The translations under genes and the position numbers were made by a program. A stretch of 64,000 bases of DNA, from NCBI GenBank assembly GCA_903813345.2, contig CAIIXF020000007.1, forward strand, positions 2,053,730 to 2,117,729, read 5' to 3'. Origin of the DNA: Owenia fusiformis (Eukaryota > Annelida > Polychaeta > Sabellida > Oweniidae). Shown here in pieces: positions 1 to 64,000 of the stretch. Position 1 is the stretch's first letter; each line of letters opens with the position of its first letter. The notes beneath the pieces were generated by a model that was not told the origin of the DNA, ran no database searches, and worked only from the letters and a program-made list of their open reading frames with translations.

Positions 1-66
1 AATAGTTTTGAACAAAATACTCAATCTGCCAGGCACCATCTGATGAATGTGACCCAGGCAAATAGC
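1..66. repeat. Half copy of a dispersed 'gaacaaaacactcaat' palindromic repeat
   Basis: The segment 'gaacaaaatactcaatctgcc ... gatgaatgtgacccaggca' matches one arm of the perfect palindromic element at 55673-55814 and part of the element at 19684-19767. It lies in an intron of the CFAP69 gene. The boundary on the left is outside the window. Confidence 0.6.
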
Positions 67-183
67 ACTTTTAAAAAACATAGAGAACGAGGCTTCAAAA
101 AAATTTAAGGCAGCTTTCATATCACTCAAAATATAACCCAGACCAGGACAATCTCATTTTTGATTTCAAATGTAGTTACTTAC

Positions 184-3100
184 CCAACACATGTGAAATT
201 ATTGAGTTGTGCAGCTAGTTCAGCCTGGTCGCCATTCTCCAAGAGATTCCAAAGTATGTCCACAGAGAGGAACATAAGCTGACCACTTTTGTCTACATCA
301 TTGAGGCGAGTACAAATCTTGTGGGCAGCATCAGCTGACAGCATCTGGTCACAGCATAATGCTGAAACATGAAATGAAAAATATTAATAATAAAAATGGC
401 ACTATTCAGTGGACTCATATTGTTAAAATAGCTGATTAGTAGTGTTGATATAAAAAATCAATCTTTTTAAATCATTACTAAGAGCTAATGTTATTAATCT
501 AACAATGGGATACATCTGTAAATGAACTTAAACTCAGGAAACTCAAATAAATTGGAACTGAAAAAAATCATTAAGAGCAAAAGTGTGCACCAGCATGAGA
601 ATAATGACATACCTGATTTTTTAGAGAACTTCTGCAGAACATTTAGTACAGCTAACCGTACCTTTAAGTCTGTTTCTAAAAGTGCAAGTGACTAAAAAAG
701 AAAGAAAGATATTGGTGATCTTACATTGTTTCATCAATTATCAAAGTTTGACTTTGTAGCACAACTTCAACTACATAATTAGAGTTGCTCATGTCTAAAT
801 GAACCCAAACAACAAAGTCAACAAAAGATTACATGTGAAAGTATATTTATTCAATTCTATTGATTTCATAATTGCGTTTACTGAGGAATCATTGCTTGTA
901 GGCTATTGCAAATGAGAGACATTCTTTACTTATCCAGAAAAATCAATACTGACTTACCTTTACAAGTGTTTCTGATACATCACTTTTTTCTACTATCTTT
1001 TTATTATAATTTAATGTTGATGCCTTGTGTCCTGAAAATGTCATCAGTCAAAGATTATTTCAAAACAGAACTACAAAATTGTTTTTACACACAAGTGTTG
1101 AAACTTTAAGCATAATTTGGTTCATTTTGTACATATGATGTAAACACTAAACATAAATAATAGCATCACTTTACACAGTGAGACCTTTTATGACAAAATA
1201 GTCCAGCACTTTATCAAGTTTACAGTTCTAGACACTTGCTATTCTACAACACTGTAAAATCAATTTCACAACTGATGAATATCTCTGTGATTGATCATAT
1301 TCCTTTCTGAACTTACTTTGTACATGCTGCTGTGGAGGTTTTTCTGTATAAAAACTGATGAGTGTTTTACATATTTGTTTTCTAACTTCTGGACTTGGCA
1401 CTCTCATTAGATACCCTGTAAGATCATAAATACATGTAGTCAATCAGAATCATCTTATTCGATAATATGTGAAGTACATTACAAACATTAGAACAACTAA
1501 AAACTGTGCCTGAAAGCTCACTAACACTAGCTGTTAAAAACAGATTGACAAATTTGAAAATGGATTTGGGTTTATTTTTTTAAGTCTTGTTTAAACTGAC
1601 TTTGTACTTTCTGCAAAATATTTTCAAAAGTGTAACAATCAGAATCACCCACCTAATTGAGAGACGGATTCTATGGCGATTTGTTCAAATGTAGTTTCAT
1701 CAGATGTTCGTTCTTTCAGATAAGGCAGACTGCAAATTTTGAGAATATCACACATGGGCTCTATGTATAATGACTGCTCTTCTATCCTATCTGCACAGAC
1801 ATTGAGGATCTTGCATACCTGTACCAAGTCTTTCATAAGCTAAATGATGAGTTAAGGACAATACCAAACCACATACAAGTGAATGTATACACTGTTTGAT
1901 TGTTCATAGAGGACATGTTTATGAGGCAGTTCTGTCATCATAAGAGTATCATTATAGGAACCAAAAATACAACATCAAATGAATGAATGTAAAACAATAT
2001 ACACATCTGCAGTTATTCTGAAAACTTAAATATATGTTACAGTACCAGGTGATTTGTTTAGTTTTGTTTGTTGTAAAGGATACAAATCCCTTTTGATAGT
2101 GTCTGGTGATCTTCTTTAACACATTAAGATGTCTGTCATACAGTGTTGCCTAAAATAAAAACGTATAAGAATATATTGATATGCCTGTTTCTAGAAGTGC
2201 AAGTGACTAAAAAAGAAAGATATTGGTGATCTTACATTGTTTCATCAATTAAATGGCAATTACTAGATATTACTTTGTTTTAAATAGAAGAGAAACAAGT
2301 TAAATATAATGACATAACAAAAAAGAAATTTGTTTTGAAGCATAAACAAAATATATTAAATAAAATGTTCTTACCGAGTGTGGATCTGTTAGAAGTTTTA
2401 TGCTTTTATTCAAGTTTACTGGAAGAACTCTGGAACCCTGAAAATCAAACCAGTCAATGTTCATATTTATTGCATAATTTCATTTGTTTGCAATTTCTGA
2501 AAGCATATTTTGCTTGGATGGATTCAGAATAAAATTTTCTGACTGGAGGCCAAGTGCCAAAGTTACTACACTCGGAGCAAATGTAAGTTGTCACTCTTTT
2601 TTTTTTGACTGAAATTCCCTAAAACATTTCCCTCCTTATCTGGTGTCAAATTGCTACGGAAGTTGATTTTGAACTGTGAAGTGCAGACATCACCAAAAAG
2701 TTGACATTCTACATTGCCCCCAAGCTTAAATTTCAGATGACAATATTACCCAACAACCAACATTTCAACATAAACTTCCCTCATCCTAACCAAACTTTTA
2801 CCATTAGCTCTAGTCAACTAATGCATTTTACATTAACTATTTAATAACTTTTTACACTCATACATGTGTAGATAATTTATTAATATTTTATATAAATGTA
2901 TGTATATTGAAATTTGCATAGTGGGCAAATATGCCTGTTGCATCTTAAATAAATAGAAATAGAAACCAATCTGGCCCAGTTATCTACTCCCTGAATCTTT
3001 AATGTCATAGGCAAGAGAGGTTTGGCTACCTTTGGCCTATCCTCCATGAGTGCCATGTGTATTTACATGTAGGGGAAGTCGTCCTATCATCGCACGGGTA

Positions 3101-3906
3101 CTCAGGGAAACTACTGACGATTTCAAATATGATAACTTCAACTTACTTTGAGAATATGAGACGAAAGATCAACTTTTCCTCTAAAATCTAAGTAGTGTTT
3201 GACATTTCTCAATCTCCGAACGCTAACACTTTAAGACCCCTTAGACTCGCATGTGCGGTGGTCCTAATTATCGCACAGTCGTCCTAATTATCGCACAGTT
3301 ATGTTTCAGATGTCATTTCACGATCATGTATACATTTCTCTGTTTATAACAGATACATACATATGCTGTAATCATTTATCTACCAGTTTTAGTGTAAAAT
3401 ATCAACAAAATATACATTATACACTTACTTTTCTGTCTTTATTTGGAGGGGGTCAAAATTTGTCAGACGAATTTCACTTCTTCCGCAAAAGCATTTATGA
3501 CAATGGCGGAAGTTAACAATTCTTAAAAAATGAAGAGATATTTCTAAATATATGAATAAATCATGAAGATTGGGAGTAATGGTGTTGAACTGTTTTTCGT
3601 AACACTGATTTAAAAGATGGTGGGTGCATATTTTAGCTATTTAGGACAATCGTGCGATAATTAGGACCGTGCGATAATTAGGACCACTTCCCCTATGCTG
3701 TAGCCTAGATCTAATAATATTCTGTCAGGTTATGCATGCATTTGACCTGGAAGGAAGCTATAACATAAAAATCTTACTGCTAGAGCTCCTATATCTTCAT
3801 CTGTAATTGTGTGCGAGACAAGTGGCACCCTTGGCTTATCTGGCATTACTGCCATGATGTGGGTTGGTGGTCTGCTCACAGACCGCAACATAGTTTCAGC
3901 TGCCAT
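184..3906 (-). CDS. CFAP69: CFAP69 orthologue, 5' part (8 coding exons, continues off left edge)
   Basis: Reconstructed on the minus strand. Exons: 3906-3778, 2437-2375, 2149-2084, 1839-1653, 1415-1317, 1031-958, 691-613, 361-184. Every junction has AG acceptor and GT donor and the phases agree throughout (0,0,0,1,1,0,1,2). The protein starts MAAETMLRSVSRP and contains VNLNKSIKLL, KDLVQVCKILNVCADRIEEQ, GYLMRVPSPEVRKQICKTL and GQLMFLSVDILWNLLENGDQ, which follow the N-terminal third of vertebrate CFAP69 block by block, as recalled from the family. CFAP69 is an armadillo-like helical protein of motile cilia, needed for sperm flagellum structure and present in olfactory cilia. The start at 3906 is the first ATG of an exon that already matches the family; a second in-frame ATG follows five codons later. 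The last visible exon ends in phase 2, so the gene continues beyond position 1. Identity is strong; the exact start is less certain. Confidence 0.93.
2182..2252. repeat. Copy of the CFAP69 exon-7 acceptor region inside intron 2
   Basis: About 70 bp nearly identical to 669-741. The original covers the 3' splice acceptor and first bases of the exon at 613-691 plus adjoining intron. The copy sits between exons 2 and 3 of the same gene, same orientation, and keeps the TTTTTTAG acceptor and a few codons (SLALLET) before diverging. Confidence 0.8.
3072..3693. mobile_element. TA-flanked terminal-inverted-repeat element (MITE)
   Basis: Left end GGGGAAGTCGTCCTATCATC and right end (read inward on the other strand) GGGGAAGTGGTCCTAATTAT are inverted repeats, both followed by CGCACGG. 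Both sides are bounded by TA (3070-3071 and 3694-3695), the usual Tc1/mariner target duplication. The core motif GTCCTAATTATCGCAC also occurs as a direct pair at 3261-3299. No transposase is seen; 622 bp. It lies in CFAP69 intron 1. Confidence 0.75.
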
Positions 3907-6229
3907 CAGTGCAACTGTATATCCTGACCTTTCTTCACTGGTAACAGTTTAATTAGGGCCCTAAAGTATTTCAGACCTATTTTTATAATATCTAGCCTGG
4001 TCCTAGCCTAGTCTAGGCTAAATTTGTGATTTCCTAAAAAATGATGATTTTTTATTTGACTGAAATTGCGTTTTTAGTGAAGCTATCCGCAGAGTTTTAT
4101 GTTGGATTGTTAATATCAATTTCTAGTTAGCGAAATACATTGTTAATCATCATTATACACTCTTTTACCGAATACACGATAACATCATCGGTGAAAATAT
4201 CTGAAATGTCTAAATTTTAGAATTTTGTCGGCCATTTTGAGATGTTGCTACGACAACTGAAGGATTCTGGGGGATGTTCCACTGAGCATTTGCTGTGTCA
4301 AGAATACTATTTATGTGAACAAGGTGTCGTGTATTTTGGCAATGTATTGTATATATGGTTAATATATTTACCTAAGAATTATACTACAGCGTTTAATTTA
4401 TTTAATAATTGATCACTTTATCGTGATTTATTGCAAAAATCCATCAAAATTGATGAATAAAGAGGGTAAAGTTTATAAGAAAGAACAGCCAACTACACAC
4501 AGCGAAATGATTTTCCAGCGGTCACAGTAAATAAAGGTAATTCCCGGGGGAGATCGATATTGCATTTCGGCTATCAATTATCAAAGCAATCATGTCAATC
4601 AGGATTCTCGCTTGGCTTTTAGTCTGCGTCGTAGATAGGATGAAGAAAATACGTTTGATCGTTGCCATAGGCTGAACACAACTAATATCATGTAAACGGA
4701 ATGAAATAAATAAAAATGTGATTATGATACATGTCAAATGTGATTATATTTAGAGACCACAAGTTATGTTTCTCCGAATAAACCGATCACTGAAAATAGT
4801 TTTTCAATGGAACGGCGAGAGTTGCCGGTGTGTGGGCCCAGAAAATAAATTGGTCAACAAATTTTTTTAGGGGTCAAATTAGTGGGGATTTTTGGGCACA
4901 AACGGGGCTTCAAAGGCCTTAATTTTAAATTTTAGGCCAAACCATGGGCTCTCAAGAGACCATGGCCAAACTATCAAGAAAATGGGCCTTTTTAAAATCT
5001 GGGCGTCTGTAACAAATTCTTACAACTTCCAATAACTTAACAAATGCTGTTTAGATTGACTTCATTTTTTCAAAATCATCTACAAGTTTTCAGAAGTTCG
5101 AATCTGATTTTATATTTAAGCTTAAGATTTCACTTTCAGTGACCCTTTTCAAGGTAAAAAAGGTTAAAAAGGTCAAAAAGGTATTTTTCAACTTGCTTCA
5201 AATTGACTAATATTTTCCAAAATCATATAGAAGCTCTCAAAAGTTCAAATATGACGATAGATTTGACCTTTAATGACCATGGTCAAAAAGGTATTTTTTC
5301 AACTTGCTTCAAATTGACCAACTCAAATCTGACTTTGAATTGAACTAATAATATTATGAGCAACTAGGTGGTGACATTTTGTCACGGTTAATGCCTTGTT
5401 TCTTTTGTAACTAAAAGCTCATTTTAGAAAAAAAAACGTTTAGGCCTATGAGTATGTTGTCTAATCTATGAAAAACAAATATTCCCCTCTATGTTCGAGC
5501 AATACCTTATTAACTTTAGTCTGCAGTAAAAGATGAACAAGTATTGTCTCCCATAGAATGAAGTATTTGCTAAAGAGAGAATCAAATTTAGCGAGTGGCT
5601 TTACAGTTTTTTTCTATTTTAGAATATTTCTGGCTCATTTATTTCATGTCTATTTTCTAAAAATCCACAAAGTGCATACTTTATTTCAGGAAAGCCATTT
5701 ATTTTTACAAGAATGTATTATTTTTTCTGCATTTATGCCTACCATCTGTATTACTTGTGAGAATTTAGACAGTTTTTAACTTTTTTTGCACTTTGAACCC
5801 TCGATAACTCTACCAATTTATAACATCTTTTGGGAGATCTTGCAAGAGATCTTGTAAGTAATAGATTGGTAGGTTAATTGTACACGTTGCTTGCAATTTT
5901 GTTACCCCCTATACAAGTAGATCTGATTCTGCCTTTAAGCTGAAGACGACTAATAACATTAATATACTATAGTATTGCAATCTGGTGTTTCAAAATTTCA
6001 AAGTTTATCGAGACCGAATTTCTCTGTTTAGCCGGGTTACTATTTACAATTGTATTGATTTTGCTTAGACTATTCACAACCTTCAAGGACTTGTTGTGAA
6101 TTAGGATTAATATCAGCCTGGAGAACCAGCATTGATTGGATTATTGTAAAGAAAGGAAGACCACATATAAACTTGGGAAACGCAGTGGATGTTTTGGATC
6201 TAAAATAAAGGTATGTACGTAATAATGTA
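3907..6229. other. 5' flank of CFAP69 and intergenic DNA, no gene recognised
   Basis: No convincing exon or conserved protein was seen. It should contain the CFAP69 promoter, but no element could be assigned. At 5170-5210 and 5282-5321 a short stretch ('ggtatttttcaacttgcttcaaattgac') is repeated directly, within a run of 'aaggt(c/t)aaaa' units. Confidence 0.6.
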
Positions 6230-6264
6230 TAGTTCATATAAGAGGTATATCCAGAATTATGGCA

Positions 6265-6984
6265 ATGTCTATACTTTCTATACATTGTCTATACTTTCTA
6301 TACTTTCGATCTCCTTTTTCATACTATCTGCCTTCGACGTTTCTATACTTTCTATACTTTAGAACTGCTTTTTCATACCAACTGCCTTTGACAAATCAGA
6401 TGTCTATAGTTTCTATACTTTCGAAATGCCCTTTCATACTAACCGCCTTTGACAAAGCAGATGTCTATAGTTTCTATACTTTCGATCTGCTTTTCCCCAT
6501 AACTGTCTTCTACAAATCAGATGTCTATAGTTTCTATACTTTCTATACTTTCGATCTGTTTTTTCCTATAACTGTCTTCTACAAATCAGATGTCTATAGT
6601 TTCTATACTTTCTATACTTTCTATCTGCTATTTCCCAGAACTGTCTTCGACATATCAAATGTCTATACTTTCTATACTTTCGATCTGCTTTTCCCATAAC
6701 TGTCTTCGACAAATCAGATGTCTATAGTTTCTATACTTTCTATACTTTCGATCTGCTTTTCCCAATAATTGTCTTCGACAAATCAGATGTCTATAGTTTC
6801 TATACTTTCTATCTCTCTTTTCCCCATAACTGTCTTCGACAAATCAGATGTCTATAGTTTCTATACTTTCGATCTGCTTTTCCCCATAACTGTCTTCAGA
6901 TGTCTACAGTTTCTATACTTTCTATCTGCTTTTCACAAAACTGTCTTTGACAAATTAGATGTCTATAGTTTCTATACTTTCTAT
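6265..6984. repeat. Satellite-like array of 'tctatacttt' units
   Basis: At least ten rounds of 'atgtctatagtttctatactttcgatctg' joined to 'cttttcccataactgtcttcgacaaatcag', with frequent unit-length variation made by extra 'tctatacttt' decamers. The long open frame through it is a product of the repeat, not a gene. Confidence 0.9.
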
Positions 6985-7009
6985 CACATATTGTTTTACA
7001 ATACATTGA

Positions 7010-8303
7010 CACGGTGTATAACCCAAACGCTCCTACATGCACGACAGAGCGTTTCATTACTGAAATTAAACAAAGAAACGCTCCGGAGTAGGAAAACTGG
7101 CTGGCGGGAATGATGAGCCGTCTGACGATTTCCCCAATAATGGGAACAAGAGGTATGAGTTACATATTTCGAGTATACCATTCGATGGGTGTGATATTCA
7201 TGTTGTACTTGGCTGGCTGTTGACGTTTGAAGCAATTAGGAAGAGCTGTACGAAGCAGTATAGTTAACGAAATCCAAAAACGTATTTGTCATTCTACCGG
7301 TCAAAACCCATTTTGTCGATACATGTGATTAGTTGAGCCAAGATTAGAGCACCAACGTATATTTTAGTCAAATTCCAATGCTTCAACGCACCATACATTA
7401 TCGTAATAGTGATTTGATGACCAAAATCCAGTCTTAAAAATGATGACATTCTCATATTCAAGAAACGCTCCGATCTGGTTAACACAGTGATCTGGAAACG
7501 CTCCGGTAGTCTAGATCTGTTTAGGAAATATATAGCTTGCTTTTCCTTTTCAGAAAGAGAAAGAAATTAAGATCTATTATACCCCTTGGCATCCAAAGAA
7601 GAAAGATTAATTCACATATTAATTTTCGTTTTTTTCTATAGTTTTATGATCTAGCACACATGTAGGCATGACATCATCTAATGTAGGCTTAAATCAGCTA
7701 GTTGCACGTTTAGCACCACCAGGTTCAGATGTTTCAATTTGCCTAACAAGTACAACACGTTTTTGAGAGCTAGATTCGATTCGGAACTCTTCTCTAATAA
7801 TCTGAAAACGATATCAAAACAAAATGGTAAGAGCGTTTCTAAAATTGTGTTCTAAATCGACGGAGCGTTTCGAGGAAAACAAGCGATTTCTTGAGAACAA
7901 GTAATGGGTTTGGACTGGGATTTTAAGAAATGAGAATATACGAGTTTGTGATCTACTACTTTAACAGAAATATTAACATTTTCATAGGAATACTAGTTTA
8001 ATTCGTAATTTGTGGTCAAATCGTCATCTTCAGATTCGTTCGATCTACACTACGGAGCTTTGATCAAGCAAATAACAGTTTACCACCAGAAGTTGAATAA
8101 ATAAGATCTTTGCTCACGGTATTGTTCATCGAATGGTACATAATATTTCACCATAACATATGATATGTAAGAGAAACGAGAGAAACAATACTTACGGTCA
8201 TAGTGGAATCTTCATTAGCCGCCATTTTATTTCGCTTCGGAGCGTTTCCGCGTAAATGAAACGCTCCGTCGTGCATGTAGGAGCGTTTGGGTTATACACC
8301 GTA
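7010..8303 (-). mobile_element. 1294-bp CAC-ended transposon, copy 1
   Basis: Terminal inverted repeats begin CACGGTGTATAACCCAAACG; the right end is mutated to ...CACCGTA. Same length (1294 bp) and nearly the same sequence as 17543-18836 but in inverted orientation. It contains many copies of GAAACGCTCC or its complement. No 5-bp target duplication is seen here (attga versus actcg), so this copy may have been moved or trimmed with its surroundings. No transposase was found; CAC ends suggest a Transib or other CAC-ended family, by inference from copy 2. Confidence 0.85.
7694..8225 (-). CDS. Two-exon 45-codon ORF inside the 1294-bp element (copy 1)
   Basis: Exon 1 is 8225-8196 (MAANEDSTMT, followed by GTAAGT); exon 2 is 7801-7694 (IIREEFRIESSSQKRVVLVR..., ending in TGA), preceded by TTTTCAG. 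The intron is 394 bp, exactly as in the other copy. The joined product is 45 residues, basic and hydrophilic. I do not recognise the protein. It could be a captured 5' gene fragment or a small element-encoded protein. Expression is unknown, so the call is tentative. Confidence 0.45.
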
Positions 8304-8600
8304 ACTCGAAAGTGACCAAGAAACTTATGACGTCACATATTGTTTTACAATGTATATATAGAAAGTATCGAAAGTATAGACATAGGGATTTCACCAAAAT
8401 GTAAAGTATAGAAAGTATCGAAAGTATCGAAAGTATAGACATAGGGAATTCACCAAAATCAAAAGTATAGACAGTATAGAAAGTATAGACATGTATAGAC
8501 TTTAGAGAGTCCAATCGTCTAAGACTGAAAAAAGTATCATTAAAAAAAGCAGTTCGAAAGTATAGAATATGCCATAATTTTGGATATACATGTCATATAA

Positions 8601-8987
8601 AAGTGTACTCTTTTCTAGTTGTAAGTACCAAGGAAGTACATTGAACAAAGACGGAAAATAAAACATTTTGCGATAACAGTAAAAACCACTGTGTGATGTC
8701 TCATGTCTGACATTTCAGTTAACAGAATGAGAAACGATATTTCAATTAATAACGATAATCATTGAATTTGTTTCTTATTCGTTTGATTTGATATTAGATT
8801 GTGTTGAACATTTTATTTATAATACCCATATGATGTCTCTATAAACACCTTGATTAGATTAAGCTGGGCTGTTTTAGTTTTGTAAAATGTGTCTTTCTAA
8901 CTAAACATACAACTTAATTTCTATAAATGTGTATATGTAACAGAATTCCCGAATAGGGAGCACATAGTACATTTCTCAAATAATATA
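8601..8987. other. Intergenic, nothing recognised
   Basis: AT-rich sequence between two mobile elements with no open frame of interest and no repeat structure seen. Confidence 0.5.
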
Positions 8988-9550
8988 CAGGGTGGTCAAA
9001 AAAACTGGAAACCCGTACACCATTTTCCTAATATCTTTATTATTTTAAGAAATAACTTTGCACATTTGTACATCACTCAATTTCCTACCAGCCTACCATA
9101 TTTCATGACCATCTGATTGATAGTCACCGTGTTACAGCACTTTAAAGAATATTCCCGGTGGCCACTATTGCGCTGAAGAGCAACCTGCACATGTGCTCCA
9201 AAATGTCCCTACCTATGAGGATATGGCAGAGATAGAGTGTATAATAATGACCCCAGGAAGATTGCAGACCTCAAAAGCAAGATCTTCTGTATCATTCAGG
9301 CCATACCTGATGAGGAATGCATTTGGATCATTGACAGCTGTGCAGGTTTGCCTCCAGCGCGATGATGGCCAAACCTGAAGTATGTTGTTCAAAGTGCCGT
9401 AAAATTGTGACTATCAGTCTGATGCTTATGAAATATAGTAGACTGGTAGCAAATTGAATACATTACAAATGTGTGAAATATCAGGGAGTAATTTCTTAAA
9501 TTGACAAAGATATGAGGAAAATGCAGGGTTTCCATTTTTTTACCACCCTG
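8988..9550 (+). mobile_element. TA-flanked CAGGGTGG element with mariner transposase relic
   Basis: Ends CAGGGTGGTCAAAAAAACTG and, inverted, CAGGGTGGTAAAAAAATGGA, bounded by TA. Plus-strand codons at 9231-9371 read DRVYNNDPRKIADLKSKIF..., the shape of a mariner/IS630 transposase C-terminus (DRVY..P..I.DLK..I). The frame is short and most of the enzyme is missing, so the element is an internally deleted, dead copy. It lies just upstream of CD225 gene 1. Confidence 0.8.
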
Positions 9551-9648
9551 TATATTCACATGCATTTGTAGACTCTCTAGCTAGCACTATGGTACATCTA
9601 GGATGATAAGCATTTTCTTTTTTCTTCAGATTACTGTCCATTGTTGCA

Positions 9649-10913
9649 ATGTCTGACCCAGCATATCCACCGCCGGATAACAAAGGGAACTTTGGGAACA
9701 CACCAGCGTATAACGATCCAAACATCCCACCTCAACCAAGCATGCCTCCTCAAGGGGGATATGGTATGCAGCCCAATCCTTATGGAGCTCCACCACCTGG
9801 TCAATACGGTGGTGCACACCCAGGGGCTTATTACGGACCCCCTCCCCCGGGAAATTATGGGGGACAATATGGGGGACAATATGGCGGACAAAATCAACCA
9901 CCACAAAACGTGATCATTCATACCCAACCACAACCAACCACTCAAACTGTGGTGGTTTCACCAGGCATCCGGCCGAGTGACAACTTGGCCCTCGCTATCT
10001 TCACGACGCTTTGTTGCAACCTTCTCTTTGGTAAGACTTTCACAATTGTGCTAATTTTCATTTGAGTTTTTGTAGTCACGTACCTAACATCATTTTTAAA
10101 ATATACAAAGTGAATAAACTAAAATAAATTGTGCTCGTATTCATTTGAATATTGTATAGCATATTTAAAATATATAAAATGCACAAAACTACATAAAACC
10201 AATATATTATTTGCACTGATGTATATGATATACCAATTTCTCAAAAATTATATTGTGTTTTTAAAAACAGAAGCAAAATGTTGGTTACATTATCTCGTCT
10301 GGCATGGAAACTCATTCTATTGTACCAATGTATTCCTGGGAATGCATTGCTCTGGCCATATGAATTCGAAATACACTCTACTATACCTTGCATTTGGTGT
10401 TCATGAGCAACCCATTTGGCCTATCAGTAATGCTTATGTTATTTGTTTTTATGTGTCTGCTGCTTATGAATGGTATATTGGATGACTGTTAAATGTTAAT
10501 AAAGTACTTTCAAAAATATACTAAACAATACAATTAGACAAACAGAATGGCTCATGCATTTCTAGGGGTTAGGTATAGTAGAGTGAAATACCTTGATGGA
10601 TAAGGACAGGGCCGACCTCTGTGAAATCTCTGATTTCCTCCTAATGAGGAAGGGGCAAGATCTGGATGGGGACCCATGTCATGGACCAAGATGTAACCCG
10701 GATGTTATTATATTTTCAGGCATCATCGCAATAATATTCTCGGTGATGTCGTCATCAGACGCAGATGCTGGGGACATGGAGAGTGCAAGAACGAAAGGAA
10801 GGATATCTATGGGACTTAGTATTGCAGGGATAGTGTTGACCATTATCGCCATTGTATTTGTTATCATCTATTTCACAGTTATCGTCAGTTCTGCATTAAG
10901 CATCTTTGGCTAG
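9649..10913 (+). CDS. CD225/dispanin family membrane protein, gene 1
   Basis: Two coding exons, 9649-10030 and 10720-10913, joined across a phase-1 Gly codon (G|GC), 191 residues. A splice acceptor (TTTTTTCTTCAG) lies 20 bp before the ATG, so a non-coding 5' exon must exist upstream. Residues 1-110 are rich in Pro, Gly, Gln and Tyr (including a GGQYGGQYGGQ run). The CD225 domain follows: first hydrophobic segment about 112-137 with the Cys pair 122-123, a polar loop with GD at 145-146 and basic residues ARTKGR, and a second hydrophobic segment about 159-183. CD225 proteins include IFITMs, PRRT1 and SYNDIG1, which sit in plasma or endosomal membranes; the Cys pair is where relatives are palmitoylated. 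Unlike its two neighbours it lacks a PPxY motif. Which subfamily it belongs to cannot be told. Confidence 0.9.
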
Positions 10914-12738
10914 AAAATAGAGGTTACGATGATGATACTAATAGTAGCAATATAGTCAAATATACGGAGAACGTAAAAAGGAAACATATAACAATGGAAA
11001 AGACAAGATATGCGTAGACTCAATTCGATAAATAGACTACATACATATATGCACTAATATCCCAGATGCGAGTAGAAATAATCTTAATTTACGTCATTAA
11101 AATTCACGTATTTGGAATCTACATGTAAAATTACATCTAGAAATGTGGTTTTTAAAAAAATTTGAAAGAATTTAATTTTCTTTGAAAATGTGACTTCGGG
11201 GAGATTCTTCATAGGCCCCATGTTGTAAAATCACAAAAATGGAAATATCTTTTCTTGTGTTGGGCAGATAATATTTTCTTTTGCTGGATATATTTTGATT
11301 TGTATAACTATCAGGTACATAAGGATAATATGAAAAGTGAACCAGTAAAACTGATGAATATTCAAGTTTAAGGGAATTTTGTAATACCCTGCCATGTTAT
11401 TTCCCCCGAATCAGCCACCTGGTGGCGAAACTGGTACCTACCTACTCGCATCTGAGTAATTGACTAAAGGTTGGCCTGATGTAAGAGATCAACAGCTCAA
11501 ATACAAATTTTGTATTATTATAAAACATTTACAGTATTTGGAAAACATGATGCCCAACAACTATTACATTATTGATGCCTGTTTAGGATAAGATGTAAGG
11601 ATATTTAGACTGTGTTTACCTTTTGCAAAGGATGAGGGGGGGGGGGGGTGAAATATTGCATGATTATGTGGACGTGAGCATGCAAAATGACAAAATGAAT
11701 ACTTCATCCTATGCAACAATTCGAGTCCAAGAGAAACAAGAAAGAGACTCCACTTTATAGAAGTTACCTTATAGAAGTTACGGTATAGATGCATTATTAT
11801 CATTTAAAGCTTATTTACTCAGGACTAAAAATATGCAATGTGACTATTGCTGGTATAAATAATGTACATATCATTAAAACATTTGAAATGGATATATTTT
11901 ATATGAAAAAAATAATAATTAAATATAAGGATGATACATACTATTTTTATTATCCGCATATTTTTTCCAGAACAATAAACCTTGTTAAAAAGTGCGAGAG
12001 AATACACTGTCCACTGAAACGTTCTCTCGACACAAAGCCTCGGGATCACATACTTTATATGGACAGTGGACACGATATTTATTACTCAGAAGAGTTATTT
12101 GCACTATTTCTCTCAAAAACAATCTTCGTTTATTTAATAACGCGCCCACGGAAAATTATAAATTAATTTGAATAATATACAACATATTGCCTTGAAGTCA
12201 AAAACAAGACACATCACATATACTCCTTGTCATAAGTTTGACAACTGGAAGTTATTTCGTGATAGCGTACTATTAAAGCTTATTTTTTGTTAAATTCTTA
12301 AAGGAAGTAGTGTGCTCTCCATTATGATCTCCCATGAAAAAAATTGTTCATCCGATTTTTCAAAATGAGTATACTGCTTTTATTATTACATTTATATGCA
12401 CACTACAGTAGTATTGTAGTACTGTATCTTATTGACCTATATTGATCACTGTATTGATGTATGGGCCACTTATTAGGGTCATAATTCAATCTTGAAGTGT
12501 AGAGGCATAGATTCCTAACCAGGAAGTATTTTTGTGTCCGTCAAGAGCCATTTGCATCCTACACATCCCTACATCTTATCCAAATATGTTATTATTTAAT
12601 TATTTAACATAACAGTATAATCTTTAGCTTTACGAAGTTGCATGGCATTTCATAAGTGTAAAAGTTGCTTTTGGCGCATTTTTCTATAGTCATTTTGTAA
12701 AGAATAAATGATGAAAAATGTATAATCTTTTAATTTAA
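10914..12738. other. Intergenic after CD225 gene 1
   Basis: No supported gene. A short G run lies at 11638-11648. Open frames here are short and lack recognisable features. Confidence 0.5.
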
Positions 12739-12895
12739 AGTATTCCCAGCTGTGTCTCTGCGATCAATGTTTAAAGACATTGGTGTACATCCTAGACAAC
12801 TAAGACAAGCAATGCGTGAAATAGGAGCAGCTGCAGAATCATGCTCCAAATGGCTCTGGATGCGAAGAGGCGACAAATGGGCCCACCAATAGCAT
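12739..12895 (+). pseudogene. Retroelement C-terminal fragment
   Basis: Reads FPAVSLRSMFKDIGVHPRQL...AAAESCSKWLWMRRGDKWAHQ-stop. The pattern (FPA.SL....IG....LR.....AAE..S.WLW.RR.D.W) resembles the C-terminal end of proteins often found beside reverse transcriptases in marine invertebrate genomes. It appears to continue the domain whose N-terminal half is at 23988-24155. No start codon or upstream exon; judged a dead fragment. Confidence 0.5.
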
Positions 12896-14858
12896 GGCCA
12901 TTATAACCAATGAAGAAGCTTTCCATCTATTCTTCAAGAGATAATCAGTGTCTTATGGCTTTAGTCTCTGGAATGGAAGTGTTGGTACCATAAAAGATCT
13001 TAAACCAGCCAGAGGTCAGTCGCAAGCCTGACGACAGAGACAGCCAACACTACCCGAAGCTCCATCCCACATCAATCCATGAACAGTCCTATAGATGTAG
13101 CAAAGCACTAGATGTTTAAACAATGAATGAATGACCTGAATCGATTGCAAACTTCACATTTGCACATCTGATGTGGTATACCATTTGTGTCATATTGTGA
13201 AATTATTTAATTTGCAATCGATTCAGGTCATAGTGTATTTTAGGTATTTAGGTAATAGAAACCAATGGCCTCCATTGGAATCTGATGATATCCACATGTT
13301 TTAAAAGTCGTCAATGGAACACATCCAATGTCAAGTCAATACACCCTTGCTGAACTTAATGACCTCAACCCCAGCCCATGTAGGTCCAAACGCTTAAATA
13401 TTTTCCAAAGTATTATGTGACATTGTATTCTTTATGTTACACCTAATATGATTCATTTTGTTCATGGGGAAATCATAATTGAGAGTGCACTAGATCCTTT
13501 GTCTTTAATAACAATATTACAATAGCTCGAAAATGTACGACAGATTCTATGCTTTTTTAAAAATAGCCTAACATTAACAAACTTCCTGATGCCAAACTTA
13601 TGGAGGGGAGTGTATTATAATCAAGGCGCTGCGATAGGCTTCATAACTATATTTTCAATTATATTGAGAAATATTCAACAAGGTTAAATCAATTAAAAAT
13701 GCATTCACTTGGATTCAGTAATGCATTCAGTTAAAATACAATGGGAAATTCCATTTGTAATTGGACAATATTCTAATTGCGTTTACTAATATAGACCTTG
13801 AGGTCTACATATAAGGTGAATCAGTCGAAACATTCAACAAATCCGATCTATACAAATTCCCAACCTTTTGAGCGAAGTGCTCTTAAATGTTTACACAGAA
13901 CCAATAAAAAACGTTCAAAACACGAAAACAGGTCTGAATGCTGTTTTAATACAAAGTGATTTCTGGGCGTTTTTTTGGAACCTGCAAAGATTGTGCGCAC
14001 ATCATTAGAAAAGGCATTTTTCCTGAATTAGGACTACCAGTTTGAAGATAAGTAGGTAAGATATAAATTGCAGTACACTAAAACATATACATTTTCTTAT
14101 AACTTAAAAAGTGGAGGATTAATTCTTGAAATAAATGTAAATGTGATTTCTCGGCCAGCGAAATATCTTCTGTCCTATTGACACTGTGGTCGAACAGATA
14201 ATTATTTATTTCACTGTACCTATTTTAATTGGTATTATTATCAAACTCAAAAAGAAAAGATAAGAAATGATCAATTAAGTCTGTATGCCAAATACTGAAA
14301 TAGGGGAAAGTTAGCTATACCTTTTAATGAAATAGGCAATTTTAAAGTTAAGATTAGTTTTTTATCCGCGTCGCAGTTTCAAGGCTGCTTGTTATTCTAT
14401 TTTTAAATACATTAATGAAAGGAGATCGGGAGAACGAGCGAGGAACGGAATGTGCTGGAAAGTAACACAAGAGAATGAAAAAAGGGTCATAACTAAGAAG
14501 AAATGAGGGGCTAGGAAAAACAATGAAGCATAGGTGACGTCATTTCACGTTCACGCACATGTTTTGAAAATTGATCCTTAGACATCGAAATAAACTTCTA
14601 GAACAAACATTGACATGTGTGCGTACATAAAAACGAACATTTACACCCTAGAAACCAAAATGGCATCGAACATGCCTGTGTCTTTTGAAGGTTACACACC
14701 TTAAAGTTAAAAAACAAGAGCTGGTCGTGAAATTTTTTGTTTAAATATATATTTGTTGCACATATTTTACGAGGAGACGATTGATCATGACGTCCATGTT
14801 CAAACTTCAAAGTTTGCAACAATATTAATAATATAGGTTTTTTGTGTCCTTCTTTTCA
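12896..14858. other. Intergenic before CD225 gene 2
   Basis: No gene seen. A small palindrome ('gacctgaatcgattgcaaa' and its complement) lies at 13133-13230. The region must hold the 5' non-coding exon and promoter of CD225 gene 2, not identified. Confidence 0.5.
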
Positions 14859-14862
14859 GAAT

Positions 14863-17307
14863 ATGTCAAAACAAATGCCCCCGCCAGAATATAATACTCC
14901 CACTGGACCATATGGAGGTGGCTACCCAAGCGCCAATTACGGACCCCAGCCCCAAGGGAATTATGGGCAGTATCCACCTCCAGCAGATACACACCACGTG
15001 GTCCTTAGTAGCCAACCACAACCTATGACCAACACCATAGTAGTGCAGTCTCCAGTGATTCGGCCAAGCAGTTACTTGATCCTTGCTATTTTCACCACCA
15101 TTTGCTGCAATCTTGTATTTGGTGAGAGATTTAAAGTATAATCATTAAACAGGTGTCACGTAGTAAGCTTAGAACTACTGAAACAGTTAAAGGTTATATT
15201 TAATTGCTAATTTATTCAAAATAAACATTCGAAAATATGTAGGCCTAAATGCGCACGATGATTAAGAAGGACAAAATGTGAGTCCGGTTTTAACAACCTG
15301 AACAAAGAATTTATGAAAAGAATTTCTAAATATGATCTTTGTACAGTATCCAATTTAATTTAGATAACATGATCTTTGTACAGTATCCAATTCGATTTAG
15401 AAAACATGATCTTTGTACAGTATCCGATTCGATTTAGAAAACATGATCTTTGTACAGTATCCGATTCGATTTAGAAAACATGATCTTTGTACAGTATCCA
15501 ATTCGATTTAGAAAACATGATCTTTGTACAGTATCCAATTCGATTTAGAAAACATGATCTTTGTACAGTACCCAATTCGATTTAGAAAACATGATCTTTG
15601 TACAGTATCCAATTCGATTTAGAAAACATGATCTTTGTACAGGATCCAATTCAATTTAGAAAACATGATCTTTGTACAGTATCCAATTCGATTTAGAAAC
15701 ATGATCTTTGTACAGTATCCAATTCGATTTAGAAAACATGATCTTTGTACAGTATCCAATTCGATTTAGAAAACATGATCTTTGTACAGTATCCAATTCG
15801 ATTTAGAAAACATGATCTTTGTACAGTATCCAATTCGATTTAGAAAACATGATCTTTGTACAGTATCCAATTCAATTAAGAAAACATGATCTTTGTACAG
15901 TATGCAATTCAATTTAGAAAACATGATCTTTGTACAGTATCCAATTCGATTTAGAAAACATGATCTTTGTACAGTATCCAATTCGATTTAGAAAACATGA
16001 TCTTTGTACAGTATCCAATTCGATTTAGAAAACATGATCTTTGTACAGTATCCAATTCGATTTAGAAAACATGATCTTTGTACAGTATCCAATTCGATTT
16101 AGAAAACATGATCTTTGTACAGTATCCAATTCAATTTAGAAAACATGATCTTTGTACAGTATCCAATTCAATTTAGAAAACATGATCTTTGTACAGTATC
16201 CAATTCGATTTAGAAAACATGATCTTTGTACAGTATCCAATTCAATTAAGAAAACATGATCTTTGTACAGTATCCAATTCGATTTAGAAAACATGATCTT
16301 TGTACAGTATCTAGCTAACAGTATCCAATTCGATTTAGAAAACATGATCTTTGTACAGTATCCAATTCGATTTAGAAAACATGATCTTTGTACAGTATCC
16401 AATTCAATTTAGAAAACATGATCTTTGTACAGTATCCAATTCAATTTAGAAAACATGATCTTTGTACAGTATCCAATTCGATTTAGAAAACATGATCTTT
16501 GTACAGTATCAACTTCGATTTAGAAAACATGATCTTTGTACAGTATCCAATTCGATTTAGAAAACATGATCTTTGTACAGTATCCAATTCGATTTAGAAA
16601 ACATGATCTTTGTACAGTATCTAATTCAATTTAGAAAACATGATCTTTGTACAGTATCCAATTCAATTTAGAAAACATGATCTTTGTACAGTATCCAATT
16701 CAATTTAGAAAACATGATCTTTGTACAGTATCCAATTCGATTTAGAAAACATGATCTTTGTACAGTATCCAATTCGATTTAGAAAACATGATCTTTGTAC
16801 AGTATCCAATTCAATTTAGAAAACATGATCTTTGTACAGTATCCAATTCGATTTAGAAAACATGATCTTTGTACAGTATCTAATTCAATTTAGAAAACAT
16901 GATCTTTGTACAGTATCCAATTCAATTTAGAAAACATGATCTTTGTACAGTATCCAATTCAATTTAGAAAACATGATCTTTGTACAGTATCCAATTCGAT
17001 TTAGAAAACATGATCTTTGTACAGTATCCAATTCGATTTAGAAAACATGATCTTTGTACAGTATCCAATTCAATTTAGATGATGACATTACTGTTTTCCA
17101 GGAATCATTGCAATAATATTCTCTGTGATGTCATCATCGAGTGCAGATAATGGAGACCTAGAAGGTGCAAGATCCAAAGGGAAGATTTCAATGATACTTA
17201 GTATCGTTGGGATCGTGATAACCGTACTCATTATCGTATTCATCATCATATATTTTACGGTCATTGTAAGCTCCCTATACCCGTCGTTGTATGATACGTA
17301 TGGATAA
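14863..17307 (+). CDS. CD225/dispanin family membrane protein, gene 2
   Basis: Exons 14863-15121 and 17102-17307, same phase-1 Gly junction as gene 1; 154 residues. The ATG lies three bases after an acceptor (CTTCTTTTCAG), implying an upstream 5'UTR exon. The short N-terminus has PPEY at residues 7-10, a WW-domain (NEDD4-type ligase) ligand also seen in human IFITM3 as PPNY; that link is by family knowledge. Cys pair at 81-82 in the first hydrophobic segment, GD in the loop, then a second long Ile/Val-rich segment. The tail ends SLYPSLYDTYG. The second exon is nearly identical in DNA to that of gene 3, so the two are recent duplicates. The 1.98-kb intron is almost wholly a 37-bp minisatellite. 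A candidate poly(A) signal AATAAA is at 17369. Confidence 0.9.
15341..17080. repeat. 37-bp minisatellite, about 47 units, in the CD225 gene 2 intron
   Basis: Unit 'ccaattcgatttagaaaaca' + 'tgatctttgtacagtat' (37 bp), highly homogeneous. Variants alternate 'ttcgattt' and 'ttcaattt', a few units have one-base changes, and one irregular join is at 16311-16325. The array ends about 20 bp before the splice acceptor of exon 2. Open frames on the minus strand are by-products, because a 37-bp unit cycles through frames. Confidence 0.97.
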
Positions 17308-17537
17308 TTCTTAGTGTATCTATAATAATAGGCTACTTCTGCAGAATAGGATGATTATATTTTTCGAAAATAAACTTACTTTCTTACATCACCAGGAAAT
17401 TAAGATATTATAACAGTACAAATTAGATGAAAATGTATAACAGAAAAGAACAACGAGATCATTTTGGTCAATAACCGCAAAGCCTTAAAAAATTCGCAGA
17501 AGTTTAGATACGCAATCGGGGTTTTCATAAATGCACC
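17308..17537. other. 3' region of CD225 gene 2
   Basis: Holds the AATAAA at 17369-17374 and otherwise unremarkable AT-rich sequence up to the target duplication of the next transposon. Confidence 0.5.
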
Positions 17538-17542
17538 ACAAA

Positions 17543-18836
17543 CACGGTGTATAACCCAAACGCTCCTACATGCACGACGGAGCGTTACATTTACGCGGAA
17601 ACGCTCCGGAGCGAAATAAAATGGCGGCTAATGAAGATTCTACTATGACCGTAAGTATTGTTTCTCTCGTTTCTCTTACATATCATATGTCATGGTGAAA
17701 TATTATGTTCCATTCGATGAACAATACCGTGAGCAAAGATCTTATTTATTCAACTTCTGGTGGTAAACTGTTATTTGCTTGATCAAAGCTCCGTAGTGTA
17801 GATCGAACGAATCTGAAGATAACGATTTGACCACAAATTACGAATTAAACTAGTATTTCTATGAAAACGTTAATCTTTCTGTTTAAGTAGTAGATCACAA
17901 ACTCGTATATTCTCATTTCCTAAAATCCCAGTCCAAATCCATTACTTGTTCTCGAGAAATCGCTTGTTTTCGTCGAAACGCTCCGTCGATTTAGACCACA
18001 ATTTTAGAAACGCTCTTACCATTTTGTTTTGATATCATTTTCAGATTATTAGAGAAGAGTTCCGAATCGAATCTATCTCTCAAAAACGTGTTGTACTTGT
18101 TAGGCAAATTGAAACATCTGAACCTGGTGGTGCTAAACGTGCAACTAGCTGATTAAAGCCTATACATTAGATGATGTCATGCCTACATATGTGCTAAATC
18201 ATAAAACTATAGAAAAAAACGAAAAGTTACATGTGAATTAATCTTTCTTCTATTGATGCCAAGGGGTATAATAGATCTTTTCTTTCTCTTCCTGAAAAGG
18301 AAAGGCAAGCTATATATTTCCTTAACTGATCTAGACTACCGGAGCGTTTCCAATTCACTGTGTTAACCAGATCGGAGCGTTTCTTGAATATGAGAATGTC
18401 ATCATTTTTAAGACTGGATTTTCGGTCATCAAATCACTATTACGATAATGTATGGTGCGTTGAAGCATTGGAATTTGACTAAAATATACGTTGGTGCTCT
18501 AATCTTGGCTCAACTAATCACATGTATCGACAAAAGGGGTTTTGACCGGTAGAATGACAAATACGTTTTTGAATTTTGATAACTATACTGCTTCGTACAG
18601 CTCTTCCCAATTGCTTCAAACGTCAACAGCCAGCCACGTACAACATGAATATCACACCCATCGAATGGTATACTCGAAATATGTAACTCATACCTCTTAT
18701 TCCCATTATTGGGGAAATTGTCAGACGGCTCATAATTCCCGCCAGACAGTTTTCCTACTCCGGAGCGTTTCTTTGTTTAATTTCAGTAATGAAACGCTCC
18801 GTCGTGTATGTAGGAGCGTTTGGGTTATACACCGTG
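17543..18836 (+). mobile_element. 1294-bp CAC-ended transposon, copy 2, with ACAAA target duplication
   Basis: Starts CACGGTGTATAACCCAAACG and ends with its complement. ACAAA is duplicated at 17538-17542 and 18837-18841. A 5-bp duplication and CACRGTG-like ends are features of Transib elements, the family related to RAG1, whose signal heptamer is CACAGTG; the assignment is inference because no transposase is present. GAAACGCTCC-type motifs occur about ten times in both orientations. Same length as copy 1 (7010-8303). Confidence 0.85.
17621..18152 (+). CDS. Two-exon 45-codon ORF inside the 1294-bp element (copy 2)
   Basis: Exon 1 is 17621-17650 (MAANEDSTMT, followed by GTAAGT); exon 2 is 18045-18152 (IIREEFRIESISQKRVVLVR..., ending KRATS and TGA), preceded by a pyrimidine-rich TTTTCAG. 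It differs from copy 1 by one amino acid (Ile versus Ser) and keeps frame, splice sites and intron length. Product unknown; either a captured host exon pair or a small element protein. Confidence 0.45.
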
Positions 18837-18862
18837 ACAAATGTTTAGACGTGCTAAATGCT

Positions 18863-19167
18863 CAAGGAGGATTGGCTCCCAGAGTGCACCACCGATATTC
18901 TGTCCCATATATGGGTATGTCGTAATACAAAATTCGAATTCAAACAGCCGCCATTTTGTTCACTTCAACATTTAAATCGTGAATTTTGGTCTTATTTCCA
19001 AACGAAAAATTCCAAAACTCACAAGAAACGATCGAGATATTGGTTCGAATCTTTTGAACTGTTTATTTTGAATTTATAGTCAGTTTTAATTTCAGAAAAT
19101 AACGACATTTCGACGTTTTCATTGTTGGAAAATATCGAGTTTCGATCCTGGGAGCCAATCCTCCTTG
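18863..19167. mobile_element. 305-bp MITE with 9-bp target duplication
   Basis: Inverted ends CAAGGAGGATTGGCTCCCAG; CTAAATGCT is duplicated on both sides (18854-18862 and 19168-19176). A 9-bp duplication fits Mutator-like elements. No coding capacity. It inserted a few bases beyond the 1294-bp element. One end of a related copy (CTGGGAGCCAGTCCTCCTTG) is at 56103-56122. Confidence 0.85.
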
Positions 19168-19176
19168 CTAAATGCT

Positions 19177-19497
19177 GGAACTCCCTTCAAAAAGTGTCGT
19201 CACACATATTGGATAACTGATAAGGCTTCATGTTCATGCTTGAATAAGATATTTTCCTTATACTACTATGTTTCCTAAAAGAAAATCGCAGAAGAGAAAC
19301 AGGTTTAAATAAGGAAGCCGGGTTCCATATATTTGAGAGAGTGTACTCTTCACGAAATTATTACCGTAGTAAGGTATGAAGATTCAGCATGAATAAAATT
19401 TAATACAAAAAAGATACAATACAACGTGCATATCTGAGGACTTAAACACTTTTTCTCGATGAAATTGAAATGTTAATTCTAGTTTACCCGGACATTA
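19177..19497. other. Intergenic, nothing recognised
   Basis: No gene or repeat structure seen between two MITEs. Confidence 0.5.
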
Positions 19498-19857
19498 GCT
19501 TGCATTCGCGAATGCAACTTTCGGCCGGTTATGACTACCGGGTTAATTGCAATTTGATGGAAAACTCATTGAGATATGAAAAGCACCTGCCGTGCTTCCC
19601 GATATCAGAAAGCTACCGATTTAAGCCCAATCGCTGACCTAAATAACTGGTTAATCTGCCTATTTAGCAGCCAAATTGATCGCTTATGCCTGGGTCAGAA
19701 TACTCAATCGGCCAGGTGCCGACCGATGAATCGGGGCAAATGTGACTCGGGCATTACAGTGGCATAAAAATAACTGATCGTCAACTTACGGGTCAAAATG
19801 ACGGGATAGGTTAATCCAATAGACGGCAGCCGAAAGTTGCATTCGCGAATACAAGCT
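19498..19857. mobile_element. Inverted-repeat element with TTGCATTCGCGAATGCAA ends
   Basis: Left end AGCTTGCATTCGCGAATGCA, continuing 'actttcggc', matches the complement of the right end ('gccgaaagttgcattcgcgaatacaagct'). Each end is itself nearly palindromic. Inside (19684-19767) it carries a segment of the repeat family seen at 1-66 and 55673-55814. No transposase. Confidence 0.75.
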
Positions 19858-21375
19858 TAGGCTGGTCTTAGGGACAGTCGAATTAGACAGGTTTTATACA
19901 TAGTATGATGAGGGGCTTATCTAATGTGTATGCACAAATCAAGAGATTAAATATATTTATTCAGATTAGCATAATAGTAAAGTTGCTAGTACAATAACGT
20001 TTCTCAATTACAGATCAACTACATGTGACCTATATGTTGACTTATCGCACTTGCGCGCCACCTATATCAGGACTCGAATCACGCGAAACACCATTGTGTA
20101 CATTGATTGATTGATGATCTGATGATTACGAAGAATAAAAGATCGTGGTCAACATTTGCAATGCTTATTTATTATCCAAGAAGTAAACACTGTAAAACAA
20201 ATATATATTGTGTAACATAATATTTTTGATGTACGGATTGATATGCAATAAATGATATAAGATAGTCTAGGTACTAGCCCTTGGGAGCCCAACCCCACGA
20301 TACACCTCCCCCGGTGTGAGAGGGTGTGTAGTTAAGTAATGGGGGGGGGGGGGGGGGAGGGGGGGGGGGGGGTCCCAGAGGCTTATAGCTAGACTTCTTT
20401 AAAATAATCCCGGTGTTATCTTGATGAAAACACAAATGTACGAGGGCGGATTATAAAGTTCTCATAATATCTCTTGAAGGGATGTTCAAAGATTGTGCGA
20501 TATACAATGACTTATTAAGCTAATGGAATTCTAATTTCTAATAAAGAATTACAAACCTTTTGTAACATCATGCTTTGTAACCTCATGTAACAATACCCAT
20601 TGAGTCAAATAAATAAAGGACAGGTGGCGGTAAACCCCTCTTTTAGCCCCCCCCCTATAAAACAAGTAGGGCTATATATTGACATGGAATTAAAGAGGAA
20701 GTATGACTTATTACTTAAAATATGATTTCTGAGAATTTAGGCATTTGACCTTGACATTAGGGTGGTTTATAGGTCAACTTTGAAAGATGCTATTTTTGTC
20801 AAAATTTGCCGTTTTCTAATACAAGAAATGAAAGCAATTGGCTTAATTTTGATTTTGACTGATAATAAGACATGTGAATGGAAATAAAAATATTTTTAAT
20901 AAATTCTCACGGGCAATTATATGAAAATTTTGAGAATAAATCCCCATATGGGCATTTTTGGGGGGACTAGATTTTCCTGTTTCAAAAATGAATGTTCTTG
21001 TTGCCTTTTGACATCTATTGGACATCTATTGGACATCTACATTGGAATTTGAAATTAAATGTCTGTATGGAGTCTTAGTTTTAAAGTTATTTGCCAATTT
21101 GCAGTTCCCATATTTGAATTTCAATATATATCATAATATAAGGCAGCATCAAAAATAAATTAATAAAATAATTTCTACTTATTCCCTATTTAGAAAAACA
21201 CTTAGGCCATTCAAAAAAAAAAAAAAATTAATGTCACTAAATTCTATGTTTTCAGAAAAAACAAAATGTTCCCATGTACTCTGTACTTGTAATGCATATA
21301 AATGACAGAGGGAATTGTGATCATGAATTATATTGTATTGAAATGAGTTCCAAGATTGATTAAAAACTACATGTA
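19858..21375. other. Intergenic with long G tract
   Basis: Holds a run of about 31 G with one A at 20341-20372, able to form a G-quadruplex. No supported gene. Confidence 0.55.
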
Positions 21376-21949
21376 CAGGGTGTCCCGAAGGTATGGCCCC
21401 CCCTAGGCAGACATATACCAGTGTCGTCATAGTATGTGTCATATATCATCTTAAAGCTTATCCAAAGTTACATTGATTCACCAAGTATCATGGTTCAACT
21501 CTCAAATGTGAAAAAATTACAGGCATTTCAAAATTTAGTGTTTGGTCAATTCTTTTCGGGTCAGATAAATAATGAGTTAGAAAAAGAGAACGGTGAGGGT
21601 AGAAACTCAAAGGAAACTCTTCTAAAGTGCCTTAGCAGGTTTAAAGAGGGTTATAAAATTCCACACCCCTATTTGAAGGGCTTTTAAGGTCATATTTGAA
21701 AATAATTGCGGCTGTTAACATGTCCAAGGGGGGACTCATTGACTCGTAATGTGGTGTAAAATTGAACTTTATTTTGATAAAACACTAACTTTTAAAATGA
21801 CTGTAACTTTTCCCCATTTGGGAGTTAAACCATGATACTTGGCGAATCAATGTAACTTTGGATAAGCTTTAAAATGATATATGACACATACTATGAGGAC
21901 ACTGGAATATGTCTGCCTAGGGGGGGCCCCATACTTTCGGGACACCCTG
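21376..21949. mobile_element. TA-flanked CAGGGTGTCCCG foldback
   Basis: Ends CAGGGTGTCCCGAAGGTATG and, inverted, CAGGGTGTCCCGAAAGTATG, bounded by TA. Inverted arms extend about 120 bp (through 'aagcttatccaaagttacattgattc'). The internal open frame at 21436-21687 has no recognisable domain. Confidence 0.8.
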
Positions 21950-23987
21950 TATATACGCTTTATATTGTCTTCATTAACAAGGTCATCTGAATCAAGAGGT
22001 GTTACTTGCTTTTCCACTATGTGTTATTGCATTTTCACTATTAAATAATATATAAAACCCTTTAAATAAATAAAGGTTTTGTAGTTTTTAATATAAGGCC
22101 CTTCATCAGAATGCCAACATATAATTAATTTTGAATGGCCTAATCTGTGCATGCAATTATGTAGTGTACATGTATGCCCAGGCTAACAGCCATATTGAAA
22201 ACATAAACCAATCAGCCTTATTTTCATCACAAAAGTTAAGTTTTAGTGGTGAGCCCACACTCCCACAACAATGATATTTGCAGAGCAGCTACTTTACAGT
22301 CTCTGCATTATACAGTTTCAATATCTTTTTTGTGGGAGAATGGGCTGATGGTTAAATTTTCAACGAAAGGAAATGAGCACCATGCTAAAACTTGATAACA
22401 AAGTGAACAAAAAATGACAATGTTTTCCAGATTTGCATTGGTAAACTTCATACATAGCTAGATTTTTTTAATGTTGTACTCCGAATGCTTGTATGCCATA
22501 TGTTCCATATAATAAATTCTATGTAATGATAAAGGATGTGTCTGGATATATGCCCTTTTGGTCCCTCAGTCAAATGTATGTGAAATATGGTTTTTATTAC
22601 TGTCCTAGTTATATTTGATAAGTATATTTACTTTTTCATGAGTTTTGATGCATAATTAACCCCCTGCTGAGAGTCGGAATAAGTATCTTAACAAATGAAA
22701 AAGGCTCATTATCATAGAAAAAACAGCAATGGCAATATGTATGACATACAAAGAAGAAATAACTTAAGATCCATGAAGAATTAAAAAGAAAATCATATTT
22801 TTGAAATATATTTAAGGATTAAAATTTTTTTCAAATTTTTGAATTTCCCGCCAGTTTAATTTGAAGGGGGAAAAACAAGATGGCTGCCATTTGATGTAAG
22901 AAATATCAGAAAAAAAGTTGCTTCACTTTTAGTTTTCACATTGAGCACAGTTTTCCGGTTTAGGTTTTTTGACTGATTCTGACTCTTCATCACCAGGGTC
23001 ATGTATAGAGATCATAAAATTGAAACCAAAATGTTGTGCTCAGCATGAATTTGACTGAAATATTTGTAACTTCACCAACTTAATTGAAGTGTCAAAACTG
23101 GATGCTCAGTACCTTTGAGTGACTATAATCCCTTGATTACCCAGATAAAAACCAATTCACTTATCCAGAAATACCATTCAATGACTATACAAAGAAAGTA
23201 AGCAATGTTTTGGAGGATATGTTTCACACTTTTTGTATAAATAATTCATTTAATATTTGCCATTGATTTTTTTTTTCAATTCTGACAAAGTGATATGCAC
23301 TGTCTTTGATGCCAATATTCTTCATCAATTGTGATACAAATTCATATTTTTGTAATCTCATAAGAAGGATAAGATATTGAAGTTTAATGATATGTGTGAT
23401 TGAGTTGGTTTTTCAGACATTACAATTTTCAATATTTTCTAAGTCGATACCCAGACTCATTCCCAGACTCATCCTTTGATATTATTTTGAAGGTAAACAT
23501 AGTGTGTACCCATATTCAGACAGCCTTGTGATAGGGGTTCTTACTGCCAATTTTTCAAAAAAAAAACTGAAAACTAATGCCATTTTTTGAAATTGCACAC
23601 CTCAAGAAAAAGGGTTTATCTACAACTTGCAATCGGTTTTGAAAGTAAATGGAAGAATGAGTTTTTTGGAAAAAGTCTAAGTTGACCAATAGTCTGTTAA
23701 ATGGACCTGTTCTTTGAGATCTATTGACAAAATGAATATCATTCTAATCTATTCGGTGATCTTGATATCTGCTTCGCCGTTCGTGCAGATATCAATATCA
23801 CCTGGGAGATAAAAATGATATTTCTCAAAATCAGTAGATATCCTATAATCATAATCATAGATGGATATAACATACCATGATAAAAACGTAATTTGTATTA
23901 CAATCTTTTGATACCATAATTGTCACGAGTCCCCGCCCTGCCATGTTACTGATCCCAGTCACCAGTAAGACAATATTATCATCATTG
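21950..23987. other. Intergenic, AT-rich
   Basis: No gene recognised. A strong hairpin 'gtgatcttgatatctgc ... gcagatatcaatatcacc' lies at 23756-23813. Confidence 0.5.
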
Positions 23988-24155
23988 AGTTAACTGTCCC
24001 ATGTGAAGACCGCCTCGACATATCACACCAGTTGAAAGAGGCACAGTACCAAGACTTCGTTGACAAAGCCAAAGCCAGAGGTTGGCACACTGCCCAGTAC
24101 CCCATAGGAGTAGGATGTAGAGGTTTTCCAGCTTCCTCTCTTTGTAGCTTAAAGG
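23988..24155 (+). pseudogene. Retroelement protein fragment
   Basis: Reads LTVPCEDRLDISHQLKEAQY...KAKARGWHTAQYPIGVGCRGFPASSLCSLKG. The pattern LTVP.E......LK...Y......A...GW......VGCRGF is common in non-LTR retroelement-associated proteins of marine invertebrates (family knowledge, no search run). There is no ATG in frame at the start, and the product is cut off. Related to the fragment at 12739-12895, which resembles what should follow this part. Confidence 0.6.
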
Positions 24156-24724
24156 GTGACGCATATCGTTTAGCAAATCGAACGCTCGTTTCTGGTGTTG
24201 CTCACCGTTTAGTATAAAAGGCCCGATCCCGGAATAATACTCAAGGGTTCACAGGTTCTAGGTCGTTGTGTCAACACCTCTAACTGTTATATAGCATAAG
24301 TATATTATAGATCGTCACACATTTATAAAAGAGTGATTTTTAATTTGACAAATCAATTCCACATTTATGGGTGAAGTTTCAGGATCTTCTATTTGTGTAT
24401 AATAAGGAAAAATTGGCATCTAAATTTCCCCATAACGTAATAGCACACAGCTTGGCATATGAAATATCCTCCAAATGAAACAAAGCAAGACAAACCGGTT
24501 TTTAATACAAGGATTTATATTGGCTGTTGTACATGTATTTTTTGAACGCAATCACTCTTTGGATAACGTTTTCAAAATCATTATAAACGGATTACTTTAT
24601 CTCAAAGACAATTTCAATAAACTGGATTTTACAGAACTCCCCTTATTTCTTAAAAATGGACTGATCCAGTTGATTCGCCTGGAGCCGCCATATTGTTTTT
24701 ATACGGGATGCTAATCGGAACCCT
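24156..24724. other. Intergenic, nothing recognised
   Basis: An open frame of 79 codons at 24475-24714 has no recognisable domain and no splice context. Confidence 0.4.
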
Positions 24725-24728
24725 TTAA

Positions 24729-25483
24729 GGTCTCATGGAAGTTAACAGGAAATGACAAAACAGGAAGTGACAATTTTTTGGGCATTTTTAGACATTTTTT
24801 GAACAAAGATAACAGGGTACACTTTTGACCTCCAGTCAATTCAACTAGTTCCAGATACCATTTACAGGTCCAGGATCACAATGTTTATGGTCAGAATGAC
24901 CCTAAATATCATGAAATAACCTTTTCAGCCCTATGAAAATGTGACTGAAAAATAGCTAAAAGAAGGAGGTAGGAAAGGTCACTGAACAGAATCTTTTGAA
25001 TTTTTCAGAAAATGTGCCCAATATATTGCTCTAAATGGTACAATCTTTGAAAATTTGATATCATTCATAGAAAGAGAAAAAAAATGAAAAAACTGATTTG
25101 AAAAGCGATCTATTTTCCTTTTTATGACCGCCATTTTTGTTTACGACAATTTTCTAAAATTTCAAAGATTGTATCAGTTAGAGCATTATATTGGGCACAT
25201 TTTCTGAAAAATTCAAAAGATTCTGTTCAGTGACCTTCCCTAGCTCCTACTTTTAGCTTTTTTTCAGTCACACTTTCAAGGGACTAAAAAGGTTATTTCA
25301 TCATGTTTAGGGTCATTCTGACCATGCACATTGTGATCCTGGTCATGTAGATGATATGTGGAAACAGTTAAATTGACTGGAGGTCAAACCAGAACTCTGT
25401 TATCTTTGTTCAAAAAATGTCTAAAAATGCCCAAAAAATTGTCACTTCCTGTTTTGTCATTTCCTGTTAACTTCCATGAGACC
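24729..25483. mobile_element. TTAA-flanked foldback element, copy 1
   Basis: Ends GGTCTCATGGAAGTTAACAG, inverted at the right, with TTAA on both sides (24725-24728, 25484-25487). Arms run several hundred bases toward the centre. TTAA duplication points to piggyBac- or Kolobok-type mobilisation (inference). No transposase. Confidence 0.85.
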
Positions 25484-25487
25484 TTAA

Positions 25488-28376
25488 GACAGCAATCAAT
25501 ACAGTTGGTGCTAGCTGAGTCCAGCTCAAGGTGGGTTTGGTTGAAGAGGAAATACAGGTGGTGTCTTTCAGCGAGTGATGGGTAAGATTAGTCATTACTG
25601 TCCCACTCAGCGGAATCATACAGGTTAAGGGACAACATGCTGTTTATACTGAGATACCTGCTGATGGTACTCCCACTCGTTCCCATAGACACTAACCGCG
25701 TTTTTCGTATCCCTGTTAAAATTGTAGAGATGCATCGCCGATGTTTATAGGAAAAAGAATTTTGAATTGATTCAAAGTTGTTGCAAAAATTATGGTTTAC
25801 AGTATTACTAAATATATAAACTGACCGTTGATTGCTTGGATGACTCTCTTGCTATTATCACACAATACTATATACTTAGGCGCTTATACTTATGGGCAGA
25901 GTTCACTCAAGTGGTAAGACCGGCTTGGAGATATCAACCGAGACGCATACATTGAGCTAACACAGTACAGTATATATACAGAGATAAAAAACCAAAACAA
26001 AATTACAGATATCAAAAATTAATACAAAATCACTTTCCTTGATATTTCGTGCCAGTGGACCAACGTTGCTTTAAAGGAGGATTAACAATTTGGAACGACA
26101 AGTGAGTTTTCCAATTATTTAAATCTGTAAATTGGGCGACTTTTTATGAGTCATCTCAATGAATAAGTACACCTAATAGTTGTTCCTGAATGAGGTTCAC
26201 ACAGTGCCTTCTGAAGTAAGAACACATGATTGTGGTTCTGCCAGCACCATTACACATCGTTTGGATGGTGGGATTTGCTTCCAAATGATCGCTTGTACCC
26301 GTATTAGTGCTGATGTTTCTTACTATAGATCTATTCTGAAATGCCGTGTTGTGTTTCGTGTATATTTGCAATACTTTTCAATCTACAGTATTGTATATAA
26401 GTATAAAGTAGTTTAGTATATCGTACACTGTAGTTGTTCGACATAAGGTAGTTAATGGCAACCGTACGGTGACCGTAGCTTCTCAAAATGGCAATAGTAA
26501 TAAGCAGCATAAAATATAGGGATGAGCAGTACTACAGGGTGGGCCAAAAAACCAATACCCAACTTTAAATCAGGATAAAAATAGTTCAATATGGTACATT
26601 GACTTATATATCATTTTAAAGGTATATATTTTCAATCAATTTGGTATATAACATTAGGACATAAAATCAATAGTTAAGGTATATTATACTTATTTGGGAG
26701 GCTGGGTTGCTATTTAAGGTCTCTAGATTTTAGGGAGAAAACGGCAAATCTGTGGAATTATGTAAACTTTTTATTCATAGAATATCATTTTGTTCGGTGA
26801 ATACATGCTTGTATATTTGCATCATTTGTGACTAAAGTTATTATTTATATATTTTCTATATCGATTATTGTTAAGCTCCGGCCGTAGTGACGGAGGCTAA
26901 CGTTGCTAAAGATACCAACAACAACAACAATGAACCACGACTGATGGTCATGTTTATGTTTATGTTTATTGAATCGTATCGTATAGTATACTAGCTCTGT
27001 ATTTTGTATGCCCGCGGTACCAGTGAATTGCGTTAATATTTTAATGAGGTTCCACCCCAGGTATCACTAAAAAGAACAATAAGCCCCGCAGTGCAAATTA
27101 CATGCTCATGTATTTTCAACAAAAAAGCTCATTCAAGCGCACTTACACTCACATAATTATTTTAAAAGACATCACGGTTTATTGCAATCGAACTCCTGTG
27201 GTGCACTAGACTTTATCCTAGACTATAGACTAGACTATATCCTCCTTTTTTTGGAATTTGGAATGAAAATATTCAGACTATAGACCATCTGGGATTGAAA
27301 AATATTTGTTTACATAGGAAGTGCAATTCAAAATGGCCGATGGATTAGATTAATTTGCATATTTGTTACTTCCATTTGTTATTTCCATTTGACAATATCC
27401 TGTGTTACTTTTTATAGCATTTAATTGTACCATAGTGCTTAATTGAATTGTAATAATGTTTATTCTTGGGAAGTAAAGCTTACAAGATATTCGGTCTATT
27501 GGATATAGACTAGTGGTTCACTAGCAACAAGCCGATCGCGGTTGACACACGCGAGCAGTCGACAAGGTACCACAGCGTAATTTAAGGATTTAAGCCTTGG
27601 ACTTGTGCATTGTGTGCTGAACCATTCCATGAACATGTTGTTTCCAAATACTTGCATGACCGCGCAGCGGAAATGCAAAGTTTAGGAAACAATCTGAGTG
27701 GAATGAAGCAGCCACAGTGCATTGTGTCTTTGGCTTAAATTCTTTTCACACATTGCAAAATATTTTCTACAAAATCATTTTAAAGGAACGAAATCACTAA
27801 AAGATCACATTTTCAATGATTTTTTTTACAAGGGTCAAGTTGGCAAGTCATCAAGTCCAATTTGAAAAGTGACTAGTGACCTTGACCACACTATATGTGA
27901 AATAATTTGTTCGGATTGGCTGGAACCAGACACACCTTGCCTAGCTATGTGCGAATAGCGGTTTAAGTGCGCTTGGATGAACTGCTTTTGTTGAAAACGT
28001 GTGAGCCTGTGGGACTCGATGGGGCAAGTGGGATTTTGCCCCATTGGTGTATACCGGGCTTAATTTGCAACGCAAGGGCTCATTGTTCCTTTTCGCGATA
28101 CCCAGCGGGAATACTTATACATTATGCAATGCACTCGCCCGCTGGGAGTTCAAAAACGCAGCCTAAATTAACGCCTTGTCAGAAGCTAAAAGAGCCAATA
28201 ATGTATTTGAGAGTGTACATTACGAGAGAGCAAACTTGTCTATTCATTGCACCTAGCAAATGGTAGTCATACTCCTGAAATTCTATACGTACTAAGATTT
28301 TGACCAGCCAAGCGGTCTCAAAAAGACTAAAGTCTAAACTTTTCTCATTATAATACTAGAATTATTTGTATCTATC
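25488..28376. other. Intergenic before CD225 gene 3
   Basis: No gene supported. A single CAGGGTGGGCCAAAAAACCA end is at 26536-26555 with no partner seen. The 5' exon and promoter of CD225 gene 3 should lie here or further upstream. Confidence 0.5.
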
Positions 28377-28398
28377 ATTCCAGATTCCATTCATTGAT

Positions 28399-30344
28399 AT
28401 GTCTAAACCAGTTCCGCCGCCAGAATATTATCCTCCCCCTGGGCAACAACCAGGACAATATGCTCCCCCTGGGCAACAACCAGGACAATATCCTCCCCCT
28501 GGGCAACAACCAGGACAATATTCCCTCCCTGGGCAACAACCAGGACAATATCCTCCCCCTGGGCAACAATCAGGACAATATCCTCCCCCTGGGCAACAGG
28601 GAGGTGGCTACCCGAGCGCCAATTACGGACCACCACCCCAAGGGAATTATGGGCAGTATCAACCTTCATTGGATCCACAACACGTAGTCCTTAGCAGCCA
28701 ACCACAACCTATGACCAACACCGTAGTGGTGCAGTCTCCAATGGTTCGGCCAAGCAGTTACTTGATCCTTGCTATTTTCACAACTATTTGCTGCAATCCT
28801 ATCTTTGGTGAGATGCTATTAATTGTAAAATTTTTCATCTTGATTTTGTATACAACCTTTTGGTACTTTTGGTGCCATAATTGTTGCAATGTTATTGTGT
28901 CTATTCACAAAAGTACCGATTCCTAACAAGTAATACAACATTCATGCATTGTTCTATATAATGTTCAATACTAATTTAATTTCGTGATTTTTCTCATCAC
29001 ATACATTCCCGACATATCACGTGGAAAATACTGAATCCTGAAAGTTGAATTTATGTGGTCAGTCATTAACGCCAATACGCCAGAATTTTGAATACGTGAT
29101 AAAAACTTGAAATTCAAACATCATTGCATGTAGTTATTTCTACTGGTCATTAACAATATCTAAGCTGTTATCTTAAGTATGACATTTAATTAGACTAGCA
29201 ATCTACCAGTTCAAGTGGGTCACCAAGGATCACAGCACCCCATCATATATTGTATTGTAAGTTTTATTCCTTCGTATATTGAAGGGTAAAATATACAACT
29301 GCAATGCTAAATACCTGTATATTGATCGTTTGACCTTGACTTATTCTTGAATTAAAGTGAACTTGTCCAAAGGCCTCGAAAAGTCAAATACCTAGATATT
29401 CACATTCGACTCTAAGATGACCTTGGCCCACAAACATTGACTTTGACCTCGGGTCACCTAATCATGAGTCGCCAAATATTTGGATATTGATCTTTGGCCT
29501 TGGGATCACAGCAGCCCCCAAGATCCTGAAAACGCAAAATAGTTAGAGATTGACCTTTGGCTTTGAGATGGCCTTGACCCACAAACATTATCCTCAGGCC
29601 ACCTAATCATTGGTCGCCAAGGGCCACAGCAGCCCAAAAGACCTTAACTCACCAAATACCTAAACATTGAACTTTGAACTTGGAATGACCTTGACCTAGG
29701 CTACCTGGTCATAGGTCATGGGTTGTTCAGTTTCTTAGTATTCCCAGTTGGGGAACCTACTGTTACCATACTGTCATATTCTATTATTTGTAAAAAGATT
29801 AAAACGTCAAATACCAAGATTTTGACCTTTGACATTGGAAGGACTTTGACCCATAAAGTTGACCTTGACCTCAGATCACCTAATATTCGGTCGACAATGG
29901 TCACATCACAGACAAAGTGTCTTGAAAAGCCAAATACCTAGATATTGAACTTTTACCTTGGAATGACCTTGGTTTCGGACCTTTATAGAATGCCGGACGA
30001 ACGGACGGACCACCATGCTTTATAATAAGATTTTGGGTCGGGTTTATGAGACGACAATTCGATCTAAATGTATTAGCCACCTAAATGGAATTGAAACACA
30101 AATCATATGTCTGATACTATTGATCATATCTTTTACAGGAATCGTTGCAATAATATTCTCTGTGATGTCATCATCGAGTGCAGATAATGGAGACCTAGAA
30201 GGTGCAAGATCCAAAGGGAAGATTTCAATGGGCATTAGTATTGCTGGGATCGTGATAACCGTGCTCATTATAATATTCATCATCATATATTTTACGGTCA
30301 TCGTAAGCTCCCTATACTCGTCGGCGGTTAATAGGTATGGATAA
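28399..30344 (+). CDS. CD225/dispanin family membrane protein, gene 3
   Basis: Exons 28399-28807 and 30139-30344, same phase-1 Gly junction; 204 residues. ATG chosen 17 bp after an acceptor (ATCATTCCAG), matching MSK(P/Q) of gene 2. PPEY is at residues 7-10. Residues 11-70 are six tandem decapeptides of the form YPPPGQQPGQ, encoded by a 30-bp repeat at about 28429-28608; this is the main length difference from gene 2. Cys pair at 131-132, GD in the loop, two hydrophobic segments. In the first segment CCNLVF of gene 2 is CCNPIF here, adding a proline. The low-complexity N-terminus faces the cytosol in relatives, where it can bind WW-domain proteins. The intron contains a degenerate half-site repeat. 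Confidence 0.9.
28429..28608 (+). repeat. 30-bp coding tandem repeat, six units
   Basis: Unit 'tatcctccccctgggcaaca' + 'accaggacaa' encodes the decapeptide repeat of CD225 gene 3. The fourth unit has 'tccctccct' (Ser-Leu-Pro) and the last two vary at the Pro codon. Confidence 0.95.
29200..30016. repeat. Degenerate ~100-bp repeat rich in TGACCTTGACC, in the CD225 gene 3 intron
   Basis: Recurring phrases: 'aaataccta(g/a)atattga', 'cctt(g)ggatgaccttgacc', 'ggtcacctaatcat', 'ggtcgccaaggatcacagcagcccc'. The block ends with 'gccggacgaacggacggacc', a tail I associate with a widespread marine invertebrate repeat family. Confidence 0.75.
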
Positions 30345-30404
30345 TTCTCAGTGTATCCATAAATAATAGGCTACTCCTGCAGAATAGATGATTATAGGGA
30401 GCTC

Positions 30405-30672
30405 AAAAAATTGATTTTTTACGGCGTCAAAAATAATTATGTACGCGTAAAAAGTCATTTTTAACGGCGTCAAAAATAATTTTTAACGCCGTACAAACGA
30501 TTTTATACGCCGTAAAGAATTACTTTTTACGCCGTTAAAAATGATTTTGTACGCCGTTAAAAATGATTTTGTACGCCGTCAAAACCGATTTTTACGCCGT
30601 TAAAAAATATTTTTTACGCCGTTAAAAATTATTTTGTACGGCGTCAAAATTAATTTTTACGCCGTTAGAAAT
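30405..30672. repeat. Tandem 'tttttacgccgttaaaaat' repeat, left block
   Basis: About ten near-palindromic units (tacgccgt/acggcgta core, AT-rich spacer). Related block on the other side at 31216-31293, with the retroelement fragment between. Confidence 0.85.
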
Positions 30673-30760
30673 TATAGCTGGCAGCCAATTAAAACCAGCG
30701 TTACAATCTTGTATTCATTGAACAAACGAACGTGTATGTTCGACTTACCGACTGATTGAT

Positions 30761-31018
30761 ATGAACTATTGTAAACTATGTAAAAAGGCACAGGAGACCG
30801 AAGAACATTTTTTGCTCAAGTGTAATGAGCTCAAACATATCACAAATAAACATTTAGACTTGCTTTATACCAAATGCCCTAATATCGGCTCGCTATCAGA
30901 TATGGATTTACTAGCTTATTTAATGCTGAGGAGCAATATTGCAGCAAGTTTTTTTCTCTCTTCTTTTGTACATTTGCCCTTAAAGGGATTATTGGTACAA
31001 TCAATAAATGATATATAA
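30761..31018 (+). pseudogene. LINE-type zinc-finger C-terminal fragment
   Basis: MNYCKLCKKAQETEEHFLLK-C-NEL: a CxxC...HxxxxC zinc-binding knuckle as found at the C-terminus of LINE reverse transcriptases. The remainder (85 codons, ending LLVQSINDI) fits such a tail, with no reverse transcriptase domain upstream. It lies between the two 'acgccgt' repeat blocks. Confidence 0.65.
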
Positions 31019-31215
31019 ATCCAAAACCCTATTATTCTGTTACTGTACATGTGACATTTATCATTTATATTGGAATTTTTATTTGCCAGACGCATTTGGT
31101 TGTCTGGAAGACTACAACTATCATATAACAACCGGGAATTTGATATACATCGAGTTTTCATTGTTTAAATATTTTTTCGCAAATGATTAACAATGTTCTG
31201 TACGTTCGCAATTTC

Positions 31216-31293
31216 GAAAGGCGTAAAAAATCAGTTTTGACGGCGTAAAAAATCAGTTTTGACGGCGTAAAAAATCAGTTTTGACGGCGTAAA
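31216..31293. repeat. Tandem 'gacggcgtaaaaaatcagttt' repeat, right block
   Basis: Three to four 25-bp units of 'cggcgtaaaaaatcagtttt', related to the left block at 30405-30672 and in largely complementary orientation. Confidence 0.8.
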
Positions 31294-31606
31294 AATACAT
31301 TGGTCCAGATGGCCAGCCATACAAATCAACACGAGTGTTATGGATTACCATGCAGACTGTAGTGATACCAAAGTAATTAATAACAAACTATTGAAAACAA
31401 CTATGTATACATCATAGAAACGTTTTCATATAGAAGCTGTAAATATACCTGCCGTTCTCGTCTCCCTCGCTGAGATGCAAGTCGTTGCTTCTACAAAGAA
31501 ATGAACATGGCCGTGTTCAAAGTTTCCGTTTTAGGTGCGGAGTAAGAAGGAATTGACAAAGAAAAACCAGACCGTCATTACTTTTTTAAAGGTAACGTTA
31601 TTAATA

Positions 31607-32599
31607 CAGGGCGTATCAAAAAAACGCAACAAGTAGTTATCTCGTAAAATCACAAAACTAGTGATGACTACATCAATTTCATTTAATGTACCATAAAGCC
31701 ATGTCTCTCCTCTCTGCAATGATATGTCATTCATTCACATGTGGTAATGGTTGGGTGAGAAATCCTTCCATTTGTACAGCGAGTCAAAATCGGCTCTGCG
31801 CCAAGCTTTAGATATTGAAAAATCAGTGCAAGGGCTAAGTGCCAATGGAAGTTCCCCTGACTTGAATTGTTGTGACTTTTTCTTTTGGAGCTATCTCAGG
31901 AGCATCTGTGCTCACAATTCCTCCACCAGATATTGCAAAACCTCGAGCAAGATTTGCCCATGGGCTGCTTTTCTTTGCTTTAACCCACACATGATTCAGG
32001 GCTTAACCATGCATGACGTGGACAGATGAGTGCATCTTTATGTGCAAGGAAGTAGTGGCAATTTGAAGGGGTATAGGATGTATTCTTGCAAGAGTAGGAG
32101 TATGAACACTTTACTGTCTGTGCCATACCTGTCACACCTTCTTCCAATAGCCCCTATGCCCCTTGTACTGACTTTTGCAATGTTTTAAACTTGGGTCCGA
32201 GCTGAATTTTGCCCCACTTTGCAAAATTAATGATAATTCAGCCAGAGATGACTTTCTGTGAATGAATGATATTCCATTGCAAAGAGGAGTAATTTGGCTT
32301 TTTTGGTACATTGAATTAAAAGGATGCAGTCAGCATTGGTTTTATGTTTTCGTCCAATATTGCATCGGGCTCCGTACACTGACTTTTGCAATGTTTATAA
32401 CTTGGCCAGAAGCTAATTTTGGCCCACTTTGCAAATGGAATGATTACTCACCCAACCATGACCAAATATCAATGAATGATATATCATTGTAAAGAGGAGA
32501 CACGTGGCTTTATGGTGTATTGAATGAAATCAATGCTGTTATCACTGGTTTTGTGCTTTTCCAAGATAACAATCTGTTGCGTTTTTTTGATACGCACTG
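31607..32599. mobile_element. TA-flanked CAGGGCGTATC element with mariner transposase relic
   Basis: Ends CAGGGCGTATCAAAAAAACG and, inverted, CAGTGCGTATCAAAAAAACG, each bounded by TA. Plus-strand codons near 31849-31902 read SPDLNCCDFFFWSYLRS, the SPDL...DFF.W..L motif holding the last catalytic Asp region of mariner-type transposases. Frames break shortly after. Arms include inverted 'aatgatatatcattg' segments and an internal duplicate. Confidence 0.85.
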
Positions 32600-33557
32600 T
32601 ACAGTGAAAACTCCCCAAGTCTACTCAATTGTATTTGTAGATCGTACACATTATTTTCTAGTAATACAGTAAAAATTCTCACACGCATAAAAACAGATGT
32701 GTGACAAAAGTTTTCTTTGTAGTTTTCTAACAATCTCCTTTCTTCTATTTGAAGACCATGTAAAATCCCCATCGACACAATGTTAAACAAGGAATTAACA
32801 TTCAAAATGTCACCACCTGCCAATTTTTATATACGCCAACCGCCGAACTCCAAACACCAACTGCCGAATACCGTCAACAAAAAGGTTGGAGATTATAACA
32901 ATATATCACCACTTGTGGTGGTGACATAAAAATGGTAGACTTTCTTAAGCGTACTTTGGAAACGTAGCTTTTGAGTTTCCATTATCATTACTGTATTTCC
33001 CATTAGTATTGGTTCTTTGCAAAGTTAAAAACAGATGTCATGAACTATAATTGCATTGTTATCTTCAGGCTCTGTTCAATCCTCACCATAATTCTGATAG
33101 ATCAGACGTCATTTATATTTGTCTTCGGTTTTGAATATTTCAATATTAAAGCTAATCTAACATTATTAAAATCTGTGATCATAGTATATATTTTCATTCC
33201 TAAGATATTTATTCTGAATGGAAATACATATATTCGCATTAGAGTCCTTGTGAGTTGATGATTAAACCAAGGTAGCATCATTTCACTAATACGCCTGGAA
33301 TACTCGTCCATAGTCCTTTAAGCCATAACAGTAGGCAAGTGATGATACACCTAAGATGATTAATCAATGTAATGATTTAACATTATGTACATACATTTGA
33401 CATATGGAATATTAGGGAGATGTGCGATATTTAGTTATGTTGTCAAAAGAGAAATAATTAAGAATCGTCACACGAAAATTTATAGGTGATAAGTTTGACC
33501 AGTGTCAAAGGGACAATCCAATATGGAGAACTGCTGCGTGACCTATGTCACATAATA
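32600..33557. other. Intergenic or 3' intron of the SBP gene, no exon found
   Basis: The missing terminal exon(s) of the minus-strand SBP gene might be here or further left, but none could be recognised. Confidence 0.4.
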
Positions 33558-35192
33558 CACTGTTGCTCATAAATATGGAATATTAGCTTTGGAAGCTCAG
33601 AATTCAAAGTTTGGAGTAAGAGAACATTTATTTGGAGTTGGCTCAGACATTTATTTTCTAGGCAAATCATAACCACATATTTCACCTACAAATCAACATT
33701 TTTTTAGAGAAAAAATATTAACATTTAAGTTAAAAAAATTACTGTTACTTAAACAGGGGTACACTAAGAATTTTTGCATTTTCAAAACACCCTGATCCAA
33801 ATCGTCATGTAAAACAAAACAAACAAAATAAACATCTGGTCTTGAAGATTGAAGTGTTCTCTATCCAATGGTAGCACTAATATGTGTCATGTCCTATTTG
33901 TGCTGCAATCAGAGCATCAACCCTACGGGACCAGCATTGAATGAAACATCTGACCTTTCAAAGTGAAATAAGGCCCCATTCCTCAATCTGGGCAGTGCGT
34001 AACGTGTCTAAATTTTGAGATGGGGGTCCAAGTCACGAATCTCATTACTAAGGTCGTCTCGCATTTACTCTGCATTAGCCTCATTGGCGGACTTTTGTGC
34101 CCATGGTAGCTGATCCACATTGCCTACCCTGATGTAATCCAACACGATGCCACTAGTATATGCAACCGCATGATCATTCTGCAGTCGAATGTTGCCCCAA
34201 AACACTCTGTTAACATGTGGTACTTGATGGAGGTCCAAAAGGTCAATTTACTCGAAATTATGTTTGTGAATCACCAAGGGGGTGCAATTTCTGTAGTACT
34301 GCTCCAAACAACCTCTGTAATACTGCTCCAAACATAAATAGGGCCGCCTTCATGGACTGCCACATCAGTAAGTGTCCTTATTGCCTCTTTCCCCTGGTCT
34401 ACGACAGAAACGAACACAATTATCAACTTTGTGGAGGACACATCTTATTTCTTCACATGCTGTCATATGACACCAAAGATTAGGTCCAACGTTTTGGTGC
34501 TTTCCTGCCCATTGAGGGTACATTTCTTTGTTATGATTAGTCAGCTGTGGTCTCTTTAAAGGTCTCATGGCCTTGCATCGGTTATAAAGAAATCACTAGT
34601 TGTCTATAGCTCTGGAAAACGGGTTTTGAGGTGAGACAGCCATTCATCTCACAGACTACTGGTCGACTTAAAGCGATTTTGATGACATAAATGCAGCAGG
34701 TGGTGGTCTTTTCTTACATTTTTGTCTCTAAGGCTACTATTGCTGTGACCTGGAGTCATATTCCAGTGCCTTTGGTACCACTGCAAAATTTTAGAGACCG
34801 TTCCTGACACACCCCTAGGGTCCTGGCAATGGCAGTTTGTTTTATGCCAGAGAGCGCCATACCTATGACATGCCATGCTCTTTTTCGCTTATTCTATGGG
34901 GCATGCCTTCTAAAAACTCTTTCAACTCTAAATTGATTTTTTATAAAATGTGCACAATGATTACAACTACGATTTGGACACCTCTTTCAAGTTACCAATA
35001 TCATGAGGTCATGGGGTTACCAAGTTTAATCAACCATAAATGTTTTAACTTTTCATACCAATCAGTTTTATATGCAAAACTGATGAGGGAATGAGAACAC
35101 ATTACAAATTTTCATCAAAATGTTATCATTTTGTAGAAATTCCATCGAACAGTTCGTATCTATAAAATATTCCGTATTTATGAGCAACAGTG
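33558..35192 (-). mobile_element. Tc1-like transposon, copy 1, decayed
   Basis: Inverted ends CACTGTTGCTCATAAATATG bounded by TA. The transposase runs on the minus strand and is broken by stops and frameshifts. Visible pieces include a helix-turn-helix stretch with the Tc1-like phrase KQTAIARTLGV (about 34810-34840) and the matching region of copy 2. About 1.63 kb, the usual Tc1 size. It lies directly after the last recognised exon of the SBP gene. Confidence 0.85.
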
Positions 35193-35249
35193 TATATAAA
35201 GTGCCCTTTTTATACATAGGAACGAAAACATGTGTTTTATTACACTTAC

Positions 35250-38200
35250 CCAAGTTGTTGCAGAGTGTGTAGTACCTTTCATTGTCAACAAGTTCATTAA
35301 AACATTTATCAAACCAGGAGAAATCAGAATCTTTTCTGAACATTAATCCTTTTCCACTGGAGCCACATTGAAAAGGCTTGCCGACCAGCCGAAACTCAGA
35401 GTTGGGGAGTGAACCGTCCGATATCAGTATCACGTCTACCTAAAAATACGGAATGGAAAATACCCGTCTATTTGACAAAGTCTGATCCGAGTAAATGCTG
35501 TTTAAAGAAAGGCTGGTTCTAAAAGGTTTGGTTCAGAAGGTCTTGAAACAAGCCGATTAAAAAGTAAAGTTGGAGATAAAAGATGATTCCACAAAAATGG
35601 GATGTCAAATGGTAGATAAATAGTAGTTTCAAAAAAGTGTGATTCCAGAAGGGAAAAGTTCAGCGAAGAGTTTTGTATTTGATTACCACCATATTTGGAT
35701 TTAATTCGTTACCTATACTAAAGCTAAGTCGTATCAAAGCGCCATCAAAGCGCCGTTGGTGTGAACTTAGCTTAATCAAAACTCGAAGAGAAATTAAATC
35801 CAAAAGCTCCTCTTGTGTATCCTCTGTCTTAGGCACAGATACGCAATCAAACAAGTACATTGTCTTTTATAACTGGATGTCGAGAGTAGACATATTATGT
35901 ACACGAATACAATAGAGACCTTTTCTAAAAACTGGGATTCGTACCTTGTTTTCCCTCAGTGCAGAAAACAGGGGACTCCAATTACCACCTTTGATTTCTA
36001 GTTCAATAACATTTTCATCAGAAACGTTGAACCCAAGCTCAGAACGTACACAGTATTTATTCGCGAAGTACGTCTTTGCGAAACCTGAAAAGAAAAGACA
36101 ATACTTTTTTCAAGTTGATCGCATATCAATTGATCTAATGAAGACACTGAAAACCTGTTTTTAGAGTCTTTTGAATATTAAAGTTTTCAATTGACAGATC
36201 ATTAACAAAAAGAAGGTTTGAAAAACTTGGATATCAGTAAGAATATCAGTATACATGTCGCATATGACAGACTTTGTAAGTAACATCTGTCTACAAGAAA
36301 CAGTTTCACCCTGTATAGGGAGTCTTCCCTGTACGTACACTGCTGAATCCTGAATATATTGCGGCCTGATAGATGTATTTCACTTACCGATCTTGTGATC
36401 TAATCTAAGATCGGTAAACTGTACAATTCCTGTGTCAAATCTGGTCACAACTATGGTTTGTTCACTTTTCATTAGAGGTGCACTGAACGAAAACATGTTC
36501 TCCAAATAAATGCTATTGGTTGCATCCATGCATGCGTCATAATAACCATTCCGCAAACCTGGAGATGCAAAGAAAACAGCATGGACTATGGATTACTACA
36601 GAACAAGGCCTGGACCCGATGAGAAAAAACTCCCGTAGAAAATAGCTAAATTTTGTACTTTTTACTAATGTGTTTTTTAATTGTTTTTGAAGGACTAGAA
36701 GGTGTAGGTAGACATGTAAACAAAAATAAATGAATCCCGTTTTATTTAAGAAATATAAACCAAAGAGCAGGGGCTATTCACAAAAGCTTTCGAACCACTC
36801 TTCGGTCGTTCGGGGTACAGAAAACGTTTGTGCCTAGCCTGCGGGGTGTATTCGACAATATTACCTCTGCTCGGAGGTCTATATTACGATTGGAACATGA
36901 AAATGACGTCACATGTTACACGTATTACCGGGGGTATTGATCGCGAATATACCCGGGTGAAATGTTGACTTTGTTTACAGTTTATATTAGGCGTGAATAC
37001 AGTCATGTTGGAATAATGAATATATCCGCAGCCTGGCTTCGGAAATTAAGAAAAAACTAGGGATTAGAGAATATTTTTGATAATTTATTGTAAGCTCTGA
37101 TGTGGCTTTCCTTGGGTCTCTTCATTACTTCTCATGAACCCATTGAAAATACCAGCACGATGTAGTCTATTTTACTGAAAGGAAAACTTCATTTAATAAA
37201 TATTTCTGGATTTACTGTACAAATGGCTTCAAATATTTAAACTAGTCTATAAAACAGATTCTGTTTTGAAAGTTGATCAAGAAAGGTCATAAATTACTGA
37301 AATGGTGATTTATGTGTTGTATCAGTCACCAACAGTAAAGTATTACCTTTGAATGCAGCCGTGCATGACTCCAAAAAACGATCAGTTGGATTCCCCGGTA
37401 ACAACGTAAATTCACATCTCCTACCACAATGCTCACATGTTTCCCTTACAAGCTGAGCAGTAAATCCATCTATCGTTTGCCCAGTGAAAGTAAAAGTCCT
37501 ATAACGGATATACTATAAAATTTAATCTCATTTGATTCAGTTTTACATGATATATAGAGGGCATTGCATGTCCAGATCACCAGAACATGAAATATAGGGT
37601 TAGCACGAACAAATTATTTTGGTATGCGATGATCTCAGAGACCCGAGGACTGTATGGCCCATTTATACGTGATGTTTTGAATGCAGTTTCTCCTGCTTCT
37701 TAAACAGCCTTCTCTCAGTTTCCTTTCTAGAATGATTCTTGTGCATTGCAAAGATGGTCTGAGTATCAGAATGCAGTACATGTCACCTCCAAGAACTGTT
37801 AGATACTTCAGAGAGAGTGTGGTGTAGCTACTGTAGTTGAGAGGGGGTGTTGCTTGTGGGCCCGCTAATGGGGCAGTGACTTAAGGCGAAATGTTAAATT
37901 TCTAGCATGATCCAGCAATGAGAGTGACCCAAAACTGGATGTGTTCGACCACTTTATTTCTATCCAGATCGAATGAGAAATGTTTGTTGTTAATATTTTA
38001 AAGTTTAATGGATGTGGATGATATTTGATCTAGAAATGACGTAATTTGTTGAATAAAAACATACGTTTTCGAACTTTACCCATTTTCGGCCAGTTATAGG
38101 TAATTATGTATCGTAAAGCCTGTACCTTAGGTAAAATACCCCTTATACAAACTACGTATATAGGTATAGGTACGTGCAAATGGGTTATTTACGCTCATCT

Positions 38201-41200
38201 TAACCTCCCTATTGTCTTCCACCTTTTCCCAAAACAAATTACCTATCACGTTCCAATCTTTCAAATTCTTCAAGCTCTGTACACAAGCCTTCATTTCCAT
38301 CTATATCACTCTTGTCTTCATATCTATCATCTGCATCAGCTTCATTTGCACCATCAATATCACATACCGCCATGTCTTGGACACATGGTGGTGTGGGGAA
38401 TTCCTCAACAGTATAACAATACGCACTGATGCCTGAAATATGAACGTGTATCCCATACCTCATGTGGTTCTAGGTACATGAGTGAGAATATTTGAGTATA
38501 CAGCGCATAGGATACAGGAGAGATACTTCAGTATTTACCCATTTTCGCCCAGGTGGAGGACGTAGAACATAAACCAGCTTTTAAATGGTTCATGGTACAG
38601 TATGGTATAATATAGGACTATCTCTATGAACAACACGTCATCAAATCATTAGAAACTGAAGTTTCTTTCAATTCTTTTTCTATTTCAAATGGTTTAGTCA
38701 AATATGACGCGATCCTTGTTCATAAAGTTTTTTTAATATTATAAATGTATCAAACGTGCTTGTTTCATAATATTTTCTCTCTGTGAACACATACACTATG
38801 GCAATTAGTTTGAAAACGATAAATCTCTCTTAGCTCAATGGTAAATATACCAACTTAAGTACATATGAAGAACAAATAAGTTGGATCAAAATAGAACTGG
38901 AAACGTTGAAGTTAAGATATTTCGTGTTTCGATAATATACTAAAACCACGCAGAATCAATAATCTTACTAGATACACAATCTACAAGCACTTTGCATTAG
39001 GATTAGTGTTGGTTTAATGTTGTTTGACTGTTTAATTCATTACACATGTTCAAAAATTTGTAGACACATACTTTCTGTGGTATTGTTTTTATGTCAACTA
39101 GTTTGTACCACTCCCTCACAAAACATATTCCTCCTTCTTACCTTTTAAAATTACTTAAACGTTCGAATTCGAAACGCATGGTTGAGGAGGGCACACTTTA
39201 AAAATCTGGTTTCTTAAAATGAGGTACTAGAGTCACGTGATGTCTTCGACAAGCTAGACTTTCCAGAGGGGTTGCACAAATATGGACTCTTTAACCCGAT
39301 CCTTTCAGAATGAAAAACTTTAACACGTGAATATTTGGTAGTAGGTTAGTAATGTGATGTTTAAAAGGAGGGGAAAATGGACAGAACAATTTCAACACAG
39401 AACATGCACTATACCCGAACAAATCTCTGAAGAGGGGACTCACCCCATTTATTGCACAAGAATGTGTAGTAGCCACTGTACGCCACTTGGCCGAGGCACT
39501 GCTCGAACCAGGTGAAGTCGAAGTCCTTTCGGTGCATGAAGCTATAACCAGAATCCGCACATTGTACTGGTTCGCCTAAAATCAGAGGTTAACTCAAACA
39601 TGCTACAAGTACAATAAATCAAAAACGGGTGATCAATTTTTCACATCACCTCCATTCATTCAGACATTTGCAACAGTCCTATCCAAAAGCTCTGGTACAT
39701 ATTAAAACATACATTTTTCAAATTGACTCTCATTATAGGATGCAATTCACATCATTAAATTCATTTACCTTATATAATAGTTTTAAATTCGCTTTAATTG
39801 CTTTCTAGAAATTTAACACTTTGGCTAGATGTTAGAAAGCATATAACATCATAGGCCGAATATTAGAAAACTCCACAACATGCTCCCATGTCGCGATTTC
39901 AGCCGAATTTATACAGATTATGTTTTAATCATTTATTACATGATTTTCCATAAAATAAAAGTAGACATTTTGAAATTTTAGCCCAAAAGTGAAAACTAAG
40001 GTACATGTACCTAATATTAGTTGGAGGAAATTGTTCAAATACCTTTGGAGTAGGATATGTCCAAAATGAGCTGAAAAGTTCATTTTCGGCAATAAAAGTG
40101 GCGGCAACGTTGAATAACCAAGTCTTTATAGATATTATCGTATCTTTAAAATAAGCTGTATATAATACTGTATAGGAAGCAAATTAATGGAACACTTTTG
40201 GTGTTATGACCAAAGAGACGTAAAAGTGGCGGCTATTTTGAAAACAGGGGAGTTTTGAACTGGGAAGCTTAGTTTTTTCGTTGATTTTTTTCAGTCGATA
40301 ATTAACAGGAAGGATTTAGTTAAGTGGACTTTTATCGACAGAGTTATGAAACTACCACTGTTGTTCACTTGCAGACGGACAAATGTACGTAATTGCAAAA
40401 GCGTAACGTGTGAGTTGAAAACCGCAACTCAATTGGAGAAAAGTTGCTCACGGGCTTGATGGGTAACATCACATAATGATGTCAATCATTTAAAGTTCAT
40501 GTCTTTCTATAAAATTAAAGCTTTGAAAATAAAATTAAAGGTTCTTCACCTATTCGCTGAAGCGAAGTGTCTGAATAGGGAAACATGACGTCATCATAAT
40601 CTACAAGTATTACATCAACCTGCAAATCGAAATACAAACACATACTTTTTGATTATTTAGTTTCCTCATTAGATAAAAATGAAGTTTCATTAATCACTTG
40701 GTTTTAGTTCTTAGTCTAGATTTTTGTCGACAGTATACGTGAAAACAGAAAACAATTAAAGGCCATGACACCAGGTTCAATTCGCCATACCTGCTCTAGA
40801 TCGTTCCTAGTGCCTTTTAAGGCATCAACCATGGGCGCCCAGAAGTCATTGAACGTGAGATTGAACTCTATTAGATTTTCATCATTTACATCTACCCCAA
40901 GTTTGTTACGTAAACAGTATTTGTCAGCATAGAAGCTCCGTGCAACACCTAAATCAAATAAACAATATTTATCACTATCGTGCGTTTAGAACTAGTTTAG
41001 AGGATGAAAGTGATCGTCATGATTTGACAATGCATTTTGTAATTTCTTACCGATCTTATGATTTGATGTGATATCCTTTAAACTGTTTATATCGCTGCTT
41101 GCTAAAGTATATGCAATACTTCTGAACGGGTGGCCCCATGGTGCGCTGTACGAAAATGTGTTTTTACGTTGAACTGTAGGTGTACCTCCAGCACAAACAT

Positions 41201-44200
41201 CAAAATGGTGATTGTTTAGACCTGTAAAACAAATGGAAGAACTAGGAAGGTTAAATGCATGATTGAATAAACAGGAAACAATTCACACATGGTCTATCAT
41301 AAACATATACGAAATATCAACATCATTTTCTCATTAAATAAAACCGAGATGTTATCTGGGCGAGTACCTGTGCCTGCTGAAAGACAAGCTTCCATATTTT
41401 CTCCAGGGCCATCATTCGGTAGGACTACAACTTCACATTTTCTTCCACACTGTTCGCATACTGTTCTTATAAGATCGTGCGCAAAGCCATCTGGTTCTTG
41501 TGACAGAGGGTTTCTATGAGGTGAAAATGTATTGGAATTGAATTTCAAGTATACTGTATGTACAGGGTGTTTCATAATGACCGTCCCCCCATCAACCACC
41601 AACCACCAATCCCAAATAGCATACCAGCATATGTTAACTTATATATCATATGAAAGCTTGTTCAATTCTAGACTAATTAAAACAGTTTTGAATAAGCTCA
41701 ATAGTCTTTACAACTTGCTACATACCTCTACAAAAGGTACCCATTTTTCATTAAGCATAGAATCTGATAGCTACTTTTTTTCCAAAATAAGCCACGTGCC
41801 CTTCAAACAGCTATGATAACCATGCCTCAATACACTATTATCTAAAGTAATGTTCAACTTATAAACATTTGATGGATGCTGGAAATATACCCAATGATAT
41901 TTTAAAGAAAAAAGTATTAAATATTTCAAAGAAGTACCCAGAGAGCTCTTGGTGATTCAATGGATTATATAGCAATATGCTCCTCTCTTTAATCCATTAG
42001 AAATGGTAGCCACAAATCACATAAACTGAGGGTATATTACTTCCTGCGAAAGCTATTTCGATTTTGATATAATAGCTTTCCCACGGAGCATTTGGACAGC
42101 TCAATGATCGTGACCTTTGAAATCGAATTAAGTCGATCCGCGGCTTACTTTTGGTCTCTAACTGTGTCTTACATCAGTATCATCAATCCGTGTAAGTATT
42201 GGAGCGCTGGAGTACTTCTTTTTCGACCAAGACTTGTAATTGTTAGTCGAGTGAATCGTTTTACTGCCAAATTCCAATATGGCGGTTTCTGCTCGGACAT
42301 TTTCGTAAATCTCCGGAGGTTGTCCGAACCTAACTAATTCTCAAAATTCATTTCGTTCGTTGCGTATCTCGCACCTAGCAAACCGCCATATTGGAAATAG
42401 GTCTGTAAAACTTTAACTCGATGAACAATTTACAAGTCTTGATCGAAAAAGAAGTACTCCAGCGCTCCAAGTCTTGATCGAAAAAGAAGTACTCCAGCGC
42501 TCCAATACTTACACGGATTGATGATACTGATGTAAGACACAGTTAGAGACCAAAAGTAAGCCGCGGATCGACTTAATTCAATTTCAAAGGTCACTATTGA
42601 TGAGCTGTTCACTTCTCCGTTTGAGAGCCATAAGTTTCAAAATCTAACATGGCTCTCGAAGTGAGTAAAGGGTATAGTGACTATCAAACATAAGTTTGCA
42701 AATTATGTTTTCATTGACCAGTGCTAACATTTGGCACATAAGTCCAGAATTGAATAACCTTTACTATGGCGTATAGATTATGGGGCCACGTGATCTAGGA
42801 TTGACTGTGGCTAGGGGGACGGTCATTATAAAACACCCTGTACATGGACATGATGAAGGTTGTGTACCCAACCACAGCTAGTATGCAGTTATGATTTGGG
42901 GCAAGCTCAAATCATGATCTATATCCATTGTTACTTTCTCTAGATATAGATCATGATCTGGACTTACCCCAAATCATAACTGCATTCTGACTGTGTACGC
43001 AGCCGCAAGTTTCAAAAAACATAACGAAATCATATCACTGTAGACATCTATACACCCCATGCAGACAGATCGCATATAATTACATTCGTATAATGCGCGA
43101 CTCGAAATTCACCAGAAAAGTAGAAACATTTTGTCACCCATGAAGGAAATTAGTATTTTACTGCTTAATAAATGGTCAAGGACAGTTACATTGAATACTA
43201 TAAGTACGAGAATAGCATGACGTCTTGATATTTCAAGGTAACTCTTTCGAAAAGTGATGGCGGTGATCGAAATTACGATGTAAAGATGAAACCGTAATGA
43301 AATATTTGAAGATTTCTTTGGAAATCCAAGAAATATACATCACATATCGGATTTTTCAAAAAATAAGTCCTGCAGGTCAGATTCCCCCTTGTAGCATTAC
43401 CATTGGTCTCATACATATCATACAATTAATATTTGAAATACAGCTATCATTCGAACTATAAGTATGATGTTACTTTATTAATATTACATTGAAGTACATA
43501 TCATACTTATGTCCGATCATAAGTTCGAATAGTAGTTGGGTTTCAAATATTGACCAAGTATGACTCATATACGAGACCAATGTTAATGCTACCAAGGGGA
43601 ATCAGACCTTCATGCCTTACTATTTATACATGTATGACTAAGTATATTGCTTAGTTTTTCAAAGAAATCGACTAATATTCGTTGCGGTTTTATCTTTACG
43701 ATCGTCATTTCAATCGACGTCATCATTTTTCGAACGAGTTACGTTGAAATATCAAGACGGCATGCTATTCTCAAACTTGTAGAATATAAAATGACTGTCA
43801 TTCATCATTTATTAAGCAATAAAAAATTTATTTGCATCATGGGTGGCAAAATGTTTCTCCTTTCCTTGTGAATGTCGAGTCTTACATCATCCGAATGTAA
43901 TTTTAGGCGATCTGTCTGCATGGGTTGCATCTATAACTATAAACTATTAAGCTTAGTATGAACTATTAAACTTAGTACACTGTTGCTCATAAATATGGAA
44001 TATTTTACAGATGCGAACTGTTCGATGGAATTTCTACAAAATGGTAACATTTTGATGAAAATTTGTTATGTGTTCTCATTCCCTCATCAGTTTTGGATAT
44101 AAAACTGATTGGTATGAAAAATTAAAACATTTATGGTTGACTAAACTTGTATTCACTCAGGTGACCCCATGACCTCATGATATTGGTAACTTGAAAGAGG

Positions 44201-47200
44201 TGTCCAAATCTTAGTTGTAATCATTGTGCACAATTTATAAAAATTTAATTTAGAGTTGGAAGAGTTTTTAGAAGGCATGCCCCATAGAATAAGCGAAAAA
44301 GAGCATGGCAGGTCATAGGGATGGCGCTCTCTGGCATGAAACAAACTGCCATTGCCAGGACCCTAGGGGTGTGTCAGGAACAGTCTCTAAAATTCTGCAG
44401 TGGTACCAAAGGCACTGGAATATGACTCTAGGTCACAGCAATAGTACCCCTAGAGAGAAAAATGTAAGAAAAGACCCCCACCTGCTGCATTTATGCCATC
44501 AAAATCGCTTTAAGTCAACCAGTAGTCTACGAGATGAATGGCTGTCTCACCTCAAAACCCGTGTTCCAGAGCTATAGACAACCAGTGATTTCTTTATAAC
44601 GGATGCAAGGCCATGAGACCTTTAAAGAGTCCACAGCTGACTGATCATAACAAAGAAAGGTACCTTCAATGGGCAGGAAAGCACCAAAACGTTGGACCTA
44701 ATCGTTGGTGTAATATGACAGCATGTGAAGAAATAAGATGTGTCCTCCACAAAGTTGATAATTGTGTTCGTTTCTGTCGTAGACTCGGGGAAAGAGACAA
44801 TAAGGACACTTACTGATGTGACAGTCCATGAAGGCGACCCTATTTATATTTGGAGCAGTATTACAGAGGTTGTTTGGAGCAGTACTACAGAAATTGCACC
44901 CCCTTGGTGATTCCCAAACATAATTTCATAGTAAATTGGCTTTTTGGACCTCCATCAAGTACCACATGTAAACATAGTGTTTTGGGGCAACATTCAACTG
45001 CAGAGTGATCATCCTGTTGCATATGCTAGTGGCATTGTGTTGGATTACACCAGGGCAGGCAATGTGGACCAGCTACCATGGGCACCAAAGTCAGCCAATC
45101 AGGCTAATGCAGAGCAAATGTGGGACGACCTTGGTAATGAGATTCGTGACTTGGACCCCCACCTCAAAATTTAGACACGTTACGCACTGCCCAGATTGAG
45201 GAATGGGGCCTTATTTCGCTTTGAAAGGTCAGATGTTTCATTCAATGCTGGTCCCGTAGGGTTGATGCTCTGATTGCAGCACAAAGAGGACATAACACAT
45301 ATTAGTGCTATCATTGGATAGAGGACACTTCAATCTTCATGACCAGATGTTTATTTTGTTTGATCTGTTTTACATGTATGACGTGCACGGACCTGGGGAC
45401 AATTCGGGAAATACGGGCTGATTTCAGCTTTGAGCGTTAATCTCTGCCTTATTTAAAAAGCTAGCTATGTGTTTTATATATCATTTTGAAGTATTTTTTA
45501 TTCGCATTTCAGTGAAATTATTTTTTCTTCAAAATTTTGATGGGATCCAACATATTTTTAAAGTTAAACATATCCCAAAATCGTCAAATACGCTGTAAGA
45601 CGTAACACTTTACACTTACAGGGCTCGTTGAAATTGGGATAACTTTTGAAATAATGATCAAAATCCCACTAAAATTTCACAATTTATTCAATGGAACATG
45701 TTCATTTATGACGTCACAATTGCTTAACGGTTACAGTTTAAATTATCATATATGAACGCTTTTAAAATTTTCAAAATTGTGTAAGGTTTTGAAGGCGAAT
45801 GGGACGAGCAATAAGTTTACCTTCATTTAACCTTCTAGAGTCCATTTCACTGCTTCAGTTCGTCAGTAGAACGGCAAAAATAAGAAATTGGGAGACCATT
45901 GTGCAATAATATATAGAAAAGTATATTCATAATGTACATGAATGACATTTGTATATCTTGGATTGCTTCTAGTTTGGCTTATAAAGTGTGTGGCCTCTTA
46001 TATTTGGATGTTTCTCTGCCATGTTATTTTCAATAAGATTAACATGGCTGAAATTCTTCAAATTACAAGACGGCACAGGCTTATTGCACAAAAAACTAAA
46101 AAATCTGAAATATACAAATGTCATTCATGAACATTATGAATATACTTTTCCATATATTATTGCACAATAGTCTCCCAATTTCTTATTTTTGCCGTTCTAC
46201 TGACGAACTGAAGCAGTGAAATGGACTCTAATTCAAGTCTGATATGAAAGAAAAATTAACTGCACAATATTGTCATGGCGAAATTTACAAAACAATAACC
46301 AGTTTGTTTATTTTGCAAATAATATTAAAATAAGAGCTGGTTTTCGAGACTTGAAAAAAATGTGACGCATCGATTTTCTACCACAAATTCCATACATATC
46401 AATTTTTACCAACGCCCCAAGTGGATTTCTTGACCGTTTTCCAAAATTCAAAAACATTTTAGAAATATTGTCCTCGAGATCTTGCTACCCTGTGAATTTT
46501 GTCATGATTAGATAAGGATAAAGTATTTTATTTTTAGGTTGACTAAACTTGACAAAAATGTGACGCTTGTCGTTTTTGACGTTCTAAGGCTGTTTGCGCC
46601 CTATGCTGCTCATTGTTTTGTCTTGGTTTTTTGACGCCATAATCACGGGGGATAAGCAAAACGAGGGCGAAGCCACGGACTGCGACTCGCGTAACTTTAC
46701 ACCGCAGCCCAGCGCCAAAATGGAGGGACATTCGGCAGTGCCTTCTGCTTCTTCAAACAAAATAGAGAAATCCAGGTATTTTAAATGCTATCGTAGTGTC
46801 TAATCGGTGACCAAAATATTACTCTGTATCTACTGTTGGTCTGTAGATAAGAAAATAAGCAGTTGTCCAGATCAAGCTAAAACAGTAGCAAAGTTCTGAT
46901 TTTACCTGTAAAATATGTGCATATTATTTAATTTACTATACATTTGAAAGGAGTTTTAACACGTTTCTGATATCTAAAGGTTAGTTGAGGCTCCGAGTAT
47001 AATTCGTGAAAATGATTTGATAATAGAATGTGTTCATGAGGAGAAAATTAGATTCAAACTGCGCATTCATAGTGGACGCAGTCCAGTAAACAAAGCTATT
47101 TCAACAACGCAACACAGACTCCATTGATATTCTAAGCAACGCAGTCCAGCCGCGAACACGAAATAAATAAGATAGTGTAAACTATATTCCTGGTGACAAC

Positions 47201-49763
47201 GTAATATGTTTATTACAAACCAATTTGTGGATAGGGTTAAATATATAGATAATTGGATAGTGGTGAGACTTTTTATAAGAAGTAGAAATGCGAAACAATT
47301 AACTTTTTGATGATGCAATAAAAGCTGTTGGGGAAGGGTACATTAACTAGTATTTAAGATATTAGGAAAATATCAAATAATTGGAGAGTTGGTGAGTTAA
47401 TGTAATTTTGGATGATCTTTCCAACAGTCCATCAATATTGCTAGCTACCGTAAATTCATGATTTCAGCTGTATTTGACAGCTTGTATATATTTGCAGAAT
47501 GGATTGAGACACGATGTAGGTCTATTAAAATAGCCCTTTATATTCAATTTTGTCCAAAGTTGCTCCATTTCGGCCACACCTGTACACACATTGTGCTATC
47601 TACCTTTGGCTGTGATTGCGTTCAGCTTCAGATATAAAGCAACACTGAGTCGCGGACTGCGTTGGGCAGATGGATGGACTGCGACTATTATAAATTCCAA
47701 TTTTCTATGTAATTGTACGTTTTCCGCTTACCAAATATCACACGAAGATGTAATTGTAACAACAGAACATGAATAATTATATTAATTCGATGTCATTTCT
47801 GATTCCTTTGTTTAAATCGGTATATTAGGGACAAATATTGACAAAATTACATTTTTTTGTGGCAGATTTCGAATTCATTTGTGTTCATGCTAAACTATTG
47901 GACAGCCGAGCACCAAGAACGCCATTGCAGGTGGAGTATGAATATGTTGATCACCGACTGGAACATACTAGCTATTCTGTAGAATATCCAAACCAATAAT
48001 CTACCCCAAATCCTAACATGCCTTCCAAATTAAGTTTGGACTTACCGCCATTGTTCAGCTATAATGCGTTGTAACCTCGTTTTGAATTACGCGAGTCGCA
48101 GTCCGTGGCTTCGCCCTCGTTTTGCTTATCCCCCGTGATAATGTTACGCTAATTGTCCCCAGTTTCGTGCGACGTGTAATGACGATTTGTATCGGGGTGT
48201 TTTGAAAATGCAAAAATTCTTAGCGTACCCCTGTTTAAGTAACAGTAATTTTCTAAACTCAAATGTTAATATTTTTCTCTAAAACATGTTGATTTGTAGG
48301 TGAAATATGTGGTTATGATTTGCCTAGAAAATAAATGTCTGAGCCAACTCCAAATAAATGTTCTCTTACTCCAAACTTTGAATTCTGAGCTGCCAAATCT
48401 AATATTCCATATTTATGAGCAACAGTGTACATTCAAACATGTATGTGCGAATTTAAAAAAGTGTTTTTCGTAAAATGGAAAACAAGTCTTTACTCTGTAG
48501 CATGCATATATTCGAATCAAAGAATTAACCAAGAAATTTTGAAGTTCTTCACCGTTTTATATTGATTTGCTTATCATGAAATTAAAGCATATTTGTTTAT
48601 TCTGCACAAATGGCATTGTGATTGCTCCAAGGGATAATTTAACCATTGAAACGTTATAATGATTGCTAAGTGAATGTATAACTTACATGAAAGACGCTGG
48701 GTACCATCCAATCTCTGTGCCAAATATGAATGTCCTGAAATTTTGAAATTATGAATTGTAAACCATGATAATTTAATTATAAGTGAACATCTCCGCAAGA
48801 GTAGTCATCAGTTGTAATTAACGCCTCTAGGTTCGATGTCTGCTTGCTAATTTTGGGGAAGAGAATTATTCATACCGTATGCATTTATAAATTTGTAAAT
48901 TATGGCTTTAATTCTAAAACATCATCGGACTTCTGAGCTTAAATTAGTCAAATATTTGTGGTTCAATCAAACCTAAAAATAAGCAATCAAAGGACCACAA
49001 TGCAATATTCATAAAGGAAAATATTTTTACAGTATATTTTATTGAAGTATTTTGTAGTTTTTGAAATTTAAGTAGTGTCGGCCATGTTCATAATTGGTGA
49101 CGCAGCAGTTATCAAGAATCGTGGAACATGGGGCGAGCACATCATTAATTAATCAGGCATGTCTGTTGATGCCACGTAACATCTGCGTGATTTAAGATTG
49201 GGGGACCTTTATTGTTCCCACATAAAATTAGACCTTCCTCTAAAACATGTTAGAATATTAGCCGCTCTTTAGTGCGGGTAATAATTGAGATTATTTGCAA
49301 GGATCCACTTTTTGGACCACCCTATTTTGTTAGGATATCATATTCACCTCTCCCGTTCAATTCTCTCCATTTCCTCGCGTTCTGATGCTTCCTTTGCACA
49401 AGCATCCGGTTCTTTAGGTAGCTCCTCTATATCTATATCTTTGACAATAGTTTTGTTTTCTTTGGGATCGTCTGTTACTTCACATACAGGGGCAGGTGTG
49501 GTGTATATTGGGCACTCTTGTGAACTTTCTTCAGTTGGTTCAGGTATTGTTGGTTGAGGAGTTGGCGTCACGGGTGGACTGGTTGGTGTAAGGGGTGGAC
49601 TGGTTGGTGTAAGGGGTTGACTGGTTGGTGTAAGGGGTTGACTGGTTGGTGTAAGGGGTGGACTGGTTGGTGAGGGTGTTGTTTGAATAACGTCATCACA
49701 TATATGTTGTCTTTGACATGCGAGACTTCCACTTACCAAGACTAACAGTATTAATACCCGCAT
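35250..49763 (-). CDS. Secreted tandem SBP-family-3-like (periplasmic-binding-fold) protein; 3' end not found
   Basis: Twelve minus-strand exons with GT/AG borders and matching phases: 49763-49348, 48734-48687, 41513-41368, 41221-41051, 40948-40791, 40619-40550, 39575-39444, 38432-38243, 37498-37347, 36558-36388, 36084-35945, 35439-35250; at least 661 residues. Residues 1-15 (MRVLILLVLVSGSLA) are a signal peptide; a stalk of LTPTSxP heptads follows. Domain 1 is about 139-380, an acidic Cys-containing linker about 381-444, domain 2 about 445-661. Both domains have ...GF...L(I/V)R..CE.CGR.CE, then D.C......(F)S(Y/F)SAP, then K.YC(L/V)R...G, then VDVIL, then (L)MFRKDSDFSWFDKC-like ends. This is the order of an amino-acid-type solute-binding domain. 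No channel helices or membrane anchor is seen, so it is not an ionotropic glutamate receptor. Each domain is preceded by ER(I/L)ER(E/D)R. Ligand and role are unknown. The start at 49763 follows an acceptor (TTATTTTAG), so a 5'UTR exon lies upstream. Confidence 0.85.
36559..37346. other. Intron 9 of the SBP gene
   Basis: No exon or clear repeat; only short palindromic pieces near 36790-36960. Confidence 0.4.
37499..38242. other. Intron 8 of the SBP gene
   Basis: No further exon or repeat recognised. Confidence 0.4.
38433..39443. other. Intron 7 of the SBP gene
   Basis: No further exon or repeat recognised in this 1.0-kb intron, which separates domain 1 from the linker exon. Confidence 0.4.
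39576..40549. other. Intron 6 of the SBP gene
   Basis: AT-rich, no exon found. Confidence 0.4.
41563..42840. mobile_element. TA-flanked CAGGGTGTTTCATAATGACC element enclosing a long foldback
   Basis: Ends CAGGGTGTTTCATAATGACC and, inverted, CAGGGTGTTTTATAATGACC, bounded by TA. Inside, 42078-42250 and 42468-42615 are long inverted arms ('ggagcgctggagtacttctttttcg' and complement), with a short duplicate at 42436-42500. It lies 49 bp upstream of exon 3 of the SBP gene. No transposase. Confidence 0.85.
42876..42994. repeat. Hairpin repeat
   Basis: Arms 'gcagttatgatttggggcaa ... gatcatgatctatatc' and complement, with a short loop 'cattgttactttctc'. Confidence 0.8.
43054..43928. mobile_element. 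Foldback element, ~875 bp
   Basis: Arms of about 400 bp: 'catgcagacagatcgc' at the left end against 'gcgatctgtctgcatg' at the right, continuing diverged inward and meeting at 'attcgaactataagtatgat ... atcatacttatgtccgatcataagttcgaat'. No coding capacity. Confidence 0.8.
45384..48178. mobile_element. Element nested in the Tc1 copy
   Basis: Comparison with the uninterrupted copy 1 shows the insertion point in 'tttacatgacgatttg'. ATGACG occurs on both sides (45378-45383, 48179-48184). Inner ends share CTGGGGACAATT in inverted orientation. Inside are another inverted pair (46641-46694 with 48087-48142, 'cacgggggataagcaaaacg' ...) and a hairpin at 45838-46232. GGACTGCG or its complement recurs about six times. 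No transposase recognised. Exact ends uncertain. Confidence 0.7.
45838..46232. repeat. Long hairpin inside the nested element
   Basis: Arms about 140 bp, from 'agagtccatttcactgcttc' to its complement, meeting around 46000; spacer about 100 bp. Confidence 0.85.
49575..49679 (-). repeat. 21-bp coding tandem repeat (LTPTSxP)
   Basis: Five units of 'actggttggtgtaaggggt(t/g)g' in exon 1 of the SBP gene encode the Thr/Pro stalk, a likely mucin-type glycosylation region. Confidence 0.9.
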
Positions 49764-49869
49764 TATTGTTTTGACTAAAATAAAAATAATTGTCTTTAAC
49801 AATTAGGGCTGTTCTTAATTGCCATATGAAAACATTGCAACTTCATGGAAATAAGATAGTTTTAACTAT

Positions 49870-50640
49870 CTTAAAGTTGCTTAAGGACTCTGGATAGTTA
49901 TCAGAAATTTACACCAAACGGGAAATGAAAAAAAACATGTGGATTTTAGAATTTTTGAAGTAAGATAACGGAGTTCTGATTTGATCTTCAGTCAGTTGTA
50001 CTACTCCCATATATCATCTGCATGACCAGGATCACAAAATATTTGTAATTTTTCAGACAATGTGCCCAACATATTGCTTTAGGTCAGGGTGCATGTTCGG
50101 AATTTTGCTGCAACCCTCAATAGGGTCACGTGTTATTTTTCAAATTTGAATCACTCCTTCCTCACAATGTCTACATCTCATTTTTGTACAACGAGTGCAC
50201 TAATGTACCTAGAAAAGAATGTAGAAAAGAATGTTTTGATAAAATGTGACTCAATTTAGGAACTCAGCAAAATTCCGAACATGCACACTGGCCATAAATG
50301 ATAGCTTTGAAAATTTGAATTCATTTCTAGAAATAGAGAAAAAAATCGTTTTCCTTTTTATGTCCACAATTTTTGTTTCGGACAATTTTTCTAATTTTCA
50401 AAGGTCCTATTATTTAAAACAATATATTGTGCACATTTCCTGAAAAATTCTAAATATTCTGTTGAGTGGCCTTTCGGAAATTCTTACGTTTTTCAGTCAC
50501 AATTTCGGAGGGATGAAAAAGCTATTTCAGCATGGTAAGGGTCATTATGACCATGACCACTGTGATCCTGGTCATGTAAACGATATATGGGAGTAGTAAA
50601 ATTGATTGAAGGTTAAAGCAGAACTCTTGTTATCTTCTGA
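49870..50640. mobile_element. Diverged third member of the TTAA foldback family, with inner hairpin
   Basis: Shares 'ggagttctgatt', 'atatcatctgcatgaccaggatcacaa' and the 'gcccaacatattgctt' core with 24729-25483 and 54131-54887. Interrupted by an inner palindrome ('cgagtgcactaatgtacctagaaaagaatg' at 50190 and complement at 50700). Ends not clean. Confidence 0.55.
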
Positions 50641-50744
50641 TTCTTTTTCACTGAATTTTCTTGTTTTTTATACATTTATCAAAACATTCTTCTCTACATT
50701 CTTTTCTAGGTACATTAGTTCACTCGTTGTGCAAACGTGAAAGA

Positions 50745-51910
50745 TGTAGACATTGTGGGGAAGGAGTGATTCAAAATACGGGTGTCATTAAGGGCCCTTT
50801 TTAGCCCCCAAAGATATCTGATAATAATGCATATCATATTGAAGAAAAATCATTTGTGCTTTATAAAAATACAATTTCAGCGAATTTTGACCTTTGATGT
50901 TCACACAACAGTCATCTAAAGATCATACACCATTTTTGGTGTTTTTACAAAAATTCTTTATTTATTGTTGTCTAAGTAAATAGTATATCAATATTAACCA
51001 ATATAAATATATTAAAATGTAATATATGAAATACTGAAGAAAAGATAAGATTAAAATTATTTTCATGGAAAAGCACATAGGGCAATATTGACAAAATGCA
51101 AATGCTATTTAGGTAGGTTCTGGGCTAGCAATGGGTACATTTCAATTGTGACTGTAATGGATTACTATTGACTTTTATCAACATCACAGGGCAATATTTA
51201 AGCAACTTAAATACAAGGAAAATCAAAGATTTCCTCTCATTTCTAAAACGAGGAACAAAAGCATGAATTCAAGGAAAATAAATGATGGCCTGTGCCAAAA
51301 TATATAACATATGAGAAAGTTGTGGCACAGTAAAGGATATGTAAAGGATATGTAAAGGATATCATGATGATTTTAAATGATTTTATCTTTATCTCCGAGT
51401 TGATATCAATATCTTGCCAAGTTAGCATAGCGAATTAGCGCAGATATTGATATCAATGAGTTGGATTAACACAATATCACGAAAATTCATAGGATGTTAT
51501 TTTTTCCCATAGTTCACCTCTAAAACTAAACAAAGCATATCAAAACAACATCCATTCATTCATTCATCCCCGTGATGTCATGAAATCAATATGTAACAAA
51601 ACACATCACATTGGTGGTAGTTTTCAAATCCCTGCCAAAAGGTGATATCTGTGAAATATTTTCCGTATTCCACAGATATCACTTTTTCCACGCATTTGCA
51701 AAATATCATAAATAGGTTTTCATGTTACCTAACAGAGTGGAACAGAGTTCAACTATGGGATAAAGAATAAAAATAGGTACATAATTGAATTACCACTCCA
51801 AAAATATTAAATATGAGGGTTTAAAGAAAGAATATTGAATATGAGATTCAAAAAGACAAGTGGCCTCATGTCTCACATTACCCAAACCCCAGATCCTCGA
51901 TGTCATATAT
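50745..51910. other. Intergenic, nothing recognised as gene
   Basis: AT-rich; contains GATATCAATATC-type hairpins at 51398-51457 and a near-perfect hairpin 'aggtgatatctgtg ... cacagatatcact' at 51641-51687. Confidence 0.5.
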
Positions 51911-53010
51911 AGAGATTATCCTATATGAGGTTCAGGATATTGGGATTATCCCGAGGCCAATATAATATATCTGCCCGAGGGCAGTAGGGCCCGAGGGTAG
52001 ATATATTATATTGGCAAAGGGATAATCCCAATATCCTGAACCGACTATAGGATGATCTGTTTATCCCATATCAATCACATTGTTCAATTGGCCAAAGTTC
52101 AGAACCTTTGCAACCAACCGTGGAATTATTTTTTTTATGTTCATGTCCAGTTTTGTATTCTTGTCCGTGGCCGGATTTTCCTGTTCAAATCTTTGATTAT
52201 TAACAGGGGAAACTGATCCTTCCCTTCTTTAGAGCATCAAACAGCTCGCGATTGTCTGTGTTTTTCTCCATTGTCGTTTACAGTATGCGAACGTTACAAA
52301 AACGAACCAATACGGGAACAGCGATTATGACGTAGCGGGCAGATATACTATATCTGCCCGCTCGGAGCGGGACGTAAAGCTATATCTGCCCGCTGATGAA
52401 AATATAAGTTTTTACAAACCGGCTTTATGTACCCGTAACACGTCAAATTATGGGATAAATAGAGATTATCCTATATGAGGTTCAGGATATTGGAATTATC
52501 CCGAGGCCAATATAATATATCTGCCCGAGGGCCGTAGGTCCCGAGGGTAGATATATTATATTGACCAAGGGATAATCCCAATATCCTGAACCGACTATAG
52601 GATGATCTGTTTATCCCATACCAATCACATTGTCCAATTGGCCACAGTTCAGAAACTCTGCAACCAACCGTGGAATTATTTTTAAATATTCATGTCCAGT
52701 TTTGTATTCTTGTCCGTAGCCGGATTTTCCTGTTCAAATCTTTGATTAATAACGGGGCATACTGCTCCTTCCCTTCTTTAGAGCATCAAACAGATCGCGA
52801 TTGTCTTCGTTATTCTCCATTGTCGTCTACAGTATGCGAACGTTACAAAAACGAACCAAGACGTGAACAGCGATTATGACGTAGCGGGCAGATATACTAT
52901 ATCTGCCCGCTCGGAGCGGGACGTAAAGCTATATCTGCCCGCTGATGAAAATATAAGGTTTTACAAACCGGCTTTATGTACCTGTAACACGTCCAAGTAT
53001 GGGATAAATA
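51911..53010. repeat. 550-bp unit in tandem duplicate
   Basis: Unit 1 51911-52460, unit 2 52461-53010, differing at scattered bases. Each holds palindromes 'agagattatcctatatgagg' ... and 'tatatctgcccg(c/a)' in both orientations. No coding region recognised. Confidence 0.9.
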
Positions 53011-54126
53011 CTTGTACACTGTATATCAATGTTATTTACTGGGAGGATTAAATATGGAGTGTATAGCAATGGTCAATACGATATTTCCAGATGGATATTT
53101 TTTCCCTAGAAGCGGAACCCAAACTCAGTCATGACATAGAAGCTAACTTTTGCAATTGATAGAAACTTGTTTTTTTATTATATTTTTGTGTTCTATATTT
53201 GAGATGAAATAATATGAGATTCATTTCTACAAGAGGATGGAACGAATGTGAACTTGTATATTGAACTATACTCCTTTTCTGAATAAACAGAACAACATTT
53301 TATCCAAGCCAATTAAGAAAACCAAGGCCAATGAGTGTAATTTATGCCCAGTTAAACTAACACAATAACAACTTTTTGTCTGGACTTATTATGTAAGAAT
53401 GAATTGTATTACTGTTTACTGCATTAACTGTCAAGTATACTATCTGTATTTAATTTCAAATGCCTATCTCACTTATCGAAGGTATACAAGAAATGTTATT
53501 TTGAAACAAATTCAGCACAACCAAAACCATGTCCACATAATATGACAAATCCAAGATGGCTGCCACAATTTTAGATCCATGCACATGTGAAGAAGTTAGA
53601 AATACACATGGTCCACAAGTTCCATCCCCAATAAAATGGGAAGTTTAAGGTTTTCACACATATCAACTCTATTCCTGTATACTTTATATTTGTGGTAAGG
53701 CTTGTGATCTAGGTAAACTTAGCATGTCCATGTACCTCCTATCCTCTGAAGCTAAAAACAGAAATAGTGACTTCAATTGAGAAAAATGAATCTTATGGGC
53801 TCCATATACATTTTGAGTGGCTGTCCGGCTAAAGTTAGATACTACTGATAATCTGAGATTGAAAATTATGTCAAGTTTAGTCCTCAGCCTCTCATAACGG
53901 ATAACTTCGAGGTAATTGTGTTGTTACTGCAAAAACCTCTATTTCTTCATCACAAATCTACCATCTTTTGCATCTGTCAAAACCCTTCATTTCATGTTAA
54001 TTTTCAGACTTTTGCTTGTGCCATCATTAAATATATATATTCAACTTGTTATTCAGAATATTTTAAGAACTTTTCATGAATTATTTTATTTTCACACTTT
54101 TGAAAAAATGACTAGAAAATGGCCTC
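53011..54126. other. Intergenic, nothing recognised
   Basis: No supported gene or repeat. Confidence 0.45.
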
Positions 54127-54130
54127 TTAA

Positions 54131-54887
54131 GGTCTCATGGAAGTTAACAGGAAATGACAAAACAAAAAATGACAAAGCCATGCTGGATTTTGAAAATTTT
54201 TTGAACCAAGATAACAGAGTTCTGTTTGGACCTCCAGTCAGTTTAACTATTTCCACACATCATTTGCATGACTGGGAACACAATTGAAATGGTCAGAATG
54301 ACCATAAACATGATAAAATAACCTTTTCAGCCCTCTGAAAATGTGACTGAAAAATAGCTAAAAGTAGGTGCTCAGGAAAGGTCAATCAAAAGAATCTTTT
54401 GATTTTTTCAGAAAATGTGTCCAATATATTGCTCTAAATGACACAATCTTTGAAATTTAAAAAAATTGTCTGAAACAATAATGGCTGTAGTAAAAAGGAA
54501 AATAGATCGATTTTCAATTCAGTTTTTTTAAATTTTTTCTTGTTCTAAGAATGATATCAAATTTGTTTAAATTGTATCATTTAGAGCAATATATTGGGCA
54601 CATTTTCTGAAAAAGTCAAAAGATTCTGTTCAGTGACCTTTCCTGAGCACAGACTCTTAGCTATTTTTTAGTCACATTTTCAGAAGGCTGAAAAGGTTAT
54701 TCTATCATGTTTATGGTCATTCTGACCATTTCAATTGTGTTCCCGGTCATGTAAATGATATGTGGAACTAGTTAAACTGACTGGAGGTCCAAACAGAACT
54801 CTGTTATCTTGGTTCAAAAAATTTTCAAAATCCAGCATGGCTTTGTCATTTTTTGTTTTGTCATTTCCTGTTAACTTCCATGAGACC
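54131..54887. mobile_element. TTAA-flanked foldback element, copy 2
   Basis: Ends GGTCTCATGGAAGTTAACAG and its complement, TTAA at 54127-54130 and 54888-54891. Same family as 24729-25483. The mirror-image open frames at its two ends reflect the palindrome. Confidence 0.85.
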
Positions 54888-54919
54888 TTAATGGGATGTC
54901 CCCTTTGAAAAATACTAAT

Positions 54920-55130
54920 GTACCAAGAAAAGAATGCAAAGAAGAATGTTTTGATAAAATGTATAAAAACAAGAAAATCCAGTAAAAAAATTAGAAATTT
55001 TTCAGAAAAAATTTTCACTGAATTTTCTCGTTTTTTATACATTTTACAAAACAAATCTTCTCACCAGTCTTTTCTTTTTTTGTCACTTCCTGTTTTTGTC
55101 ATTTCCTGTTAAGTATCATGGCACCTTAAG
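54920..55130. repeat. Hairpin related to the TTAA family
   Basis: 'aagaatgttttgataaaatgt' and 'cactgaattttctcgttttt' arms face each other; followed by 'gtcatttcctgttaag' and 'catggcaccttaag', a degenerate family end. Confidence 0.6.
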
Positions 55131-55672
55131 TATGAAGGCATGTGTGTATTTCCTTGCTTTTTCCAGGAAAGTATCAGTACACTGTCTACTTTTAGAAAAC
55201 CTGGAAACAGGTCAATGGTAACTCCTGTGTTACTTTGAAAAAAATGGAAAAATAGAAAGTGTGAAATATCAGAATTTCCTGGAGTTTCCATTGACCTCTT
55301 ACCAGATATACTAAAATAACAATTTACCAAACAAATCTTCGCACAAGTCTTTCCTAGGTACATAAGTGCACTCTATGTCAATAGAGATATTTTAAAGAAA
55401 ATAAACAACATATGATTAAAATAACAGAAAAACGTAGTAAAGGCATATCCTTATTTTCAAAAATGATGTAAATTTAGACATGAACCTAACGTGTTACTCT
55501 ATTTCAAATAAATTGGTTTATATTGCAACTTTTGCCCATTTGCAGATTGCTGACATATACAACCATGCTGAAATCATGCTGAAATAATTAAACAATAGCG
55601 CAAAAACATTCCTCAAAGCAGTACACATGTACGTACCTTTCGCTCCTCGTCCACACTATCTAGGTGCTTATG

Positions 55673-55814
55673 CCTGGGTCACATTTGCTCCAATCCATCG
55701 ACCGGCGCCCGCCCGATTGAGTGTTTTGTTCAATATTGTATTCAATTTTGAACAAAACACTCAATCGGGCGGGCGCCGTAGAGAAAATTGGAGCAAATGT
55801 TACCAAGGCATAAT
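55673..55814. mobile_element. ~140-bp perfect palindromic MITE
   Basis: Arms 'atgcctgggtcacatttgct ... attgagtgttttgttcaa' and complement, loop 'tattgtattcaatt'. One arm resembles 1-66 and the inside of 19498-19857. Confidence 0.8.
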
Positions 55815-58675
55815 ACACAAGTAAATAGAAAGCACGTTCACGATCATGCTCTACTGAATCCATTCACGAGAGACATTTTTAATCCAATTAAAATGTACTG
55901 TGCTTTGGGGAATACTTTTCAGCATATCAGACACATTCAGTATCACGTTCGATTTCCATGACGATACCCTGTTGTTTGGTTATTTTCTAAATTTCGTATT
56001 CATGACATCCTTCAAGATCGGGCTTTTTAAGGGTTTATTTAATACCCGAGGTTTAGTATGCCGTGTACCAAACGAAACGAAAGAATATCGAGATTGCATT
56101 CTGGGAGCCAGTCCTCCTTGGTTTGTCGGGAAATTTCCATCATCTCTTATCTGAATACTACACAGACACCAATGTGATGAATTGATTGACATGATCACAT
56201 CCCTCACATCTGTTTTAATAATGATGTAGAACAACAAATAATGACAGAAACTGACATTCTTTTGATTGTCAAAACGCATTTTTCAAAATAGAAATAAAAA
56301 TATATATCGATTATCAGAATTAATGATAACTGTGACGTGACGTATGCCAATCAAAATCAAATAAAATACATTTTTCATGAACTTGAAAGTACGCCTGAGC
56401 TTTATTACTCTCTTGTTTTAGCCGAAATTCGCAACCAAATGTTGCGCCATTTTAAGGGGCAACAACCGAAGCGGTTATACACAGTTTTAGTTAATGTTGT
56501 AAGTTATCATACAACCGATTTGAAAATAGTTTTATTGTTCGAGGAGGCATACCCCTTTCCCTTTTGAAAGTCACAAAGATTTTGATCCGTGTTTTATTAA
56601 CGGTGTCATGTCGATCGACTAGTCTTCGTATCGAGGTCAATGAACACTTTCTTGTAAGTGCTATTGACCAGATAATCAACGTTTTTGAATAAAGTGTACG
56701 TATTCTGACTTCGAGGGGGTCAAGTTTTGGTGTTTCAAGATGATAGTTGTGTTCCTTAACAACATTTACAGTTATGCTATATTAGTGTGACAAACACATT
56801 AAGAGAAGTGTTTTTCAGCTAATTGCATTTTATATTAAACAGTTTTTAGTATTTACATGTAGATTTACAACGTTTCGAAGAATTGTACTTTTGCATATGC
56901 TGCAATACGAGATCAGTTGGTATAATGGTTTGCAAAGCATGGTGCTTTCCAAATATTATATTGTTCATCACAATAAATTGGAAGATCGTTGGATTTTGTC
57001 CGTTCATGTATTCTTTTGATAATCACGGAATTTTTGTCTATTGTTCCGTTTTTTTTTGCCAAAAGGCAAAGTTATGGTCACAGCGAAAGTCTGTAGACAG
57101 GGATTTAGAGTATTGTAATGTATTAATGACAGTATGGGGTTTAGTCTATTAGTCTATTAGATAGTGAGGCATATTACTCACAGGTTTTGCATAGTGCTAG
57201 AAGGCAATTTATACGTGTATGGTCCTTATACAAGTGTTTTATAGTGTAAATGACAGATACATGTACGGTCACAATTTAAGATTTGGTTTATTCCGACATT
57301 TGTAAATTTATTTGAGATCTACCACAGTGACTTTAATAACAGTTGATCATTGGATTTAGTTTGCTGGATTAAGATGTTTTAATTTGAAAATATTTAGGTA
57401 CACGGTACCTAATTGATATCGTGGAGGCGGTTAACATCGTAAATCCCAACATTTGGGAGCCGAGGACGGATGTTGGGTATATTTGAACCTTTTTGGCATT
57501 AATGCCATCGGCATCGTGGCCGCTATGACATTGGCATCGTTGCCGTTATAGGTACCTCGATGCATCGCGAACTGGCGAACTCAGTCATCCTTTGTATATG
57601 ATCAGATGTACTTAACGCTATTCAAATAAACGCGGGCTGCTGGCTCGACTTTAACCCTATAATATGGCATAATGCTGTGTGGTTTGTGGTGTTAGGAAAT
57701 AATTACTCGGAGTTGGGCAGTTAATTCACCAATGTCATCGTTTTTGTCGAGTTCTTCCATTTCTACCATATTGGTATAAAACCCCTGGAGACGGGCAGTT
57801 GATTCACCAATGTCATCGTGTTTTCTACATCGTCTTTCAAGACATAACTGTGAAATTGGCAAATGCTATTCACAATTTGAATAGCCATTATGCTTAACCA
57901 TACATGTTCAATATTCGTATTTAGTATGACCTGAGACTAACATAAAAAATGGTGGTCTCAGGTATGATCAATGTGTTTTTCAACTGTGTTTTACAATTTA
58001 CTTATTTGTCGTGTTTGTCTCATGAGGTATTGTACTTGATCTATACATCATAAAAAACAGTCTCTGGAATCAGGGGGATCGATTAACTTTTAATACAAAT
58101 TCAAAATATATAATTAACTTTCATTTGACTTGAAGTATATAAATTAAAAAAAAATTCTTATGTTTTTTGGGCTGACACCATGATCCTGTTATTAACAACT
58201 GAGACTTATTTGAACAAGAAATCGTGATAAACTTTCTCAGGCATGTTAAACAAGTTCAATCCATTAGCGACTTTTTGTCAAATTGTACACAAAGCCGTTT
58301 GGCAGTTTCTATATGTCAATATGTGTGATTTAAGAGTCAATATGTATGCCGTTTTCTAATTCAAATATCAACATATTCGATCACGAGTCCATGAATCATA
58401 TGAGAAATTGTACAGCTATTTAGGGAGACAAAAGAATATTTATATTCATAATAAGTAAAAACCAGTCTAACAAACTGTTCGATATAAGTACATAAGTCCT
58501 TGAAAGTTCTTGAATAGAAAAGTTCTTTTACTATTGGGCTTACTGTTTGCGGTAGAAACTTGCGACGTTCAAAGGAATTTGTCCTACATCACGACACAGG
58601 AATTCGAATAGACCTACTTCCCCTCCTTTGTATACTCTGAACACCCGCACTGGATGTTATTATTTTCTTCCATTC
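55815..58675. other. Intergenic, only small repeats
   Basis: Contains one end of the 305-bp MITE family (56103-56122) and a short direct duplication 'cgggcagttgattcaccaatgtcatcg' (about 57708 and 57790). The open frame at 56337-56567 begins with GTG and has no family match I know. Confidence 0.45.
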
Positions 58676-60129
58676 GCATGGTTTATTATCATAGGCCAAG
58701 CAAATGGGCTCATAAAAGGCCCAAACATCCCAAAAATTGCAACAGTTTTTAAATTAGTCTTATATTATGTATTAATATCAGTTGAAAAACATATCAAAAA
58801 TATAGAAAAATGTATGCAGTGGACAAATATGAAATTTCACTTCCTAGGTACCCCCTACAACCCTACCCCAAAATTGAGTATTGGTAGGAAACAATTTTTT
58901 CTTCCCAAATGGAATACATTAGTCATGTACTCAAGCTTTATTATGATAGATCACATATTCAAAAATAATTGAAATAATATTTTAATCAATTTTGAGACCA
59001 GTAATTGGTCATTTGACCCCAAAGTATAACAAAATAGGCCACAAAACAGGCATGTTATCACATATCTATTTAGATATTTTAGGATCAGTTTGTCAGAAAA
59101 GCATGAAAAAAATCATGGTGTTACATATTCATATGAACTTCATATTTGGTGAGTATCAGAATTCTAAGGTGTATACTTAGGAAGAAAAAAATTATTTCAT
59201 TTTCATAGTTTTGCCCCGCCCACTATAGGGGAGACTATAGTTTTGATGATTAACTCGCACAATGCATCACATTTGTATTAGAGTTGACATCTAAATCATT
59301 TATATAGGCTTGTCATCATCTAAAATACAAGTTTTGTGAAGGTTTATACCTTATTAGTATGAAAAATAGGAAATATTAGTTGCACTAGGTGAAATGTTAA
59401 GGTGACCTCACTTTTATTTGATGAATAATTACATATCACCACTCTGATATTAGGGTATATGATAACTACTCTATACTAGGCTTATCTAAATAATGTAAGT
59501 TGTAGTTTTTGTGGAATTTAATATTATTTAAATTATTGATTACAATCCGCAATTACAAAATTTGCATATATTTAAATTCATCAGATAAATAAATCATTAC
59601 ATAAGAGTACATTACTATGGAACTATCAATTGGATGTATAATGCTGTAGAAACGAATTTATGGTTATTAAACGGAATTTAAACTGACAGAGAACATTAAA
59701 ATCTCAGATATCTGGGGAGTCTTTCATTAATATAATTTCAGTGCATAGGAATGATGGTAATTCTGTCTGTCAGGTTGGAAAACATTGAGTGTACATGTGC
59801 TGCATTCAGAATCGGATGCAGATATTGTGATTGTGAAAACTGCAATACAAAGTGTCGAAACCTCAAATACAGTACTCATACAGATCTCCTTGTGCTTCTC
59901 ATTTATCATGCATAAAAGACAAACTTCAACATTTTCTTCAAACCTGAACCAAAAGCAGCAACCCAAGAAACAAAATGTTGGAATATAAATGAAATAAGAT
60001 TGTCTTTGAGAAAAGCGGTCTGTGACAATATTTTGTTTCTTTTCTGGGGTGTGACATCGCATTCAGGTTATATGGCATAGACGAGAGGCTATCATTGAGG
60101 CAGATAAAAAAGAGTGAGTTCCTGAGAAA

Positions 60130-60570
60130 ACAAGCGGTTGTTTTTAAATTACCAAAAGCACTGGTGATCCGCTCGATTACGCTTGTCGTTTCGGTAACAA
60201 AATGTCTAAACGTCGAAAGTACGATATTTCTTTTTTCCTTTTTTTCACGCGTTGTAGGTAGAATCCCCACGATGTTTTTTTCTCACAGAATTGTTGATTT
60301 AATTCCTTACTTAAGTTAAATAAACGGTTTGGGTTAAAAGTGCAGATCTTAATTGTTTATCGAAATACCGTTTATGTAACTTAAGTGAGGAATTAAATCG
60401 AACTATTTGTTCGCAAATATGTACATTTTTGAAACATATAAAACTGATACATGTTTGTGATAACAATGCAGTGGGAATTCTGCCTAGTGTGTGAAATAAA
60501 GAAAAAAGAAAAATCAAACCTTCGATGTTCCGACATTTTGTTACAACGTAAACAAGTAGAAAACCAGTGA
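60130..60570. repeat. Long hairpin
   Basis: Diverged arms: 'ggtaacaaaatgtc' ... 'ttaattccttacttaagtta' and complements; centre near 60345. Lies inside the larger inverted repeat. Confidence 0.75.
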
Positions 60571-61626
60571 AATGCAAGCAACTCTGTCATTGCAGAGGAA
60601 CATGCTCTTTTGTCAATTTATGGTGGAAAAATGGTGAAACCCTAAATTATCTTAGGCTTCTAAAATTATATTAAAAGAGAGCAGCAAGATCTGAATTATT
60701 GCAGCCCCGTTACAGAGTGTACCATCAGATCCAGGAGTGGGAGGGAAATAAACTGCCTCCATTATAATTGGGCTGGGAAATAAGCAACGAAACTATGTAC
60801 CAATTGCCAATGCAGCTCCCCTTTCTCAGAGATCATCCATTGTGTGTGTAAGGCAGATTGTATTTCTATGAGATGTTCTTGTAGAAAAATGAAATAACTG
60901 TTCTTTGACATGTAAGGTATGCAAAGGCATTTGTGCAAATACCTCCATTACTGATCATGAGAATAATGATGACTAAATAATGAACACTGGCAGATCTGGG
61001 CCCCTCCCACCCCCTTGGGCGGGCCCAGAAAAAAAATTGGGCCCAAAAAAGGCCTTAAGGCCCCGAAAAGTGGGCCTTTTTGGTCATAAATGGGCCTTTT
61101 AAAGCCTTATTTTTAATTGAAGAAAATGGGTCTCAATATTTCAAATTTGGGCCCACTTCAGGGTTTTAGGGGCCCAAAATTTTTTCCGCAGAAGTTTTTT
61201 TCTCAGACCTGACATTCCCCCCCCCCTTGCTGGTTCCCATATCCGCCCCTGATGAAGGCTGGTGATAGACAAGGTTGTAACTGATTGTTGTTACAACCTA
61301 ATAATATTAAGCTTATTTAATCAGCATTCTTTTTTGCTCTCTATAAGTAAGACACATATATGAAGGTTAAGATTACAAAATTAAGGCAGCATTTTTGATA
61401 ATGAACATAACATAATCGAACCAGGCCCTGTATAAAGACCAGGGATTTACTTTGCGTTACACTAGTTAACTCAGGAGGATTTATTAATGTAGAAACCTTT
61501 TCCTCATTTTTTATTGAATTTCATCTTGAAATCGAACATTCTTCAGTTGAACTTCTTCATTTCATTTCTCAATATCACTGTGTGGTTAAGAACACCTTAG
61601 TCAAAAGTATCAATTTTTCCTTAATA

Positions 61627-62178
61627 CAGGGCGAGCCAAAAAGGTAACCCAAACAAATCTTAATAATCCAGCCCAATCATCCTGCATGGATTTAGTGTCA
61701 TATTTGGCAGAATTGAGTCTTGGTCAATGTATTATCAATCTACCCAGACTCAGTGGTCTCTAGTGGTCACGATTTAATGGCCATTTTATACCATGCCATG
61801 AAATATGGGTGTCATGCCTGGAGGCCAACTTGAACGTATCGTGCGTTGCTGTTCAAATCAGGAGCATAAAAATCATGTGTTATGACTCTCATCTTCATTC
61901 TTATCTCTTGTTTTAATGTTTCAAGTGTTGTTAGTATCGAAAAAAGGTCCACAGATAAAAAAACTGGTGGTATTGATGTCAAGTCAGGTAGGCACATTTC
62001 GATATTTTGAGCACATTTTGTAAATGACCATAAAATCGTGACTATTAAGGATAGATCAATGACACTTAGTAGAATGAAAGAACATTGAACAAGGTAATGT
62101 GCCAAATATGATGTCAAACCCATGCTGAATGACTGGGTTATTAACAAACATTTGGTTGGGTTACCTTTTTTGGCTCAT
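61627..62178 (-). mobile_element. CAGGGCGAGCC element with mariner transposase relic
   Basis: Left end CAGGGCGAGCCAAAAAGGTA after TA; right end inverted 'gagccaaaaaaggtaaccca', apparently missing the outermost bases. Minus-strand codons near 61840-61930 read TLETLKQEIRMKMRVIT, like the C-terminal helix of mariner transposases. Confidence 0.7.
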
Positions 62179-63115
62179 ATTAATAAACTGATGTCAGGGA
62201 CAGGGATATTTAACATTTTGTTGCCTTTTCAAGGACATTTTTTGACCACTGATTGTAACAAATCGTTCTCTGTTTTACCAGAAAAGGTATATAATATATC
62301 AAATTGAATTTAAAAGGAAAAAACATTTGATAATTTAACAGTTATCAACAAAAAGTAGGGCTTCCCCTATATTTCACCTGGCATTTGCTGTTTTTCTACT
62401 TTTTTTTTTACATAATCCTTTCCTGAAAACCTCAAAAAACTGTTTTCAGGACAAAATAAGCCTTTACAAATAATTTAGTTGTGCTATTGAGTTCAAATAT
62501 GACATATCTTGGAAGTAATTAAACAAAAGTAAGGTCACCCCAAAAGTGGGTGTGGTAAAATATTGAAATTTCAAATATTATTTTCACGCTCAATATTCAC
62601 TTAATGACCCTGATACTTATCAAAGACAATGTTCAGGTGTACAATACCCTCCTTGATATTTTTCATGCAATTCTGATGAATTGATACAGAAATAAATACA
62701 TTGTTATATTAAATTCGGGCTATTTGATGGCCTATTTTCAGATATTTGGCGCTAGAAATGCCAATTATTGCACTCAAATAGTTGGTTAACAATTTTCAGT
62801 TGCTCTTATGTCAGTAAACTATCATAATATTACTAGTTTAGTTGACAAGAGTATTCCATTTTGAAATAAAAAAATATTTACAATCCCATACTCAAATTTG
62901 GAGGGGGGTACCTGGAATGTGACATTTCATATTTGTCCACTGCATATATTTTTCTATATTTTTGATATGTTTTTCAACTGGTATCAATATACAATATAAG
63001 CCTAATTTAAAAACTGTTGCAATTTTTGGGATGTTAAACTTCCATTTGCCTAGCCTATCAAGGTGGGAAACCATATCGTCCTATTTCTTGGCACGAGGGG
63101 TCAGAAATTGGTACT

Positions 63116-64000
63116 TCGCCCAAGATTACATACCCTCTAAAGCAAAAATGTTTAACAACGATCATTTTAAGTAAAATAAGTTTTCAAAATTATGAACACT
63201 GGCGCCTTAAATATGTCAGAATATCAACAAGAAGAGATATCGAGGAAGTTCAAAATGGATTCATTTGGACAATAAAGATTGTGAACCAAAATGCATTCAT
63301 CATATAGAATCATAAATATAAGTTTTCAAAAACAAATAGTACCGGTATATCTCGTATTCAATTGTGTTTACATAAGTACAGAAGTAGTTAGTATCTTGAA
63401 TAAGTTGAATATTTCAAAAAGTTTATCATTCCAACAGAATTTTTAAAAAAAACATGAGCTCTAATGAATGTTCAATTCAAATCAAAGCATTGTACTAGTG
63501 AAATAATTAAAGTCAGAACTGTTGAACCTTTTTAAAGTAGGCGTGCCATGGAATCTATATCTACGTACAATGTTAAAATTGTTGGCTACTACAAGAGATA
63601 GACTTGCTGTCCTTATTCATATGCTCCTTCAAGAACCCACATAATGAATATGGTGCTTCATGATGATCACCCCTCTGCAGTCAAAATAAACCATAATCTA
63701 TAAAATGTACTTATTGTATTCTAGCTTATTCACTCTTGGTCCATGTTGCAAATATTGGAATGCCCAAGATAATCGGTCTGTGCTGCTTGCTAAGGTCATT
63801 TATGTTAACAAACCTAAGCCAAAATATGCATAGTAAGTTTATAAAAAAAGAAACTAAACTCAATATACACTGTGCAAAATGTGGAGAATCGCACAGAAAC
63901 AGAGAGGTATATCACATTCACAATATTAACTTTGAATCAGACAACATCGTGAGGTTTTAGGCCTTTTTTATTGATACTACTGGGTGGTAAAAACGGCAAT
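63116..64000. other. Right edge, nothing firm
   Basis: An open frame at 63736-63960 with a CxxC (CAKCGESH) was looked at, but no family or splice partner was recognised. Confidence 0.3.

Follow-up and report, generated by a model that had tools for sequence, protein, structure and literature searches.

A putative secreted, cysteine-rich Venus-flytrap protein of Owenia fusiformis, from an animal gene family built on a bacterial-type amino-acid-binding domain

Why would an annelid gene carry two bacterial-type solute-binding domains in tandem, with introns and without a channel? Free-standing secreted binding proteins of family 3 are a bacterial trait, and in animals the fold is known from within glutamate receptors, whose binding domains belong to the same fold class as the family-3 proteins. 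The gene lies in a stretch of 64,000 nucleotides of Owenia fusiformis DNA (here, the window), for which an earlier examination of the letters alone (the sequence-only reading) had proposed a spliced, secreted protein with two such domains. The analysis below makes it probable that the gene product is secreted, that it is a cysteine-rich Venus-flytrap protein, one of an animal family based on the SBP family 3 (amino-acid-binding) domain, and that the first of its domains, D1, captures amino-acid-like ligands.

The gene occupies the minus strand from 49763 to 35250. Its 12 exons, once joined, give 1984 bases encoding 661 amino acids with no stop codon; all 11 acceptors are AG, all 12 donors are GT, and the phases are consistent, which bears out the splicing first proposed. 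From the N- to the C-terminus, the protein is made up of a signal-peptide-like start, a Thr/Pro stalk, D1, an acidic stalk, and the second domain, D2. Exon 1 (49348–49763) contains the start codon, the signal-peptide-like segment, the Thr/Pro stalk, and a charged linker; the N-terminus, MRVLILLVLVSGSLA, resembles a signal peptide (judged from the sequence rather than by a predictor), and the stalk is encoded by a 21-bp tandem repeat (49561–49672, 5.3 copies); both elements had been proposed in the sequence-only reading. D1 is encoded by exons 2 to 7: the first strand and loop by exon 2 (48687–48734), the first helix region with a Cys cluster by exon 3 (41368–41513), the ligand-type Arg by exon 4 (41051–41221), the start of the second lobe by exon 5 (40791–40948), the acidic ligand-side strand (VDVILVD) by exon 6 (40550–40619), and the C-terminal part by exon 7 (39444–39575). 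The acidic inter-domain stalk corresponds to exon 8 (38243–38432). D2 begins, without the first-strand loop, in exon 9 (37347–37498), has Leu in the ligand-Arg column in exon 10 (36388–36558), and continues with the start of its second lobe in exon 11 (35945–36084) and its C-terminal part in exon 12 (35250–35439). Past residue 40, the 19-residue Kyte–Doolittle mean reaches a maximum of 0.70 in the exons found, and this part of the protein thus has no further membrane-like stretch.

Exon 2 is only 48 nt long. Scored with a matrix made from the first strands of 12 paralogs, its 15 residues, TFIFGTEIGWYPASF, reach 35.0; with the same matrix, the runner-up site in the window scores 18.2, and five mononucleotide-shuffled windows give at most 26.5. 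The exons of D1 and D2 correspond in phase and order; the exceptions are the missing counterpart of exon 2 in D2 and the fusion of the last two exons of D2. In a tblastn search with the protein, D1 was matched with D2 residues at 5e-15 at best, intron included. The repetition of the exon plan argues that D1 and D2 are, on sequence grounds, a tandem domain duplication and not chance open frames. The two domains of the sequence-only reading are in tandem but unequal, D2 having neither the ligand Arg nor the loop of the first strand. No convincing first-strand exon for D2 was found in the 744-bp intron preceding exon 9, and no third domain was found within the window by tblastn.

The gene is adjoined by tandem CD225 (IFITM/dispanin-like) genes at 10587–10910 and 29967–30341, both on the plus strand and both matching PF04505. 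Similar proline-rich open frames lie at 9610–10062, 14791–15138, and 28360–28923; the one at 9610–10062 itself matches nothing in Pfam. The window also contains a satellite at 15328–17079 with 37-bp units (about 97% matches), for which a 111-bp period was also called.

The identity of the domains was established with the Pfam profile SBP_bac_3 (PF00497). The joined protein, as a 645-residue query that omits exon 2, matches this profile at 4.5e-13 in two stretches, which agrees, at the level of a sequence profile, with the two tandem family-3-like domains first described. The match of the joined exons amounts to 49.5 bits versus a curated cut-off of 26.4, and D1 alone reaches 37.9 bits. When the genome was searched with PF00497 in six frames, exon by exon, none of the 25 matches listed falls on the window gene or on the 17 family loci described below; the Pfam match therefore needs the exons to be joined. 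D1 is a complete PF00497 domain, and D2, with no first-strand exon, shows a 14-residue gap. D2 alone gives a weak match to the PDB (E 0.13). The amino-terminal domain of receptors, PF01094, gave no match at E ≤ 10 with the 645-residue query (without exon 2 and the 3′ exon).

The sequence-only reading had considered a single protein. That protein is real, but its gene belongs to a family of 17 or more loci; the 17 recognized, with no fewer than three exon types each, are the window gene, L001–L014, L040, and L041. The census was based on genome searches with three family proteins and on searches of individual loci in a genome of 498 Mb and 525 contigs, and its counts are lower bounds. Contig C7 holds 11 of the 17 loci. 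Four of these (the window gene, L008, L040, and L041) lie within about 0.1 Mb; the last three, to the right of the window and on the opposite strand, form a small cluster with the window gene. Outside the count of 17 are two more places on C1, with two and four exon types, and isolated matches on C524, at C7:15036721, and at C2:30.57–30.62 Mb, some with stops. All the genome matches to the family, PF00497, PF00060, and PF10613 lie on C1–C12, except for one place on C524. One candidate, L015 (C6:656619, E 0.29), was dropped after the search of that locus gave no family match. Tandem domains were seen only in the window gene, the other loci showing one domain each in the stretches examined, whose flanks were short, and in L007, a signal-peptide-like start lies within the first-strand exon.

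All 11 domains that could be spliced and aligned, from 10 loci, match PF00497 at E ≤ 1; L005, L008, L009, L012, L014, L040, and L041 were left out of this alignment (exon missing or weak, or locus added later). Nei–Gojobori dN/dS values are 0.25 for L011/L013 (227 codons), 0.14 for L013/L014 (169 codons, with only 6 changes), and 0.29 for L040/L041 (164 codons). On these estimates, purifying selection is acting in the three paralog pairs tested, none of which includes the window gene.

Exon 12 runs up to a GT donor and leaves the reading frame in phase 1, which means that at least one further 3′ exon follows. No such exon was found by tblastx among 15 downstream stretches or then among 14, several of them extended; in the second comparison, alignments that contained stops or that paired L011, L013, and L014 with one another had been removed beforehand. 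The downstream matches obtained were interpreted as probable repeats or products of recent duplication. A repeat element is present in two inverted copies, 94–95% complementary, at 33806–35194 and 43976–45376; the first ends about 55 bp past the last exon found and the second is inside the long D1 intron, and two of the open frames of the element have no Pfam match. This element may conceal the 3′ exon or have displaced it.

One possibility is then that the missing exon encodes a single membrane helix or a GPI anchor, such that the protein would be a receptor-like surface protein, a sensor of its ligand and not a carrier. Long stalks are common among surface proteins, the phase-1 ending at a donor leaves room for an anchor, and two of three pore-less receptor-like genes of the same genome (L017 and L039, see below) have hydrophobic tails. 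Against this, the search yielded no candidate 3′ exon, nor one conserved among the 14 downstream stretches, although this is absence of evidence. We regard an anchored protein as a serious minority possibility and a secreted one as the better reading; a free, soluble form is a candidate.

What D1 might bind is suggested by the family alignment. The Arg column of the family, which we take to be that of the ligand-carboxylate Arg of amino-acid-binding proteins and glutamate receptors, contains Arg in 9 of the 11 domains (D1 and eight paralogs), Leu in D2, and Ile in L006. An Asp of D1, five residues past the first Asp of VDVILVD, presumably stands at the place of the ligand-side Asp of the same proteins. 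In most paralogs the acid comes one residue later, and hence the ligand chemistry is not uniform across the family. Each of the 11 domains has seven to nine cysteines, and five cysteine columns are invariant in all of them. The D1 positions C39 and C225 are Cys in 9 of 11, and both are Ala in L011 and L013; such a joint loss is the pattern expected of a putative disulfide pair, though L011 and L013 are close relatives and may represent one event.

On the placement of the Arg and Asp, D1 would close on a small extracellular ligand with an α-carboxylate and an amino group, and an extracellular binder of the amino-acid type, acting via D1, is mechanistically plausible. D2 would be the product of the domain duplication, with its ligand chemistry lost, and might bind a different ligand, interact with a protein partner, or act only as a scaffold. 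Another explanation is that the domain no longer binds small molecules at all and has become a structural or protein-binding module. D2, without first-strand loop and Arg, and L006, without Arg, would fit such a module; the retention of the Arg in 9 of 11 domains, D1 among them, makes it unlikely for the family. If D1 does bind amino-acid-like molecules, the likeliest use of the protein would be their extracellular capture or presentation, whether they come from the environment, the diet, or microbes; the protein itself includes neither an ABC importer part nor a channel.

A further explanation is that the protein is the ligand-binding domain of a glutamate receptor minus its channel. The pore of a receptor separates the two halves of its binding domain; this is the arrangement in L018, from the same genome, where PF10613 ends at residue 229 and PF00060 starts at 246. 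In the window gene, the corresponding insertion point falls inside exon 4 for D1 and inside exon 10 for D2, where the sequence is uninterrupted, and no PF00060 match is listed at the gene, which supports the absence of a pore that had been noted at the outset. A receptor fragment with overlooked pore exons was also rejected. Among the 31 PF00060 and 44 PF10613 genome matches listed, in searches that score just the top candidates, none is on the 17 family loci.

The genome does contain other genes that look exactly like a receptor domain without its channel, a point in favour of the receptor explanation. These pore-less receptor-like genes are found at four places: L016, 366–1004 (+); L017, 164–898 (−); L039, 284–1009 (+); and C1:14936261–14936797 (−). 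All four match PF10613, with the halves continuous in one exon and no PF00060 listed nearby. L017 and L039 have a hydrophobic, GPI-signal-like C-terminal tail, and L016 and L017 have His-rich segments. By their sequences, these four look like true pore-less receptor-like proteins.

The SBP family differs from them. At E ≤ 1, neither PF10613 nor PF00060 is listed for any of its 11 domains, whereas PF10613 is found in 3 of 3 pore-less receptor-like exons (L016, L017, and L039). At E ≤ 1, the family profile matches 141 different PDB sequences, of which the top 60 were examined: the first is the ancestral protein AncQR (3.9e-11, profile positions 5–230 of 231), which is followed by bacterial binding proteins for glutamine, arginine, lysine, and histidine, and the top glutamate receptor, glutamate receptor 2, comes at 0.0023 with a partial match over 101 of 231 positions. 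The likening of the fold to the receptor part remains valid for the fold class, but the nearer relatives are in bacterial family 3. The NCBIfam model TIGR01096 (lysine/arginine/ornithine binding protein) is matched by 8 of the 11 members at E ≤ 1; nothing is listed for D1. Profile–profile scores are 103 for family versus bacterial, 33 for family versus receptor-like, and 52 for bacterial versus receptor-like, with a bias towards bacteria, since the four bacterial proteins (set against two receptor-like domains) had been picked as hits to a family member, and with small sets on either side. Bacterial proteins outscore receptors in the PDB comparison also, and a receptor domain that lost its channel is an improbable account of the protein, with a top receptor match of 0.0023 in its favour; channel loss from a glutamate receptor is probably not the origin of the family, to judge from these profiles.

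Scans for prokaryotic and viral relatives with two short conserved patterns, which miss distant relatives, gave 64 matches in the genomes of 84,980 prokaryote species and 41 in viral contigs, and none of either was confirmed. A tblastn search of plasmids with one paralog found 86 records with E ≤ 1; among the full-length ones, the best is a Paraburkholderia ABC substrate-binding protein (25% identical, 2e-5), and another match reaches 34% over half the domain, the best among the matches listed. With about 25% identity to bacterial matches and none confirmed by the scans, a recent donor is not visible. The sequence-only reading had concluded from the exon structure against simple bacterial contamination. 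Contamination or a mis-assembled pseudogene, to which the bacterial type of the domain might point, is scarcely credible, given the 12 exons spliced in frame on a 39.8-Mb contig, the identical exon plan at paralogous loci on contigs of 35–41 Mb, and the purifying selection on paralogs. An old bacterial acquisition, followed by intron gain and duplication, appears more likely than a glutamate receptor that lost its pore; alternatively to transfer, the domain may have had a long ancestry within animals.

A wider proposal can be made tentatively: that some 20 amino-acid-binding genes, anciently acquired from bacteria and having since gained introns and disulfides, form a lineage-wide secreted system that catches amino-acid-like molecules, dissolved or microbial, outside the cell and has no transporter or channel as its partner, whether of the bacterial or of the receptor kind. 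To our knowledge, ABC importers of the bacterial binding-protein kind are not known from animals. If the preferred reading is correct, the family would be a second, channel-free animal use of the fold, under purifying selection; it would bear on the origin of the receptor binding domains and would be a candidate for the extracellular capture of amino acids or microbial metabolites in marine invertebrates. The literature searched, which covers few subscription journals, contained no account of secreted SBP_bac_3 proteins from animals; for SBP_bac_3 and metazoa, the papers found concern fungi (PMC11291939) and marine bacteria, and further papers deal, by title and abstract, with bacteria, microbial communities, virus capsid homologs, or tRNA-synthetase-like proteins.

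How does the family compare with known systems? SBP_bac_3 genes are reported to have moved into anaerobic gut fungi by horizontal transfer, another case of a bacterial domain in a eukaryote; those genes were assigned to named prokaryotic donor groups (PMC11291939), whereas the Owenia family has no visible donor. The four pore-less receptor-like genes of Owenia (L016, L017, L039, and C1:14936261) share with the window family an extracellular-type binding domain without a channel; unlike it, they match PF10613 and are likely to have had a separate origin. The IRs and the ionotropic glutamate receptors (PF10613, PF00060) are likewise extracellular, animal, and of the same fold class, and the window gene differs from them in having no pore, no receptor-family match, and no PF01094. 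With respect to bacterial family 3 (PF00497; LAO/ArgT, HisJ, GlnH, and AncQR), the window gene differs in its introns, its stalks, its tandem domains, and its lack of an ABC transporter part in the protein, and the family differs in its seven to nine cysteines per domain (11 domains) and its low identity (about 25% over the whole domain and, among the matches listed, at most 34% over half of it). It is nevertheless with these bacterial proteins that it shares a profile match over the whole domain, the carboxylate-type Arg of D1, and a contiguous, pore-free domain.
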